A stretch of 64,000 nt of DNA from Williamsia maris. Lineage in GTDB: Bacteria; Actinomycetota; Actinomycetes; Mycobacteriales; Mycobacteriaceae. Below are positions 1-64,000 of this stretch, piece by piece; the first letter of the stretch is position 1, and every line of letters starts with the position of its first letter. The translations under genes and the position numbers were made by a program. The notes beneath the pieces are model-generated. The model worked only from the letters and a program-made list of their open reading frames with translations. It did not search any database and had not been told where the DNA came from. Location of the stretch: positions 744,001-808,000 of the forward strand of contig NZ_JAMTCJ010000003.1 in the NCBI RefSeq assembly GCF_024171815.1, in the 5' to 3' direction.

Positions 1-472
1 GCACCATCGACAGCCGGCTCTCCACCCGACCGGTCGCGGGGACCAGATGACCGTTGGACTGCAGGGTCCCGGCGTTGTCGCCGATGATCCGCGCGGTGAA
101 CGTGCTGTCGGTCCTGGCGTCGGTGAGCACGTTGATCTGGCTCAGGATCAGCGCGCCGCCACGGTCGTCCCAGGCGTCCGACGCCGAGCTGGTGAGGTAC
201 TGGCGCGCGGCGAGATGTCCCGAACTCGGGTTCGCCGTCGCCTTGAGGAAGTCGCGCACCAACGACTCGGGGTCCATGCCGGGACGTGGGGTGGGGACGT
301 TGACCGCGGGCGCGCGACGCTCCAACGACCCGATGGGCTGCGGACTGGAACTGGTGGGGATCGAGACGCAACCGCTGAGACCGGTGACGACCACGCACAG
401 CAGGATCAGCACCGTCCACCGACCACGCCGTGCGGTCACCGAGGGTCGGGGGCCGCCGCGGTGCTCACTCAC
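1..472 (-). CDS. lpqB: Lipoprotein LpqB, N-terminal part (cut by window edge)
   Basis: Partial gene: the first 157 codons are present and the rest lies before base 1. The GTG start at 472 gives a basic n-region, a hydrophobic stretch and a lipobox LSGC with the lipidated Cys at residue 35. The following sequence ([17 protein letters not shown] onward) is typical of LpqB, the extracytoplasmic lipoprotein that works with the sensor kinase MtrB. The start overlaps the 3' end of mtrB by 8 nt, so the two are translationally coupled in an mtrA-mtrB-lpqB operon, as in mycobacteria. Identity rests on lipobox, context and N-terminal sequence. Confidence 0.93.
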
Positions 473-2093
473 GGCCGTTCACCTTACGCGCGCCAACAGG
501 CTTGAGCGGCAACGGACTTCCCAGGACCTTGTGGCCGCGGACGAGAGGCAGGGTGAGCCGGAACGACGCACCCTTGCCCGGCTCTCCCCACGCCTCGAGA
601 CGTCCCTGGTGCAGGCGGGCGTCCTCGATGCTGATGGCCAGGCCGAGGCCGGTGCCACCCGAGCGGCGGAACCGCGACGGGTCCGACCGCCAGAACCGGT
701 TGAACACCAACTTCTCCTCGCCGGGGCGCAGTCCGATCCCGCGGTCGCGCACGGTGATCGCGACGGCGTCGCCGTCGGAACGCATGGTCAGGGTCACCGG
801 GCGCTGCTCGCCGTGGTCGATGGCGTTGGCCATCAGGTTGCGCAGGATCCGCTCGACGCGGCGCGGATCGATCTCGGCGAGCACCGGCTCCTCGGGCAGG
901 TCGAGCACCAGCGGGGTGTCGGTGTCCTCGGCGAGGTGGCGCACCGTCGCCAACGCGCCGTCGATGGGGATGCTCATGCTGACGCGCTCGGCGGCGAGTT
1001 CGGCGACACCGGCGTCGTGCCGGGAGATCTCGAGAAGCTCGCCGAGCAGTGTCTCGAAGCGGTCGAGTTCCTTGTTGAGCAACTCGACCGACCGCTTGCG
1101 TATCGGGTCGAGGTCCTCGCGGCCGTCGTAGAGCACGTCGCTGGCCATGCGCACGGTGGTCAGCGGCGTGCGCAGTTCGTGGCTGACGTCGGAGGTGAAC
1201 TGCCGCTGCAGTCCGCCGAACTCCTCGAGGTGGGTGATCTGTTTGGACAGGCTCTCGGCCATGTCGTTGAACGACATGGCCAGGCGCGCCATGTCGTCCT
1301 CACCGCGCACGGGCATTCGTTCCTTGAGACGGCCGTCGGCGAAGCGCACCGCGATCCGTGACGCCGACCGGACCGGGATGACCACCTGCCGCGACACCAG
1401 CATCGCGATCGCCGCGAGCAGACCCAGCAGGACGAGCCCACCGGTGAAGATGGTGCCGCGCACCAGCGACACCGTGCTCTCCTCGTTGGTCAGCGGGAAC
1501 ACGAGGTACAGCTCGAGCCCGCTGATGCCCGACGAGGTCGGGGTGCCGACGATCAGCGCAGGCGTCTTCTGTCCCGTCGACCCCTCGACCGACGAGTACT
1601 GGTAGGCGATCTGTCCGGCGCGCACCATCCGGCGCAGGGTGTCCGGGATCTCCTCGATCGGGCCGACCGAGGCGGTGTCCTGCGGTCCCCCGCCCTGCAC
1701 CAGCAGGACGGTGTCGAAGGTGCCGACGACGCCCGAGGCCGGGGTGGTGTCGACGTCGCGGTCGGTGAGGATCGAGCGCGTCTGGCGCAGTCGGTTCTGG
1801 ATCGAGGCGTTGGCGTCACCGCCGGAGAGGTCACGCTCGACCGAGGTGCGCGCACGATCGATCTCCTCGGTGGCGGCCCGCAGTTTGAGGTCGAGCAGTC
1901 GGTCGGTGATCTGACTGGTCAGCACGAACCCGAGGATCAGCAGGACGACGAACGACAGCACCATCGTCGAGACGACGACGCGCAGCTGCAGTGAGCGGCG
2001 CCAGATCCGTCCGACGAATCGGCCCGCCGTCGACCACCTCCGCAGGGCACGCGGGAAGGTGGGGTTGATCCTGCGACGAGACCGTCCGATCAC
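465..2093 (-). CDS. mtrB: Two-component sensor histidine kinase MtrB
   Basis: A 542-aa membrane kinase that phosphorylates MtrA and links cell-wall status and osmotic stress to cell division. Visible parts are TM1 (about 38-59), an extracytoplasmic sensor region, TM2 (about 212-234), HAMP (about 235-288), and the HisKA box SHELRTPL with phospho-acceptor His305. The ATPase part has an N box (NLMANAIDH, about 419-427), G1 ([11 protein letters not shown]) and G2 (GGTGLGLAI). The GTG start at 2093 overlaps the mtrA stop (GTGA) and gives the expected family length; the longer upstream reading would run inside mtrA. The C-terminal tail is basic and proline-containing, as in the mycobacterial protein. 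Confidence 0.96.
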
Positions 2094-2776
2094 GGCGGGC
2101 CGGCCTTGTAGCCGACCCCTCTCACCGTCAACACGACCTCCGGGTTCTCCGGGTCGAGCTCGACCTTGGCGCGCAGCCGCTGCACGTGGACGTTGACCAG
2201 ACGGGTGTCGGCCGGGTGGCGATATCCCCACACCTGCTCGAGCAACACGTCACGCGTGAAGACCTGACGCGGCTTGCGCGCCAGGGCCACGAGGAGGTCG
2301 AACTCGAGCGGGGTCAGCGAGATCTGGTTGCCGTCGCGGGTGACCTTGTGGGCAGGCACGTCGATCTCGATGGGCCCGATGGACAGCAGCTCGGCGGGCT
2401 CGTCGTCGGTGCGACGCAGCCGCGCGCGGACGCGCGCGACGAGCTCCTTGGGCTTGAACGGCTTGACCATGTAGTCGTCGGCGCCGGACTCGAGGCCCAG
2501 GACGATGTCGACGGTGTCGCTCTTGGCGGTCAGCATCACGATCGGCACGCCGGAATCCGCACGCAGCACGCGGCACACGTCGATGCCGTTCATACCGGGC
2601 AGCATCAGGTCGAGGAGCACGAGATCGGGTCGGATCTCACGGACCGCGGCCAGCGCCTGGGTGCCGTCGCCGACGACGAACGGCTCGAAACCCTCGCCGC
2701 GCAGCACGATGGTGAGCATCTCGGCTAGTGCCGCGTCATCGTCCACGACGAGAATCCTGGGCTTCATGACCCCCAT
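2090..2776 (-). CDS. mtrA: Two-component response regulator MtrA
   Basis: A 228-aa OmpR/PhoB-type regulator, the partner of MtrB; in mycobacteria it controls cell-wall hydrolases and replication-associated genes. The receiver domain has the acidic pocket VDDD (11-14), phospho-acceptor Asp56 (DLVLLD) and the conserved Lys in MVKPFKP. The C-terminal winged helix (about 130-228) contains the [11 protein letters not shown] recognition region. The ATG at 2776 aligns with the mycobacterial start and gives exactly 228 aa; an ATG three codons later (2767) is the alternative. It is very close in sequence to M. tuberculosis MtrA. It reads away from tmk, with about 117 bp between the two starts. Confidence 0.97.
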
Positions 2777-2880
2777 GGTGACACCGACGACGGTGAACAT
2801 GCGGGTGGCGCGCCGAGGTCCACACCGGCCCTGACCGGCGCGTCCGGCGCCGGCGACGTCGAATGTCGCGCCGTGCTGAC

Positions 2881-2886
2881 TAGTCT
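2881..2886 (+). promoter_or_regulatory. Putative -10 box of a leaderless tmk transcript
   Basis: TAGTCT ends 7 nt before the GTG of tmk at 2894. Transcription would therefore start at or next to the start codon. No Shine-Dalgarno-like sequence lies in between, and no good -35 is visible. Actinobacteria commonly make leaderless mRNAs from TANNNT boxes at this distance. Confidence 0.5.
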
Positions 2887-2893
2887 CTGCGGT

Positions 2894-3529
2894 GTGGGAG
2901 TTCTGATCGCGGTGGAGGGAATCGACGGCGCCGGCAAGCGCACGCTCGTCGACGGCCTGACCAGCAGGTGGCGAGACGCCGGACGTCGCGTGACGACGAT
3001 GGCCTTCCCCCGGTACGGCGAATCGGTCCACGCCGACATCGCCGCCGAGGCGCTGCACGGTTCGCACGGCGATCTGCGATCGAGCGCGTACGCGATGGCG
3101 ATGCTGTTCGCGCTCGATCGCGCAGGTGCGGCGGCCGACATCCGGGCGGCTCTGGCCGGCTCGGACGTGGTGCTGCTCGACCGCTACGTCGCGTCGAACG
3201 CCGCCTACACCGCCGCACGCTGCGGTGAGGACGCCACCGGCGAGGCCGTGGAGTGGGTGGCCGAACTGGAGTTCCATCGCTTCGCCCTGCCGGTGCCCGA
3301 TCACCACCTGCTCATCGACGTGCCCGCCGAGGTCGCGATGGGACGGGCGGCCGCGCGCGGCGACGCCGACACGACGCGGGGCCGCGACCTCTACGAACGC
3401 GACAACACTCTGCAGCACGACGTCGACGCGGTGTATCGCCAGCTGGCGCAGAACAACTGGCTGTCGCCGTGGTGGGTCCTCGACGCGAATCTCGCCCCGT
3501 CGCTCGCCGACGACCTCCTCACCGCCTGA
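2894..3529 (+). CDS. tmk: Thymidylate kinase
   Basis: Phosphorylates dTMP to dTDP with ATP (cytosolic, dTTP synthesis). The 211-aa product has the P-loop EGIDGAGKR at 8-16, the DRY motif at 96-98 and a LID region near residues 150-165. It closely resembles the mycobacterial enzyme (FPRYGESVHADIAAEALHG). I chose the GTG at 2894 because a TAGTCT box lies 7 nt upstream; a GTG at 2873 would add seven residues not seen in the family. In M. tuberculosis tmk is co-directional between ahcY and mtrA. Here it sits in the same place on the opposite strand. Confidence 0.95.
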   Translation: MGVLIAVEGIDGAGKRTLVDGLTSRWRDAGRRVTTMAFPRYGESVHADIAAEALHGSHGDLRSSAYAMAMLFALDRAGAAADIRAALAGSDVVLLDRYVASNAAYTAARCGEDATGEAVEWVAELEFHRFALPVPDHHLLIDVPAEVAMGRAAARGDADTTRGRDLYERDNTLQHDVDAVYRQLAQNNWLSPWWVLDANLAPSLADDLLTA

Positions 3530-3548
3530 AACCGGCGCTCCCACACCT

Positions 3549-3614
3549 TCCCGCGACACAAAACCGCTCCCGCGACTGAGATTTCAGTCGCGGGAGCGGA
3601 TTGTTGTCGCGTGA
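3549..3614. repeat. 66-nt four-unit inverted/direct repeat between tmk and ahcY (likely also a terminator)
   Basis: Four 9-nt units are separated by three 10-nt spacers: TCCCGCGAC at 3549-3557 and 3568-3576, then the reverse complements GTCGCGGGA at 3587-3595 and GTCGCGTGA at 3606-3614. The inner part forms a perfect 16-bp hairpin (3564-3599, loop GATT). It lies between the convergent tmk and ahcY 3' ends, so it could terminate both transcripts, although there is no U tract. A second element with the same spacing is at 61501-61566. Confidence 0.8.
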
Positions 3615-3668
3615 GCGGTCGGTCAGACCGCCGCTACCGAGAGATCAGTAGCGCGTCGGCGGGCCGAC

Positions 3669-5138
<1,470 letters not shown>

Positions 5139-5322
5139 GTAGTACTCCTGGTTGGCGACCGGAACCGGATGATCGGGACCGATGTATCGCACTACAGGCT
5201 AACGAACAGACCGCTCAACCGCGAAAACAGACTCTGACGGGACCGTGACGTCTGGGCCATGTCGCATCGCGGAACCGTCCAGGTTGTGACCGTCCCCAGC
5301 GGGACCGGACGATCACGTCGGT

Positions 5323-6009
5323 TCACCGGTGCGCGGCACCCGCGGCGGAGGTCAACACCGGGGCGAAGATCTCGGCGAGGTCGTCGGCGACATCACGATC
5401 CCCCTCGGGGGGCATGGCGATGTAACTGAGCGCCATCCGGGAGATGGCCCGGCCGACGCGGTGGGCGTCGGTGGGGTCGACCCCCAGCCAGCTCTGTTGC
5501 AGCATGGCCGACAGCTGGTCGCTGGCCCGGGTGATCAGGGGCGAGGCGTCGGTCGTGATCAGCCGCAGCAGATCGGGTTTGGCCTCGCCGCGCAGCAACG
5601 ACTGCACCAGCGGGTCCGACGCGGAGATCACGAAGAAGTTCGAGAATCCCTCGCGCAGCGCGTTCCGCACCTCGCCGACGTTGCGGTGGACAGCGTCGGT
5701 GACCACGGTGCAGAACTCGTCGGTCAGACGGGTCGCGTAGGCCTGCGCCAGGCCCAGCCGGGAACCGAACTCGTTGTAGACGGTCTGCCTGCTCACGCCG
5801 GCCGCGGCCGCGACATCGGTCATGGTGACCGTCGACCAGTCGCCGTTGCGGAGCAGGCCACGCATGCCGTCGAGGAGCGAGGCGCGCAGCAGTGCCTTGG
5901 TCGCCTGCTGATACCCCACCGGCTTCGCCGGCACCACGTCGGTCACCGGGCCCAGGTTACCGATCCCGGCGAGGTACGGCCCGGCGGTGACGGCGCTCAT
6001 CGCGACCAT
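5323..6009 (-). CDS. TetR-family regulator of the alkane operon (AlkU-like)
   Basis: A 228-aa protein with an N-terminal TetR helix-turn-helix (TVTMTDVAAAAGVSRQTVYNEFGSR in two blocks, about residues 57-80) and an all-helical ligand domain. Its ATG follows the rubredoxin stop codon directly, making it the last gene of alkB-rubA-rubA-tetR. The same position is held by the regulator in Rhodococcus and Mycobacterium alkB clusters, so control of this operon by an alkane-derived ligand is likely but inferred. There is no clear ribosome-binding site; a second ATG at 6000 is possible. A candidate operator lies at 7731-7750. Confidence 0.85.
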   Translation of the reverse strand: MVAMSAVTAGPYLAGIGNLGPVTDVVPAKPVGYQQATKALLRASLLDGMRGLLRNGDWSTVTMTDVAAAAGVSRQTVYNEFGSRLGLAQAYATRLTDEFCTVVTDAVHRNVGEVRNALREGFSNFFVISASDPLVQSLLRGEAKPDLLRLITTDASPLITRASDQLSAMLQQSWLGVDPTDAHRVGRAISRMALSYIAMPPEGDRDVADDLAEIFAPVLTSAAGAAHR

Positions 6010-6189
6010 CTACCCGCGCGCGATCTCGACCATCTCGAAGTCGGCCTTCGCCGCCCCGCAGTCCGGGCAACTCCAGTCGTCGGGGATGTCGTCCCAGCGG
6101 GTGCCCGGGACGATGCCGTCCTCGGGCCACCCCTTCTCCTCGTCGTACTCGAAGCCGCACTGCACGCAGATGAAGAGCTTGTAGTCCAT
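6010..6189 (-). CDS. rubA: Rubredoxin, second copy of the alkane operon
   Basis: A 59-aa one-iron electron carrier. The Fe ligands are in CVQCG (Cys8, Cys11) and CPDCG (about 41-45), with the rubredoxin core [12 protein letters not shown] between them. It passes electrons to AlkB. The acidic insert after the first pair ([12 protein letters not shown]) resembles the AlkG2-type rubredoxins that work directly with alkane hydroxylase; this subtype call is tentative. It lies 59 nt after the first rubredoxin and directly before tetR. Confidence 0.93.
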
Positions 6190-6248
6190 GATCTGTTCCC
6201 TGTGGTCGAAGGTGTCGTGGTGGGAGAAAACGCCTGTGCCCGAACAGA

Positions 6249-6410
6249 TCAGGCGGGTTCGAAGTCCATCTTCTCGCGGACCCCGCAGTCGGGGCAGGGC
6301 CAGTCGTCGGGGATGTCGGTGAACGCCGTACCCGCCGCGAAGCCCTCCCGGGGCGCCCCGGCCGACTCGTCGTAGACGTAATCGCACACGGGGCATCGGT
6401 AGGCGCTCAC
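6249..6410 (-). CDS. rubA: Rubredoxin, first copy of the alkane operon
   Basis: A 53-aa rubredoxin with ligand pairs CPVCDY (6-11) and CPDCG (39-43) around FTDIPDDW. The GTG start overlaps the alkB stop (GTGA), so it is coupled to alkB. Paired rubredoxins after alkB are usual in Rhodococcus, Gordonia and Mycobacterium. The two copies differ clearly (first spacer [13 protein letters not shown] against [13 protein letters not shown]), so this is an old duplication. No rubredoxin reductase gene follows; that partner must be encoded elsewhere. Confidence 0.93.
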
Positions 6411-7660
6411 GAGGTGGCTCCGGACTCCCCCACGGACGCGGCCAGCGCGCCGATCCGGGCCCGCGCCTTGGCTTCTCTGCCGGGTTGGATGTTGATGCGG
6501 TCGGCGTCGCCGGCGTAGTGCTCGACGACCCGGTGGTCCATCACCGCACGCCACAGCGGCGGGAAGTACGCGAGACCGATCATGCTGGCGTAGCCGCTCG
6601 GCAGGCTCGGCGCCTCGTCGAAGCTGCGCAGCGTCTGGTACCGCCGGGTGGGGTTCGCGTGATGGTCGCTGTGCCGCTGCAGGTGGTACAGGAAGATGTT
6701 GGTGACGATGTGGTCGGAGTTCCAGCTGTGCTTGGGCGCGCAGCGCTCGTAGCGACCCGACTCGGTCTTCTGCCGCAGCAGTCCGTAGTGCTCGAGGTAG
6801 TTGACCGTCTCGAGCAGGGTGAATCCGTAGATCGCCTGGATGACCAGGAACGGGAGGACGCCCCATCCGAAGATCCCGGTCAGCACCGCGAACAGCACGA
6901 CACTCATCGCCCACGCGTTGAGGACGTCGTTGCTCGGGTGCCACACCGGCCGTTCGAGGCGCTGCATCCGGGTCTTCTCCAGACCCCACGCCGACCGCAG
7001 ACTGCCGATCACGCTGCGCGGCCAGAACCGCCAGAAGCTCTCCCCGAAACGCGAACTCGCCGGATCCTCGGGGGTCGCGACGCGGACGTGGTGGCCGCGG
7101 TTGTGCTCGATGAAGAAGTGGCCGTAGAACGTCTGGGCCAGCGTGATCTTCGACAGCCACCGCTCCAGCGAGGCCTTCTTGTGCCCCATCTCGTGCGCGG
7201 TGTTGATGCCGACGCCACCCATCACCCCGACCGAGATGGCCAGACCGATCTTCGACACCAACCCGAGGCCCCCGTCGATGCCGATCCAGCTGAGGTTGTC
7301 CGCCGTCCACAGGTAGCAGGCCAGGATGAGCGTCGCGATCTGGAACGGGATGTAGGCGTAGGTGCAGTAGCGGTAGTACTTGTCGTTCTCCAACGCCTCC
7401 ATCACCTCGTCCGGTGGGTTCTGACCGTCCGGGCCGAAGAAGATGTCGAGAAGCGGCAGCAACACGTAGACCAGGATCGGGCCGATCCACCAGAACACCG
7501 GCGTCACGACGTCCGCCCCGAGTGCGTTCAGGCCGGCCACGAGGCCGAGCGCCAGGAACACCGCGGTCGGCGGCACCAGTCCGAACAGCCACATGTAGCG
7601 CTTGCGGTCCCGCCATTCACTGATGGGAGCGGGTGATCGTTCCTGGGTCTCACTGCTCAT
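6407..7660 (-). CDS. alkB: Alkane 1-monooxygenase AlkB
   Basis: Integral-membrane non-haem di-iron enzyme that hydroxylates the terminal carbon of medium-chain n-alkanes using O2 and rubredoxin electrons. The 417-aa product has hydrophobic membrane segments and all the family histidine motifs: HEMGH (156-160), EHNRGHH (185-191), LEHYG (289-292 region) and LQRHSDHH (326-333). The start at 7660 is set by AAGGAGG about 10 nt upstream. It heads alkB-rubA-rubA-tetR, and its upstream region (7690-7760) is markedly AT-rich for this genome. Confidence 0.97.
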
Positions 7661-7730
7661 GCTCGTACGCCTCCTTGTGCCGTGCATCACTTCTCATCTT
7701 GACAATAGATGACGCTACGTCGATTGGCTA

Positions 7731-7750
7731 TACAAACAATCAAATTTGTA
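7731..7750. promoter_or_regulatory. Candidate operator upstream of alkB
   Basis: An inverted repeat, TACAAA-N8-TTTGTA, lies 71 nt upstream of the alkB start in an AT-rich island. On the alkB strand it contains a possible -35 (TTGTTT), followed after 16 nt by TAGCGT as a weak -10. A repressor bound here would block the promoter. The TetR encoded at the end of the operon is the natural candidate; this is inference. Confidence 0.45.
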
Positions 7751-7799
7751 AATCAACAGGCGATGTCGACATTCGGCGGCCCACCCACAGATACGACGA

Positions 7800-7829
7800 C
7801 ACCCCGCCGATCGGGTGATCGACGGGGTG
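7800..7829 (-). terminator. Hairpin after the amino acid permease gene
   Basis: CACCCCGCCGATC and GATCGACGGGGTG form a 13-bp stem with one mismatch and a GGGT loop, 25 nt beyond the permease stop. There is no clear U tract, which is common for actinobacterial terminators. It also separates the permease transcript from the alkB promoter. Confidence 0.55.
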
Positions 7830-7854
7830 CCGGGACAGTGGGGCGCCTCGGGGG

Positions 7855-9414
7855 TCAGGTCTGGGAGCCCACCGGGTGGGTCGCCTTGCCGTCGACCGAA
7901 TCGACCTCGCCGCGTTCGCGCCTGCCGACCATCGAGTGCCGTCGGCTGTAGGCGAAGTAGAACGCCACGCCGATCGCCATCCAGACGACGAAGCGGATCC
8001 ACGTCAGGGCGGACAGGTTCAGCATCAGCCAGACGCAGGACACGATCGCGAGGATCGGGATGACCGGCATCCACGGGACGGTGAACCCGCGCTTGAGATC
8101 AGGGCGCTTGCGACGCAGGACGATGACACCGGCGGCCACGACGACGAACGCGAACAGCGTGCCGACGTTGACCATCTCCTCGAGCTTGTCGATGGGGAAG
8201 AACCCGGCGACCACCGCGACCACGACGCCGACCAGGATCTGGATGCGGGCAGGCGTGCCCCGGGCGCTGGTCTTGCCGAGTCCGCGGGGCAGCAGTCCGT
8301 CGCGGCTCATGGCGAACAGCACGCGGGCCTGGCCGAGCATCAGCACCATCACCACCGTGGTGAGTCCGGCGAGCGCGCCGATGGAGATCGCCTTCTCGGC
8401 CCAGGTGATGCCGTTCAGCCCGAACGCGTAGGCGAGGTTCTTGGGTTCGCCGTTGCCCGCCGAAGTCGCGAGTTCCTTGTAGTTGACCATGCCGGTGACG
8501 ACGATGGTGACGAGCACGTAGAGGACGGTCACGATCGCCAGCGAGGTCAGGATGCCGCGCGGCACATCGCGTTTGGGGTTCTTCGTCTCCTCCGCGGTGG
8601 TCGCGACGACGTCGAAACCGATGAACGCGAAGAACACGATCGATGCGGCCGCGAGGAGTCCGTACCAGCCGTAGTTCGAGTCGCCGCCGCCGGTGATGAG
8701 CGAGAACAGCGTGGACTCGACGGACTTGCCACCGCTCTCCGACGGCTCGGATTCGGGGATGAAGTTCGAGTAGTTCGAGGTCTTGACGTAGAAGAACCCG
8801 ACGATGATGACCAGCAGGACCACCGCCACCTTCACGGCGGTGATGACCGCGCTGACCCGGGACGACAGCTTGGTCCCCAGCACCAGCAGCGACGTGATGG
8901 CCGCGACGATGACCAGTGCACCCCAGTCGACGTCGAGTCCGCCGACCTCGGCGGTGCCGCCGGAGAACCCGAACACCGTGCCGAGATAGCTCGACCACCC
9001 CTTGGAGACCACCGCGGCGCCGACCGCGAACTCGAGGACGAGGTCCCAGCCCAGGATCCAGGCGAGGAACTCACCGAAGGTCGCGTAGCCGAAGGTGTAC
9101 GCCGAACCGGCGACCGGAACGGTCGAGGCGAACTCCGCGTAACAGAGGGCCGCGAGCCCACAGGCGATGGCCGCCATGATGAACGAGATCGAGATGGCCG
9201 GGCCCGCGAGATTGCCTGCGGTGGAGGCGGTGATGGTGAAGATGCCCGCGCCGATGACCACGGACACACCGAAGACGGTGAGGTCGATCCAGGTGAGGCT
9301 CTTCTTGAGCTGCGAACCGGGCTCGTCGGTGTCGGCCATCGACTGCTCCACCGACTTGGTGCGGGTGAGCGAGTGCCGTATCGAGCGCTGCGGCGCGGGG
9401 TCAGATCGCGTCAT
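7855..9414 (-). CDS. APC-superfamily amino acid permease (cationic amino acid transporter type)
   Basis: A 519-aa membrane protein with about 12-14 hydrophobic segments. It opens with the APC signature region FGVSVVIGAGIFTITASTAG (about residues 48-67), in which GAGIF marks the substrate/Na-site helix. Likely imports basic or other amino acids by proton symport; the substrate cannot be read from sequence. The ATG at 9414 has AGGAG 7 nt upstream. It occupies the place of M. tuberculosis Rv3253c, next to alkB. Confidence 0.85.
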   Translation of the reverse strand: MTRSDPAPQRSIRHSLTRTKSVEQSMADTDEPGSQLKKSLTWIDLTVFGVSVVIGAGIFTITASTAGNLAGPAISISFIMAAIACGLAALCYAEFASTVPVAGSAYTFGYATFGEFLAWILGWDLVLEFAVGAAVVSKGWSSYLGTVFGFSGGTAEVGGLDVDWGALVIVAAITSLLVLGTKLSSRVSAVITAVKVAVVLLVIIVGFFYVKTSNYSNFIPESEPSESGGKSVESTLFSLITGGGDSNYGWYGLLAAASIVFFAFIGFDVVATTAEETKNPKRDVPRGILTSLAIVTVLYVLVTIVVTGMVNYKELATSAGNGEPKNLAYAFGLNGITWAEKAISIGALAGLTTVVMVLMLGQARVLFAMSRDGLLPRGLGKTSARGTPARIQILVGVVVAVVAGFFPIDKLEEMVNVGTLFAFVVVAAGVIVLRRKRPDLKRGFTVPWMPVIPILAIVSCVWLMLNLSALTWIRFVVWMAIGVAFYFAYSRRHSMVGRRERGEVDSVDGKATHPVGSQT

Positions 9415-9521
9415 TGCGAACTCCTGACGGTCGGGACGTGACGCACCCGGTCGGGATCTCGGCCGGATGGATGTCGGATTTCTCGGTGTTGCTCACCTTG
9501 CCATGCCGACGGTGGCGGGTG

Positions 9522-10436
9522 TCACATTCCCCGGTCTATGTCGGGCTCGAGGTAGATGACCCGCGCGATCGGCAGGGTCTCGCGGATCTTCGCCTCCGCC
9601 GAGTTGATGGTGTCGGCGATCTGTAGCGCACTGGCGCCGGCGGGGGTGGCGAACTTCGCGGCGACGAGCAGTTCGTCGGGCCCGAGGTACTGCGTCTTCA
9701 TGTGGATGACGCGGTCGATGCCGGGTTCGGACCCCAGGGCGGTCATCAAGGTCTTCTCGTCGGAGGCGGTGGCGCCCTCACCGATGAGAAGACTGTGCAT
9801 CTCGACGATGAGGATGACGGCGATGACGCCGAGCAGGATCCCGATCGCGAGGGTGCCGATGCCGTCCCACACCGCGTCGCCGGTGATGGTCGCGAGTCCG
9901 ACGCCGCCGAGAGCGAATGCGAGTCCGATCAACGCGCCGGTGTCCTCGAGGAGCACCACCGGCAGTTCGGGGTTGCGTGAGTTGCGGATGAACCGCCACC
10001 AGGACGCGCTGCCCTTGAGTGGACGCGACTCGCGGTAGGCGGTGGAGAAGCTGTAGCCCTCGAGGCAGATGGCCAGGAGAAGGATGACGACGGCGACGAT
10101 CGGCGACTCGAGTTCGTGCGGATGCACGATCTTCTCGTACCCCTCGTAGATCGCGAACAGCGATCCGAGCGTGAACAGCACCAGCGCCACGACGAAGGAA
10201 TAGAAGTAGCGGCTGCGGCCGTAACCGAAGGGGTGCAACCGGTTTGCCGACTTGGCGGCCTCCCGTTGCCCGAGGAGCAGGAGGCCCTGATTCGAGGTGT
10301 CGGCCACCGAGTGGACGGCCTCGGCGAGCATCGACGACGATCCCGTGATCGCGAACCCGACGAACTTCGCCGCGGCGATCCCCGCGTTGGCCGCGAGCGC
10401 CGCGATGATCGCCTTCTTCGAGCCCTCGGCCGACAT
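9522..10436 (-). CDS. Cation diffusion facilitator metal exporter
   Basis: A 304-aa CDF transporter, predicted to export a divalent metal such as Zn2+ or Mn2+ in exchange for protons. TM2 carries the metal-site pattern AEAVHSVADT, with the usual D replaced by an H/D arrangement closer to ZnT9-like CDFs; about six TM segments precede a cytoplasmic domain (residues about 215-304). The start is supported by AAGGA upstream. A palindrome pair overlapping the presumed promoter (10449-10471) suggests repression control. Metal specificity is unknown. Confidence 0.85.
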   Translation of the reverse strand: MSAEGSKKAIIAALAANAGIAAAKFVGFAITGSSSMLAEAVHSVADTSNQGLLLLGQREAAKSANRLHPFGYGRSRYFYSFVVALVLFTLGSLFAIYEGYEKIVHPHELESPIVAVVILLLAICLEGYSFSTAYRESRPLKGSASWWRFIRNSRNPELPVVLLEDTGALIGLAFALGGVGLATITGDAVWDGIGTLAIGILLGVIAVILIVEMHSLLIGEGATASDEKTLMTALGSEPGIDRVIHMKTQYLGPDELLVAAKFATPAGASALQIADTINSAEAKIRETLPIARVIYLEPDIDRGM

Positions 10437-10448
10437 GGGGTCCTTCCG

Positions 10449-10471
10449 TCACCGGTGAGATGTACCGGTGA
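10449..10471. promoter_or_regulatory. Candidate operator/promoter of the CDF exporter gene
   Basis: The palindrome TCACCGGTGA (10449-10458) is followed by a second ACCGGTGA (10464-10471). Both lie just downstream of a minus-strand TAGGGT box (10472-10477) that could be the -10. Repressor sites covering the transcription start are a usual layout for metal-responsive genes. No -35 is convincing. Confidence 0.4.
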
Positions 10472-10555
10472 ACCCTAACGCCCGTGGCGGTGGATGTCGG
10501 TGCAATGCGCGCGATCCGGACATGGGCGCGATCCGGTCAGCGGGCTCGTGCGGCG

Positions 10556-11368
10556 TCAGGGCATCCAGCCCGGCCCGCGCATGGTCTCCAGGAGCTGGTT
10601 CACCGCGTGTCCCATCCGGTCCCCCGAACCGGGTGCGATCGTCGTCCACATCCGGCCGTCGCGGGCGATGCTGGGTTCGGCGATGATCCGGCCGTGGTCG
10701 GTGTCGTAGACCGACACCGTTCCCGACGACTCGGTGCGGACGCCATCGACGGTCGAGGTGGCGACCAGGTCTCCACGCACGCGGCAGGTCTCGAACGCCA
10801 GCGACATGGTGTGGGCGTCGGCCCGGGTAGCTCCGACCGCACAGAAGCAGGCCGCATAGTCATCGATGCACTCACAGCGGTCGAGTCGGTCGCGGAGCTC
10901 GTTGGTGGGCACGCTGAGCCCGGCGAACCGGGCCACCTCGGCGGCGCCGAACACCGACCCGACCACCCGTCCGATGTCGTCGACGTCGACGATCCGCGGG
11001 GCCGACAGCTCGATGGTGTCGCCCGAGCGCACCGCGAAGACGTGGTCGAAACCCCGGCGCGCGAGGCAGGCCCGGTGGATGGCCGTGTCGTCGGTGATGC
11101 AGATGTCGATCTGCGCCTCGGGCGTCCCGAGGACCGCCAGGGTCGCCTCGGTCCACGGCGTCGGCCGGGCCAGCTCGTCGACGAGTCCGACGGCGCGCAT
11201 CTGCTCGAGCGGGGCGTCGCCGACAGTCGGGCCGTCACCGGTCAGTCCGTCGGGCGGGACCAGGTCGAGCACCGAGGGCCATGCCGCGACACCGCCGGCC
11301 AGACCCAGCCGGACGAGCGCGTCCGAACTGAGCGACACCTCTGCTGCGCTCGTCGTCCTCACGTTCAC
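10556..11368 (-). CDS. ESX secretion-associated EspG-family protein
   Basis: A 270-aa soluble protein resembling the EspG chaperones that bind PE/PPE-type substrates of type VII (ESX) secretion. Features I recognise are the N-terminal LSSDALVRLGLAGG, a central beta-rich region and the C-terminal DRMGHAVNQLLETM. The start is GTG 11368, with a GGAGG about 8 nt upstream; GTG 11362 is also possible. No ecc core gene, PE/PPE or EsxA/B gene lies in the window. Its only ESX-like partner is the divergent EspI-like gene at 11680. Family call moderately sure; substrate unknown. Confidence 0.7.
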   Translation of the reverse strand: MNVRTTSAAEVSLSSDALVRLGLAGGVAAWPSVLDLVPPDGLTGDGPTVGDAPLEQMRAVGLVDELARPTPWTEATLAVLGTPEAQIDICITDDTAIHRACLARRGFDHVFAVRSGDTIELSAPRIVDVDDIGRVVGSVFGAAEVARFAGLSVPTNELRDRLDRCECIDDYAACFCAVGATRADAHTMSLAFETCRVRGDLVATSTVDGVRTESSGTVSVYDTDHGRIIAEPSIARDGRMWTTIAPGSGDRMGHAVNQLLETMRGPGWMP

Positions 11369-11679
11369 CCGTACGACCTCCCCCGGCGGAGCTGCGCGGC
11401 CACACCGCGTGCACAGATGGTGCCACAGGCCACCACCGTGGGTGCCGGATGCGAGCGGCTCATGGGCAGATTCACCGTCTCGCGCGGATTCGGTTGTGGA
11501 CGGAGACGATGCTGTGCACACATCGGGTGTCCATCGTCGGCGAGATTGCCGGTAGTAAACTCGTCCTGCCGGCTGCTCGGGGACTCCCCGGGCCCGGCGG
11601 GGGGTCGGGTTCGAGACGCACGGCTTCACCGCGGACGACACATTTGCGCCGGTCACGTCATCGTCAGGGGAATCTTGCA
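11369..11679. other. Divergent control region between the EspG-like and EspI-like genes
   Basis: This 311-bp stretch has no convincing gene. On the plus strand TAAACT (11556-11561) could be a -10 for the EspI-like gene, with only a weak -35 about 17 nt before it and a leader of about 110 nt. The minus-strand promoter for the EspG-like gene is not obvious. AT content is locally raised around 11500-11560. Confidence 0.4.
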
Positions 11680-13290
11680 GTGAGTTTCGACAACAACGGC
11701 ACACCTCCGTGGCTACGAACCGGCGCCGGGGACGAACGTGACGGATCCGCATCCGAGGCCGCCGACACCTCGGCCGCGCAGGACCCCGATCAACGATCGG
11801 CCGGGCGTCACATGGACCACGAGACCGCCCCCGACGGGGCAGGCACCCCGGAGTTCGACTCCATCGAGCGCGAAACCTCCACACCACCGCACACCGCTCC
11901 CCCGTCCTGGCTGCCGGACGGTCCGCCGCAGCGCGCCGAGGGCCTCGACGACGCGACGCGATGGATCCCGACCGTCGGGTCCGACGCACCGCCGCCGACA
12001 CCGCCCTTCGACCGGCCCGGCCCGGCCGATCCGCCCCCCTACTCCTCGTCACCCCAGTACGACCAGCCCTCGTACCCGCAGAACCCGCAGTACGGTCAGC
12101 CGCCGTTCCCGCCCCAGTTCGAGCAGCACCGTCCCCCGTTCGACCCCGGCCCCGGTCAGCACGAGCCCCAGTTCGCGCCCGGCCCGCCACCCGGGCAGGG
12201 CGCCCCGTGGCACAACGGACCGCAGGGGCAGAACGGGCAGCAGGGTCCCGGCCCCGAGGCCCCGCAGCACCAGCCGCCGATCAACCCCGCGTCGGATCCG
12301 TTCGGACGTCCCCCGGGTTCATCGGCGCCGGCGGAGAACCGGCCGGGACGATCGTCGATCGACGAGGTCGCGTTGCTGCGCAAAGCCCGTCGCGCCCCGG
12401 GCAGCGGGTGGCGTCGCGCCGTGCACCGGATCTCGGCGGGCGCGATCAACCCCGGTGACTCCCCCGACGACCTCTACTACCAACAGCTCGTCGAACGCGT
12501 GAACCGGCCGGTCCGCGGCGACTACCGGATCGCCGTCCTCTCGCTCAAGGGTGGCGTCGGCAAGACGACCACCACGGTCGGCCTCGGATCGATCTACTCC
12601 TCGCTGCGCGGGGACCGGGTCATCGCGGTCGACGCGAACCCCGACCTCGGCACGCTGGCCCAGCGGATCCCGCAGCAGACACGGTCCACCGTTCGCGATC
12701 TGCTCGCCGACACCTCGATCTACCGGTACTCCGACGTCCGGGCCCACACATCGCAGAGTCCGAGCCGCCTGGAAGTCCTTGCCTCCGAACGGGATCCGGC
12801 CGTCGCCGAGGCCTTCAGCGAACAGGACTACCGCGGCGTGATGCGCGTCCTGCAGCGGTTCTACAACATCATCCTCACCGACTGCGGCACCGGACTGAGC
12901 CACTCGGCGATGAACGGTGTCCTCGACCTGGCCAACGCGTTGATCCTGGTCAGCTCACCGGCGATCGACGGCGCACGCAGCGCGGGCGCGACGTTGGACT
13001 GGCTGCAGGCACACGGCTACGGCCACCTCGTCAGCCGCGCGGTCGTGGTCCTGAGCTCGTCGCGATCGGGCGCGTCGACCATCGACACCAAGCAGCTCAG
13101 TCAGCACTTCCTGACCCGGTGCCGCGCGGTGCAGATGATCCCGTTCGACGATCACCTCGCCGAGGGCGCCGAGATGGACCTCGAGCTGCTGGGCAAGGGC
13201 ACCCATCGGGCGCTGGTCGAGTTGGCCGCGACCGTCGCCGACGACTTCTCCTCGACCAACCTGCGTCGGACGGATCCGTTCTATCAGTGA
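11680..13290 (+). CDS. EspI-like ESX-associated protein with MinD/ParA-type ATPase domain
   Basis: A 536-aa protein in two parts. Residues 1-about 225 are disordered and rich in Pro, Gln, Gly and Tyr, with YPQNPQYGQPPFPPQ-like repeats. Residues about 280-530 form a SIMIBI ATPase with deviant Walker A KGGVGKT (290-296) and the DANPDLGTLAQR motif. This architecture matches EspI and related ESX-associated MinD-like proteins. The GTG at 11680 is preceded by AGGGG. Divergent from the EspG-like gene, and its last 7 nt overlap the convergent DedA gene. Role in secretion is inferred; a ParA-like positioning role is the alternative. Confidence 0.75.
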   Translation: MSFDNNGTPPWLRTGAGDERDGSASEAADTSAAQDPDQRSAGRHMDHETAPDGAGTPEFDSIERETSTPPHTAPPSWLPDGPPQRAEGLDDATRWIPTVGSDAPPPTPPFDRPGPADPPPYSSSPQYDQPSYPQNPQYGQPPFPPQFEQHRPPFDPGPGQHEPQFAPGPPPGQGAPWHNGPQGQNGQQGPGPEAPQHQPPINPASDPFGRPPGSSAPAENRPGRSSIDEVALLRKARRAPGSGWRRAVHRISAGAINPGDSPDDLYYQQLVERVNRPVRGDYRIAVLSLKGGVGKTTTTVGLGSIYSSLRGDRVIAVDANPDLGTLAQRIPQQTRSTVRDLLADTSIYRYSDVRAHTSQSPSRLEVLASERDPAVAEAFSEQDYRGVMRVLQRFYNIILTDCGTGLSHSAMNGVLDLANALILVSSPAIDGARSAGATLDWLQAHGYGHLVSRAVVVLSSSRSGASTIDTKQLSQHFLTRCRAVQMIPFDDHLAEGAEMDLELLGKGTHRALVELAATVADDFSSTNLRRTDPFYQ

Positions 13291-13985
13291 CCGCGGGCGG
13301 TGACCGGCCGCTCGTCGGCCTCGGTCGCCGCCACGTCCGGCATGACGTCGTCGGGCGCCTCGGCGCGGTTCGCCCGGCGACGCGCGAGTCCGCGGCGGAT
13401 GAGGTGGACGGTGATGGGCACGATCACCGTGGCCGCCGACGCCATGATCATCAGGTCGATGTTCTCGGCGATGATCGTCACGTCGCCCAGCAGGTAGCCG
13501 AGCACGATGATCCCGGCGCCCCAGAAGGTGCTGCCCAGGACGGAGAAGATCGTGAAGTCCCGATGGCGCATCCGGGTGAACCCGGCGAGCAGCGGGACCA
13601 GGGTCCGCACGATGCCGATGAAGCGCCCGAAGAACACCGTCAGGGGCCCGTACCGCTCGAAGAACCGGTGGGTCCGGTCGACGGGTTCGGGGCCGATGAA
13701 CCGCATGACCCGTCCCTGCAGCACCCCGGCCCCCAGCCGGCGTCCGATGAAGTAGCCGCACTGGTCGCCGAGCGCGGCCGACAGCGGTACGAGCACACAC
13801 GGCAGCCACAGCGGGGCGTACGGATCAGGTTGTGCGGCAAGAATTCCCGCGGTGAAGAGCAGGGAGTCGCCGGGGAAGACGAACCCGACGAGGACACCGG
13901 TCTCCAAGAACACCAGCACGCAGAGACCGATCAGTCCGCCCGTTGCCATGAAAGAGCTCACGTCGAACGGGTTCACTGCTCCCAC
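13284..13985 (-). CDS. DedA-family membrane protein
   Basis: A 233-aa protein with the DedA/SNARE-associated hallmarks: an early re-entrant motif (ETGVLVGFVFPGDSLLF), GDQCGYFIGRRLG, and the RFIGIVRTLVPLLAG block, plus four or more hydrophobic segments. DedA proteins move lipids such as undecaprenyl phosphate between leaflets. The C-terminal 35 residues are charged and probably cytoplasmic. Its 3' end overlaps that of the EspI-like gene by 7 nt, convergently. Confidence 0.88.
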   Translation of the reverse strand: MGAVNPFDVSSFMATGGLIGLCVLVFLETGVLVGFVFPGDSLLFTAGILAAQPDPYAPLWLPCVLVPLSAALGDQCGYFIGRRLGAGVLQGRVMRFIGPEPVDRTHRFFERYGPLTVFFGRFIGIVRTLVPLLAGFTRMRHRDFTIFSVLGSTFWGAGIIVLGYLLGDVTIIAENIDLMIMASAATVIVPITVHLIRRGLARRRANRAEAPDDVMPDVAATEADERPVTARGH

Positions 13986-14171
13986 GATACCGAGATCGGC
14001 GTCGTCCGCCCGGGCGGTCAGCAGGTTTCACCGTCCCGAGTCCGGGAGTTCATCCCCCGGTCATCCGTACCGATCGGCGCCCGTGGTCAGCGGGTGCGGC
14101 CAACCTGGGGTTCACTGGGAGTCGACGCGGTGTCACAGACGAGGCCGCTCCGGAGAGCGAGGAGTGGCCCC

Positions 14172-15224
14172 GTGGCGAAATCGACGGTGTTGCGCCCTGT
14201 CCCGACCTCAGCCCAGTCGGTCGAGTTCAAGACGATCCACGGGTATCGGCGTGCCTACCGCGTGGCCGGCAGCGGACCCGCACTGCTGCTCATCCACGGC
14301 ATCGGCGACAACTCGTCGACGTGGACCGAGGTCATCGACATGCTCGCCCAGCACTACACGATCATCGCGCCGGACCTGCTCGGACACGGGCTGTCGGACA
14401 AGCCCCGTGCAGACTATTCGGTGGCGGCCTACGCCAACGGCATGCGGGACCTGCTGTCGGTGCTGAACATCCGCCGTGTGACGGTCGTCGGCCACTCCCT
14501 CGGCGGCGGTGTGGCGATGCAGTTCTGCTACCAGTTCCCCGAGTTCGTCGAACGCCTGGTGCTCGTGGCCGCCGGCGGCGTCACCCGCGATGTGAGCCCG
14601 CTGCTGCGACTGCTCGCACTCCCGGGCTTCGACCAGGCCATCGCCGGGCTGCGTCTACCCGGACTCGTCCCGGCGGCCCATCTCGTCGGGCGATGTACCG
14701 CGGCGCTCGCCCGCACCTCGCGGATCCGGTCGTTGCCCGCCCCCGCGGCCGTGCGCAGCCAGCTGCACGATGCGGTCGAGGTGATGCGCATCGTCAACGG
14801 GCTCATCGACCCCACCGCACACTCGGCGTTCATCCGCACCCTGCGGGCGGTGGTCGACTGGCGGGGTCAGGTGGTCACCATGCTCGACCGCAGCTACCTG
14901 ACCGAGCGCCTCCCGGTGATGCTGGTGTGGGGTACCGACGACACCGTCATCCCCTACGCCCATGCGCTGCTCGCCCATTCGGCCATGCCGCATTCCACCC
15001 TCGCCACCTTCGCCGGCGCCGGGCACTTCCCGTACCACGACGACCCGACCCGCTTCGTGGACCTCGTCGAGCAGTTCGTGACGAGCACGACGCCGATGGT
15101 GCACGATCCCCTCGAATGGTCGCGTCTGCTCAGCGCCGGCGCGGCCACCGCCGACCTCACGGGCGACGAGTCGGTGCAGTTGGCGGTGCTCGACGCGATG
15201 GCCGAGGAACGCAGCGCCACCTGA
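14172..15224 (+). CDS. Alpha/beta hydrolase
   Basis: A 350-aa alpha/beta-fold hydrolase. Visible are the oxyanion loop HGIGDNSSTW (about 42-51), nucleophile elbow GHSLGG with Ser109, acid in VWGTDDTVIPY and His in GAGHFPYHD. The substrate is unknown; actinobacterial relatives act on esters, epoxides or lipids. GTG 14172 is chosen because GAGGAG lies 7 nt upstream. The long apparent upstream extension is out-of-frame with any known homologue and overlaps the DedA gene. A C-terminal tail of about 50 residues follows the catalytic domain. Confidence 0.87.
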   Translation: MAKSTVLRPVPTSAQSVEFKTIHGYRRAYRVAGSGPALLLIHGIGDNSSTWTEVIDMLAQHYTIIAPDLLGHGLSDKPRADYSVAAYANGMRDLLSVLNIRRVTVVGHSLGGGVAMQFCYQFPEFVERLVLVAAGGVTRDVSPLLRLLALPGFDQAIAGLRLPGLVPAAHLVGRCTAALARTSRIRSLPAPAAVRSQLHDAVEVMRIVNGLIDPTAHSAFIRTLRAVVDWRGQVVTMLDRSYLTERLPVMLVWGTDDTVIPYAHALLAHSAMPHSTLATFAGAGHFPYHDDPTRFVDLVEQFVTSTTPMVHDPLEWSRLLSAGAATADLTGDESVQLAVLDAMAEERSAT

Positions 15225-15273
15225 GCGACCTCATCGACGCACACGGCCACCGGGGACGTGGGACCATCGACGC

Positions 15274-15801
15274 ATGACCGAGACCCCAGATCCCGCCCCG
15301 GACGGCTGGTCGGCGACGCCTCCCTACGGCGCTCCGTCATACGACCCGTCGCAGTACGGCACCCCGCAATACGGCCAACAGGCGTACCCGGGTCAGTCGC
15401 TGCCACCCCAGGGGTACCCGACCGCGCCGTACGCGCAGCAGCCCCCGGCACCGGGCTACGGGCAGCCCGGATACTCGGTACCCGGATTCGCCGGTATCGC
15501 CGACCCGTGGGCGCCCTTCGGGCGTGACCCGGCGACCGGCACCCCGCTGTCGGACAAGTCCAAGACGAGCGCGGGACTGCTGCAGTTGTTCCTCGGCGGG
15601 TTCGGTGCGGGTCGGTTCTACCTGGGCCACAACGGGATCGCGATCGCGCAGCTCATCACGCTGATCCTCGGATGGGTGACGGTGTTCTTCGTCGTCGGGG
15701 TGCTCATTTTGCTCGCGCTCGGCATCTGGACCCTGGTCGACGCGATCATGATGTTCTCCGGCGGCGTACGCGACAGCCGCGGGCAGATCCTGCGGCCCTG
15801 A
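15274..15801 (+). CDS. TM2-domain membrane protein with Pro/Tyr/Gln-rich N-terminus
   Basis: A 175-aa protein. Residues 1-about 85 are low-complexity (YGAPSYDPSQYGTPQYGQQ). Residues about 98-165 form a TM2 domain: LFLGGFGAGRFYLGHNGIAIAQ as the first helix and loop, then a second hydrophobic helix, ending in LVDAIMMF. TM2 proteins are small two-helix membrane proteins of unclear function. It follows the hydrolase by 49 nt and ends 2 nt before the convergent truA. A 12-bp palindrome, CCTGACGTCAGG (15797-15808), covers both stop codons. Confidence 0.85.
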   Translation: MTETPDPAPDGWSATPPYGAPSYDPSQYGTPQYGQQAYPGQSLPPQGYPTAPYAQQPPAPGYGQPGYSVPGFAGIADPWAPFGRDPATGTPLSDKSKTSAGLLQLFLGGFGAGRFYLGHNGIAIAQLITLILGWVTVFFVVGVLILLALGIWTLVDAIMMFSGGVRDSRGQILRP

Positions 15802-15803
15802 CG

Positions 15804-16739
15804 TCAGGACCCGGACGGGTCCGCACCGCAGCAGCCGATCGCCCCGCGGACCTCCCGGGTGGTCTCGCCCCGCTGCGCCCACTGGTCGGCGGGCGGGTAG
15901 TCGACCCCGATGAGGGTGAGCCCACAGGCCGGGGCGACGGGGACCGAACTCGACCGACTGCGCTCGGCCAGGAGGCCGGCGCACCACTCGATGCTGCGGC
16001 GCCCCTCCCCGACCGCACCGACCGCGCCCACCAGCGAGCGCACCATCGACCAGCAGAACGCATCGGCACTGACGTGCGCGGTGAGGACGCCGTCCGGATC
16101 GGCGGACCAGTCGAACCGCTGCAGATCGCGGACGGTGGTCGCTCCCTCGCGACGTTTGCAGAACGCAGCGAAGTCGTGCAGTCCGATCAGGGTGTCCGAC
16201 GCCGCTCGCATGCGCTCGAGGTCGAGCGGTCGGGTCCAGTGCGCGGTGTCGCGGGCCCGGAGGGGTTCGGCGCCGAACGGCGCGTCGGTGAGTCGGTAGC
16301 GGTAGTGCCTGCGCAGGGCCGCGAAGCGAGCGTCGAAGTCCGACGACACCTCCTCGACGGCCTTGACCCGCGCGTCCGGGGGCAGCATCTTCGCCATCCG
16401 CCGGACCAGCATGGCCGGATCGCCGGCGATGGAGCGGGTGTCGAGCGAGGCGCGCGTGACATCGCAGTGCGCGACCTGCCCGACGGCGTGGACGCCCGCG
16501 TCGGTGCGCCCGGCCACGGTCAGGGTGATCGGCTCGCGCAGGATCGTGGTCAGTACCCGCTCGATCTCGCCGCACACCGTGCGCAGTCCCGGCTGACGGG
16601 CCCACCCGGCGAAATCGGTGCCGTCGTAACCGATGTCGAGACGCAGCCGCACGGTGTCCGACGGTGGCGTGGGACCGGCGGCCCCGGAACGACGGAACCC
16701 GCCGTCGACAGCGTCAACGGCGGGTTCGTCGGTGTTCAT
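15804..16739 (-). CDS. truA: tRNA pseudouridine(38-40) synthase TruA
   Basis: Isomerises uridines 38-40 of the tRNA anticodon arm. The 311-aa protein has the catalytic Asp in [13 protein letters not shown] (about residues 95-107), the [13 protein letters not shown] opening and [11 protein letters not shown] near the end. A non-conserved N-terminal extension of about 30 residues precedes the core. It is the last gene of the alpha operon, 18 nt after rplQ, as in mycobacteria. Confidence 0.95.
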
Positions 16740-16757
16740 CGTGCGTGAGCGATCAGC

Positions 16758-17390
16758 TCACTTGTCGTCGGACTTCTCGTCCGACGTGGCGTCCTCGTCG
16801 GAGATCTCTGCGGCACTCTCGGCCCAGGACTCCTCGGTGGTGCCCTCGGCGACGGCGTCGGCGTTCTCGACGGCGGCGTCGGGGGCGTCGGCCTGGACCT
16901 GCGCGACGACGTTGTTGTCGTCCTGCGCGGCCTCGGCGGCCTCGGCCGGTGCGTCGGACTCCGCAGCAGCGGCCGGGGCCGCCTTCTGCGATGCGGCGAC
17001 ACGGGTGGCGCGGCTGGCCTCCGACGATGCGGTCGACCCGGTCACGAGCTCGATCACGGCCATGGGGGCGTTGTCGCCCTTGCGCGGCAGTGTCTTGACG
17101 ATGCGGGTGTAGCCACCGTCGCGATCGGCGAACGACGGCCCGATCTCGGCGAACAGCTTGTGGACGATGTCCTTGTCACGGATGTCCTTGAGCACCTCGC
17201 GACGGTGAGCCAGATTGCCCGCCTTCGCATGGGTGATCAGCTTCTCCGCGTACGGGCGCAGGCGCTTGGCCTTGGCCTCGGTCGTGGAGATCCGGTCGTG
17301 CTCGAAGAGCGCGGTGGCGAGGTTCGCCAGCATCGCCTTCTGGTGCGAGGCCGAACCGCCGAGGCGGCGCCCCTTGGTGGGCTTGGGCAT
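16758..17390 (-). CDS. rplQ: 50S ribosomal protein L17
   Basis: A 210-aa L17. The N-terminal 120 residues are the conserved core ([21 protein letters not shown], then [20 protein letters not shown]). Residues about 130-210 are an Ala/Glu/Asp-rich acidic tail, well beyond the length of enterobacterial L17; such tails are usual in mycolata. A strong AAGGAG precedes the ATG. It follows rpoA by 51 nt. Confidence 0.97.
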
Positions 17391-17441
17391 TGATGACTCC
17401 TTGAAGAGCTCGCGGCCTCTCGGCCGGGAGAAGATGTGTGG

Positions 17442-18497
17442 TTAGAGCTGTTCGGTCTCTGCGTAGTCTTCGCCCGCATCCGCATCACCGAAGGCTGCGG
17501 GGTCGGACCAGGTGCCGGTGGCGGGGTCGTATCCCGCGACCTGCGACGGATCGAAGCTTGCCGGGCTGTCCTTGAGCGCCAACCCCAGTGCGTGCAGCTT
17601 CACCTTCACCTCGTCGATCGACTTCTGACCGAAGTTGCGGATGTCGAGCAGGTCCGACTCGGTGCGGGCAACCAGCTCGCCGACGGTGTGGACACCTTCG
17701 CGCTTGAGACAGTTGTACGACCGGACGGTCAGCTCGAGATCCTCGATCGGGAGGCTGAACGAGGCGATGTGATCGGCCTCGGCAGGCGAGGGACCGATCT
17801 CGATGCCCTCGGCCTCGACGTTCAACTCACGGGCGAGTCCGAACAGCTCCACCAGGGTCTTGCCGGCCGAGGCCAGCGCGTCCCGTGCGGTGATGGAGTT
17901 CTTGGTCTCCACGTCGAGCACCAGACGATCGAAGTCGGTGCGCTGCTCGACACGGGTGGCCTCGACCTTGTAGGTCACCTTGAGGACGGGCGAGTAGATC
18001 GAGTCGACCGGGATGCGGCCGATCTCGGCGCCCGACGCCTTGTTCTGCACGGCGGGGACGTATCCGCGACCACGCTCGACGACGAGCTCGACCTCGAGCT
18101 TGCCCTTGTCGTTCAGGGTCGCGATGTGCAGATCCGGGTTGTGCACCGTGACGCCGGCGGGCGGCACGATGTCGGCGCCGGTGACGGCACCCGGTCCCTG
18201 CTTGCGCACGTACATGGTGACCGGCTCGTCCTCTTCCGAGGAGACGACCAGACCCTTGAGGTTCAGGATGATGTCGGTGACGTCTTCCTTGACTCCCGGC
18301 ACGGTGGTGAACTCGTGCAGGACTCCGTCGATGCGGATGCTGGTGACCGCCGCGCCCGGGATGGACGACAGCAGCGTGCGCCGCAGCGAGTTACCGAGGG
18401 TGTAACCGAATCCCGGCTCGAGGGGTTCGATGACGAACTTCGACCGATCGTCGGCGACGATCTCCTCGGAGAGTGTGGGTCGCTGTGAGATGAGCAT
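17442..18497 (-). CDS. rpoA: RNA polymerase alpha subunit
   Basis: A 351-aa alpha subunit. The N-terminal dimerisation domain (1-about 230) contains [17 protein letters not shown], and a linker leads to the alpha-CTD (about 255-320: [31 protein letters not shown]) that contacts activators and UP elements. It is nearly identical to the mycobacterial protein through residue 310 and then has a variable acidic tail. AGGAGG stands 11 nt before the ATG in a 120-nt gap after rpsD. Confidence 0.98.
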
Positions 18498-18617
18498 GTA
18501 AAGGTGTTCCTCCTGTGTGGACGTCCGCTATTTGACGCCCTAGAGACCAAACAGCATGTGCCGCTTGGGGGGGTGGAGCGATCCGCGCCGGTGGACACCG
18601 ACGCGGACCGGACCGGG

Positions 18618-19223
18618 TTACTTCGAGTAGTACTCGACGATGAGCTGCTCGGTGAGCGGCACGTCGATCTGTGCACGCGAGGGAACCGAGTGCACCAGGA
18701 TGCGCAGGGTGGACGGGACCACCTGCAGCCAACCCGGCACCACGCGATCGCCCTGGATCTCGCGGGCGATCTGGAACGGGACGGTCTGCAGCGACTTCGG
18801 ACGGACGTCGATGATGTCGTACTGCGAGACGCGGTAGCTGGGCACGTCGACGCGCACACCGTTGACGGTGAGGTGGCCGTGCGTGACCATCTGACGCGAC
18901 TGACGACGGGTGCGCGCCAGGCCGGCGCGGTACACGACGTTGTCGAGTCGGGTCTCGAGGATGGCCAGCAGTTCGTCACCGGTCTTGCCGTTGCGACGGT
19001 TCGCCTCTTCGTAGTAGCGGCGGAACTGCTTCTCCATGACGCCGTAGGTGAAGCGAGCCTTCTGCTTCTCCTGCAGCTGCATCAGGTATTCGCTCTCCTT
19101 GATCCGCGCGCGGCCGTGCTGGCCGGGCGGGTAGGGGCGACGTTCGAATGCCTGGTCTCCACCGACGAGGTCGACGCGCAGACGGCGCGACTTCTTGGTT
19201 GCGGGTCCGGTATAACGAGCCAT
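18618..19223 (-). CDS. rpsD: 30S ribosomal protein S4
   Basis: A 201-aa primary 16S-binding protein with MARYTGPATKKSRRL at the start and an S4 RNA-binding domain (RLDNVVYRAGLARTRRQSRQMVTHGH in two blocks). It lacks the N-terminal zinc-binding cysteines, so it is the C-minus form. AAGGA precedes the ATG. Part of the rpsM-rpsK-rpsD-rpoA-rplQ run. Confidence 0.98.
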   Translation of the reverse strand: MARYTGPATKKSRRLRVDLVGGDQAFERRPYPPGQHGRARIKESEYLMQLQEKQKARFTYGVMEKQFRRYYEEANRRNGKTGDELLAILETRLDNVVYRAGLARTRRQSRQMVTHGHLTVNGVRVDVPSYRVSQYDIIDVRPKSLQTVPFQIAREIQGDRVVPGWLQVVPSTLRILVHSVPSRAQIDVPLTEQLIVEYYSK

Positions 19224-19245
19224 TGTTTTTCCTTAACCTTTCCCG

Positions 19246-19653
19246 CTAGACCCGGCGCCGCTTGGGCGGTCGGCAGCCGTTGTGGGGTGCTGGGGTGACG
19301 TCGGAGATCGTGCCGACCTCCAGGCCGGCGGCCTGCAGTGAACGGATCGCGGTCTCGCGGCCCGAACCCGGGCCCTTCACGAAGACGTCGACCTTCTTGA
19401 CGCCGTGCTCCTGCGCCTTGCGGGCGGCGTTCTCGGCCGCGAGCTGCGCGGCGAACGGGGTGCTCTTACGCGAACCCTTGAAGCCGACGTGTCCCGACGA
19501 GGCCCACGCGATGACGTTGCCCGCGGGGTCGGTGATCGAGACGATCGTGTTGTTGAACGTGGACTTGATGTGCGCGCTGCCGTGCGGGACGTTCTTCTTC
19601 TCGCGACGCCGCGTGCCCTTCTTGGGGCCCGCACTACGTGACTTGGGGGGCAT
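19246..19653 (-). CDS. rpsK: 30S ribosomal protein S11
   Basis: A 135-aa platform protein with the signature [30 protein letters not shown] and the C-terminal [13 protein letters not shown]. The ATG overlaps the rpsM stop (TAATG), so the two are coupled. Confidence 0.98.
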
Positions 19654-20021
19654 TACTTCTTCTTCCCGGCGATGGTCTTCTTGGGTCCCTTACGGGTGCG
19701 GGCGTTGGTCTTGGTGCGCTGTCCACGGACGGGCAGACCACGGCGATGCCGGATCCCCTGGTAGCAGCCGATCTCGATCTTTCGACGGATATCGCCCTGC
19801 ACCTCGCGTCGCAGGTCACCTTCGACCTTCACCGAGGCTTCGATGTACTCACGAAGCTTCGCGACATCGGCGTCGGTCAGATCCTTGGCGCGGAGGTCGG
19901 CGCTGAGTCCGGTTCCGGCCAGGATTTCCTTCGAGGTGGTGCGACCCACCCCGTAGATGTATGTCAGTGCGATCTCCAAGCGCTTCTCACGCGGGAGGTC
20001 TACACCAGAAACACGTGCCAT
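19653..20021 (-). CDS. rpsM: 30S ribosomal protein S13
   Basis: A 122-aa protein of the 30S head: [21 protein letters not shown] at the start, then helix-hairpin-helix [13 protein letters not shown] and the basic tail [19 protein letters not shown] 215-nt gap separates it from rpmJ. In that gap a short hairpin (20086-20104, CTCCGG/CCGGAG) could fold in the leader. Confidence 0.98.
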
Positions 20022-20085
20022 CTGGCATTTCCTTTTCGTTTCGAAGGTCTGCTCCCAGTCCGTCCCCGCGAATCGAGATCCGGGG

Positions 20086-20104
20086 CTCCGGCCTTCGTCC
20101 GGAG
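20086..20104 (-). other. Small hairpin in the rpmJ-rpsM intergenic leader
   Basis: CTCCGG (20086-20091) and CCGGAG (20099-20104) pair across a 7-nt loop about 65 nt upstream of rpsM. It could be a processing or regulatory structure in this 215-nt gap. I see no S4-type pseudoknot that I could defend. Confidence 0.3.
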
Positions 20105-20236
20105 GTGGGCGATCACGCGAATGTGGTCGCTGGTGTTGGGAGTTCCATGTGGTGCTCGATATTCAGTTGTGTCGCGCTTTTCAGGTGTTACTGACAAGCG
20201 ATCTGTGATGCGACCTTCGGCCGTATCGAGTGCAGA

Positions 20237-20350
20237 TCAGCCCTGACGCTGCTTGTGGCGCAGGTTGTCGCAGATCACCATGACCCGACCGTTACGACGG
20301 ATCACCTTGCACTTCTCACAGATCGGCTTGACGCTCGGCTTGACCTTCAC
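20237..20350 (-). CDS. rpmJ: 50S ribosomal protein L36
   Basis: A 37-aa protein starting at GTG 20350. Zn ligands C11, C14, C27 and H32 are all present ([22 protein letters not shown]), so this is the zinc-containing form. It ends KQRQG. It lies between infA and rpsM, as in most actinobacteria. Confidence 0.96.
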
Positions 20351-20446
20351 GTCGTTGTGCCTCTCGTGGTGGTGAGTTCCTCCCGGCACGCCGAAGCGAT
20401 CAGGGAGGTGGGTGGTGCTTCCCGGACGAGATGTCCGGGGAGTTCG

Positions 20447-20668
20447 TTACTTGTACCGGTAGACGATCCGACCGCGGGCGAGGTCATAGGGCGACAGCTC
20501 CACGACCACGCGGTCCTCCGGCAGGATGCGGATGTAGTGCTGCCGCATCTTGCCACTGATGTGCGCGAGCACCTTGTGACCGTTCTCCAGCTCAATGCGG
20601 AACATCGCATTGGGCAGGGGCTCGACCACGCGACCCTCGACCTCGATGGCGCCGTCTTTCTTGGCCAT
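20447..20668 (-). CDS. infA: Translation initiation factor IF-1
   Basis: A 73-aa OB-fold protein ([20 protein letters not shown], ending GRIVYRYK) that occupies the ribosomal A site during initiation. GGAGG, 4 nt before the ATG at 20668, fixes this start over an in-frame GTG 27 nt upstream. It is the first gene of the alpha operon, with a leader of about 180 nt from the predicted promoter. Confidence 0.97.
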
Positions 20669-20855
20669 GTCCTCCACAATCTCTGTCGCTCGCACGTGGC
20701 GGCGACATCTCGTTTACCGTGTCGGTACGCACGTCGGGCGGGGCGCCGAGAGACTCGGCGGGACCTGCGTCGATTCGCCGGATCTGCGCAGACCGGACGG
20801 CGAACCATCTGACCTGTGGGCACAGGAGTACCGGCGCGAAGCGCACCAGCGATCC

Positions 20856-20885
20856 ACTTTACGCTTTCCGCAGGCGACAAGCCAA
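20856..20885 (-). promoter_or_regulatory. Predicted promoter of the infA-truA operon
   Basis: On the minus strand, -35 TTGGCT (20880-20885) and -10 TAAAGT (20856-20861) are 18 nt apart. The -35 sits in ATTTGG, the same context seen at the rpsH and rplN promoters (28740-28768 and 32802-32831). No gene lies between here and infA. Confidence 0.55.
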
Positions 20886-20893
20886 ATTGCTGC

Positions 20894-21721
20894 CTAGCCG
20901 GCCGTCAGCTGCTCCAGCACGTCGGTGATGTCGTGCGTGGACTCCGGCGCACCGAGCACCTGGATGGCGACATGGTCGGCGCCCGCGGCGAGATGCGCGT
21001 CCACCTGATCGCGGATCGTGTCCTTGTCACCGTGCGCCACCAGGTCGTCGATCAGCGCGTCGCTGCCGCCGTCGGCGATGTCGGAGTCGGTGTACCCCAG
21101 CCGCTTGAGGTTGGCCACGTAGTTGGCCAGGTGCAGGTACGGGGTGTCGACGGGCGGACGGCCGATCGCGCGCGCGGTCACCGGGTCGGTGTCGAGGACG
21201 ATCTTGTGTTCGGGGGCGAGCAGGGCGTCGGGTCCGAGGATGTCGCGGGCGTAGGTCGTGTGCGCGGGGGTCGTCAGGTACGGGTGCGCGCCGAGCGCGC
21301 GGTCGGCGGACAGACGCAACATCTTCGGTCCGAGAGCGGCGAGGATGCGTCGATCGGCGGGCACGCCCGCGTCGTCGAGCACGTCGAGGTAGGCGACCAT
21401 CGACTGATACGGCGAGGCGTACTCCTGCGTCGCCTCGCGGTGCCCCACCCCGATGCCGAGATAGAATCGCCCCGGGAAGTCGGTCTCGAGCGCGGCGAAC
21501 TCACCGGCGATGGCCGCGGGTTCGGTGTTCCAGATGTTGGTGATGCCGGTGGCGACGCGGATCTCGTCGGTCGCCTCGAGGACCGCCCGGACCGGTGCCA
21601 GCGTCGGCGCGGACCCGCCCAACCAGATGGTGCCGTAACCGAGTTGTTCGATGCGGGCCGCCTGCTCGCCCGTCAGCGTCGAGAAACCTGTCCACACCCC
21701 GTGCGTTCCGAATCCATGCAT
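20894..21721 (-). CDS. LLM-class F420/flavin-dependent oxidoreductase
   Basis: A 275-aa TIM-barrel protein of the luciferase-like monooxygenase family, probably F420-dependent. It shows GYGTIWLGGSAPTL near the start, FYLGIGVGHREATQEY, and LAALGPKMLRLSADRALGAHPYL, all typical of the group. The substrate is unknown. The gene neighbours infA as the Rv3463 family does in M. tuberculosis. The ATG at 21721 was chosen because upstream codons lack homologous sequence; there is only a weak purine run before it. Confidence 0.85.
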   Translation of the reverse strand: MHGFGTHGVWTGFSTLTGEQAARIEQLGYGTIWLGGSAPTLAPVRAVLEATDEIRVATGITNIWNTEPAAIAGEFAALETDFPGRFYLGIGVGHREATQEYASPYQSMVAYLDVLDDAGVPADRRILAALGPKMLRLSADRALGAHPYLTTPAHTTYARDILGPDALLAPEHKIVLDTDPVTARAIGRPPVDTPYLHLANYVANLKRLGYTDSDIADGGSDALIDDLVAHGDKDTIRDQVDAHLAAGADHVAIQVLGAPESTHDITDVLEQLTAG

Positions 21722-21746
21722 GTCCTGATTCAACTCCCCGACGCCG

Positions 21747-22235
21747 TCATCCCTTCCGCGAGGGCGGTGTCCGGGGTTCGAGCACCGATTCGCAGTGCAC
21801 GCGCGCGACGAGCGCACCCGTCCTGCGGGTGAGGGCTCGCTCCAGGTCGCGACCACGGCCGACCGGGATCGCGTGGAGCAACCGGCGGCCGTCGTCGTCG
21901 GCGATGACGACCAGCACGTCGTCGATCCGACTCTCCACGTCGATCCAGTCGACCAGGGTCTCGATGACGCCGGCGTCGACCGGGCGTTCGAGTTCGACCA
22001 ATTCGATCAGGGGGTGCCGCGTCCGCCACTGTCCACGGAACTCGGCGTGGTCCTCGCCCGGCGCGAACACGTGCACCGCCCGCAGCGCCCGACCGAACGG
22101 GCGGGATCGCACGATTGCCTCGTGAAGGACGGCCGCGTCGTCGACCGGCACGATGACGACACCGCGGGCGGTGAGCGGGGTACGCGCCTGCCCCGGTCGA
22201 TGGACTGCGGCCGGGGTCGGTTGCGTCGTGGTCAC
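21747..22235 (-). CDS. Uncharacterised protein resembling the soluble C-terminal domain of KimA/APC-type permeases
   Basis: About 162 aa, with the start uncertain (GTG 22235 taken; no good ribosome site). It is soluble, with alternating beta/alpha character: VVIVPVDDAAVLHEAIVRS, RAVHVFAPGEDHAEF, WRTRHPLIELVELERPV, DDVLVVIADDDGRRLLHAI. This pattern is like the cytosolic C-terminal domain of actinobacterial APC/KimA-type permeases, but no membrane part is present. I do not know its function. It lies 25 nt upstream of the LLM gene on the same strand and reads away from dtd. Confidence 0.55.
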   Translation of the reverse strand: MTTTQPTPAAVHRPGQARTPLTARGVVIVPVDDAAVLHEAIVRSRPFGRALRAVHVFAPGEDHAEFRGQWRTRHPLIELVELERPVDAGVIETLVDWIDVESRIDDVLVVIADDDGRRLLHAIPVGRGRDLERALTRRTGALVARVHCESVLEPRTPPSRKG

Positions 22236-22343
22236 CGGGACGACACTGCTCGTCGGCGCGCGCCTGCGGGAGCGTGTTGACGCGATCTCTACGGGCTCGG
22301 CCGCGTTCTTGATGCATTTCGACGGGGTCGATTGCCCGCGGGT

Positions 22344-22349
22344 TAGGTT
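22344..22349 (+). promoter_or_regulatory. Putative -10 box of a leaderless dtd transcript
   Basis: TAGGTT is followed by 6 nt and then the ATG of dtd at 22356. No ribosome-binding site fits in between, so the transcript probably starts at the A of ATG. The -35 is not convincing. Confidence 0.5.
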
Positions 22350-22355
22350 GGCCGC

Positions 22356-22793
22356 ATGCGAGCAATCGTCACCCGGGTGTCGTCGGCGTCGGTGTCGGTC
22401 GACGGTGAGGTCGTCGGCGCGATCGACCCGCCTGCCGGATCCCAGGGGCTGCTGGTGCTGGTCGGTGCCACCCATTCCGACACCACCGACACCGCACGTG
22501 CACTCGCCGAGAAGATCTGGCGCCTGCGCATCCTCGACGGCGAGGTGAGTGCCGCCGACGCCGACGCCCCGGTTCTCGTCGTCAGCCAGTTCACCCTCTA
22601 CGCCAACGTGTCCAAGGGGCGCCGGCCGTCGTGGAACGCCGCGGCCCCCGGCCCGGTGGCGCAGCCCCTGGTCGACGAGGTCGTCGCCGCGCTACGGGTT
22701 CTTGGTGCGACGGTGAGCACCGGCGTGTTCGGCGCGCACATGATGGTCAGCAGCATCAACGACGGGCCGGTGACGATCCCGATCGAGATCTGA
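22356..22793 (+). CDS. dtd: D-aminoacyl-tRNA deacylase
   Basis: A 145-aa enzyme that hydrolyses D-aminoacyl-tRNA (for example D-Tyr-tRNA) and guards translation chirality. It has the active-site [17 protein letters not shown] (about 74-90) and the C-terminal NDGPVT motif that meets it across the dimer. It is normal in length. It is a single gene, divergent from the unknown gene at 21747 and convergent with map. Confidence 0.96.
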
Positions 22794-22800
22794 CACCGAG

Positions 22801-22837
22801 GTAGCTGCTCCTCCCGCGGGGCGGGACAACCGGCTAC
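22801..22837. terminator. Convergent hairpin between dtd and map
   Basis: The inner stem TCCCGC-GGG-GCGGGA (22812-22826) is enclosed by GTAGC (22801-22805) and GCTAC (22833-22837), with symmetric 6-nt internal loops. It lies between the two convergent stop codons and can serve both strands. Confidence 0.55.
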
Positions 22838-22849
22838 GTCGTGTGTGCC

Positions 22850-23641
22850 CTACGGCCGTCGTGTGAGGATCCGCGGACCGTCCTCGGTCACCGCGACGGT
22901 GTGTTCCCAGTGCGATGCGCGCGACCCGTCGTCGGTGACGATGGTCCATTCGTCCTCGCAGACAGAGGTTTCCACGGTTCCGAGGGTGAGCATCGGCTCG
23001 ATGGCCAGGGTGCTGCCGACCACGAGCTGCGGGCCACGATTGGGCTTGCCCTCGTTGGCCAGGAACGGCTCCATGTGCATCTGTCTGCCGATACCGTGCC
23101 CGCCGTACCCGGCGACGATCCCGAAGGAGCGGCCGAGGCGTTCCTCGGCGGCGCGGGTGCCCAGCTCGATCGCGTGCGAGACATCGGTCAACCGGTTGCC
23201 CGGGACCATCGCCGCGATGCCTGCCTCCATGGCCGTACGCGTTGCCTCGTTGAGCTTCTCGTCGTCCTCGCCGAGGCCCCCGATGCCGAAGGTCCACGCC
23301 GAGTCGCCGTGCCAGCCGTCGAGAATCGCGCCGCAGTCGATCGACACGAGATCGCCGTCGGTCAGCACCGTCTCGTCCGACGGGATCCCGTGCACGACGA
23401 CGTCGTTGACCGAGCTGCAGATCGATCCAGGGAAACCGTGATAGCCGAGGAACGACGGCACGGCACCGGCGTCACGGATGACGGCCTCGGCGACCTTGTC
23501 CAGGTCGAGCGTGGTGACCCCGGGGCCGGCCGCGGCACGGACGGCGACGAGTGCGGCCCCGACCACCGCGCCCGCGGCATCCATGGCGTCGAGCTCACCG
23601 GCGGTGCGGAACGGGACGACCTTCGCCTTGCGCAGACCCAT
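22850..23641 (-). CDS. map: Methionine aminopeptidase, type I
   Basis: A 263-aa enzyme that removes the initiator Met. The five metal ligands are visible in [27 protein letters not shown] and SHWEHT. It is the last gene of secY-adk-map, 8 nt after adk, the usual actinobacterial order. There is no N-terminal SH3-binding extension, unlike the second, longer mycobacterial MAP. Confidence 0.96.
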
Positions 23642-23649
23642 GACGCGTG

Positions 23650-24195
23650 TCAGTCGTTCAGGGCGCGGAGCACACGCTGGTGCACCTCGCCGACATCACC
23701 GATGGCGTCGATGACGGTGACCTGCTCCGCGTAGTAGTCCAGCAGCGGCGAGGTCTCCTTGATGTAGACCTGCATCCGGTTACGGATGACGTCCTCGGTG
23801 TCGTCGGCGCGACCGCGGGCGAGCATGCGCTCGACCACGACGTCCTCGTCCACCTCGAACGACAGCACCGCGTCGAGCGAGTGGTCGCTGTCGGCCAGGA
23901 TCGCCGTCAACGCGTCGGCCTGCTCGGTCGACCGCGGGAACCCGTCGAGGATGAAGCCGTTGACCGCGTCGGGCTCACCGACGCGGGCACGGACCATGTC
24001 GACCGTGATCTCCGAGGGGACGAGGTTGCCCGCGTCGAGGTACTTCTTGGCCTCGATGCCGACGGGCGTGCCCTCGGTGATATTGGCGCGGAACAGGTCC
24101 CCGGTGGAGATGTGCGGGATGCCGAGGCTCTCCGAGAGCATCTCGGCCTGCGTTCCCTTGCCTGCCCCCGGAGGGCCGAGGATCACGAGTCTCAC
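23650..24195 (-). CDS. adk: Adenylate kinase
   Basis: A 181-aa short-form kinase (AMP + ATP to 2 ADP). The P-loop [10 protein letters not shown] is at 7-16 and the AMP-site motifs are ISTGDLFRA and DGFPRS. The LID is short and without zinc cysteines, as in mycobacterial Adk. The GTG at 24195 overlaps the secY stop (GTGA); the longer open frame upstream lies inside secY and is not real. Confidence 0.97.
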
Positions 24196-25517
24196 TTGAG
24201 GAACCCTTCGTACTTGCGCTGCATCAGCTGGCTGTTGATCTGCTTCACGGTGTCGAGTCCGACGCCCACCATGATCAGCACCGCGGTGCCACCGAACGGC
24301 AGGTTCTGCACACCGCCGCTGTTGCCGATCTCGAGGAACAGGTTGGGCAGGACCGCGATCACACCGAGGTAGATCGAGCCGGGCAGCGTGATGCGGGACA
24401 GGACGTAGCCGAGGTAGTCGGCGGTGGGCTGACCCGGTCGGATGCCGGGGATGAACCCGCCGTACTTCTTCATCTCGTCGGCGCGCTCCTGCGGATTGAA
24501 CGTCACCGCCACGTAGAAGTACGTGAAGAAGATGATCATCAGGAAGTACACGGCGATGTAGACACCGTTGCTGGGGTCGACGAGGTACGTCTGGATCTGA
24601 CGCTGCCACCACGGCTGCTCGCCACTGCTGCTCTGCGTCAGCTGGACGATCAGGTTGGGCAGGTACAGCAGCGACGACGCGAAGATCACGGGGATGACGC
24701 CGGCCTGGTTGACCTTGAGGGGCAGGTAGGTCGACGAGCCGCCGTACATCTTCCTGCCGACCATGCGTTTGGCGTACTGCACGGGTATTCGTCTCTGGCC
24801 CTGCTCGATGAAGACCACGCCTGCGACGATGATCACCGCCGCCACCAGGACCAGGAAGAACACCAGGCCACCGCGGGTGTCGAGGATCTGCTTGCCCTCG
24901 GACGGGATGCGTGCGGCGATACCGGCGAAGATCATCAGCGACATGCCGTTGCCGATGCCGCGCTCGGTGATGAGCTCACCGAACCACATGACGACACAGG
25001 CACCCGCGGTCATGACCAGCACGATGATGATCAGCCCGAAGATCGACTTGTCGTTGAGGATGTTCGCGCCGTTGGAGCAGTCGCGGAGCAGGTCGCCACG
25101 GTCGGCGAGGGCCACGATGCCGGTCGACTGCAGCAGTGCCAACGCCACCGTGAGGTAGCGGGTGTACTGCGTCATCTTCGCCTGGCCGGACTGGCCTTCC
25201 TTGCGGAGCTGCTCGAACCGCGGGATCACCACGGTGAGCAGCTGCACGATGATGCTCGCGGTGATGTACGGCATGATGCCGATCGCGAACACCGACAGCT
25301 GCAGCAATGCGCCGCCGGAGAACATGTTGATGAGGGAGTAGATGCCCGCGGAGTCACCACGCGAGACCTCATCGAGGCAGGACTGGACCTGGCGGTAGTC
25401 GACGCCGGGCGAAGGGATGGTCGCTCCCAGGCGGTACAGGATGATGATGCCGATGACGAAAAGGATCTTCCGTCGCAAATCCTGTGTCCGCAAAGCCGAG
25501 ACAAAGGCGGAACGCAC
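24192..25517 (-). CDS. secY: Preprotein translocase channel SecY
   Basis: A 441-aa, ten-helix channel of the Sec translocon. It opens [20 protein letters not shown] and shows the plug/TM2 region ([27 protein letters not shown] in blocks), [20 protein letters not shown], and the ribosome-contact loop [13 protein letters not shown]. The GTG start has GGAGG upstream. A 221-nt gap after rplO holds a hairpin and probably an extra promoter. Confidence 0.97.
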
Positions 25518-25696
25518 TAACTCCTCCTACCGAACGAGCACGCGCCTGCCTCGCTCAGCGGAGAACTCCCGCGGTCGCACCGCGTTCGTCTCGCCTTGCA
25601 CAGGGGGTGATCCGTCGTTCTGGTCGGTCGGCCCCCTCCGCGAAGTCGCGAGGAGGATCGACGATGATCAACTCTTGAACTCTAACAGTGGTCCCC

Positions 25697-25725
25697 GCGG
25701 CGCCCGGTCGAACACCGAGCGCCGC
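25697..25725 (-). terminator. Hairpin after rplO
   Basis: GCGGCGCCCGGT and ACCGAGCGCCGC pair with one mismatch around a 5-nt loop, 14 nt after the rplO stop. Just beyond, TGTTAGAGT on the minus strand could be an extended -10 for a secY-adk-map transcript. The hairpin may be a partial terminator between the two parts of the operon. Confidence 0.45.
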
Positions 25726-25738
25726 GAGAACCGACGGG

Positions 25739-26179
25739 TCACAGCACCGTGGTGCTGCCACCTGCCGCGCTGATCTTCTCGCTCGCCGACGTCGAGAACT
25801 TGTTGGCGCTGACCTGCACGGCCACCGACAGCTCTCCGTCGCCGAGCACCTTCACGAGCTCGTTCTTGCGAACCGCACCGGCTGCGATGAGTTCATCGAC
25901 GCCGATGGTGCCGCCCTCGGGGAAGAGGCGGGCGAGGTCGCCCACGTTCACCACCTGGTACTCGACACGGTTGCGGTTGGTGAAGCCCTTGAGCTTCGGG
26001 AGCCGCATGTGGATGGGCATCTGCCCACCCTCGAAGCCGGCCGGGACGTTCTTGCGTGCCTTGGTGCCCTTGGTGCCGCGACCCGCGGTCTTACCCTTGG
26101 AGCCCTCACCACGACCGACCCTGGTCTTGTCGGTCTTCGCGCCCGGAGCGGGGCGAAGATGATGGAGTTTGATGGTCAT
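25739..26179 (-). CDS. rplO: 50S ribosomal protein L15
   Basis: A 146-aa protein with the Gly-rich basic start ([19 protein letters not shown]) and [18 protein letters not shown]. It follows rpmD by 4 nt in the spc operon. The sequence is standard. Confidence 0.98.
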
Positions 26180-26183
26180 TGGA

Positions 26184-26363
26184 CTAAACCTCTTCGACTG
26201 TCACGAGGTGGCGCACCACGTTGATCAGGCCGCGGTTGGCCGGAGTGTCCTCGCGGGTGACGGTCTGACGGATCTTCCTCAAACCGAGGGTCCGCAGGCT
26301 GTCACGCTGGTTGCTCTTGGTTCCGATCGTGCCCTTGATCTGGGTGATCTTCAGCTCTGCCAT
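26184..26363 (-). CDS. rpmD: 50S ribosomal protein L30
   Basis: A 59-aa protein ([20 protein letters not shown], then [10 protein letters not shown] and [15 protein letters not shown]). The ATG at 26363 lies 1 nt after the rpsE stop; the longer reading upstream overlaps rpsE and is not used. Confidence 0.97.
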
Positions 26364-26364
26364 G

Positions 26365-27051
26365 TCATGCACCCTGTCCTGCGCGCGCCCGCAACATACC
26401 CGCGGGAGCGACGTCTTCGATGGGGAGGCCACGACGTGCGGCGACCTCTTCGGGACGCTGCAGCATCTTCAGTGCGGCCACGGTCGCGTGGACGACGTTG
26501 ATCGCGTTGTCGCTGCCGAGGCTCTTGGCGAGGACGTCGTGGACGCCCGCGCACTCGAGCACGGCACGCACCGCGCCACCGGCGATCACACCGGTACCGG
26601 GCGATGCCGGACGCAGCATGACGACACCGGCCGCGGCCTCACCCTGGACGGGGTGGGTCACGGTGGAGCCGATCAGCGGGACGCGGAAGAAGTTCTTCTG
26701 AGCCTCTTCGACGCCCTTCTGGATGGCGGCCGGGACCTCTTTGGCCTTGCCGTAGCCGACGCCGACCATGCCCTGGCCGTCACCGACGACCACGAGGGCG
26801 GTGAAGGAGAACCGACGTCCACCCTTGACCACCTTGGACACGCGGTTGATGGCGACGACGCGCTCGAGACGGTTCTTGTCCTGGTCGCGTCCGCCGCGCT
26901 GGCCGTCGCGGCCACCGCCACGTCGGTCGCCGCCGCCGCCGCGACGGTCGCCGCCGCCTGCTGCGCCTGCGCCGCCGGCGGCTGCGCCTGCGGTGTTGTC
27001 GGTGCTGGTGGCGGGTCCGGTGCCGCCGTCACGCCGTTGACGTCCCGGCAT
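26365..27051 (-). CDS. rpsE: 30S ribosomal protein S5
   Basis: A 228-aa protein. Residues about 60-215 are the S5 core ([53 protein letters not shown]). The first 60 residues are a Gly/Arg/Asp-rich low-complexity extension ([20 protein letters not shown]), longer than in E. coli S5. The start at 27051 has GGAAGGA upstream. Confidence 0.96.
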
Positions 27052-27100
27052 CAGATGGTCCTTCCGTATGCGCAGTGGGCGCTGGTGTTGGTGTTGGTCA

Positions 27101-27502
27101 TCAGAACGTGAGCCCTCCCTCGCGGGCGGCGTCGGCCAGAGCCGCGATCCGTCCGTGGTAGTCGTGCCCACCGCGGTCGAAGACCACCGTGTCGACACCC
27201 GCGGCCTTGGCGCGGGATGCGATCAGTTCGCCGACCTTGGCGCTCTGCGCCGACTTGTCGCCGCCGGAGCTGCGCACATCGGCCTCGATCGTCGACGCCG
27301 CTGCGAGCGTGGTGCCCGAGTGGTCGTCGATGATCTGGACGTGGATGTGTCGCGAGGACCGCTTGACCGCGAGACGCGGTCGCTGCGGGGTTCCGCTGAT
27401 CTTCTTGCGCAGCCGGAAGTGCCGGCGTGCGGTGGAGCGGCGACGACGGGTCGACACGTCTTTGCCGACCGTCTCGCGCTTCGTGGTTGTGGTTTCACTC
27501 AT
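27101..27502 (-). CDS. rplR: 50S ribosomal protein L18
   Basis: A 133-aa 5S-rRNA-binding protein ([40 protein letters not shown], ending [21 protein letters not shown]). The ATG at 27502 adjoins the rplF stop; the upstream in-frame ATG lies in rplF. Confidence 0.97.
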
Positions 27503-27503
27503 G

Positions 27504-28040
27504 TCACTTACCCGTCTTTCCGACCTTGCGGCGGATCTGCTCACCCTCGTAGCGGATGCCCTTGCCCTTGTACGGGTCCGGACGCCGCAGGCGGCGAATG
27601 TTGGCCGCGATCTGGCCGACCAGTTGCTTGTCGATTCCCGAGATCGAGAACTTGGTGGGCGACTCCACCGCGAAGGTGATGCCGTCAGGCGCCTCGATCG
27701 GCACCGGGTGGCTGTAGCCGAGGGCGAACTCGAGGTCCTTGCCCTTGAGCTGCACGCGGTAGCCGACTCCGAAGATCTCCATCTTGGTGACGTAGCCCGT
27801 GGTCACACCGGTGACGAGGTTCGCCACCAGGGTGCGGGACAGTCCGTGCAACGAGCGGTTGCGACGCTCGTCGTTCGGACGGGTCACCAGGATCGAGCCG
27901 TCCTCGGCGACAACCGAGATGGGCTCGGACACCAGCAGGGCCAGTTCGCCCTTGGGTCCCTTGACCGACACGGCCTGGCCGTCGATCTTCACGTCCACTC
28001 CGGCCGGGATGACGACCGGGTTCTTTCCAATACGCGACAT
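27504..28040 (-). CDS. rplF: 50S ribosomal protein L6
   Basis: A 178-aa protein ([21 protein letters not shown]-terminal signature [22 protein letters not shown]). It follows rpsH by 12 nt. The sequence is standard. Confidence 0.98.
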
Positions 28041-28052
28041 TGAATCTGCCCC

Positions 28053-28451
28053 TTACCAGACGTAGGCGAGGACTTCGCCGCCGACGCCCTTGTTGGCTGC
28101 CTGACGGTCGGTCAGCAGGCCCGAGGACGTGGAGATGATGGCCACGCCCAGGCCGCCGAGAACCTTCGGCAAGTTGGTGGACTTCGCGTAGACCCGCAGG
28201 CCCGGCTTTGAGACGCGCCGCAGTCCGGCGATGCTCCGCTCACGGGTGGGGCCGTACTTGAGGGTGACGACGAGACTCTGGCCCACCTCGGCGGGCTCGG
28301 TCCGGTAATCGGTGATGTAGCCCTCGCGCTTGAGGATCTCGGCGATGTTGCCCTTGATCTTCGAGTGCGGGAGTGTCACCTCGTCGTGAAACGCCGAGTT
28401 GGCGTTGCGCAGACGGGTCAAGAAGTCTGCGATCGGATCAGTCATGGTCAT
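28053..28451 (-). CDS. rpsH: 30S ribosomal protein S8
   Basis: A 132-aa central-domain protein ([21 protein letters not shown]-terminal [20 protein letters not shown]). In mycobacteria rpsH directly follows rpsN. Here it starts a separate transcription unit with a leader of about 280 nt, because three unrelated genes stand between it and rpsZ. Confidence 0.98.
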
Positions 28452-28758
28452 GAGTGACCGTCAACCTTTCTCGTGGCGGTTCCCATGCAACGCGTGCATG
28501 CCGGTTCCGTTGCCGCTCTGGACGAGCGGCGCGGGCCTCGCATGTCACACCGTGGGCCTACTACGAAGTGTGTTTTGTCCTCACCGACTGATGCCGATGA
28601 GGGGCCGTGCACCAGTGGTGCAGTCCGATTTCATCTCGGGTGCACCACCGGATTTCTGTAGCTGTGAAGCCAAGAAAGTGGGCGTCACCTGGCGGTTCTC
28701 GCGCACGCGTGAGCGCGCCTGAGTGCAGGCAACCGTTCTAGTGTAGGGATCGCGGTGG
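28452..28758 (-). other. Leader region of the rpsH half-operon
   Basis: These 307 bp hold no gene that I can support. They run from the promoter at 28740-28768 to rpsH. TGCACC-AGT-GGTGCA (28608-28622) can form a small hairpin, and GGTGCACC near 28640 is a second palindrome. Purine-rich AGAAAGG just before rpsH is its ribosome-binding site. Confidence 0.4.
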
Positions 28759-28768
28759 TCAGGGCCAA
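28740..28768 (-). promoter_or_regulatory. Predicted promoter of rpsH-rplF-rplR-rpsE-rpmD-rplO
   Basis: On the minus strand, -35 TTGGCC (28763-28768) and -10 TACACT (28740-28745) are 17 nt apart. Downstream comes AGAACGGTTGCCTGC. Almost the same arrangement (CCCTACACT, then GGTTGCCTGC) precedes rplN at 32802-32831. The -35 overlaps the stop of the EthD-like gene. Confidence 0.6.
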
Positions 28769-29460
28769 ATCGCTGCCGATGTGGCCCCTCGGAGCGAGTG
28801 CAGGTGGCGAACCGTGGGCACCACGTCGATGTTCTCGTGCGCCCCGATGCGCACGACGCTGTCGAGCAGAGCGGTCATCCGGCGGCGCAGTTCGGCGTCG
28901 TCTCCCCCGCTGCCGTAGAACGCGTGGATGTCGCCGGCCGCGGCGAGCGGGAACAGCTCCTCCACGATCGCGTCGACGTGCTCCACGTCGGGCGTCACCG
29001 GTCGTTCGACGACGTTCTGCAGGTAGCCCGAGGTCGCCTGGGTCGCGATCGCGATCGGCGTGTGGTCCTCGAGCCATCGACGCAGCCACTCGGTGCGGTC
29101 GAGGGTGTCGGGGCGGCGCAGGAACGCGACGTTGGCCATGGCGTCGGCACGCGATCCGTCCCAGGTCTCCGGCGGTGGCAGGGGTCGGCGCTCGGTGACC
29201 TCCCACCCGACGACGCGGTCGGTGAGCGGGGCGAGCACCGCGGTGATCGGCTCGGGGACGGCCTCGGTCCAGACGCTGACGATCGCGTCGATCGGCGGGG
29301 CGAGCGTGGAAAGCGTCATCGCCCCGGCCACCTCGGGCGCCCCGGCGATGTTGAGCTGTACCCGGTCGGCGCCGGCCTGCTCCAGCGCGGCGAGCACCTC
29401 TGCGGACCCGAGCGCGACGGCGAGGTCGGTCCCCCACAGCGCGTACATCAGCTTGACCAC
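28759..29460 (-). CDS. EthD-domain-like protein
   Basis: A 233-aa soluble protein with two probable ferredoxin-like (dimeric alpha-beta barrel) halves. The second half, FLRRPDTLDRTEWLRRWLEDHTPIA in two blocks (about 124-148), then YLQNVVERPV and VDAIVEELFPL, looks like EthD-type proteins. Function unknown; relatives occur as small enzymes or accessory proteins in degradation pathways. The GTG at 29460 is my choice; no strong ribosome site. It is the middle gene of the island that splits the spc operon, and its end overlaps the rpsH promoter. Confidence 0.6.
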   Translation of the reverse strand: MVKLMYALWGTDLAVALGSAEVLAALEQAGADRVQLNIAGAPEVAGAMTLSTLAPPIDAIVSVWTEAVPEPITAVLAPLTDRVVGWEVTERRPLPPPETWDGSRADAMANVAFLRRPDTLDRTEWLRRWLEDHTPIAIATQATSGYLQNVVERPVTPDVEHVDAIVEELFPLAAAGDIHAFYGSGGDDAELRRRMTALLDSVVRIGAHENIDVVPTVRHLHSLRGATSAAIWP

Positions 29461-29609
29461 GCCCCGAAATCTAGACCGGCGCGGCTCGACCGCTGCTCGA
29501 TTGGGGAGATCCGACCACCTGTGGACAAGATCCCGGCTCCGGCGTGCGCTCTCCGACCGGCGGTCGGTATCGGATGGTCGGCTCGTGCTCCCCGAACAAA
29601 GGAGCACCC

Positions 29610-30197
29610 ATGACCGATCGTCATTCAGATCTCAGCGGACTGCCTCGATGGCATCCGAGTCCTCTCGTCCGATCGGCCATCACGACGATTCGCGCGCTGG
29701 GTTGGTCGGTCATGGCCGTCAGTGACGCGTGCAGTTGCGCTTCCCCGGAATGTGAGCCGCCGGACTGCTCGTTCGCGTACACGAGCGGACTCCATCTGGG
29801 TCCGATCCCTGAACTGGCCGTCTATGGCCTCGACGCACGAACTGCTCAGGCCGTCCTCAACGAGTTGGTGGATGTGCTGCGATGGCGCGATTGGAGGACT
29901 CTGGTCGAGCACGAGATCGAGTTCACCATCGATTCCATCGACTCGACGCTGCGACTGATCGAACTCGTGGACAAGTCGGATCTCCTGATCACCAACGAGT
30001 TGTTTCCCGATGCCGCTTTCCTCCAGGTGGTGTGGGCCGACGACGACGGTTCCTACCCGTGGGAGGCCGACTACTCGCTCGCACCCCACGCCCAGTTCAT
30101 TAAGGGCGTCCAGGGTGCGGCACAACGCACCGACCCTCGGTACATCTCCCGCTCGACCGGCCCCAACCGGGCGCAACGGCGTAAGCGCAAGCGGTGA
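29610..30197 (+). CDS. DUF4262-like protein
   Basis: A 195-aa protein on the opposite strand to the ribosomal genes. FAYTSGLHLGPIPELAVYGLD (in two blocks, about 51-71) is the hallmark of DUF4262, a family of unknown function. The Cys-rich loop CSCASPECEPPDC (about 38-50) could bind a metal. The tail is basic (GPNRAQRRKRKR). AAAGGAG 6 nt before the ATG supports the start. It is convergent with the AbiEi/DUF559-like gene and shares a hairpin with it. Confidence 0.7.
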   Translation: MTDRHSDLSGLPRWHPSPLVRSAITTIRALGWSVMAVSDACSCASPECEPPDCSFAYTSGLHLGPIPELAVYGLDARTAQAVLNELVDVLRWRDWRTLVEHEIEFTIDSIDSTLRLIELVDKSDLLITNELFPDAAFLQVVWADDDGSYPWEADYSLAPHAQFIKGVQGAAQRTDPRYISRSTGPNRAQRRKRKR

Positions 30198-30200
30198 ATC

Positions 30201-30275
30201 GACTGAGATCGTCCGACTACAGGGCCAGCGTGGTCACCATGACCACGGCGGCCCTGTGGACGGACGATCTCAGTC
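30201..30275. terminator. 75-nt near-perfect palindrome between convergent genes
   Basis: Two 36-nt arms (30201-30236 and 30240-30275) match at 32 of 36 positions around a 3-nt loop. The outer 15 bp are perfect (GACTGAGATCGTCCG and its complement). It begins 3 nt after the DUF4262 stop and covers the stop of the nuclease-like gene. Probably a bidirectional terminator, though longer than usual. Confidence 0.7.
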
Positions 30276-31067
30276 ACGCATCCGGTGCCGACGCGGCCGG
30301 GTGATTGCTCGGATGGAGTCGAGCGATTCGTCCCAGCCGTAGACGACGTCGTCGTATGTGAACCGCATCTTCAGCCACCCCCGTATCAACGCGGCTCTGT
30401 CTCTACGACGATCGTTGCGGTAGTTCTCCAGACTGGTGTGGTGCGCCTTGCTGTCGCACTCGATCAGCAGCTTGCCGACCCTGAGATCCACTCGCCCGAC
30501 TCCGCCGATCTGTGGCTGCACGACGACCTCGAAACCGAGCGCACGCAGACGAAAGCGGACCAATGACTCCGTCCCGGATTGCGATCTGCCGTCGCACCTG
30601 GCCAGCAGGTCGCGACCGTGCGGCCCGAGTTCCGCGGCGATGTCGGAACGGTGTGCCGAGCGCGACTGGAGCGTCGAGTCGCACGCAGCAATCCAATGCT
30701 CTTCTGTCATGCAGCGCACCGCACAACCCAGTGCATACGCCGGCGAGTCCACGGCCGTGATCGTGGGTGGCGGTGCTCCGACACCGCGACAGCTCGAGGC
30801 GATCGAGCCACGGAGGCCTTTGCTGCCGCGAACATGGATCTGGTCATGACCGGGCGCAACCCAGACCCCGTGGTGCTGCAGCGCCGAGACGCAGCCGAGT
30901 ACCCCGCCGGCTCGAACTGCCGCAACGACATGAGGGTCTGCATCGCGCCGCGCGTACCAGCCGGGGCGCAGCCGTGTCAGGTCACCCGCTGCGACCGCCC
31001 GCCGGATCTGGGCGTCGGTCGCACCGCCGTTCTTGAGCTGCGCCGTCGAGAACACCCCGTCACCCAT
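30270..31067 (-). CDS. AbiEi-like winged helix plus DUF559/Vsr-like nuclease domain
   Basis: About 265 aa. The N-terminal third (VFSTAQLKNGGATDAQIRRA, then GDLTRLRPGWYA) is the winged-helix layout seen in AbiEi-type antitoxins. The C-terminal part has a PD-(D/E)xK-like core: E167, D194 (GRVDLRVG), E203 and D205 (LIECDSKAHH), followed by YRNDRRRDRAALIRGW. Such proteins are common orphans in actinobacteria; the function is unproved, and no partner toxin (AbiEii) is nearby. Start uncertain: ATG 31067 or GTG 31055; longer readings run into the rpsZ terminator. Confidence 0.65.
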   Translation of the reverse strand: MGDGVFSTAQLKNGGATDAQIRRAVAAGDLTRLRPGWYARRDADPHVVAAVRAGGVLGCVSALQHHGVWVAPGHDQIHVRGSKGLRGSIASSCRGVGAPPPTITAVDSPAYALGCAVRCMTEEHWIAACDSTLQSRSAHRSDIAAELGPHGRDLLARCDGRSQSGTESLVRFRLRALGFEVVVQPQIGGVGRVDLRVGKLLIECDSKAHHTSLENYRNDRRRDRAALIRGWLKMRFTYDDVVYGWDESLDSIRAITRPRRHRMRD

Positions 31068-31129
31068 ACGGTTTGGACGTCGGAACGACCCGATGAGATC
31101 CACTGAGATCGTCAGCGGAGCCAGACATG

Positions 31130-31165
31130 ACAAAGGCCCGAGTCCGTGAGGACTCGGGCCTTTGT
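31130..31165 (-). terminator. Terminator of the rplN-rplX-rplE-rpsZ unit
   Basis: ACAAAGGCCCGAGTC and GACTCGGGCCTTTGT form a perfect 15-bp stem with loop CGTGAG, 22 nt after the rpsZ stop. This is the strongest hairpin terminator in the window. It shows that the first half of the spc operon ends here instead of reading on into rpsH. Confidence 0.85.
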
Positions 31166-31186
31166 CAGCAGATCAGTGGTGCAGTG

Positions 31187-31372
31187 TCACCAGCTCGACT
31201 TCTGCACGCCGGGGAGCTCACCCGCGTGCGCCATCTCGCGCAGGCAGATACGGCACAGGCCGAACTTGCGGAACACCGCGTGCGGGCGACCGCAGCGGTT
31301 GCAGCGCGTGTAGCCGCGGACCTTGAACTTCGGCTTCTTGTTGGCCTTGTTGACCAGAGCCTTCTTTGCCAT
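31187..31372 (-). CDS. rpsZ: 30S ribosomal protein S14, type Z (zinc form)
   Basis: A 61-aa S14 with zinc ligands CNRC (24-27) and CRIC (40-43), so it is the zinc-dependent isoform. It starts [20 protein letters not shown]. It is 1 nt after rplE and is the last gene before the operon break. Confidence 0.97.
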
Positions 31373-31373
31373 G

Positions 31374-31955
31374 TCAGTTGTCCTTCACGCTGTTGTCTTT
31401 GAACGGGAAGCCGAGGTGACGCAGCAGCGCACGGCCTTCGTCGTTGGTGGTGGCCGACGTGACGACGGTGATGTCCATACCGCGCGGGCGGTCGATCTCG
31501 TCGATGTCGATCTCGTGGAACATCGACTGCTCGTTCAGACCGAACGTGTAGTTGCCGTTGCCGTCGAACTGCTGGTCGGACAGACCGCGGAAGTCGCGGA
31601 TACGGGGAAGCGCGATCGACACGAGCCGATCGAGGAACTCCCACATCCGGTCGCCACGCAGCGTGACGCGCGCACCGATGGGCATGCCCTCGCGCAGCTT
31701 GAACTGTGCGATGGACTTGCGGGCGCGGCGGATCTCGGGCTTCTGGCCGGTGATCAGAGCGAGGTCCTTGACCGCGCCGTTGATCAGCTTCGCGTCGCGG
31801 GCGGCGTCACCGACACCCATGTTCACGACGACCTTGACGACGCCGGGGATCAGCATCACGTTCTCGAACTTGAACTCTTCGTTCAGCGCGTCCTTGATCT
31901 CGGAGCGGTAGCGCTCCTTGAGCCGGGGCTGAACCTTGTTCTCGGTGGTGGTCAT
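31374..31955 (-). CDS. rplE: 50S ribosomal protein L5
   Basis: A 193-aa 5S-rRNA-binding protein ([32 protein letters not shown], and the C-terminal [20 protein letters not shown]). It is 1 nt downstream of rplX. The sequence is standard. Confidence 0.98.
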
Positions 31956-31956
31956 G

Positions 31957-32274
31957 TCAGATGTCCTTCCCGTTCTTGCGGGAAATGCGCACGTTCTTGC
32001 CGGTGTCGGCGTCCCGGCGGTAGCCGACGCGAGTCGGGTTGCCCTCGGAGTCGACGACCATCACGTTGGAGACGTGGATGGCGGCCTCGGTGACGACGAT
32101 GCCGCCCGAGGAGGCGCCGCGCTCGGACTGTGCTGCGGAGGTGTGCTTCTTGATGCGGTTGACGCCCTCGACCAGGACCCGGTTACGCGTGGGGTAGGAC
32201 TCGATGACCTTGCCCTTCGCGCCCTTGTCCTTGCCCGAGATGACGATCACAGTGTCGCCCTTGTGAACCTTCAT
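31957..32274 (-). CDS. rplX: 50S ribosomal protein L24
   Basis: A 105-aa KOW-domain protein ([20 protein letters not shown]). It is 1 nt after rplN. The sequence is standard. Confidence 0.98.
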
Positions 32275-32275
32275 G

Positions 32276-32644
32276 TCAGAGCACCTCCGGAGCCAACGAA
32301 ACGATCTTCATGAAGCGCTTCTCGCGCAGCTCGCGACCGACGGGTCCGAAGATGCGGGTTCCGCGGGGGTCGGTGTCACTCTTGAGGATGACAGCGGCGT
32401 TCTCGTCGAAGCGGATGTACGAACCATCCGGACGACGGCGCTCCTTGGTGGTGCGGACGATGACGGCCTTGACGACCTCGCCGCGCTTGATGTTGCCGCC
32501 GGGAATGGCGTCCTTGACGGTGGCGACGATGACGTCACCGATGCCGGCGTACCGGCGTGACGAGCCTCCGAGCACGCGGATGCACAAGATTTCCTTGGCA
32601 CCCGTGTTGTCGGCGACCCGCAGGCGTGACTCCTGCTGGATCAC
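32276..32644 (-). CDS. rplN: 50S ribosomal protein L14
   Basis: A 122-aa protein ([20 protein letters not shown], ending [13 protein letters not shown]). The GTG at 32644 matches the family start. It is the first gene of the rplN-rplX-rplE-rpsZ unit, with a leader of about 150 nt. Confidence 0.97.
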
Positions 32645-32801
32645 TGTTGATCTCCTCGACCTGGATTGTTTTGCCCGCCGGATTTCCGACCCGACGCGCA
32701 CGGTCCGTTGCCGCCGTTCACACGCCTGACCACGGCCTGAAGCGGCCGCGAAGGGTTCGTGCTCTGGTTTGCGACACAACCGTGCCGCAGGCAACCGGTC
32801 A

Positions 32802-32831
32802 AGTGTAGGGGAAACCGCAGGTCGCAACCAA
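32802..32831 (-). promoter_or_regulatory. Predicted promoter of rplN-rplX-rplE-rpsZ
   Basis: On the minus strand, -35 TTGGTT (32826-32831) and -10 TACACT (32802-32807) are 18 nt apart, followed by TGACCGGTTGCCTGC. The block from CCCTACACT to GGTTGCCTGC differs by only a few bases from that at 28726-28748 upstream of rpsH. Confidence 0.6.
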
Positions 32832-32905
32832 ATCCATGGCCCGCGGGCACCGATTGTGATTCGCTGGGCGAACGAGTTCGACACCGCCGACCGAAGGACG
32901 ACCCC

Positions 32906-33745
32906 GTGTACCCCGAGTATCCCGCACCGGCCGACCCGCGGCCGGACGGAGCCGGAACGGTCGCACCCGCGCTCGAGACCCGTGAGCTCACCAAGGTCTA
33001 CGACGGGGCGAACGCGGTCAACGCCGTGAGCCTGTCGGTCCCCGCGGGCTCGCTGTACGGGCTCGTGGGTGCGAACGGTGCGGGCAAGACCACCCTGCTG
33101 TCGATGGCGACCGGGCTGCTGCGCCCGACGCACGGTTCGGTGTTCATCGACGGCCACAACGTGTGGTCCGATCCGGTGGGCGCGCGGGGTCGGGTGGGCC
33201 TGCTGCCCGACGGCCCGACGATGTCGGAGGCGCTGCCCGGGCGCATCGCGCTGCGTTACGTCGGCGTACTGCAGGGGCTCGCCCCGGAGGTGGCCGACGC
33301 GCGCGCCGACGACCTGATGGGCGTCTTCGACATCGCCGGGAGCGCGGACAAGCCGGTCAGTTCCTACTCGGCGGGCATGAAGAAGAAGATCGGCCTGGCC
33401 GCCGCATTGATCCACTCCCCCTCCCTGCTCGTGCTCGACGAACCGTTGGAGGCGGTCGACCCGGTGTCGGCGGTGACGATCCGCGAGATCCTGACCCGGT
33501 TCACCGTGACCGGCGGCACGGTGATCCTGTCGAGTCACTCGATGTCGTTGATCGAGCAGATCTGCACGCACGTCGCGATCCTCAACCGTGGCACCCTCGT
33601 CGTCTCCGGCGACACCGCGCAGGTGCGGGCGGGCACCAGCCTGGAGTCGATCCTGGTCGACACCGTGGGAAAGACCCCGGATCCCGGCGGCCTCGGACTC
33701 GACTGGCTCGGCAGCGCACCTCCGACCGACCGGGACGACCGATGA
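32906..33745 (+). CDS. ABC exporter ATPase subunit
   Basis: A 279-aa ATP-binding subunit. Walker A is GANGAGKTT, the signature is [17 protein letters not shown] (degenerate LSGGQ as SYSAG), Walker B is [12 protein letters not shown] and the H-loop is ILSSHS. It starts at GTG 32906 with AAGGA 8 nt upstream; the longer frame runs through the rplN promoter. The ATGA overlap with the next gene makes the pair a two-gene ABC-2-type exporter of unknown substrate. Confidence 0.9.
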
Positions 33746-35334
33746 CACTCGCGCCGCCGCGTGCCACGCCGAGCGGGTCGTCGCGACAGACCGTGTCGGC
33801 CCTCGTGGACCTGGACAGGGCCATCCGCCGCGCCAGTCCCGCCCCGCGAGGACTCCGCATCCTGGGCGGCGTCCTCGCGGTGTTCGTCCTGGTCGGGATA
33901 GCGGCGTTGGTGATGACGGCCGATGCCGGATCCGCTCGACGCACCACTGCGGCCGTCGTCTGCTTCGTCGTCGTCGGCGCGCTGTGCGTGGCGCCGTTGA
34001 TCGCGAGCCGCCCGACCGGGGTGAGTCCCGTCGACGTACGACATCTACCGGTGTCTGCGACCGCGCTGCGTGCCGCGTCGATCCGTTCCGTACTGCGCGG
34101 GCCCGGGCTGATCTTCGAGGTCGTGGCACTCCTGGTGGTCCCGCTGGCCTGGTTCACCGATCCGTCGGCGAGGACCACTGCGTCCGTCTTCGCGACCGCG
34201 GCCGTCATCCCCCTGGCCGGCATCGGCGTGATCGGCCCCCGGGTCCTCGGGCTGACCTACGCCCAGGCGATGCGCAGCCAGATCGGCCGCATCGTCTCGA
34301 CGGTCCTCGGCGTCGCCGCGATCGCCGGCATCTACGTCGTCTACCTGCTGCTCACCCAGGGGGTCATCGATCCGGCAAACCGCGGCCTGCAGATCGCGGC
34401 CCGCGTCGTGCCCACCGGGTGGCCGGTCGTCGCAGGTGAGGCTGTCGATTCCGGACGCTGGTGGCTCGCGGTGATCGTGGTGCTCGGTCTTGCCGCAGTC
34501 GCCCTCGGGATCCACCGACTGTGGTCCGGGCGCATCGACACCGCCATGTACTCCGACGCGGTCACCTCCGCATCGCGGTCGAGAACGCGGGGACCACGTC
34601 GGCCGGTCACCGCATCCCCCACGGTTCTCGTGCTGCGCACCGAGGCACGGATGCTCCTCACCGATCCGCAACGCCTGGGGTTGGCGATCATGCCGCTCGC
34701 CTTCATCGTCGTCGGTGTGGTGCTGATGCTGACCAGCGCCGACGTCTACGGGATGCAGTACGGCGCACCCCTGGTCGTCTTCATGTGTGGCTCGATGCTG
34801 GCCAACACCTACGGGCTCGACCGGTGGGGCTTCGCCCTCCTGGTCACCTCGCCGGCGGCGGCTCCGCTGGTCATCCGCTCCCGCATGATCCTGGCGGCGT
34901 CGATCGCGGTTCCGATCGGTGTCGTCGGGACGGTCGTGGCTCGCCTCGTGCGGCACACCGATCCCTCGACGTGGCCGGTCGCCGCCGCCGTCATCGTCGC
35001 CGGGACGATCACCGCGTCGGGCATGGCCGCGCTCCTGCCGGCGCTGAGCCCGTATCGGGTGCCGCCCGGGTCGTCGATCTCATCGATGAGTTCGCGCGGC
35101 TCGATGACGACCGCGAGCTTCGGATACTCCCTCGCCGCGGTGGCCGCGATGGGCGCGTTGTGCGTGCCCGGGATCGTCATCGGGCTCCTCGTCGACGGGC
35201 CGGCCGCCTACCTCGCGGTCGTCGTGCAGCTCGCCGTCGGCCTTCCCGCGCTCGTCCTCGCCCATCGCGTCGCGGTCCGCCTGGTCGCGCAGCGTGGTCC
35301 GGAGATCCTCACGGCGGTCACAGCGACGAGCTGA
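33742..35334 (+). CDS. ABC-2-type exporter membrane subunit
   Basis: A 530-aa membrane protein with about 12 hydrophobic segments in two sets, separated by a basic cytosolic loop (about residues 270-300). It overlaps the ATPase gene by 4 nt (ATGA). No substrate-defining motif is visible. Large single-chain permeases like this in actinobacteria are mostly annotated as ABC transporter permeases of unknown function. Confidence 0.82.
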
Positions 35335-35452
35335 CCGGCCACCCACTGTCGGCCGATCAGATGACGTTCGCCGAGAAATACAGAGCAGAACCGCGACGAC
35401 CCGCTATCTTTCGATCGCCTGAGATCGTTCGTCATCGAGAAGTGAGCATGTC

Positions 35453-35737
35453 GTGAAACTGAATACCCTGAGCCGTGTCGCCATCGCCGTGGGCTCCGCC
35501 TGCCTGCTGACGCTGGGCACGATGGCCACGGCCGCACCGGCCTCGGCCGCGACGAAGTACAGCAACTGCTCGCAGCTCAACCGCAGCTTCTCCCACGGCG
35601 TCGGCCTGCCCGGCGCGCGGGACAAGGTGTCCGGGAACAAGCGCGCGGTGACGAACTACCGAACCGACGCCGCAACCTACAAGCAGAACAAGGGCCTTGA
35701 CCGCGACAGGGACGGCATCGCCTGCGAGAAGAAGTGA
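35453..35737 (+). CDS. Secreted excalibur calcium-binding-domain protein
   Basis: A 94-aa precursor. The signal peptide covers residues 1-about 32 (hydrophobic core, cleavage after ASA). The C-terminal excalibur motif has the DxDxDGxxCE loop (DRDRDGIACEKK) and the partner Cys in KYSNCSQLNRSF. Excalibur domains are small extracellular Ca2+-binding modules. It is a single-domain form. Position before the TerD-AIM24 cassette may be chance. Confidence 0.85.
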   Translation: MKLNTLSRVAIAVGSACLLTLGTMATAAPASAATKYSNCSQLNRSFSHGVGLPGARDKVSGNKRAVTNYRTDAATYKQNKGLDRDRDGIACEKK

Positions 35738-35817
35738 CCCCGCTTCTCTGACACGTCGGGCACCGTCCGGCGACTCACGATTTCTGGAACACTGGTCGCC
35801 GTGTACGGGAATCGATC

Positions 35818-37215
35818 ATGACCAGCCTGTCCCGAGGTGAGAACCGGCCGTTGCCGGCACCGGGGGTCGCAGTCACGGTGTCGTCGACCACCTCGCTGGA
35901 CGTCTCGGCGTTGCTGCTCGGCGAGAACGGTGCGGTCCGCTCCGACGCCGACCTCATCTTCTTCAACAACCCGGTCGGCCCGGGCGTCGAGTACCGCCAT
36001 GGTCGGGGCGCGGGTGACGTGGTCGCCATCGACACCACCGCGCTGCCCGCCGACGTGTCCACGGTCGTGGTCACGGCCAGCCTCGACGGCTCGGGACCCA
36101 CGACGTTCGCAGGCGCCGGACAACTCGTCGCCACCGTCACCTCCTCGGGTGATCCGCTGACCTTCGAGGTGTCCGGACTGACCACCGAGGCCGCACTGGT
36201 CTGCGTCGAGGTCTACCGCCGCAACGGCGCGTGGAAGGTCCGCGCCGTCGGGCAGGGCTACGACGACGGCCTGGCCGGCATCGCCACCGCCTTCGGTATC
36301 GACATCGAGGACGAGCCCGCGCCTGCGCCCACTCCCCCACCCGTCGCGCCGCCCACACCCCCGCCGGCGCCGTCGAGTCCCGCTGCCGCACCGACCTATT
36401 CGGCACCGACACAGTCCTACGCGGCCGCAGCGCCGTCGTCCCCTCCGCCCAGCCCGCCCCACAACCAGGGAGTCCCGCCCATGCAGAGCGAACTGTTCGC
36501 ACCCCAATTCGCCGAGTCGACCGAACCCGGGATCCAGAAGCAGGGCAGCAAGATGGCCAAGGTCGCTCTCAACGGCGACGTGATGGCGCGAACCGGATCG
36601 ATGGTCGCCTACCAGGGCGACCTGAAGTTCGAGGCCCTCGGCGCGGGCGGCATCGGCAACATGATCCGGCAGCGACTCTCCGGCGAGGGGGTCCCGCTGA
36701 TGAAGGTCGTCGGACGCGGAGACCTGTTCCTGGCCAACGCTTCCTCCGACGTTCACCTCATCGACCTCGACGGGTCCGACGGCCTGACCATCAACGGCGC
36801 CAACGTCCTCGCCTTCGAGTCGACGCTGTCGTACACGATCGGCCGGGTCCAGGGCGCCGCCGCGGCGAGCAACGCCGGACTCTTCAACTGCGTGTTCACC
36901 GGCCGCGGCCGCATCGCGATCACCACCGACGGGACCCCGGTCGTACTCAACGTCGACCAGCCGACCTTCGCCGACCCGCAGGCCGCGGTGGCCTGGTCGT
37001 CGAGCCTGAGAACCGGTGTCAAGCAAAATGATTCGTTCAACCTCGGCACCCTGATCGGGCGCAGCACCGGAGAGCGGTTCACCCTCTCGTTCTCCGGGCA
37101 GGGCTTCGTCATCGTCCAACCATCCGAACTCCCGCCCGGCGGGATGATCGGCGGCACCGGCGCCGGCGAGCAGTCCGGTGTCGGCGGAGCGCTGGGCGGC
37201 CTGCTCGGCCGCTGA
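35818..37215 (+). CDS. TerD-AIM24 fusion protein
   Basis: A 465-aa protein with three parts. Residues about 10-165 are a TerD domain (SDADLIFFNNPVGPGVEY, then WKVRAVGQGYDDGLAGIA), a Ca2+-binding beta-sandwich family linked to tellurite and other stress responses. Residues about 167-222 are a Pro/Ala-rich linker. Residues about 228-445 are an AIM24-like beta-helical domain (MAKVALNGDVMARTGSMVAY, GRGDLFLANASSDVHLIDLD). There is no signal peptide, so it is cytosolic. It heads a same-strand cassette: 69 nt to the nuclease-like gene, which is coupled to the winged-helix gene, and then the double ATPase. Confidence 0.85.
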   Translation: MTSLSRGENRPLPAPGVAVTVSSTTSLDVSALLLGENGAVRSDADLIFFNNPVGPGVEYRHGRGAGDVVAIDTTALPADVSTVVVTASLDGSGPTTFAGAGQLVATVTSSGDPLTFEVSGLTTEAALVCVEVYRRNGAWKVRAVGQGYDDGLAGIATAFGIDIEDEPAPAPTPPPVAPPTPPPAPSSPAAAPTYSAPTQSYAAAAPSSPPPSPPHNQGVPPMQSELFAPQFAESTEPGIQKQGSKMAKVALNGDVMARTGSMVAYQGDLKFEALGAGGIGNMIRQRLSGEGVPLMKVVGRGDLFLANASSDVHLIDLDGSDGLTINGANVLAFESTLSYTIGRVQGAAAASNAGLFNCVFTGRGRIAITTDGTPVVLNVDQPTFADPQAAVAWSSSLRTGVKQNDSFNLGTLIGRSTGERFTLSFSGQGFVIVQPSELPPGGMIGGTGAGEQSGVGGALGGLLGR

Positions 37216-37284
37216 CACGGCTCGTCTCGACTCGCCGATCCGGCGACAGGGTTCCACGGTCCGCGCCGATCGTGAACCACGGCA

Positions 37285-38466
37285 ATGCAATCGGGGGTGT
37301 ACCTGCAGGTGGTCGATCGTTCGAGTCGCGCGGCCCGCATCGTGGACATGGGTGTGAGCGCGCCGCTGGCCACGATCCCGCGCGGACGGGTCGTCGATCT
37401 CGTGGGCTCGGATCTGCTCTCCTTCGAGGCCACCGCGGACCCGTCCCCCGATCACTCCCCCGTGGCCGTCTCCGTGGTGATCGACCGGCCGATGTCGCTG
37501 GCGCGGACCGTCGACGATGTCGTGCGGGCGTTGGCCGCGGCGGTGGTGGACCTGTTCCCGACGTGGCTCCTCGACGACGAATCCCCCGATCCGCCTGGGT
37601 ATCTCGACCCCGCCACGGCCACCCGGTTGGTCCGCCTTGTGGCCTCGCGCAGCGGACATTCGATGCCTGCCCTCACCGTTCTGACACAGGCGGGACGGTC
37701 CGGTCGGCTCCGCCTCGGCGAGCTGGCGCCCGAGACCCTGGCCCGCGAGTGCGCCCTGCTGCTCGCGACCACGTACCGGCGCACCCATGTCTGCCTCGCC
37801 GTGACCCGAGCCGACCCCGCCCCTGACGACGCCGATCCGGTCCCCGACGCGTGGACGCTGGACGACCAGCGCGTGGTGGCCACGGCCTGCGAGTGGTTGA
37901 CCCGGCACGCGGACGTCGCGGTCTGCCTCGTCGGCGACCCACTGCCGGCGATCGACCGCTTCACCCCCGTGCCGTGGGCGACGCCGTCGGCCGACGCCGC
38001 GCGCGCTGTCGAGACAGTCGATGCCGACGACACGATGGGCACCGGCGTGAGCGTTCGACTGCCCGCCGTCTCGGGTCGGCCGCATCCTGCCAGCGTCGCC
38101 GAACAGCGTCTGCACGCCTACCTCGCGCAGCACGTATGGTCGTCCGGAGCACGGTGGAACGAGGCCTTCGCGCCCGATCCACTCGCCGCACCCATCCGTG
38201 TCGACATCGTCTGGCCCCACGCACGATGTGTCGTGGAGATCGACGGAGACGACCACCGCAGCGTCGCCAAATACGCCGCAGATCGCAGGCGCGACAACAT
38301 GTTGCAACTCGCGGGGTACACCGTCTACCGCTTCACCAACCGCGAGGTGCTCGACGACGTCTCGTTGGTCGCCGACGTCATCGAACGCGGCCTGCGGGGG
38401 CGTATCGGCGCCGCGGCATCGGCAATGACAGCAGCACATCCCAACGGAGAGGCACACCACCGGTGA
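37285..38466 (+). CDS. Protein with C-terminal DUF559/Vsr-like nuclease domain (cassette gene 2)
   Basis: 393 aa. Residues 1-about 255 have no family I recognise (predicted alpha/beta, VDRSSRAARIVDMGVSAPLA at the start). Residues about 268-372 carry a PD-(D/E)xK-type core: E273 (SVAEQRL), D307 (IRVDIVW), E318 and D320 (CVVEIDGDDHR), then DRRRDNMLQLAGYTVYRF, as in DUF559/Vsr-like endonucleases. Catalytic residues appear intact. The stop overlaps the start of the next gene (GTGA). The start is uncertain, with no good ribosome site before ATG 37285. Confidence 0.75.
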   Translation: MQSGVYLQVVDRSSRAARIVDMGVSAPLATIPRGRVVDLVGSDLLSFEATADPSPDHSPVAVSVVIDRPMSLARTVDDVVRALAAAVVDLFPTWLLDDESPDPPGYLDPATATRLVRLVASRSGHSMPALTVLTQAGRSGRLRLGELAPETLARECALLLATTYRRTHVCLAVTRADPAPDDADPVPDAWTLDDQRVVATACEWLTRHADVAVCLVGDPLPAIDRFTPVPWATPSADAARAVETVDADDTMGTGVSVRLPAVSGRPHPASVAEQRLHAYLAQHVWSSGARWNEAFAPDPLAAPIRVDIVWPHARCVVEIDGDDHRSVAKYAADRRRDNMLQLAGYTVYRFTNREVLDDVSLVADVIERGLRGRIGAAASAMTAAHPNGEAHHR

Positions 38467-39140
38467 CATCGATCGAATTGACCGCGGGCGAGGCGACGAT
38501 CCTGTTCGTCCTGATGGCCGAAGGGCGCGACGTCGCCAACACCGAACTCAAGGCGTTCGGCCCGGAGCTGACCAAGCCGTCGCGGGAGAAGCTCAACCGA
38601 GCCGGCCTCGTGCACAGCGAGCTCGTCTCCCGTCGGTATCTCCACACCCTGACCGACGACGGATGGGCCTGGTGTGCGGCACATCTCGGCGCCGACGCCC
38701 CGGGTCGCGCCCAGCCGTCGAGTCGAGCGTTGTTCACCGTCCTGCAGGGACTCGATCGCCACCTGCGTCGCAGCGACACCCTCATCTCCGAGGTGTTCGC
38801 CCCCCGCACGCCGACCGTCCCGCAGAACGCCACCCCCGCCGCGCCCGACGCCGCCACGACCGCGGTCGCACCGGCTTCCGACATCGACCAGCGGATCCGC
38901 GACGCCTATCACCGGCTGACACGTCGCCCGGGCGGGTGGGTCGGCCTTCTCGCGCTGCGTACGGAGCTGTCCACCGTAGATCACGCCGAGATCGACGACG
39001 CGCTGCTGCGTCTGCACCGGGTACCGGGATTCAACGTCATCCCGGAGGAGAACCAGAAGACCCTCACCCCCCAAGACCGGGCCGCCGCGGTGTCGATCGG
39101 CGGCCAGGCAAGCCATCTCATCGCGATCGAGGAGGTCTGA
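38463..39140 (+). CDS. Probable winged-helix DNA-binding protein (cassette gene 3)
   Basis: 225 aa. Two compact helical regions of winged-helix type, residues about 3-75 (LTAGEATILFVLMAEGRDVA, LTKPSREKLNRAGLV, RRYLHTLTDDGWAWC) and about 140-225 (IDQRIRDAYHRLTRRPGGWV, VIPEENQKTLTPQDRAAAV), are joined by a Pro/Ala linker. I do not recognise a named family. GTG 38463 overlaps the nuclease gene stop, and the ATPase gene starts 1 nt after its own stop. It probably works as DNA-recognition or adaptor subunit for both neighbours; this is inference. Confidence 0.6.
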   Translation: MTSIELTAGEATILFVLMAEGRDVANTELKAFGPELTKPSREKLNRAGLVHSELVSRRYLHTLTDDGWAWCAAHLGADAPGRAQPSSRALFTVLQGLDRHLRRSDTLISEVFAPRTPTVPQNATPAAPDAATTAVAPASDIDQRIRDAYHRLTRRPGGWVGLLALRTELSTVDHAEIDDALLRLHRVPGFNVIPEENQKTLTPQDRAAAVSIGGQASHLIAIEEV

Positions 39141-39141
39141 G

Positions 39142-42100
39142 ATGACGCAGATCCCGACCACCGAGGACCTCTCGGCCCTGAAATCCATCCGGCTCTCGTG
39201 GGCACCGACTCCCGACGACGTCTGGCGCCCGCAGTCGGAACTGCACGTGCCGGGTATGCACGAACGGGCGTTGAGCCACACGCTCGAAGCCTTCGACGAC
39301 GCACGCCGTAGCGACGATTCCAGTCCGCTGGGTGTCGTTGTGACCGGTCCCGCCGGGACCGGCAAGACCCATCTGCTGGCGCAGGCACGTGAGGCGGTCC
39401 AGCAACAGGGCGGCTATTTCTTCCTCATCGGCCTGCTCGACGGCAAGAGCTTCTGGCGTTCGATCCTCATCGGCCTCCTGGACGATCTGATGCGACCCGC
39501 ACCGGGCCACGTAAGTCAGCACGTCAAACTCCTCGCCGAACTCGCCGACGTCGCTCAGGTCGATGCCCCCACCAAGGCCGCGGTCGTGGGTGAGGCGCCC
39601 GTGACACCCGAGATCCTCGACACCTTCGTCACAGCTGTGTTCGCCGAGCGCCCGCGGTATCGGCGCCGCGCTCAGCATGCTCTGCGGGCGCTGGTCCTGT
39701 GGGCCGCCGCCGACCCGTTCGTGCAGGAACTCGGCGACGCCTACCTGCAGGCCATCAGCGACATCGATCCCTCTGAGTTCACGCCGTGGGGAATCCGGCA
39801 GGCAGAGTTGGGATATCAGGGGATCTCCGAGGCCATCTCCCGTCTGATGTCGCTGACCGGTCCGACGATGCTCGCCATCGACCAGATCGACACCCTGCTG
39901 GCGCAGTCACGAACTGCGACGGGATCCGGCACCGGCGACGACTCGGAAGACCGCCTGCTGGAGGAGGTCGCACACGGTTTGATGTCGCTGCGCCAGACGA
40001 TGAGTCGCACGGTCTCGGTGGTGTCCTGTCTCCCGGCGGCATGGGATTCCCTCGTCACCCACGCGACAGCGTCGGTGACCGATCGGTTCCGCATCGCCCC
40101 GATGTTGCAACGCATACCCGATGCCGAGATCGCCCGTTCCATTCTGGCCCGTCGCTTTCGGCAGAGCTTTGCGACCGTCGGCTTCACGCCTCCGTACCCC
40201 ACGTGGCCGATCGCTGCCGAGGCCTTCGAAACTGCTCTGGACATGACACCGCGGCGCGTGATGATTCTCGCCGATCGGCACATCAGGCGTTGTGTGGACG
40301 GCGATTCCGTGACCGAGCTGACGACTTTCGCCGATTCGGACCCCACTGAGGAAGCCGTGTCGATCACGTCCTCCGATTCGGAGTTGAGCGTGCTCGACCG
40401 TCGATTCGCAGAATTGACCGACCGGTTCGACGTCGACACGGTCATGTCCGAGGAGAACGAGGACCGCGAGTTCCCGTCCTTGCTCGCAGCGGGTTTCAGC
40501 TCGTGGATCGCGGAGCGGACCGGGCAGCGAGAGACGTTCACCTTCGACCCGAGCCAGAGCAGTTCCCCGCCACTACACGGTCGACTGAAGTGCGATCTGG
40601 ACGAGAACGACAATCAGCAGCACTGGGCCTTCCGGGCCGTCGCGGCCCAGCATCCGCGGGCGGCGCTGAACCGCATCCAGAAGGCCAGCGCGGCCGTCGG
40701 TCTGACGGCTGGGGTCCCGCAGCGCGGTATCACGCTCATTCGGAACACCTCGTGGTCGTCAGGGCCCAAGACGCAGGAGACCCTCGGCGAGTTCGAGAAG
40801 GCCGGCGGCAGGATCCGGTCGATCTCGCGGCAGGACGTGGGCGCGCTCGGTGCCCTCCGAACCTTTCTGGCGGAGAACCCTGTGGGGCTCAACGACTGGT
40901 TGAGCACCCGCCGTCCCGCGCACGGGATCACGCTGTTCGCGCAGACGCTGCCCGCGATCGACGAGCACCCGGGTGACACCGCCGTCGCGGCGCCCCCGAC
41001 AGCGTCCCCGACAGCGTCCCCGACAGCGTCCCCGACGACCACCGAAACAGCCCCCGCCGAACCGGCGACCACCGACACCGGCACCCCGGCAACCGAAGAC
41101 GTCGACGAGCCGACGACGTCGCCGCAACCGGCCACACCGTCGGAACCAGTTGTCGCCGAACAGGAGCCGTCGGCCACGGAGATCGTCGTGGGGACTGCGT
41201 CGTCGTCGGGCCGCGATGTCAGTGTCTCGCTGGAGGCGCTGCGCAAACACGTCGCCATCTTCGCCGGGTCCGGCTCGGGCAAGACCGTGCTGATCCGCCG
41301 CCTCATCGAGGAGTGCGCGGTCGCCGGGGTGTCGGCGATCGTGCTCGACGTCAACAACGACCTCGCGCGGCTCGGCGAGCAGTGGCCCGAGGGCAGTCGG
41401 GAGTGGCCGCCACGCGACCGACAGCTCGCCGACGACTACTTCGCCCACACCGAGGTCATCGTGTGGACACCGCGCCGGAGCGCGGGGCGCCCGTTGAGCT
41501 TTCAACCGCTCCCGGATTTCTCGAGTGCGCTCGACGATGCCGACGAGTTCGACGCCGCGGTCGATTCGGCACTGGCTTCCCTGGAACCGCAGGCGGTCGC
41601 GCGCGGCGCCAAGGCCAAGCACTCGCAGGCGGTGCTGCGGCAGGCCGTCCAACACTTCGGACGCAACGGCGGTGGTGGCCTCTCGGATCTGGTTGCGCTG
41701 CTGGAGGACTTCCCGGCCGAGGCGAGCAAGATGCGCAACGCATCAGGCATCGCCGCCGACCTGGCCGAGAACCTCAAGGCGGCGATCGCCAACGATCCGA
41801 TGTTCGGCGGCCAGGGCACCCCGGTCGACCCCGGTGTGCTGTTGACGCCGTCGGAGGGCAAGCGGGCGCGGGTGTCGGTCATCAACCTGGCCGGGCTGAC
41901 CGCCGACGAGACCAAGCAGAACTTCGTCAACCAGCTCCAGATGGGGTTGTTCGCGTGGATCAAGAAGAACCCGGCCGGCGACCGCCCGCTCGGTGGGCTG
42001 CTGGTGATGGACGAGGCGCAGAACTTCGCGCCGTCGGGCGCCATGACCACGGCGACCCACAGCACGTTGGCGCTGGCGTCGCAGGCCCGCAAGTACGGCC

Positions 42101-42396
42101 TCGGTCTGGTCTACGCGACACAGGCCCCGAAGGGGCTGCACAACAGGATCTCCGGCAACGCGTCCACGCAGTTCTACGGCCTGCTCACCGCGCCGACGCA
42201 GATCGCGGCCGCGCAGGAGCTGGCGAAGATGAAGGGCGGCACACTGGCCGACCTCGCGCGCCTGCCGTCGGGCCGGTTCTACGCCGCGATCGAGGGCGGC
42301 GGGTTCACGCAGGTACAGACCCCGCTGTGCGTGTCGTACCACCCGAAGAGCCCGCCCACCGAAGAAGAGGTCATCGCCATCGCCCGCCGGTCCTGA
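39142..42396 (+). CDS. Double ATPase: N-terminal AAA domain fused to C-terminal HerA/FtsK-like domain (cassette gene 4)
   Basis: 1084 aa. Domain 1 (about 35-390) is an ORC/AAA-type ATPase with Walker A GPAGTGKT (69-76) and Walker B MLAIDQID (D247). Residues about 440-600 form a conserved-looking domain I cannot name (RGITLIRNTSWSSGPKTQE, FEKAGGRIRSISRQDV). A Pro/Thr linker (about 614-680) contains a threefold ASPT repeat. Domain 2 (about 685-1084) is HerA/FtsK-like: Walker A AGSGSGKT (708-715), Walker B LLVMDEAQNF (D957, E958) and a sensor segment VYATQAPKGL. It has both NTPase sites intact. It is probably a DNA translocase or remodeller working with the nuclease-like and winged-helix proteins upstream. 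Confidence 0.75.
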   Translation: MTQIPTTEDLSALKSIRLSWAPTPDDVWRPQSELHVPGMHERALSHTLEAFDDARRSDDSSPLGVVVTGPAGTGKTHLLAQAREAVQQQGGYFFLIGLLDGKSFWRSILIGLLDDLMRPAPGHVSQHVKLLAELADVAQVDAPTKAAVVGEAPVTPEILDTFVTAVFAERPRYRRRAQHALRALVLWAAADPFVQELGDAYLQAISDIDPSEFTPWGIRQAELGYQGISEAISRLMSLTGPTMLAIDQIDTLLAQSRTATGSGTGDDSEDRLLEEVAHGLMSLRQTMSRTVSVVSCLPAAWDSLVTHATASVTDRFRIAPMLQRIPDAEIARSILARRFRQSFATVGFTPPYPTWPIAAEAFETALDMTPRRVMILADRHIRRCVDGDSVTELTTFADSDPTEEAVSITSSDSELSVLDRRFAELTDRFDVDTVMSEENEDREFPSLLAAGFSSWIAERTGQRETFTFDPSQSSSPPLHGRLKCDLDENDNQQHWAFRAVAAQHPRAALNRIQKASAAVGLTAGVPQRGITLIRNTSWSSGPKTQETLGEFEKAGGRIRSISRQDVGALGALRTFLAENPVGLNDWLSTRRPAHGITLFAQTLPAIDEHPGDTAVAAPPTASPTASPTASPTTTETAPAEPATTDTGTPATEDVDEPTTSPQPATPSEPVVAEQEPSATEIVVGTASSSGRDVSVSLEALRKHVAIFAGSGSGKTVLIRRLIEECAVAGVSAIVLDVNNDLARLGEQWPEGSREWPPRDRQLADDYFAHTEVIVWTPRRSAGRPLSFQPLPDFSSALDDADEFDAAVDSALASLEPQAVARGAKAKHSQAVLRQAVQHFGRNGGGGLSDLVALLEDFPAEASKMRNASGIAADLAENLKAAIANDPMFGGQGTPVDPGVLLTPSEGKRARVSVINLAGLTADETKQNFVNQLQMGLFAWIKKNPAGDRPLGGLLVMDEAQNFAPSGAMTTATHSTLALASQARKYGLGLVYATQAPKGLHNRISGNASTQFYGLLTAPTQIAAAQELAKMKGGTLADLARLPSGRFYAAIEGGGFTQVQTPLCVSYHPKSPPTEEEVIAIARRS
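40998..41033 (+). repeat. Three tandem 12-bp units inside the double-ATPase gene
   Basis: GACAGCGTCCCC occurs three times in succession and encodes (T)ASP(T) repeats in the disordered linker between the two ATPase domains. As 12 bp is a multiple of three, copy-number change would keep the frame. Confidence 0.85.
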
Positions 42397-42409
42397 GGCA
42401 CTGCGCGAC

Positions 42410-43771
42410 CTACTGGTTCCCGAAGACGCCGCGGTAGGCGGCCGCCGGGTGGGTGTCGGGGAGACGGTCGCGTCCCGACGATTTCCGTCGAGAGGTGCCC
42501 TCGGCGTACTCCCGCTTGGCCAGTCCGCGGTCGCGCAGGACCGGCATGACGTGATCGATGAACTCCTCGTAGCTGCCCGGGATGGTGGAGTTCACCACGT
42601 TGATCCCACCGACACCGGCGGCTCGCCAGTCCTCGAGCACGTCGGCGATGGTCTCCGGTGTTCCGACGACACGGCCTGAGCGGCTGCGGATCTCGGCCAG
42701 ATCCCGCACCGTCGGCTCGCGATCGGTGATGGCCTCCTTCACCCAGGCCAGCGTGCTGCGGTTGCCCTCCGCCTCGATCTCGCCGATCGGGGTGTCGAGA
42801 TCGTAGGAGCCGAGGTCGAACCCCATGCCGCCGGCCGCGTGGGCGATGATCGTGGTCGGATCGATGAACTCGTCGAGCTCGGCGGCCTTGCGGGTCGCCT
42901 CCTCCTCGGTGCTGCCGATGACGAACGACAGGCCCTGGAAGAACTGGAGATCGTCCGGTGCGCGGCCGGCGTCGGTGACGAGCGTGCGCGTGTCGGCGAT
43001 CAGTGCCTTCGCGGCCCGCGGATTCGGCGACATGATGAACTGCGCCTCGGCATTACGGGCGGCGAAGCCACGACCCGCCGGCGACGAGCCGGCCTGGAAC
43101 AGCACCGGGGTCCGCTGCGGCGACGGCGCCACCAGATGCGGTCCCTCCACCCGGTACCGCTCCCCGACGTGGTTGATCTTGTGGACCTTGTCGAAGTCCG
43201 CGTGCAGACCGGACTTCTTGTCCGCGACGAGCGCCCCGTCGTCCCACGAGCCCTCCCAGAGCTTGTAGACCACGTCGACGTACTCATCGGCCCACCGGTA
43301 TCGGTCGTCATGTCCGGTGATGTCGTCGTAGCCGAAGTTGCGCCACGCGTTGGCCGACTGGCTCGTCACGATGTTCCAGGCGATCCGACCGTTCGACGCT
43401 TGATCCAGGGTCGACATCATCCGGGCGAACTGGAACGGATGCGTCTGCAGGATGGAGCTGGTGACCGCGATGCCGAGGTGCTCGGTCGCGTAGGCGATGG
43501 CCGACGCGAGGACCGTCGGATCGTTGCTCGGGATCTGCAGACCGGACTCGACGAACTTGCGCCACGACCCCTGGTAGTCCCCGTAGAGCCCCACCACGTC
43601 GGCGAAGAAGATGTAGTCGAACGTCCCCGCCTCCAGCGTCCTCGCCAGCGACACCCAGTGCTCGAGTGAATTGAAGTCGCTCTGGCGCGCCTCCGGGAGC
43701 CGCCACGCGCCGTGCGTGATGTGCGACGTCGTGTTCATGACGAATGCGGAGAACTGCAGCGGAGTGGTCAT
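42410..43771 (-). CDS. NtaA/SnaA/DszA-family flavin-dependent monooxygenase
   Basis: A 453-aa class C flavin monooxygenase (LLM superfamily, FMNH2 supplied by a separate reductase). Family marks are FDYIFFADVVGLYGDY, GRIAWNIVTSQSANAWRNFG, HRYxWADEYVDVVYKLWEGS-type sequence and FQAGSSPAGRGFAARNAEA. Relatives act on nitrilotriacetate, sulfones and similar compounds; the substrate is unknown here. The ATG at 43771 matches the family start. It converges with the double-ATPase gene (13-nt gap). No flavin reductase lies next to it. Confidence 0.9.
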   Translation of the reverse strand: MTTPLQFSAFVMNTTSHITHGAWRLPEARQSDFNSLEHWVSLARTLEAGTFDYIFFADVVGLYGDYQGSWRKFVESGLQIPSNDPTVLASAIAYATEHLGIAVTSSILQTHPFQFARMMSTLDQASNGRIAWNIVTSQSANAWRNFGYDDITGHDDRYRWADEYVDVVYKLWEGSWDDGALVADKKSGLHADFDKVHKINHVGERYRVEGPHLVAPSPQRTPVLFQAGSSPAGRGFAARNAEAQFIMSPNPRAAKALIADTRTLVTDAGRAPDDLQFFQGLSFVIGSTEEEATRKAAELDEFIDPTTIIAHAAGGMGFDLGSYDLDTPIGEIEAEGNRSTLAWVKEAITDREPTVRDLAEIRSRSGRVVGTPETIADVLEDWRAAGVGGINVVNSTIPGSYEEFIDHVMPVLRDRGLAKREYAEGTSRRKSSGRDRLPDTHPAAAYRGVFGNQ

Positions 43772-43849
43772 CGGAGTCCACGCTACGGCGGACCCGTCAC
43801 GGGCACACGAGAGGCGATCGAGCTGAGTCGAAGTGTCAGGACAGCAGCA

Positions 43850-43876
43850 GGGCCGGACACCTGTGGTGTCCGGCCC
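43850..43876 (-). terminator. Terminator of the first small secreted-protein gene
   Basis: GGGCCGGACACC and GGTGTCCGGCCC form a perfect 12-bp stem with a TGT loop, 22 nt past the stop of the 43898 gene. There is no U tract. Confidence 0.7.
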
Positions 43877-43897
43877 CACGCGGGCAATCCTGCGGTC

Positions 43898-44185
43898 TTA
43901 TCGGCCCAGCGGGATCCAGAAGCCGAAGAACCAGAAGCCCCACCCGTGGTGGTGCTGGTCGAAGACCGGTGTCACCCGATGACCCTGGTAGTTGAACGGC
44001 CGGTGGTCCGGGCGGCTGACCGGACCGGGCTGGGCGAACGGTGCGCCGTTGCCGCGGAACTCCTGCTGGGTGTTCTGGTGCGGACCCTGCGGTGCGGCGG
44101 ACGCCATGCCGGCACCGGCGCCCAGAGATGCGAGCGCGATGCCGCCCGCGAGTGCCGATCCGATGACGATCTTCTTGAGCTTCAT
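43898..44185 (-). CDS. Small secreted protein with aromatic C-terminal tail (paralogue A)
   Basis: A 95-aa precursor with a signal peptide (MKLKKIVIGSALAGGIALAS, cleavage after ASA, about residue 31). The mature part is short, rich in Pro, Gln and His, and ends in VTPVFDQHHHGWGFWFFGFW plus IPLGR. The tail repeats in the neighbour at 44385. I know no family for it. ATG 44185 is preferred over 44191 because GAGGGG then has proper spacing. No Cys residues in the mature part. It probably ends up outside the membrane or in the cell envelope. Confidence 0.75.
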   Translation of the reverse strand: MKLKKIVIGSALAGGIALASLGAGAGMASAAPQGPHQNTQQEFRGNGAPFAQPGPVSRPDHRPFNYQGHRVTPVFDQHHHGWGFWFFGFWIPLGR

Positions 44186-44384
44186 TCCCATGTCCCCTCG
44201 TGACCACCGGAGTTCCGGTGAACCGTCTGTGGTTGTCGACTGACTGACGACTTCGGCAAACGTAGGAGCCGAACCTGTCAGGCATCTGCCGGTCACGCTG
44301 TCAACAGGCTGTCAACCGCCGGTTGCACTCGCAGACTGGGCTTTTCGGGCATCTCGACCGTTGTCGGATCCGGCGACGTCGGGA

Positions 44385-44678
44385 TCAGTGCGCGATCGGG
44401 ATCCAGAAGCCGAAGAACCAGAACCCCCAGGCGTGGTGGCTCTGATCGAAGACCGGTGTCACGTGCTGCCCCCGGTAGGTGAACGGCTTGTTGTCGGGTC
44501 GACGGACGGGTCCCGGCTGCGAGACCGGGGTCACCGGGGCGCTCTGCACGTACTGCTGTGTGGTGCTCTGGGCGGGGGCATGCGGCGCTGCCGCTGCCAC
44601 ACCCGCTCCCGCGCCGAGCGATGCGAGTCCGACTCCACCGGCGACCACGGTCCCCATCACGATCTTCTTGATTCTCAT
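44385..44678 (-). CDS. Small secreted protein with aromatic C-terminal tail (paralogue B)
   Basis: A 97-aa precursor, parallel to its neighbour: signal peptide MRIKKIVMGTVVAGGVGLAS, AAAAP cleavage region, Gln/Pro-rich middle (VSQPGPVRRPDNKPFTYRGQ) and the tail HVTPVFDQSHHAWGFWFFGF plus WIPIAH. Within the last 40 residues the two copies share the tail and the xQPGPVxRPDxxPFxYxGxxVTPVFDQ pattern, while the middles differ. AGGAAA stands before ATG 44678. A tandem duplication; function unknown. Confidence 0.75.
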   Translation of the reverse strand: MRIKKIVMGTVVAGGVGLASLGAGAGVAAAAPHAPAQSTTQQYVQSAPVTPVSQPGPVRRPDNKPFTYRGQHVTPVFDQSHHAWGFWFFGFWIPIAH

Positions 44679-44825
44679 GGCTTTCCTCAACTACGTCGTG
44701 CGATTCTCGTGAATCGCTCTGTGCCGCGGCCACTTCGACCGACCGAGCACCACGGTAGGAACCCGCCCTGCGAGGGGGCTGGGTGTGCGGCTGTGAGGGT
44801 GCTGTGAGCGACGCGAGGAGCCTGG

Positions 44826-45566
44826 TCAGTCGGCGCTTCGACCGTTGTCGGCGGCGATCACGGCGCCGTGGACGGCCTTCGCGGCGTCGCCGGCGAGAAA
44901 GGCGATCATCTCGGCGACATCGGACGGTTCGGACATCCCGCGTGGTGAGGCGGTGCGCATCACGAGGTTCACGTCGGCGCCGTCGGGGAACACGAAGTTC
45001 GTCACCTGAGGCGTCAGCATCCCGCCCGGGCACACCGCGTTGACCCGGATCTGCGAGGCACTGAACTCCACCGCGAGTGCCCGCGTCAGTCCGACCAGCC
45101 CGTGTTTGGCGGCGCAGTAGCCGGCCGAGTACGCCTGCCCCTGCGTGCCCGCGGTCGACGCCACGTTGACGATGCTGCCGTTCGTCGCGAGGAGGTGCGG
45201 CAGCGCGGCCCTGGTCAGGAAGAACGGCCCGTTGAGGTTGACCGCGAGGTCGGCGGCCCACTCGTCGTCGGTGACCGACGCGGTGTGTCGCATGGTGTGG
45301 GCGCCCGCGACGTTCACCAGGGTGTCGAGTCGGCCGAAACGCGCCACGCAGTCGGCGATCGCGTCGGCACAGGCCTGCGCCGAGGAGATGTCCACGGCCG
45401 CATACCCTCCGGAGCCGACCGACTCGTGGACCTCGCGGAGACGGTCGACGTCGCGGGCGATGCCGAGGACGGTCGCGCCCTGCGCTGCGAACAGTGCGAC
45501 CGTGGCCGCGCCGAGCCCCGAGGATGCGCCGGTGATCAGGGCGACCTTGCCCTCGAGTGTGGCCAT
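44826..45566 (-). CDS. Short-chain dehydrogenase/reductase
   Basis: A 246-aa classical SDR. The cofactor motif is TGASSGLG (about 12-19), the structural motif is NVAGAH (in place of NNAG), and the catalytic part is Ser in NVASTAGTQGQ, then Tyr/Lys in SAGYCAAKHGLVGLTRAL. NAD(P)-dependent oxidoreductase of unknown substrate. ATG 45566 is preferred to GTG 45572, on which no ribosome site fits. It ends 147 nt upstream of paralogue B on the same strand. Confidence 0.88.
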   Translation of the reverse strand: MATLEGKVALITGASSGLGAATVALFAAQGATVLGIARDVDRLREVHESVGSGGYAAVDISSAQACADAIADCVARFGRLDTLVNVAGAHTMRHTASVTDDEWAADLAVNLNGPFFLTRAALPHLLATNGSIVNVASTAGTQGQAYSAGYCAAKHGLVGLTRALAVEFSASQIRVNAVCPGGMLTPQVTNFVFPDGADVNLVMRTASPRGMSEPSDVAEMIAFLAGDAAKAVHGAVIAADNGRSAD

Positions 45567-45625
45567 CGCCACACCCTAGCCACGGCGTCGGTTGCCCGGA
45601 CCGGGGTGAGGCTTGATTCACTAGA

Positions 45626-45640
45626 GCAAACTTTCTTTGC
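45626..45640. promoter_or_regulatory. Palindrome in the promoter region of the exopolysaccharide cluster
   Basis: GCAAA-CTTTC-TTTGC lies 67 nt before the polymerase gene in an AT-rich patch, just after TTGATT (45613-45618) which could be a -35. A binding site for a regulator or RNA polymerase is possible. Nothing further supports it. Confidence 0.3.
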
Positions 45641-45706
45641 TGATTGGCCACGACTCCTCCGTGGGCACGCAAAGATGGGACCGGGCGGCCAGGAAGGTGG
45701 TGAGGA

Positions 45707-47092
45707 GTGCAGATCGCCGTGATCGTGGTGGGCGCCGTGATCGCGGTCGCTGCGCTCTGCTGGATCTATCGCCGACCGCAGCGCGGCGTGCTCCTGCTCG
45801 CGGCGTTGACACCGCTGCACGGTCTGCTCGCGATCGCGCCGGTTCCCGGGATCGCCTCGGCGTGGAAAGAGGGCCTGGTCCTGGTGACGGCCGTCTTCGC
45901 GTGGATCCACCGCGGTGTCGCAGCCCGACATCCCGGCCCTCGACTCCACCTCCCGTGGTGGCCGGCCGCGGCCATCTTCGTCGCCTACGGCACCGTCTCG
46001 GGACTCGCGTTCTTCGGCATCGCCGGGGTGGTCGCCATCAAGGTCACCTTCTTCTATCTGACGGTCGTGGGGATCCTGTGGCTCACGCCGTTCGACGCGC
46101 GCGACCGCGACGTCCTGGTCAGCGTCATCATGGGCATGGGCGCCCTGGCCACCGTCGTCGGCATCGTGCAACAGATCGTCGGTCCGGGCGCGCTGGTGAA
46201 CCTGGGCTACGAGTTCGGGCAGCAGGTCCGGACCACCGGAGGCTTCTTCCGGACGTTCAGCACCTTCAACCAGCCGTTCGGATTCGGCCTGTACGTGATG
46301 ATGGCGCTGCTGGTCGGCGGCGCCGTCGCGCTCGCCGAACCGCGTCGACGGCGCAACCTGCTGTTCCTCTGTTTCTCCCCTGTCATGGCCGCCGCGATGG
46401 CCACCTCGGTCGTCCGCGCGGCGATCCTCGGACTGCTGGTCGGCGCCATCTGGCTGACGATCCTGCGGTTCCGGGCGCTGGCCTGGCCGCTCGTCGCCGT
46501 CGCCGCACTGGGCGCGGTGACGCTCCCCCTCCTGCCGTCCGGGGCGTCGAAGATCTTCTTCTCCTCCAGCAGCCTGGGGCAGCGCGGTTCCGGGTGGAGC
46601 GACATCATCTCGAGCATCCTCGTCCACCCCGTGGGTCAGGGCCTGGGTGCGAGCGGCGCGGCCGCCGATCGCATCTCGACCGCGGAGGGCACCGCGACGC
46701 AGGCCGTGTCGACCGCCGGAGGAGTCGCCCAGGGCATGTCCAGCAACTACCAGCCGGACAACTACTACGTGAAGATGCTCCTCGAACTCGGCCCACTGGG
46801 GCTGTGGGCCTTCCTCGCGCTGATCGTGACGGCACTCATCTGGTGTGTTCAGCTCTCCCGTCGGATACCCGGCCGGGACGGGGCACTCGCGCTCGGGGTC
46901 AGCGCGTCCATCGTCGCCGCCATGGTGGCCAGCCTGGTGGCCACCTATTTCGAGATCTTCCCGCTGGACGTCTATTTCTGGTTGCTGTTAGGAGTGATGG
47001 GATGCGCCGCAGCGCAACACAGTTCACATTCGGTGCGCTCGCACTCCGACCCGGGGGAAGTGGAGTCCAGACCTACATCCGTGAGCTCCTGA
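45707..47092 (+). CDS. Wzy/WaaL-type O-antigen polymerase/ligase-like membrane protein
   Basis: 461 aa, about 11-12 membrane segments. A large external loop between late helices contains the O-antigen-ligase pattern (RGSGWSDIISSILVHPVGQG, YYVKMLLELGPLGLWAFLAL), in which the VHPVGQGLGASG stretch parallels the H(P)xxG motif of Wzy_C proteins. Probably polymerises lipid-linked repeat units on the outer face of the membrane. GTG 45707 has a strong AGGAAGGTGGTGAGGA run before it. Its last 91 nt overlap the next gene in another frame. Confidence 0.82.
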   Translation: MQIAVIVVGAVIAVAALCWIYRRPQRGVLLLAALTPLHGLLAIAPVPGIASAWKEGLVLVTAVFAWIHRGVAARHPGPRLHLPWWPAAAIFVAYGTVSGLAFFGIAGVVAIKVTFFYLTVVGILWLTPFDARDRDVLVSVIMGMGALATVVGIVQQIVGPGALVNLGYEFGQQVRTTGGFFRTFSTFNQPFGFGLYVMMALLVGGAVALAEPRRRRNLLFLCFSPVMAAAMATSVVRAAILGLLVGAIWLTILRFRALAWPLVAVAALGAVTLPLLPSGASKIFFSSSSLGQRGSGWSDIISSILVHPVGQGLGASGAAADRISTAEGTATQAVSTAGGVAQGMSSNYQPDNYYVKMLLELGPLGLWAFLALIVTALIWCVQLSRRIPGRDGALALGVSASIVAAMVASLVATYFEIFPLDVYFWLLLGVMGCAAAQHSSHSVRSHSDPGEVESRPTSVSS

Positions 47093-48057
47093 ACGAACTG
47101 CCCGCCCGGCTCGGCGACGCTCGACTCTCGGCGTTGGTCCAGAGCGATGCGGTGGTCGATCTGCCCGACGAGATCACCCCGGTCCGGCGACCGGTCGCGG
47201 GCGGGGTCGTCCGTGCGGCGTTCGGCGCGCTGCCCACGACCGGTTGCGACGTGTTCCACGGGCTCGACGTCGACATCCCCCTGTTCGGTCCCGCCGTCAC
47301 GGTCGCGACGGTGCACGATCTCTCCGTACTGGACATGCCGTCGGCGTCGAGTCGCTTTCGCGCCGCAGGTGAGTCGGTGCTCGTCCGACGGGCGCTACGC
47401 AAAGCCGATGTGCTGGTGGCGGTCTCGGAGTTCACCGCCGAGCGGATCGCGGCGGTGAGCGGGCGCGACGCCGTGGTGGTCGAGCTCGCGCCGGCCGCGT
47501 GGGCCCGCCCGGCGACCGAGTCCGAGGTGTCGGCCGTTCGCGTCAAATACGATCTGCCGGAACAGTTCATCATGCAGGTGGGCACGGTCGAGCCGCGCAA
47601 GAACGTGGGGTTGGTCGCCGAGGCCGCCGACGAGCTCGGCGTCCCGTTCGTCCTCGCGGGCGCAGGATCGAAGGGGCCGTCGGCGCCGACCACCGCCCGC
47701 GGACTCGGCTACGTCGACGTCGCCGACCTACCCGCGCTCTACGGTGCGGCCACCGTCACCGCCTACGCGTCGGTGTACGAGGGTTACGGACTGCCGCCCG
47801 TGGAGGCGATGGCGTGCGGCGGCGCCGTCGTCGCCAGCGCGGTCGGTGCGCTGCCCCAGGTCGTCGGTGACGGGGCCGTGCTCGTCGGGCCCGACCGTGT
47901 CGCGGACTGGGTCGACGCGCTGCGTCCCCTGGTCCGGGAGTCCGCGGCGCGCGCGGAACTCTCCGACCGCGCGATGCGCCACGCCGCCGGCTTGACCTGG
48001 GCCACAACCGCAGAACGCACCGTCGCGGCGTATCGCGACGTGGGGCTGTCTTGGTAA
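47002..48057 (+). CDS. Glycosyltransferase family 4-like (cluster GT 1)
   Basis: A 351-aa GT-B enzyme. The N-terminal glycine-rich loop is ALRPGGSGVQTYIREL, the C-terminal donor side is IMQVGTVEPRKNVGLVAEA, and the EX7E-type motif is VYEGYGLPPVEAMACGGAVV. Adds a sugar from a nucleotide donor to a lipid-linked glycan; donor and acceptor unknown. ATG 47002 (AGGAG 8 nt upstream) lies inside the preceding gene, which it overlaps by 91 nt. The stop overlaps the flippase start. Confidence 0.88.
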   Translation: MRRSATQFTFGALALRPGGSGVQTYIRELLNELPARLGDARLSALVQSDAVVDLPDEITPVRRPVAGGVVRAAFGALPTTGCDVFHGLDVDIPLFGPAVTVATVHDLSVLDMPSASSRFRAAGESVLVRRALRKADVLVAVSEFTAERIAAVSGRDAVVVELAPAAWARPATESEVSAVRVKYDLPEQFIMQVGTVEPRKNVGLVAEAADELGVPFVLAGAGSKGPSAPTTARGLGYVDVADLPALYGAATVTAYASVYEGYGLPPVEAMACGGAVVASAVGALPQVVGDGAVLVGPDRVADWVDALRPLVRESAARAELSDRAMRHAAGLTWATTAERTVAAYRDVGLSW

Positions 48058-49556
48058 GCCTCGATCCCGCGAGCCAGGGGGCTCATCCGACACCGGATCC
48101 GCGCACGGTGGCGTCCGACACCGGGGCGGCGACGCGCGCGACGATGGCCATGCTGGCCAGTCGGGTCGTGATCGCCGCACTCGGCTGGGTCGGCAGCGTG
48201 ATCATCGCGCGGACGCTGTCACCCGAGGGTTGGGGGCACTACAGCTTCGTCTTCGCGCTCCTCGGACTGATGGCGATCTTCACCGACCTCGGTGTCGGCC
48301 GCGCGGTCCTGGCCCGGTTGATCAGCGACGACAAGGACGATGTCGCGCTGACCGCGTCGGCGTTCATCGCACTGCGGGTGGTCCTCGGGCTCGTCGGTTA
48401 CATCGTCTCGGTCGCCTACGTGGTGATCCTGCAGTATCCCGGCGAGGTGATCCGGGCGACCGCGGTGGCCGGGCTCGTCGTCGTGGTCGCGACACCGGGA
48501 CACGCCCTGACGGTGTTGTTCCAGAGTCGACACCGGCTCGTGCTCACCGCGGTCGCCGAGAGCCTCGGGCAGGCGATCCAGCTGGCCGTCACCATCGCGG
48601 CGGTGCTGATGGCCCCCTATCTGTTGATCTTCGTGCTCGCGCCGGTGCTCAACGAGCTCATCGCGTTGACCATGAAGGCGGTGGGGATCGCTCGCGCATC
48701 GAGCGGCCTACGACCCGCCCGCCGCATCGAGTTCGACCGCTGGCGCTCGATGCTGCGCGACGCGGCGCCGCTGGCCATCGGTTTCGCACTCACCGTCGCG
48801 CTGCTGAAGATCGACGTGCTGATGCTCAGCCTGCTCGACACCTTCGATGCCGTCGGCATGTACTCGATCGGCTACAAGTTCTCCGACATCATCGACACGT
48901 TCGCGCTCGCCGCGGCCGGCCCCGTCAGCACGTTGTTGGTCGCGGCGTGGCCCGACCAACACGACGTCTTCCGTCGTCGGACGCGCTCGGCAGCCCTGTT
49001 GTTCGCGCTGGCGGGCGCCCTGGCCGTCGCCGCGTTCTGGCCGTCGGCCGAGCAGATCATCGAACTGCTCTACGGCGAAAGGTTCGTCCCGGCCGCGGCG
49101 GCGTCGCGCCTGCTGGTCGTGGGTGCGGCCCTGATGTCGCTGATCGTTCTGGGCATCTACCTCCTCGCCGCGGCGGGCAAGCAGCGGCACTATCCGCTCG
49201 TCGCGGTCGGGGGCCTCGTGCTCAACGTGGTCGCCAACGTCATCCTCATCCCCCGGATGTCCTACGACGGTGCCGCGATCGCCACGGTGGTGACCCTGGC
49301 CGCCGTCGCCGTCGTGCTGTGGGTGGTGGTCGCCCGGGTCATGCCGATCAGGGCTCTGCTCCCGCTGGGTCCGATGACCGTCCTCGTGATCGCCACCGTC
49401 GTGGTGTGCGTGGTCGGCACGCAGATCGTCGGCGTCGTGCCCTGGCCGGTCGTCTCCGCCGCGGCGGTCCTGGCGATCCTGGGCCCCGCGGTGGTGTTCC
49501 GAAAGGCGGCCGGCGCCCCGCCGCCGCGTCATTCACGGAGGAGGCCGATGCGATGA
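48051..49556 (+). CDS. Wzx-type polysaccharide flippase
   Basis: A 501-aa MOP-superfamily transporter with about 14 membrane segments (RVVIAALGWVGSVIIARTLS, then FALLGLMAIFTDLGVGRAVL; the C-terminal half has VVGAALMSLIVLGIYLLAAA-like helices). Moves lipid-linked repeat units across the membrane. The reading from TTG 48051 overlaps the previous stop; GTG near 48108 is an alternative start. The ATGA at its end overlaps the next glycosyltransferase. Confidence 0.87.
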   Translation: MVSLDPASQGAHPTPDPRTVASDTGAATRATMAMLASRVVIAALGWVGSVIIARTLSPEGWGHYSFVFALLGLMAIFTDLGVGRAVLARLISDDKDDVALTASAFIALRVVLGLVGYIVSVAYVVILQYPGEVIRATAVAGLVVVVATPGHALTVLFQSRHRLVLTAVAESLGQAIQLAVTIAAVLMAPYLLIFVLAPVLNELIALTMKAVGIARASSGLRPARRIEFDRWRSMLRDAAPLAIGFALTVALLKIDVLMLSLLDTFDAVGMYSIGYKFSDIIDTFALAAAGPVSTLLVAAWPDQHDVFRRRTRSAALLFALAGALAVAAFWPSAEQIIELLYGERFVPAAAASRLLVVGAALMSLIVLGIYLLAAAGKQRHYPLVAVGGLVLNVVANVILIPRMSYDGAAIATVVTLAAVAVVLWVVVARVMPIRALLPLGPMTVLVIATVVVCVVGTQIVGVVPWPVVSAAAVLAILGPAVVFRKAAGAPPPRHSRRRPMR

Positions 49557-50638
49557 CCGAGACACGACGAATCGTCTTCGTGGCCAGTTCCGGACAGGTG
49601 TCGGGCGCGGAGAAGGTGATGGCGGACCTGGTCGTCGAGGCCCAGCGCACCGGCTACGACGTGGTGGTGGCCTGCCCGGACGGGCCACTGACCGGCGTGT
49701 TACCCGCCGACGCAACCCATCTCGCGATCCCCTCGCTCGGTCTCGCGGGCGAGTCCGGGCTCGCCCGCGTGGCGGCGATGGCTCGACTCGTGGCGCGATG
49801 GGTGGCGGCTGGTCGCCGGCTCGCCCCGTTGGTGCGCGACCCTGCCACCGCGACGGTCGTCAACTCGCTGTTCGCGTTGCCCGCCCTGCGGGTCGCGCAC
49901 CCCCCGAACGGCGTGTCCTGGTTGGTGCACGACACAGTGGTCAGCGCCAAGCAGCGCGCCGTGGTGCGTCTGAGCGCGCCTGCGGTGCGGTTGGCGGTCG
50001 CGGTGTCCGAGGCGACCGCCGCTCCCCTGCGCGCGGCGGGTCTGACCGTCGAGGTGGCGCACAACGGGGTGCGGTGGCCCGTCCCCGATTTGTTCACCGA
50101 CCTGCACCGACCGCCGGTGGTCGGGATGCTCGCGTTGCTGACGCCGTGGAAGGGACACCGCGTGCTCCTCGACGCCGCGGGACGGTTGCCCGGGATCGAG
50201 GTGGAACTGGCCGGTGGGAGTTTCCCCGGCGACGTCGACTACGTGTCCGAACTCGAGGAACGTGCGTCGCGGCCGGATCTCGCGGGCCGTGTGCGCTTCC
50301 TCGGACACACCGACCCGCAGGCGGCGCTGCGCCGATGGGACATCGTCGTCTCGGCCAGTACGTCACCGGAGGCGGGTCCGTTGTCGGTGCTCGAGGCGAT
50401 GTCGCACGGGCTCCCCGTGATCGGCACCGACCATGGCGGGACCTCCGAGTTCCTGTGCGACGGGGCCGGGGTGTTGGTCGCTCCCTCCGACCCCCGGGCA
50501 CTGGCTTCGGCCATCGAGAACCTCGTCGACGACGACGGCCTCCGGCGCTCGGTGGCCCGCACCGGACGGCAGCGGGTGGCCGATCGTCACGATCTCGCCG
50601 CGACGCTGCCCGCCATGTTGACGACCCTTCTGTCCTGA
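49553..50638 (+). CDS. Glycosyltransferase family 4-like (cluster GT 2)
   Basis: A 361-aa GT-B enzyme. Opens IVFVASSGQVSGAEKVMADL. The donor domain has GMLALLTPWKGHRVLLDA and the SPEAGPLSVLEAMSHGLPVI motif with the two Glu of EX7E. ATG 49553 overlaps the flippase stop (ATGA). No signal or membrane segment. Confidence 0.88.
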   Translation: MTETRRIVFVASSGQVSGAEKVMADLVVEAQRTGYDVVVACPDGPLTGVLPADATHLAIPSLGLAGESGLARVAAMARLVARWVAAGRRLAPLVRDPATATVVNSLFALPALRVAHPPNGVSWLVHDTVVSAKQRAVVRLSAPAVRLAVAVSEATAAPLRAAGLTVEVAHNGVRWPVPDLFTDLHRPPVVGMLALLTPWKGHRVLLDAAGRLPGIEVELAGGSFPGDVDYVSELEERASRPDLAGRVRFLGHTDPQAALRRWDIVVSASTSPEAGPLSVLEAMSHGLPVIGTDHGGTSEFLCDGAGVLVAPSDPRALASAIENLVDDDGLRRSVARTGRQRVADRHDLAATLPAMLTTLLS

Positions 50639-50791
50639 CCGTCAGTTCGGATCGCCATCGGCCCGTCGTCGATTTCCTTGCGCGGTTTGCCACGAACGAT
50701 CAATCGGCCTGGATAACATGGGTGAATCTCGGGTTTGCGACATTGAACTTTTCACGGGAACGCACCACACGCACCCTCGAAGGAGTACGAG

Positions 50792-52063
50792 TTGGTCTTC
50801 GTCGACGATCCAGGTCATCGGGACGTCCCACCCCCGATCGATCTCGCAGGACACATCCGCGACCTCGGGCGGGTGCTGCTGCCGGCGCTCGTCGTCGGGA
50901 TGCTGGTCGCGGCCGCCGTATTCGGCCTGCGGAGCGCGCTCGTCGACAAGGAGTACAGCGCGACCGTCATCACGCAGGTCACCCCGTCGGGAGAGGTCGT
51001 CGCCGGCGACGCGTTCGTCGAGCAGCTGCGGGCTCCGTTCATGAGCCTGGCCGAGGACGACAACGTCCTCAAACAGGTCCTCACCCAGGTCGACACCGGC
51101 TGGGACGCCGCGACCCTGCGCTCCCACCTGACCCTGAGCCCCGGCACGTCACCGGCGTTGCTGGCGTTCACCGTCTCGGCGTCGTCGCCGGAGTTGGCGC
51201 AGCAGATCGCCCGCGCCACCGTGACGACCGTCGCCCAGGCCGCGTTCTCGAACCGGGCGCGTGACGTGGGCAGACAGGTCGACGAACTGCAGGCCACCAT
51301 CGCCGCCGAGCAGACCCGTAACGCGACGTTGGCCGCGCGAAGCAGCGCCCGAGCACAGTCCGACGCCCGGATCTCCGAACTGCAGACCCAGCTGAGCACC
51401 TTGCAGAGCGGCAACGCGAACACCCTCGGCGTGCTCTCGAGCCCCGAGCCGAGTTCGTCTCCCATCGCCCCGAAGCCGTTGCCGGAGTCCCTCGTCGCCG
51501 GTCTCGTCGCGTTCATCCTGGCCGCCGAGTTGTTCGTACTGCTGCGCAGCCGGGTCGGCCGCAAGCCCAACCGGATGTGGGCCCGGCGGGTCGCCCACAA
51601 GCACGGTGCGCGCCTCACCCTCGACGACGGCGTCCACACGGTTCCGCCCCTGCTGATCAGCGCCCTGGCGCAACGACATCGCCGTACGCGCGCGGCGTTG
51701 GTCCTCCTCGGGTCGGGGACATCGTTCCCCGCTCCGGTCACCGAGGCGGGCCCGCAGATCATCCGGGCGCCGCTCGAGAGCGAGTGGTGGGCCGACGCCG
51801 ACCTCTCCGATCTGGTGCTGGCGGTCGTGGTGGTGTCGACGAAGAGCTCGGACCGCGCGATCGCCGAGCAGGGCCTGCGGCAGTTGCAGGACCTCGGGGT
51901 CCCGCGACACCTGTTGGTGCAGCGACCGACGACGAAGACAGCGGCAGCGGCGGAGGAGGCGGAGGCGGCGGCGACACACTCCGACGCGCCGCCGGACGAA
52001 CCCGGCGGCGACGAACGGAGCGAGAAGGTCGACCGCACCGTGCAGGAGACCCATGCCCGCTGA
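50792..52063 (+). CDS. Wzz/chain-length-determinant-like protein with degenerate kinase-like tail
   Basis: 423 aa starting at TTG 50792 (GGAG 6 nt upstream). TM1 (about 28-48) and TM2 (about 233-252) enclose a mostly helical extracytoplasmic region with coiled-coil character (about 145-200). The cytosolic C-terminal part (about 285-385; LSDLVLAVVVVSTKSSDRAI, LRQLQDLGVPRHLLVQR) looks like the end of a BY-kinase domain. But it has no Walker A or Tyr cluster, so it is probably inactive. The acidic tail runs to the overlap with the next gene (11 nt). Likely controls glycan chain length. Confidence 0.7.
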   Translation: MVFVDDPGHRDVPPPIDLAGHIRDLGRVLLPALVVGMLVAAAVFGLRSALVDKEYSATVITQVTPSGEVVAGDAFVEQLRAPFMSLAEDDNVLKQVLTQVDTGWDAATLRSHLTLSPGTSPALLAFTVSASSPELAQQIARATVTTVAQAAFSNRARDVGRQVDELQATIAAEQTRNATLAARSSARAQSDARISELQTQLSTLQSGNANTLGVLSSPEPSSSPIAPKPLPESLVAGLVAFILAAELFVLLRSRVGRKPNRMWARRVAHKHGARLTLDDGVHTVPPLLISALAQRHRRTRAALVLLGSGTSFPAPVTEAGPQIIRAPLESEWWADADLSDLVLAVVVVSTKSSDRAIAEQGLRQLQDLGVPRHLLVQRPTTKTAAAAEEAEAAATHSDAPPDEPGGDERSEKVDRTVQETHAR

Positions 52064-53159
52064 ACGGATCGCGATCGTGCACGAGCGGCTGACCGAGATA
52101 GCCGGTTCCGAACACGTCATCGAACAACTCGCGCTGGAGTGGCCCTCGAGCACCGTCCACGCCCCGATAGCCCGGGCGCAGGGCATCCCGGCGGGGCTGC
52201 CGCGTCCCCCGCAGACGACGTGGCTCGACCGCGGCTATCACGCTCTCGGGGAACGCTCGTACGCACCGCTCCTGCCCCTCATGCCGCTGGCGTTCCGGGG
52301 GATGCACCTCGGCGATGTCGATGCCGTCATCGCCAGCCACCACGCGTTCGCCACACAGTCGGTGGTCGCGACCGAGGCGCCGGTGATCGCGTACGTGCAC
52401 AGCCCCGCCCGATGGGCCTGGGATCCGAGCCTGCGGGCCGGTGAGGGCGGTGGTCCCGCGGGTGCCGCGATCCTCAGCGCGCTGTCGGTCGTGGCGAAGC
52501 GCTGCGAGGTCTCGGCGGCGCCGAAACTGCACACCGTGGTGGCCAACTCGTCGGCGGTCGCCGAACGTATCTCGCAGTGGTGGGGACGTGAGTCGCTCGT
52601 CGTCCACCCGCCCGTCGACACCGAGGGGTTCCGGCCCGACCCGTCCGTCGAGCGGGAGGACTTCTTCCTCCTCGCCGGTCGCCTCGTGCCCTACAAGCGA
52701 CCCGACATCGCCATCCGGGCCGCCGCCGCGGCCGACGTGCGGCTGATCGTCGCCGGCGACGGACGTGCGATGCGCGAATGCCAGGAACTGGCCGGACCGA
52801 ACACGACTTTCCTCGGGCGGATCCCCCACCGGGAGCTCCTCGATCTGCACCGTCGCACCCGCGCACTGGTGATGCCCGGGGTGGAGGATTTCGGCATCGT
52901 CCCGGTGGAGTCCATGGCGACCGGCACCCCGGTCATCGCGCTCGGCGAGGGCGGTGCCCGCGACAGCGTGCGCCCCGGGCTCAGTGGCATGCTCATCGAA
53001 CCCGGGACCGACGACGAGGTCGTCGACCGTTTCGCCTCCGCGATGCGTGGTTTCGACACACGGTCCTACGACCGCACCGCGATCCGCGAATGGGCGGAGA
53101 GTTTCTCCCGCGCGAACTTCCGGGCGCGCATGCGCGAGGTCGTCGATGCCGTCGCCTGA
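52053..53159 (+). CDS. Glycosyltransferase family 4-like, mannosyltransferase type (cluster GT 3)
   Basis: A 368-aa GT-B enzyme. Marks: IAIVHERLTEIAGSEHVIEQ at the start, AYVHSPARWAWDPSLRAGEG (an AYxHxPxRYxWD-type motif common in WbaZ-like mannosyltransferases), FLLAGRLVPYKRPDIAIRAA, and PGVEDFGIVPVESMATGTPV with the EX7E Glu pair. Donor sugar unproved. It overlaps the Wzz-like gene by 11 nt and the acyltransferase gene by 14 nt. Confidence 0.87.
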   Translation: MPAERIAIVHERLTEIAGSEHVIEQLALEWPSSTVHAPIARAQGIPAGLPRPPQTTWLDRGYHALGERSYAPLLPLMPLAFRGMHLGDVDAVIASHHAFATQSVVATEAPVIAYVHSPARWAWDPSLRAGEGGGPAGAAILSALSVVAKRCEVSAAPKLHTVVANSSAVAERISQWWGRESLVVHPPVDTEGFRPDPSVEREDFFLLAGRLVPYKRPDIAIRAAAAADVRLIVAGDGRAMRECQELAGPNTTFLGRIPHRELLDLHRRTRALVMPGVEDFGIVPVESMATGTPVIALGEGGARDSVRPGLSGMLIEPGTDDEVVDRFASAMRGFDTRSYDRTAIREWAESFSRANFRARMREVVDAVA

Positions 53160-54423
53160 CGGTCGCCGTCGGTCCGCCGTGACCTCGTACTCCTCGACCG
53201 AACTCGATCGCGCCCTGGCGTCCTCCCGCATTGTCGCGGCCATCGGGCCCGTCGCCGATCTCGACACCGACCGCATCGCACGCGGCCTGGCGCGGGCGCG
53301 AGCGGTGACCGAACCCCGCATCGCCCTGGTCCCCGACCACCACGACCGGCGGTGGCCGTACCGCTCCGACATCGAGCCGCCGATCGTCGACCGGCCCGGA
53401 GGTGACACGGACGACCTCGGGGAGTTGTTGACGACGGTTCGCGCACGGGAGAGCGACAGACCTCTCGAGATCGCCCTGTGCGGTGACCATCTCGTCGTCG
53501 ACTACTCCCACGGCATCGGCGACGGGCGATTCGGGTTGGCACTGCTCTCCGCACTGTCCGGCCCGGACGACCCGACGGCCGATCGCGCCCTCGGCGTCGG
53601 CCTGCCGTCGAGTGCGGTGTGGACGGCACTGCGACGTCAATTCGCCACCCACCCGGCACGACTCGCCGACGTGGTCCGGCTCCGATCACAGAACGCGGCC
53701 ACGGACGCACCGACCGATCGCACCCGCACGATCGAGAACTGGACGGCGGCCAAACGCTCGGTCGTGGCCCACATGGACGCCGACACCGCCGCCGAACTGC
53801 GACAGTGGGTGGCCGAGAACAACTCCGAGCGACCGACCGCCGCGTCGGTGACGGTGACCCTGTGGCGGGCCGCCCTTCGCAGCGTCGGCGTGTGCATCGA
53901 CGACCGGGTGATGATCCTCATCGACTGCCGCCGGTACCTCGACGAACGTCACCACACCGCACACGGGAACTTCGCGGTCGGGATCCCGATCCACATCCCC
54001 TCCGACGCACCACCGGCCGAGGTGACCCGCCGCGTACGCGCGGTGACCGGATCGGGCTGGCCGGTGGCGATCCTCGGACTCGCCGAGGTCCGGTCCCGAC
54101 TCCGCCCCGGCGCGGAGCAGCCCGACACCCACGTGGTCGAGGTCCCCGACCGCGCACGATTGTCGGTCAGCGATCTCGGGCGACTGACCATGTTCGACCA
54201 CGTCACCTGGAACGCGGGCCGTCGGCCGCCGAGCATCGTGTCCTATGTCGAACCCGACGGCCCCGACGCGATCACGATGCTCGTCACCGAATTGCGTGGT
54301 GTTCGCGCGTTCACCGCATCGTTCTGTTCGGACTTCATCGCGCCGGAAGTGGTCACGGCCGCACTGCACCGCATGTGTTCCGATCCGATGTCGCTGCTGA
54401 AGGCATCTCGAGACGTCCTGTGA
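53146..54423 (+). CDS. Condensation/PapA-like acyltransferase
   Basis: A 425-aa protein of the CoA/carrier-dependent acyltransferase superfamily. The active-site HxxxD(G) motif is SHGIGDG (about residues 116-122; His117-Asp121). The C-terminal half has the bridge-like FAVGIPIHIP and VSYVEPDGPDAITMLVTEL. Probably transfers an acyl group onto the exopolysaccharide or its lipid carrier; this follows from context. ATG 53146 overlaps the glycosyltransferase by 14 nt; GTG 53179 is a possible later start. Confidence 0.7.
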   Translation: MPSPDGRRRSAVTSYSSTELDRALASSRIVAAIGPVADLDTDRIARGLARARAVTEPRIALVPDHHDRRWPYRSDIEPPIVDRPGGDTDDLGELLTTVRARESDRPLEIALCGDHLVVDYSHGIGDGRFGLALLSALSGPDDPTADRALGVGLPSSAVWTALRRQFATHPARLADVVRLRSQNAATDAPTDRTRTIENWTAAKRSVVAHMDADTAAELRQWVAENNSERPTAASVTVTLWRAALRSVGVCIDDRVMILIDCRRYLDERHHTAHGNFAVGIPIHIPSDAPPAEVTRRVRAVTGSGWPVAILGLAEVRSRLRPGAEQPDTHVVEVPDRARLSVSDLGRLTMFDHVTWNAGRRPPSIVSYVEPDGPDAITMLVTELRGVRAFTASFCSDFIAPEVVTAALHRMCSDPMSLLKASRDVL

Positions 54424-55619
54424 CCATCTCGTCCCGACGCGGTCGACTCAGGTGGCCCGCCGCCGTCGCCTGTGTGCTCACGACCGTTCTCCTGCTGTCG
54501 GGCTGCACGCGCGACACCTCCACCCCCGACACCGACAGCGCGCTCGGCGACGCCGCCCCCGGAACAGTTCTGCAGTCCGAGAACGCCTCCGACCGTTACC
54601 CGACACTCGCCGCGCTGACCGACGGGATCACGGCGATCCGCTACCGCTCGACGGCCGGTACGAGCGACGCCGCGACAGAGGTCTCCGGGGTCGTCTTCGT
54701 ACCCCGCGGCACCCCGCCCGTGGGCGGCTGGCCACTGGCGTCGATCGCCCACCCCACCACCGGCGTCACCGGGGACTGCGGGCCGTCGGACTTCCCCGGA
54801 CTGCTGGGCAGCGCGGGCACGGTGGCGACCTTCCTCACCAACGGTTTCGTGGTCGCCTTCACCGACTACGAGGGGCTGGGCGCACCGGGTGCACATCCCT
54901 ATCTGGAACCGAAGGCGGCTGCACACAACGTGATCGACGTGGTGCGCGCGGCGCGGAACGTCGAGCCGCGTAGCTCGACGCGGTGGGTGACCTACGGGGT
55001 GTCCCAGGGTGGGCAGGCGGCGTGGGCGGCGAACGAGCTCTCCGCCGACTACGGCAGCGGACTGCGCCTGCTGGGATCGCTCAGCATCGTCCCGCCCACC
55101 GACCTCAGCCCACTGGTCGACGCGATGGAATCCGGGACACTGACCACCAACCAGAAGATCGAACTGCCGCTGGTCCTGACCGGACTGCAGGTGACCCATC
55201 CAGAGCTCCGACTCGACGACTACCTGCGGGGCTCGATGCGCAGCGCGTTGAGCGTCTTCCTCACGTGCGCCGGGGATCAGACGGTACTCAAGCAGACCAT
55301 CGCGAGCCGGTCACCACGGTCGGACGTCGAACCGGTCGACGACGCTGCCGCGCAACGCCTCCGGGGCTGGCTCCGCGATGCGGCCCTGCCCGGTGAACGT
55401 GCACCCGCACCCATGTTCGTCGCCTACGGCACCGCCGACGACGTCGTCCTGCCCGCCTGGACCGTCGCCGCGCTGCGACGCGCGTGCGCCCTCGGCGACG
55501 TGGTGCAGGTGGTGCCGGCACCGGGACAAGGACACGGCACCCTCGATCTCGGTGCGGTCCCCGCCGAGTGGATCCTCGATCGGTTGGCCGGCCGCGCCGC
55601 ACCGGATTCGTGTCCGTGA
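54420..55619 (+). CDS. Secretory lipase (LIP)-family lipoprotein
   Basis: A 399-aa lipoprotein: signal region and lipobox LLLSGC (Cys29). The alpha/beta-hydrolase catalytic set is Ser195 in TYGVSQGGQA, Asp in YGTADDVVLP and His in GQGHGT near the end. LIP-type enzymes cleave esters, so it may trim acyl groups put on by the preceding acyltransferase, or act as an unrelated envelope esterase. GTG 54420 overlaps the previous stop (GTGA), placing it in the exopolysaccharide operon. Confidence 0.85.
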   Translation: MTISSRRGRLRWPAAVACVLTTVLLLSGCTRDTSTPDTDSALGDAAPGTVLQSENASDRYPTLAALTDGITAIRYRSTAGTSDAATEVSGVVFVPRGTPPVGGWPLASIAHPTTGVTGDCGPSDFPGLLGSAGTVATFLTNGFVVAFTDYEGLGAPGAHPYLEPKAAAHNVIDVVRAARNVEPRSSTRWVTYGVSQGGQAAWAANELSADYGSGLRLLGSLSIVPPTDLSPLVDAMESGTLTTNQKIELPLVLTGLQVTHPELRLDDYLRGSMRSALSVFLTCAGDQTVLKQTIASRSPRSDVEPVDDAAAQRLRGWLRDAALPGERAPAPMFVAYGTADDVVLPAWTVAALRRACALGDVVQVVPAPGQGHGTLDLGAVPAEWILDRLAGRAAPDSCP

Positions 55620-55652
55620 CGTGAACTCGTTCCGTGCCGCGGATCGCCGGGA

Positions 55653-55658
55653 TACCGT
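55653..55658 (+). promoter_or_regulatory. Putative -10 box of a leaderless GAF-gene transcript
   Basis: TACCGT is followed by 7 nt and the ATG at 55666. No ribosome-binding site is present. The gene may thus be transcribed apart from the operon before it. Confidence 0.45.
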
Positions 55659-55665
55659 TTACCGC

Positions 55666-56412
55666 ATGACATCACCTGTTCCCGGCTTCGACGAGGCTCT
55701 GCACGGGTTCGTCGACCGAGCGGCCGTTGCATCCGGAGTGGATGTGGACACCTACGTCGCGCGGGCGGTCGCCGACGCGCTCGTCGCCGACGCAACCCGC
55801 ACCGACGACCCCGAACTCGCGTCGTTGCTCGAGCACATCGACCGCGCCGGTCTGTCCCGGCCGAGCGGTGCGGCCATCCCGGAGGGCTCGGCGACCGACG
55901 ACCCGGTTCTCAACGACTCCGCGAGGCTGCGCGCCCTGCTGGACACCGGATTGCTCGACGCCGAGCCGGACAAGGCCTACGACCAGATCGTGAAGCTGGT
56001 CGCCGAGGCCCTCGCGGTGCCGACGGCCGCGGTCTCGCTCGTCGACAACCGCAGGCAGTTCATCTGCAACGCCATCGGTCTCGACGACGACCTCGCGGCC
56101 GCGCGCGAGGTGCCCCTGGAGCAATCGGTGTGCCAGTACACGGTGTCCAGGGGCAGACCGCTCATCGTCGAGGACGCCCGGACCGATCCCGAACTGCGGA
56201 CGCACCCGTCAGTGGTCGCCGGCGCACTGGTCTCCTACGCGGGCATCCCGCTCGTCGACCACGGCGGCCACGCCGTCGGGACGCTCTGCGTGTGGGACAC
56301 CGCGCCCCGCCAGTGGAGCACCGGTCACGTGCAGGTCCTGCAGGATCTCGCGGTCATGGTCGGGGACAAGATGTTCGGTCCCCCCGACCAGGGTGGCGCC
56401 CCGCGCGGATGA
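55666..56412 (+). CDS. GAF-domain sensor protein
   Basis: 248 aa. The N-terminal about 100 residues are helical and not recognised. A GAF domain follows (about 105-240: LVAEALAVPTAAVSLVDNRR, CQYTVSRGRPLIVEDARTDP, YAGIPLVDHGGHAVGTLCVW). It is the stand-alone type found in actinobacteria, with no output domain. The ligand is unknown; it may sense small molecules or redox and bind a partner. It lies between the lipase and the initiating transferase. Confidence 0.8.
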   Translation: MTSPVPGFDEALHGFVDRAAVASGVDVDTYVARAVADALVADATRTDDPELASLLEHIDRAGLSRPSGAAIPEGSATDDPVLNDSARLRALLDTGLLDAEPDKAYDQIVKLVAEALAVPTAAVSLVDNRRQFICNAIGLDDDLAAAREVPLEQSVCQYTVSRGRPLIVEDARTDPELRTHPSVVAGALVSYAGIPLVDHGGHAVGTLCVWDTAPRQWSTGHVQVLQDLAVMVGDKMFGPPDQGGAPRG

Positions 56413-56529
56413 CGTCGGCGCGACCGGCCGGGTGGTCGAGATCCACATCGATACATCTGTCCGAAATTGTGAATCTCTACATTTGAAGTGCGATATGTTG
56501 AATTCATGTCCAGGTTGGTGATCTGACCC

Positions 56530-58026
56530 ATGGCGGTCCGGGATGTGGAGACGCGCCAAGGACGTCGAACACCACTGGTGGCGGCGCCGACACCCTCGCC
56601 GCGGCGTCGGCTGTACGAACGCCTGCGCACCGATCCGTTGCACACCGTCGTCACCGTGGCCCTCGACGCCGTCGCCGCGGTCGTGGCGGTCGCGGTCGCG
56701 GTGATCTGGGCGCATCTCGCCGGTGTCGAGGACGTGGCGACGTGGTTGCCGTGGCTGTTCGTACCGCTGGTCATCGTGATCCTCGCGTCGAGGTCGATGT
56801 ACCGCCGCAGTCTCCGGCGGAACTTCCTCGACGAGCTCGGCCCCCTCCAGACCACGGTCGCGCTCGCCGCGCTGCTGACGTTGCTGGCGATGCTGCTGTT
56901 CGGCGATCAACCCCGTCCTGGCGCGGCACTGGTCCGGATCTGGTTGTGCGCAGCGGTGTTGATGCCGGCGGCCCGACTCGGACGCGCCATGGTGCAGAGG
57001 TACCTGCGCAAACGCTACAAGTCGGCGGCGGCCACGCTGATCATCGGCAACGGGCGCATCGCCCACCAACTGATGTCCCGGATGGCCGAACTCCCCGAGT
57101 ACGGTCTGCGGCCGGTCGGGATCATCGACGTGGCACCGCCGCGGTTCGAGATCGTCGGCGCCGACGATGCGGGTTTCGACGACGTGCCGTACCTGGGCAG
57201 GCCGGAGGACCTCGCCGAGATCGCGACGGCGGCCGGCGCGGAGGAACTCATCGTCTCGTTCAGCGAGATGTCCGAGGATTCCCTCACCGCGACCGTCCGG
57301 GTGGCGCACGACCTCGGGATGCGGGTGTGGGTCGTGCCGCGCGTGTTCGACGCCGTCGGTGCGCGGGCGCGTATCGAACACCTCGGCGGCGTCCCGCTGC
57401 TGGTTCTGCCGCAGGTCAATCCGCGGGGTTGGCAGTTCACCGTGAAGCACGGGATGGACCGCGGCCTCACCGGACTCGGGCTGCTGGTGATCTCACCGAT
57501 CTTCCTCACCCTCGCGCTGCTGGTGAAGCTCAGCTCGCCGGGACCCATCTTCTTCAAGCAGCAGCGCGTCGGCCGCGACGGTCAGGTGTTCGACTGCCTG
57601 AAGTTCCGGTCGATGCGGCCCCCGAAGGCGTCCGACGCACAGTTCGAGCTGAAGGAGGGCGCCGCACCCGGCGGCGTCGAGGGGGTCGACCGGCGTACCC
57701 GCATCGGGAAGCTCATGCGCGCGACCTCGCTCGACGAACTCCCGCAGCTGCTCAACGTCCTGCGTGGCGACATGAGCCTCGTCGGGCCCCGGCCCGAACG
57801 ACCGGAGTTCGTCGCGCTGTTCGACATGCAGATCCGGCGGTACGGGGAGCGGCACCGCGTCAAGGCCGGCGTCACCGGATGGGCCCAGGTCCACGGTCTC
57901 CGCGGGCAGACCTCGATCGCCGACCGGGCCGAGTGGGACAACTACTACATCGAGAACTGGTCGTTGCTGCTCGACATCAAGATCCTGGCGCTCACCGCGC
58001 TGACGGTCCTGCACCGCGCCGAGTGA
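56530..58026 (+). CDS. Polyprenyl-phosphate sugar-phosphate transferase (WcaJ/CpsE type)
   Basis: 498 aa. Membrane segments lie in the first about 150 residues, a CoA-binding-like nucleotide domain (about 165-290) follows, then the catalytic sugar transferase domain (about 300-498): KLSSPGPIFFKQQRVGRDG, SLDELPQLLNVLRGDMSLVG, WAQVHGLRGQT. Loads the first sugar phosphate onto undecaprenyl phosphate. It is the expected partner for the flippase and polymerase at the other end of the cluster. About 117 AT-rich bp precede it, probably with its own promoter. Confidence 0.92.
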   Translation: MAVRDVETRQGRRTPLVAAPTPSPRRRLYERLRTDPLHTVVTVALDAVAAVVAVAVAVIWAHLAGVEDVATWLPWLFVPLVIVILASRSMYRRSLRRNFLDELGPLQTTVALAALLTLLAMLLFGDQPRPGAALVRIWLCAAVLMPAARLGRAMVQRYLRKRYKSAAATLIIGNGRIAHQLMSRMAELPEYGLRPVGIIDVAPPRFEIVGADDAGFDDVPYLGRPEDLAEIATAAGAEELIVSFSEMSEDSLTATVRVAHDLGMRVWVVPRVFDAVGARARIEHLGGVPLLVLPQVNPRGWQFTVKHGMDRGLTGLGLLVISPIFLTLALLVKLSSPGPIFFKQQRVGRDGQVFDCLKFRSMRPPKASDAQFELKEGAAPGGVEGVDRRTRIGKLMRATSLDELPQLLNVLRGDMSLVGPRPERPEFVALFDMQIRRYGERHRVKAGVTGWAQVHGLRGQTSIADRAEWDNYYIENWSLLLDIKILALTALTVLHRAE

Positions 58027-58069
58027 CGGAGTCGGCGACCGTCCGGATCGGGGCGCTCCCACGGGGCAG

Positions 58070-58088
58070 TTAGTATTGCCTTACTTGA
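58070..58088. promoter_or_regulatory. Candidate IdeR/DtxR iron box upstream of the lipoprotein-heme ABC genes
   Basis: TTAGTATTGCCTTACTTGA matches the mycobacterial iron-box consensus TTAGGTTAGGCTAACCTAA at 12 of 19 positions. The best part is TTAG and GCCT-AC. It lies 18 nt before the lipoprotein start. The heme-transport genes that follow make iron control likely a priori, but the match is only fair. Confidence 0.4.
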
Positions 58089-58105
58089 AAACGTGAGGAG
58101 TGACC

Positions 58106-58615
58106 ATGCAGGTTCGTTCAGCCATCGCCGGAGTCGCGATCGCGCTCGCCGCCGTCGCGGGTGTCGCGGCGTGCGGAAGCGACGACTCGTCGAGCAGTTC
58201 GGCGTCGACCACCGCGGTCGCGGCGTCCGGTTCGGCCGGGCAGTCCACCGAGCAGTCCGCGCCGTCGGATCTGGACACCGCGCAGGCACAGCAGATCGTG
58301 CGCACGGTCATCGATCCCGCCACCACCCCGGAGGCCGCGGCCGCCCTGGTCGACTCCACCGACCCGGCCATCGGACAGAAGCTCAACGGCTTCGCCAAGG
58401 GCGCGAGCGCAGGCGGCTACACCCCCGACATCTTCACGGTGAGCTCGGTGGCGGCCGACGGCACCGACAAGGCAAAGGCGGCGATCGCCGTCGTGAGCCC
58501 GCACACCCCGGCGCCGGTGACCGTCTCGTACGGCTTCTCCAAGGTCGACGGTTCGTGGAAGCTGTCCTCGGACGCGGTGACGTCCCTGCTGGGCATGGCG
58601 AGCGGGCCACGCTGA
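58106..58615 (+). CDS. MTB12-like lipoprotein
   Basis: A 169-aa lipoprotein with lipobox VAAC (Cys23), a Ser/Ala-rich linker (SDDSSSSSASTTAVAASGSA), and a C-terminal alpha+beta domain (about 55-169) with YGFSKVDGSWKLSSDAVTSL. This is the pattern of the low-molecular-weight antigen MTB12 family. ATG 58106 is preferred because GAGGAG lies 5 nt upstream. It comes before the heme transporter, so a surface role in iron acquisition is possible but unproved. Confidence 0.7.
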   Translation: MQVRSAIAGVAIALAAVAGVAACGSDDSSSSSASTTAVAASGSAGQSTEQSAPSDLDTAQAQQIVRTVIDPATTPEAAAALVDSTDPAIGQKLNGFAKGASAGGYTPDIFTVSSVAADGTDKAKAAIAVVSPHTPAPVTVSYGFSKVDGSWKLSSDAVTSLLGMASGPR

Positions 58616-58662
58616 CCCACCGGTTCCGGACGCGACCGCGGTCCGGGACCCAACGCGCGGCG

Positions 58663-59670
58663 GTGCTGTGCGCGGTGCTCGCGACCGCGCTCGTCGCCGG
58701 CGCGTGCTCGACCGCCCCGATCGACGTGGGGACGACCACCACGGCGTCGGTGGCCGACGGCCCACGCACCGCCCGCACGGCGTCGGCCGACCCGGTGCCG
58801 GTCACCGGCACACCCGCACCCGTGCTCCCGGCGACGGTCCGGACGCACGACGGGCGATCGGTCACGGTCACCGACGTCAGCCGAATCGTGGCCCTCGACC
58901 GGTACGGCAGTTACGGCACCGCGGTGTTCGCACTCGGGCTCGGCCGCAACCTCGTCGGACGCGACATCGCGACGAAGTTCCCGGCCGCGGAACCGATCCC
59001 GATCGTCACCCGGGGCGGAACCGACGCCAACGTCGAGTCGATCATCGCGCTGCGCCCGACGGTCGTGCTCACCGACGACTCCCTGCCGAACGCGACGACC
59101 CTGCAGACACAACTGTCCGCCGCGGGCATCCCGGTGGTCGTGGGTGACGAGAACCGCACCGTCGACGGCACCGACTCGTTGCTGCGGTCCACCGCGGCGG
59201 CCCTGGGTGTGCCGGCCGCGGGCGACGCCCTCGTCACACGCACCGATGCCCAGATCGCGCAGGCCCGCAGCCTCGTGCCGAAGAACGTCGACCGACCGCG
59301 CATCGCGTTCGTCTACGCGCGGGGCACCGGACTGTTGATCCTGGGCGGTCCGGGATCGGGCGCGGACTCGATGATCGACCTCATCGGCGGACAGGACGCG
59401 GGCACCGCCTCGGGCCTCACCGACGCGTTCACGTCGTTGACGTCGGAGGGGTTGATCAAGGCGAAACCCGATGTGCTGCTGATGATGACCGACGGACTGG
59501 CCTCCGTCGGCGGCATCGACGGACTGCTGAAGGTCCCCGGCGTCACCGAGACGCCCGCCGGTCGCGATCGCCGGGTCATCGACATGGACGACGGGGAGCT
59601 GCTCTCGTTCGGTGCGCGCACCGGTGATGTCGCGGTGGCGCTCGCACGGGCGTTGTACGGCTCACCGTGA
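58663..59670 (+). CDS. hmuT: Heme-binding lipoprotein of an ABC transporter (HmuT type)
   Basis: At least 335 aa; solute-binding protein of the heme/siderophore cluster. Lipobox LVAGAC, then a Thr/Pro linker and the substrate-binding fold: RIVALDRYGSYGTAVFALGL, PTVVLTDDSLPNATT, ILGGPGSGADSMIDLIGGQD. The start is a problem: GTG 58663 leaves the signal without basic residues. CTG 58612 would add a proper n-region (THRFRTRPRSGTQRAA) and overlap the previous stop by 4 nt, as at the other junctions here. It is coupled to the permease gene. Confidence 0.85.
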   Translation: MLCAVLATALVAGACSTAPIDVGTTTTASVADGPRTARTASADPVPVTGTPAPVLPATVRTHDGRSVTVTDVSRIVALDRYGSYGTAVFALGLGRNLVGRDIATKFPAAEPIPIVTRGGTDANVESIIALRPTVVLTDDSLPNATTLQTQLSAAGIPVVVGDENRTVDGTDSLLRSTAAALGVPAAGDALVTRTDAQIAQARSLVPKNVDRPRIAFVYARGTGLLILGGPGSGADSMIDLIGGQDAGTASGLTDAFTSLTSEGLIKAKPDVLLMMTDGLASVGGIDGLLKVPGVTETPAGRDRRVIDMDDGELLSFGARTGDVAVALARALYGSP

Positions 59671-60716
59671 CAGGACCCCGACTCCGACGCGTCGGTGCCG
59701 CGGTCGTCGTGCCGGTCGGTCTCGTGGTGCTGGCGGTCGTCGTCGTGCTCGCCGCGGGCATCGGACAGAACCATGTCCCCGCGGTCGAGGTGTTCGGGTC
59801 GCTCATGCATCACCTGCACATCCCGGTGGGGCCCTTGCCCGATCAGGTCGGCGAGGACACGCTGTGGAACGTGCGGATGCCGCGCGTCGTGCTCGCGCTC
59901 CTGGTGGGTGCCGCCCTCGGGTGTGCGGGTGCGGTGCTGCAGGGGGTGTTCGCCAACCCGCTCGCCGAACCCGGGATCATCGGCGTCTCCTCCGGTGCCG
60001 CCGCGGGCGCCTCCGGGGTGATCCTTCTCGGCGGGCTCGGTGTCGCCGGGTACGCGGTGGCCGGTGGCGCCTTCGCCGGCGGTCTGGTCACCACCGCGAT
60101 CGTCTACCTGCTGTCGCGATCGGCCGGCCGCACGGAGGTGATCACCCTGGTGCTGACCGGCATCGCGATCAATGCGTTCGCGGGCGGACTCATCGCCTTC
60201 TTCACCTTCCGCGCGAGCCCCACCGCGCGCGATCAGATCGTCTTCTGGCAGCTGGGCAGCCTGAACCGGGCGAGCTGGGATCAGGTGTTCCTCGTCGTGG
60301 GCTTCGTCGCGGTCGGCATCGTCGCGTCGATGGTGATCGCCCGTCGCATGGACCTGCTCTCACTCGGCGAGTACTCCGCCCGCCACCTCGGTGTCGACGT
60401 CGAGGCGCTGCGTCGGGTCGCGGTGGTCATCGTCGCGATCCTCACCGCCGCGGCCGTCGCGTTCTGCGGGATCATCCTGTTCGTCGGACTGGTCGTCCCC
60501 CACCTCATGCGGCTGATCGTCGGGCCTGCGCACCGGGTGCTCATCCCGGCGAGTGTGCTCGCCGGAGCCATCGGTCTCGTCCTCGCCGACCTCGCGGCGC
60601 GCACGATCGTCGACTACGCCGACCTGCCGATCGGCATGCTCACGAGCCTGGTCGGCGGTCCGGTGTTCCTGATCCTGCTCCGCCGGACCCGCGCCCGTCA
60701 GGGTGGTTGGACGTGA
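59667..60716 (+). CDS. hmuU: Heme ABC transporter permease (HmuU type, FecCD family)
   Basis: A 349-aa FecCD permease of about 10 helices. Typical are WNVRMPRVVLALLVGAALGC, GVFANPLAEPGIIGVSSGAA and the cytosolic GxxxPHxxR loop LVVPHLMRLIVGPAHRVLIP. GTG 59667 overlaps the hmuT stop. Moves heme or a ferric siderophore across the membrane; the heme assignment rests on the HmuT likeness. Confidence 0.88.
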   Translation: MTGPRLRRVGAAVVVPVGLVVLAVVVVLAAGIGQNHVPAVEVFGSLMHHLHIPVGPLPDQVGEDTLWNVRMPRVVLALLVGAALGCAGAVLQGVFANPLAEPGIIGVSSGAAAGASGVILLGGLGVAGYAVAGGAFAGGLVTTAIVYLLSRSAGRTEVITLVLTGIAINAFAGGLIAFFTFRASPTARDQIVFWQLGSLNRASWDQVFLVVGFVAVGIVASMVIARRMDLLSLGEYSARHLGVDVEALRRVAVVIVAILTAAAVAFCGIILFVGLVVPHLMRLIVGPAHRVLIPASVLAGAIGLVLADLAARTIVDYADLPIGMLTSLVGGPVFLILLRRTRARQGGWT

Positions 60717-61492
60717 CGGGCGAGGTGCGTATCGCTGCCGACGGCGTCACCATCAGCCGCGGCGGCGGTGTCGTCGTGCGCGACATCAGCGTCTCGGTGC
60801 ACGCCGGGGAGCTGCTGTGCCTGGTGGGCCCCAACGGGGCGGGCAAGTCGACGCTGCTGTCCGCGCTGGCCGGGTCGATCGCCGTCGACTCGGGCTCGAT
60901 TGTCCTGCAACGCGATCCGATCGACGATCTGTCCACGGTCGAGCAGGCTCGTCGGCGCGCGGTCCTCCCCCAGGAGCACGTGGTCAGCGGGTCGTTCAGC
61001 TGCCGCGAGGTGGTCCAGATGGCCCGCTATCCGTGGAACCGGACGCCGGCGAACGCCGACGACGAGGACGCGGTCGTCGAGGCGATGGCGCGGTGCGACG
61101 TCGCCGAGTTCGCCGACCGGCCCTTCGCGACGCTGTCCGGCGGAGAACGCGCCCGTGTCGCGTTGGCCCGGGTCCTCGCGCAGCGGACCCCGGTGCTGCT
61201 GCTCGACGAACCGACCGCGGCGATGGACCCGCACTTCGGTGAGACGGTGATGTCGCTGGTGTCGCAGCGGGTCGCCGAGGGGGCCGCGGTGATCGCGGTG
61301 GTCCACGACCTCACGATGGCCGCGGCCTACAGCGACACCGTCGCGGTGCTGCACGACGGGACCATCGCGGCCGTCGGTCCGCCCGCCGACACCCTGACCG
61401 ACGAGATCCTCAGCGACACCTACGGTCTCCCGATGATCGCGACGACAGTCGACGGCCAACAGGTGATCATGCCCAGGCGCACCAAGCGCTGA
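60713..61492 (+). CDS. hmuV: Heme ABC transporter ATPase (HmuV type)
   Basis: A 259-aa ATPase: Walker A GPNGAGKST (39-47), Q-loop LPQEHVV, signature TLSGGERARVALARVL, Walker B VLLLDEPTAAMDP and H-loop VVHDLTMA. GTG 60713 overlaps the permease stop (GTGA). It closes the three-gene transporter. Confidence 0.9.
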   Translation: MTGEVRIAADGVTISRGGGVVVRDISVSVHAGELLCLVGPNGAGKSTLLSALAGSIAVDSGSIVLQRDPIDDLSTVEQARRRAVLPQEHVVSGSFSCREVVQMARYPWNRTPANADDEDAVVEAMARCDVAEFADRPFATLSGGERARVALARVLAQRTPVLLLDEPTAAMDPHFGETVMSLVSQRVAEGAAVIAVVHDLTMAAAYSDTVAVLHDGTIAAVGPPADTLTDEILSDTYGLPMIATTVDGQQVIMPRRTKR

Positions 61493-61500
61493 TACCGCGC

Positions 61501-61566
61501 AAACGCTCCACTTCTGTCGAGACGCTCCACTTGCAACCGGAGCGTTTCAACACAACCGGAGCGGAT
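61501..61566. repeat. 66-nt four-unit inverted/direct repeat between hmuV and cinA
   Basis: Four 9-nt units with 10-nt spacers: AAACGCTCC (61501-61509), AGACGCTCC (61520-61528), GGAGCGTTT (61539-61547), GGAGCGGAT (61558-61566). The first and third are perfect reverse complements. The same 9/10/9/10/9/10/9 layout occurs at 3549-3614 with other base content. It may terminate the hmu transcript, which ends 9 nt before it. Confidence 0.75.
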
Positions 61567-61626
61567 CATCATCAACCGCCCCCCACGGTGCAGACGCACC
61601 GTCGGCGGCTTTTCATCCCGGGTGCG

Positions 61627-61632
61627 TAGGCT
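61627..61632 (+). promoter_or_regulatory. Putative -10 box of a leaderless cinA transcript
   Basis: TAGGCT is followed by 6 nt and GTG at 61639. No ribosome-binding site fits between. Same arrangement as at dtd. Confidence 0.5.
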
Positions 61633-61638
61633 CGACAC

Positions 61639-62922
61639 GTGAGTGTGCGCGCAGGAATCGTGGTCACCGGAACCGAAGTACTGACCGGACGGGTGGCCGA
61701 CCAGAACGGTCCGTGGCTGGCCGACCGACTGCTCGAACTGGGTGTGGAGCTCGCGCACATCACCATCTGCGCCGACCGCGAGGCCGACATCGACGCCCAG
61801 CTGCGGTTCCTCGCGTCCAACGGCGTCGACCTCATCGTCACCAGCGGCGGCCTGGGGCCGACCGCCGACGACATGACCGTCGCGACCGTGGCGGCGTTCT
61901 GCGGACGCGAGCTGGAACTCGACACCGACCTCGAGTCCACCATCACCGACATCGTCGCGCGGTGGGCCCGCAAGCGCGGCAGCGATCCCGACCTCGAGTC
62001 GGTGCGCATCGCCACCCGCAAGCAGGCGATGGTGCCGGTCGGCGCCACCTGGATCACCCCCACCGGCACCGCGCCGGGCGTGGTGGTGACCGCTGAGTCG
62101 GGGACCCCGACCGTCCTCGTGCTCCCCGGCCCGCCGCGTGAACTGCAGGCCATGTGGCCCGCCGCGGTCGAGACGGCCGGTGTCCAGAAGGCCATCGCCG
62201 GACGGACGGAGTACCGCCAGGAGACGATCCGCATGTTCGGGCTCCCCGAGTCCGAACTGGCCGACTCGCTGCGCATCGGCGAGGACACGATCGCCGGGTT
62301 CGACGCCCTCGAGATCACCACGTGCCTGCGCAAGGGCGAGGTCGAGATGGTCACCCGCTTCGAACCCGACGGCGCCTCCACCTACGACGCAATCCTCGCG
62401 CTGCTCGACGAGCGCCACGGCTCCCAGATCTTCTCCACCGACGGGGCCACCGTCGACGAGCAGGTGGCCGCACTTCTCGCCGGGCGCCGCATCGCGACGG
62501 CCGAATCCTGCACCGCCGGAATGATCGCCGCGCGCCTCACCGACCTCGCCGGGTCGTCGGCCTACGTCGCAGGCGGCGTGGTGGCCTACGAGAACGAGGC
62601 CAAGATCGGACTGCTCGACGTGGATCCGGCGCTGATCGACACACACGGCGCCGTGTCCGAGCCGGTCGCCGAGGCCATGGCCCGCGGGGCCCTCGCCCGG
62701 CTCGGCACCGACATCGCCATCTCGACCAGCGGCATCGCCGGCCCCGGTGGCGGGACGGCCGACAAGCCGGTCGGCACCGTCTGTTTCGGAATCGCCCTCG
62801 CCGACGGGTCCGCGCGCGCAACGACTCTCCGTCTGCCCGGCGACCGCTCCGACGTACGCGAACGCTCGACCACCGTCGCCATGCACCTGCTCCGACGGGC
62901 GCTGCGCGAGCGCACCGACTGA
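61639..62922 (+). CDS. cinA: CinA-family protein (nicotinamide-nucleotide amidase / competence-damage inducible)
   Basis: A 427-aa two-domain protein. The N-terminal molybdopterin-binding-like COG1058 domain (1-about 170) has [20 protein letters not shown] and [13 protein letters not shown]. The C-terminal CinA amidase domain (about 265-425) has [20 protein letters not shown] and [19 protein letters not shown]. Acts in pyridine-nucleotide salvage (NMN deamidation). Both domains are full length. It is a single gene between the hmu operon and the condensation-domain gene, with which it converges at a gap of 4 nt. Confidence 0.95.
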
Positions 62923-62926
62923 CCGG

Positions 62927-64000
62927 TCAGGCTCCGACGCTCGCCGACAATTCTCGTACCGACGACTCGGGCCGGTGCAGGAACTCGTGCAGCAGTCCTC
63001 CGAACGCGGCGAGGTGCCCCTCGATCTCCGCACCGGTGTACATCGTCGAATTACCGTGCAGGTCAACGACGATCGGCAGTCCGGCGCCGGCCTGATAGAG
63101 GTTGATGCGCAGATCGTCGAGGATGCCCGACGACAGGATGTGGTAGCCGACCGTCGCACCGTCGAGCGCCAACGGCTTGTCGAAGAACACCAGGTTCACG
63201 ATCGGACCGAACGACGTGGCGGTGTCGGCGAGGCCGGCCCGCTCGGCGATGTCGTCGAAGCGATACCGCTGTCTGCGAAGACATCCGGTGAGCTCGAGGG
63301 TCACCGCCGCGACAAGATCGCGGCCGGTGTGCGTGAGGACACCGTTCAGCCGGACCGGCAGCATGTTCGCGACCATCCCACCCGCCCGCTTGATCTTCGC
63401 CGTGGCCCGACCGGTCACCGGCAGGCTCAGGACTATGTCGTCACGGCCTGCGGTCACCGCCAGGTACGCGGCGAACGCTGCACCGAGCACCGCCGCGCTG
63501 GACGCCCCGAACTCGGTCGCCCGCTCGTCGAGCAGGCGTTGGTCGTCGGCGGGCATGACCATGCTGCGCACCTCGTGGTGCGGCGCTAGTCGGCCCGACG
63601 ACGGGGTCTGCGCCAGGCTGACGCGCTCGGGCAACCCCGAGACCCGCTCGGTCCAGTACTCGGCGTCGGCCACCCGACGGCTGCTGTCGCGATATTTCTC
63701 GTCGTCGGCCACCACCTCGGCGACCGTCGCACGCGGCGCCACCTCGTAGGTCTCACCCCTCGTCGACGCGTTGTACCGGTCGACCGCCTCGTGCAGGCAC
63801 GTCAACGCGGCGAACCCGTCGAAGGCGATGTGGTGGCCCCGCAGGTACCAGAACGTGCGGTCGTCGGCGACGCGCAGGAACGCCGACACCGCCATCTGAT
63901 CGGTCGTGACGTCCATCAACGCCTCGTGATCGGCCCGCATCCAATCATGAGCGGCAGCAACCGGATCCGACTCATGTCGGACATCGACGGTGTGGACGTC
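62927..64000 (-). CDS. Condensation-domain protein (NRPS-type), 3' part (cut by window edge)
   Basis: The last 357 codons; the frame stays open to base 64000, so the 5' end is outside. This is an NRPS condensation domain with the core HHIAFDG (His-His-x3-Asp-Gly, catalytic second His), preceded by the VHTVDVRHESDPVAAAHDWM block. Later motifs are SLPVTGRATAKIKRAGGMVAN and NLVFFDKPLALDGATVGYH. The protein ends soon after the domain, so C is the last domain (or the only one). Possibly part of a siderophore or lipopeptide synthetase; the rest is not visible. Confidence 0.85.
   Translation of the reverse strand, partial: DVHTVDVRHESDPVAAAHDWMRADHEALMDVTTDQMAVSAFLRVADDRTFWYLRGHHIAFDGFAALTCLHEAVDRYNASTRGETYEVAPRATVAEVVADDEKYRDSSRRVADAEYWTERVSGLPERVSLAQTPSSGRLAPHHEVRSMVMPADDQRLLDERATEFGASSAAVLGAAFAAYLAVTAGRDDIVLSLPVTGRATAKIKRAGGMVANMLPVRLNGVLTHTGRDLVAAVTLELTGCLRRQRYRFDDIAERAGLADTATSFGPIVNLVFFDKPLALDGATVGYHILSSGILDDLRINLYQAGAGLPIVVDLHGNSTMYTGAEIEGHLAAFGGLLHEFLHRPESSVRELSASVGA

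Follow-up and report, generated by a model that had tools for sequence, protein, structure and literature searches.

Introduction

Systems in which a HerA/FtsK motor is coupled to an AAA+ ATPase of the Orc/CDC6 type, referred to here as capture systems, have been proposed in silico (Rakesh, Aravind and Krishnan, 2024, PMC10853773). In the passages of that paper that describe them, their neighbourhoods hold an Orc/CDC6 AAA+ ATPase, an inactive REase, an active REase, HerA/FtsK and wHTH proteins, and the proposed role is the interception of invading DNA. HerA is likewise paired with a nuclease in DUF4297-HerA, an established anti-phage arrangement according to the relevant parts of PMC11291478. 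In DndFGH, according to PMC10853773, the HerA-type domain of DndH is one of several in its chain, and a nuclease and a wHTH protein go with it; an excerpt of PMC12839542 presents a further HerA capture system, related to BREX and built from other components.

Here we analyse a locus in Williamsia maris, within a stretch of 64,000 nucleotides (the window), for which the original prediction was an undescribed DNA-processing or defence system of four genes. Its closest described kind appears to be the HerA/FtsK capture systems, of which we regard the cassette as a candidate member. As far as the literature was searched, the exact combination is indeed undescribed, but the general kind is already proposed in the capture-system passages of PMC10853773. 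We hold it somewhat probable that genes 2–4 form a horizontally scattered, chromosomal anti-invader cassette of HerA/FtsK-translocase type, next to which the TerD-AIM24 gene would be a bystander; judged from sequence and neighbourhood, a defence role is plausible.

Results

Gene layout and extent of the cassette

All four ORFs lie on a common strand where the original prediction had placed them (Table 1). Their spacings (a 69-nt gap, a 4-nt overlap and a 1-nt gap) are as claimed, as is the nature of gene 1 as a TerD-AIM24 fusion (Pfam TerD 5e-27, AIM24 6e-34). A promoter and terminator scan of the gap between TerD and gene 2, together with RNA folding, returned nothing. The true start of gene 2 is likely M22 at position 37348, a better fit to the family alignment; the gap after TerD would then be about 132 nt, not 69.

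Table 1. Coordinates of the genes, the insert and the domains of gene 4 (nucleotide positions in the window; domains as residues of the gene 4 product)
Feature	Position	Strand	Remarks
TerD-AIM24 gene (gene 1)	35818..37215	+	flanking core gene, outside cassette
Gene 2, predicted PD-(D/E)xK nuclease	37285..38466	+	DUF559/Vsr-like C-terminal domain, residues ~262-370 of its product
Gene 3, small DNA-binding protein (predicted)	38463..39140	+	GTG start
Gene 4, double ATPase, 1084 aa	39142..42396	+	AAA+ domain then HerA/FtsK-type domain
Insert relative to cassette-free relative G003	37223..42420	.	5198 bp in window, 36 bp between aligned flanks in G003
Gene 4 AAA+ domain	~50-390	+	Walker A K75, Walker B D247-Q248, putative R315, R371
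Gene 4 middle domain	~400-600	+	then Pro/Thr-rich linker
Gene 4 HerA/FtsK-type domain	~680-1070	+	K714, D957-E958, R983, Q994

The boundaries of the cassette are seen by comparison with G003, a relative that has the same neighbours but no cassette. In blastn the window aligned with G003 (L032) at 34003-37222 (90.6% identity) and 42421-44351 (90.3%), and because these flanks align at 37222 and 42421, the insert holds genes 2–4 only, with TerD retained at the empty site. TerD-AIM24 is present in all eight Williamsia genomes (76–95% identity, the window itself not counted), the cassette in four of the eight, with gene 4 about 52–54% identical to the window's. This patchy presence, the clean insertion and a divergence above that of the flanking core gene speak for the anti-invader reading.

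When one genome per species was scanned, at least 379 relatives of gene 4 came up, of which the best 80 were kept; all counts out of 80 below therefore describe the closest relatives (best 80 of at least 379). TerD-AIM24 occurs in 13 of these best 80 loci, all 13 inside a ribosomal-protein cluster (see below), and is absent from the fetched flanks of the other 67. The original prediction of a four-gene, TerD-linked stress or defence system agrees with the window, where the fusion gene precedes the cassette by 69 nt on a shared strand, and with five Rhodococcus loci, where it is also 5′. It is, however, directly 3′ in six loci and further 3′ in two, so that the cassette is found 5′ of it, 3′ of it or kilobases off. 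With the fusion gene outside the insert, and core to a genus in which half the genomes lack the cassette, we consider the four-gene proposal largely refuted and highly improbable. Membership of the Ter systems was likewise rejected, since neither the empty site in G003 nor the 67 loci without TerD in the fetched flanks allow it to be a linked component. On these comparisons TerD-AIM24 is a bystander, a flanking core gene.

Coupling and distribution of genes 2–4

The first relatives of gene 4 came from three PLSDB records (Nonomuraea, Tsukamurella and Methylobacterium) and three of seven other Williamsia genomes, and in all seven first copies, the window's included, genes 3 and 2 lie directly upstream. 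Other gene-4 matches in Williamsia belong to a different HerA-like protein of about 540 aa (20–24% identity). Among the best 80 of at least 379 loci, all 80 have gene 3 immediately 5′ of gene 4; the spacing is −4 or −1 nt for 69 of them and 9–17 nt for the other 11. A nuclease profile match was obtained in 43 and is adjacent in 42, while in the 43rd (L050) the nuclease is part of the first of two tandem cassettes. The reverse search with gene 3 gave full-length matches in eight genomes (G000, G004, G006, G007, G012, G036, G058 and G069), where gene 4 adjoins in 8/8 and gene 2 in 7/8. Gene 3 is carried by at least 4 of 50 genomes sampled across the class, counting the window's own (in the larger genomes, 60 candidates were scored).

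The tight coupling of genes 3 and 4, in 80/80 loci and in the reverse test, again favours an anti-invader cassette. That genes 2–4 co-occur as one system, as first proposed, stands in full for genes 3 and 4, and for gene 2 in part: the complete module was found in 7/7 first relatives from distant hosts, including Nonomuraea, Tsukamurella and a Methylobacterium plasmid, but gene 2 in only 43 of the best 80 loci. From this distribution, the unit is genes 2–4, a compact and recurrent three-gene cassette scattered among actinobacteria.

Of the three PLSDB records, an 11.85-Mb replicon and one carrying S10 ribosomal genes look chromosomal by size and content, while the remaining one is a Methylobacterium plasmid of 1.57 Mb. 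Neither 50,697 phage records nor a scan of viral contigs contained a cassette relative, which weighs against an anti-invader role. Carriage as prophage or plasmid cargo was rejected, there being no relative in those phage records or viral contigs and two of the three PLSDB records being chromosomal-looking.

Genomic address

Sixteen of the best 80 of at least 379 loci, all of them from Rhodococcus, Rhodococcoides or Williamsia, lie inside the S10-spc ribosomal-protein cluster; these three genera contribute 19 loci in total. The cassette sits between L14 and S17 in 13 (in L044 only one side is visible) and between S8 and S14 in three (the S14 side of L080 is visible in L035). The Tsukamurella copy occupies the space between rplN and rpsQ, where a VapBC pair and a helicase gene accompany it; the window's copy is some 4.6 kb away from L14, on its 5′ side. 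Much of this location within Rhodococcus may be due to shared descent. The differing sites within Williamsia, together with the distant copy in Tsukamurella, suggest that the cassette arrived repeatedly or relocated locally. A literature search for cassettes in the ribosomal-protein cluster gave nothing relevant among the matches listed.

Domain content in comparison with described systems

Gene 4 carries AAA_22/AAA_16 and the HerA domain DUF87 (7.6e-11) by Pfam, and its annotation as a double ATPase also draws on NCBIfam. Every match of its profile in the PDB is a HerA, including 4d2i, labelled HERA, and in PADLOC mad8 scored best (3e-20, over the HerA domain) with several HerA models next. 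This kinship with HerA is a further point for the anti-invader reading. Residues K75, D247, Q248, D250, R315, R371, K714, D957, E958, R983 and Q994 are identical in 69/69 aligned gene-4 rows, 30 of them without nuclease, as would suit an anti-invader machine. From general knowledge of such folds, we take R315 to be a putative arginine finger and R371 a putative sensor-2 residue, and ascribe roles to R983 and Q994 on the same assumption. The claim of two complete P-loop ATPases holds for the Walker lysines of both (K75 and K714), whereas the Walker B of the first reads D247-Q248, with a glutamine where a catalytic acid is usual, and 'complete' is therefore too strong for this domain. The glutamine is found in 69/69 rows, an invariance that is partly by construction as the 80 loci were recruited with two patterns, one of them DQID, although DQID is also present in 7/7 gene-4 copies found without that pattern.

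Gene 2 is, by homology, a PD-(D/E)xK nuclease. Pfam DUF559 was detected in the window (1e-10) and in 46/46 members of the family, whose profile matches the endonuclease-like protein 3hrl in the PDB (9e-14); PADLOC gave a weak DpdF match and nothing more. The nuclease-like residues E273, D307, E318 and D320 are intact and conserved in orthologues, as originally claimed, and together with H324 they are invariant in 46/46 aligned relatives (the alignment leaves out L067, which its contig cuts short, and three duplicate Williamsia records). The N-terminal half evolves fast, with a median pairwise identity of 33% against 50% for the C-terminal domain (38 loci), a pattern in keeping with an anti-invader role.

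Gene 3 had no match in Pfam or PADLOC. An N-terminal winged helix (~3-103) is followed by a linker and a C-terminal domain (~138-225). The N-terminal profile matches other Williamsia proteins at E 1e-7 to 4e-5, one of them MarR_2 by Pfam (2.6e-13), and the gene 3 query reached four Williamsia genomes through this winged helix alone. Of the two winged-helix-like regions first described, the N-terminal one is thus a MarR-type winged helix by homology, with predicted DNA binding; the C-terminal one, with a weak MCM4_WHD match (0.002; 3/33 members), is perhaps a second. A likeness of the gene 3 profile to calmodulin (2e-5; 0.003) was dismissed as a chance pattern, no calcium-loop residues being visible by eye.

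These proteins share with the capture systems, as presented in PMC10853773, the coupling of AAA+ to HerA/FtsK, an active REase-superfamily nuclease and the anti-invader proposal. The HerA/FtsK domain is present on the evidence of DUF87, the PDB matches and the motif residues. The active REase is present as DUF559 with its catalytic residues, though in only 43/80 loci. For the Orc/CDC6 feature, AAA_22/AAA_16 identify an AAA ATPase, a candidate for that clade, with a Walker B glutamine in 69/69 rows; for the wHTH feature, homology gives one MarR-type winged helix, the second being weak. The same passages report a subset with a small, fast-evolving wHTH protein, as in gene 3, and domains that are fused or separate. 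They place an inactive REase between the AAA+ domain and a C-terminal wHTH; none of the PDB profile matches of the middle region of gene 4 was better than E 0.57, its PADLOC matches were stray ones, and from its secondary structure we would guess that residues ~400-600 resemble such an inactive REase. DUF559, MarR, TerD, ribosomal clusters and nuclease loss are not mentioned in those passages.

Other HerA systems are more distant. DUF4297-HerA, in the parts of PMC11291478 that treat it, and Sir2-HerA resemble the cassette in combining a HerA hexamer with a separate effector enzyme, and the HerA-plus-nuclease theme speaks for the anti-invader reading; they differ in the effector and in that HerA is here fused to AAA+ and accompanied by a winged-helix protein. 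Membership of DUF4297-HerA or HerA-NurA was rejected, the partner being DUF559 in 46/46 cases. DndFGH was also rejected, with only a weak match to the HerA domain of DndH (3.4e-6, 22.9 bits) and no match to DndF or DndG in genes 2–4. The best PADLOC match of gene 4, mad8 of MADS, is a 314-position model covering the HerA domain only, and no other mad component was matched among the seven proteins scanned with PADLOC.

A DNA-repair or end-processing machine like archaeal HerA-NurA would account for the match to 4d2i, and a nuclease with a HerA motor would suit end resection. We nevertheless think this quite improbable, as the nuclease is of DUF559 type and not NurA, and as neither presence in 4/8 genomes of one genus nor the recurrent losses of the nuclease would be expected of a housekeeping repair enzyme.

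Repeated loss of the nuclease

Of the best 80 of at least 379 loci, 37 gave no nuclease match; even the two nuclease-free copies closest to the end of their contig are preceded by 590 and 859 nt. In a gene-4 tree of 84 proteins the nuclease label requires nine changes, at least six of which are forced by well-supported branches, and the counts are unchanged after dropping the two longest branches. A single clade of the 38 nuclease-free rows was rejected (p-AU 6e-90, quick tree). Deletion scars are visible in two pairs of close relatives: relative to L076, L105 lacks 936 bp and keeps a 47-bp piece of the nuclease, and relative to L079, L087 lacks 883 bp of the nuclease copy while both gene ends still align.

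Genes 3 and 4 are under purifying selection in nuclease-free copies. Omega (Nei-Gojobori, all 15 pairs hand-picked) is 0.07–0.32 for gene 4 in eight nuclease-free pairs and 0.03–0.33 in five nuclease-bearing pairs; for gene 3 the ranges are 0.10–0.52 and 0.05–0.43, respectively. Among the genomes of 20 of the 37 nuclease-free loci (in five large ones, 104 of 137–181 first-look candidates were scored), one has a full-length nuclease elsewhere (G088), 15 have only a C-terminal DUF559-type match and four have none. No common replacement effector was seen among 19 neighbouring proteins sampled, and the partners in tandem with or near nuclease-free loci are clade-specific (oxidoreductase, VTT, DUF7159, WD40, Trypco1, rhodanese and Macro). 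In Mycolicibacterium the nuclease-free pair lies beside the same housekeeping genes within clades and behaves as a resident chromosomal gene pair, which counts against an anti-invader role.

The nuclease in only 43/80 loci, losses that do not follow one clade, deletion scars and selection together make the winged-helix protein and the double ATPase the conserved core, and gene 2, by the same comparisons, a repeatedly lost partner. This raises the alternative that the gene 3-4 pair is itself a machine that handles or silences DNA independently of the nuclease, for example by keeping foreign DNA from replicating or segregating, and that the nuclease is no more than an optional effector. The forced label changes, the rejection of one clade, the two scars, the low omega of gene 4 and the 19 of 20 genomes without a full-length nuclease elsewhere (within the candidates scored) all agree with it. 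We still judge it unlikely: the most distant copies (Methylobacterium and Tsukamurella, on long branches) carry the nuclease, and cutting could be supplied in trans by generic DUF559 proteins or other nucleases of the host.

Discussion

We return to the anti-invader reading. Under it, the MarR-like gene 3 protein would bind DNA and load gene 4, whose glutamine-substituted AAA+ domain could be a slow, ATP-gated clamp or switch, while the HerA domain would form a hexamer pumping along or gripping duplex DNA. The DUF559 nuclease might dock on this hexamer and cut, the target being phage, plasmid or conjugating DNA. Since genes 3 and 4 are kept under selection after deletion of the nuclease, the pair must be active in its own right; alone it might block DNA or pass it to host nucleases, and the nuclease would be an add-on increasing potency and cost.

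The gene neighbourhoods do not favour an anti-invader role. First, no modification gene for self/non-self discrimination was seen in the insert. Second, although links to known anti-invader genes are a further feature of the capture systems, there was no clear enrichment of defence genes beside the cassette in PADLOC, where among the families listed (25 of 65 for near genes, 25 of 27 for far genes) none exceeded 2/107 near genes, against up to 6/82 far genes. The near set was taken from the two nearest genes on each side of 30 hand-picked non-ribosomal, non-mycobacterial loci, 113 genes minus the six longest; the latter include L093:4762-8730 (a WD40 protein), with which those of L100, L108 and L113 cluster. 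Lastly, Pfam assigned the near genes to ordinary metabolic and transport families, with a few Trypco1 proteins.

The unexpected part of the cassette is its durable nuclease-free form. A bolder proposal, to which we give a small chance, is that a two-protein winged-helix/AAA-HerA machine controls foreign (or own) DNA without cutting, the DUF559 nuclease being an optional, repeatedly discarded weapon, and that in Nocardiaceae the cassette has moved between lineages by homologous recombination at near-identical flanking ribosomal-protein genes.

If our reading is right, a widespread actinobacterial branch would be added to the HerA-motor defence theme, and TerD-AIM24 would be removed from the supposed defence components. 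Break points in the ribosomal-protein cluster would be landing sites for accessory cassettes. The many lineages with a deleted nuclease, and with motor and DNA-binding protein under selection, would amount to a natural experiment, making it testable whether the HerA motor, rather than the cutter, is the working part.

Genomic neighbourhoods of the cassette and its relatives

In Rhodococcus, Williamsia and Tsukamurella the S10-spc cluster of ribosomal-protein genes has two break points, between S17 and L14 and between S14 and S8, that hold accessory genes; these include the cassette of a DUF559 nuclease (gene 2), a small winged-helix protein (gene 3) and an AAA-HerA double ATPase (gene 4). The Tsukamurella copy is on a record labelled as a plasmid (NZ_LR134464.1), which is probably a piece of chromosome because S10 ribosomal genes are present on it. 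One Rhodococcus carries two tandem cassettes, the first with a nuclease and genes 3 and 4, the second with genes 3 and 4 only.

Calmodulin sequences appeared as weak matches of the gene 3 profile (2e-5; C-terminal part, 0.003), a resemblance that is probably due to chance.

Downstream, a Macro-domain gene starts at most ~10 nt past the end of gene 4 in one locus, and its relatives occupy the same position in two nuclease-free (lacking a gene 2 match) Mycolicibacterium loci, L077 and L082. Two gene 3-4 pairs that lack the nuclease are each directly preceded, in the same orientation, by a gene for a protein of 600-720 aa; these two proteins look related, with a P-loop-like start and repeats, and a Pfam search of both gave no matches. 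WD40 and Trypco1 genes stand head to head with nuclease-free Micromonosporaceae copies, upstream of gene 3, an arrangement that may connect these copies with other conflict systems.

Locations of the neighbourhood features (L-numbers, loci of gene 4 relatives)
Feature	Location
S10-spc break points with accessory genes	window 24192-32644; L004 (Tsukamurella), L038-L045, L047, L050, L052, L058, L060, L063, L080, L083
Tandem cassettes	L050:487-9579
Gene 3	window 38463-39140
Macro-domain gene	L074:13104-13451
600-720-aa proteins	L116:7095-9263; L111:7562-9397
WD40/Trypco1 neighbours	L092, L093, L100, L108, L113
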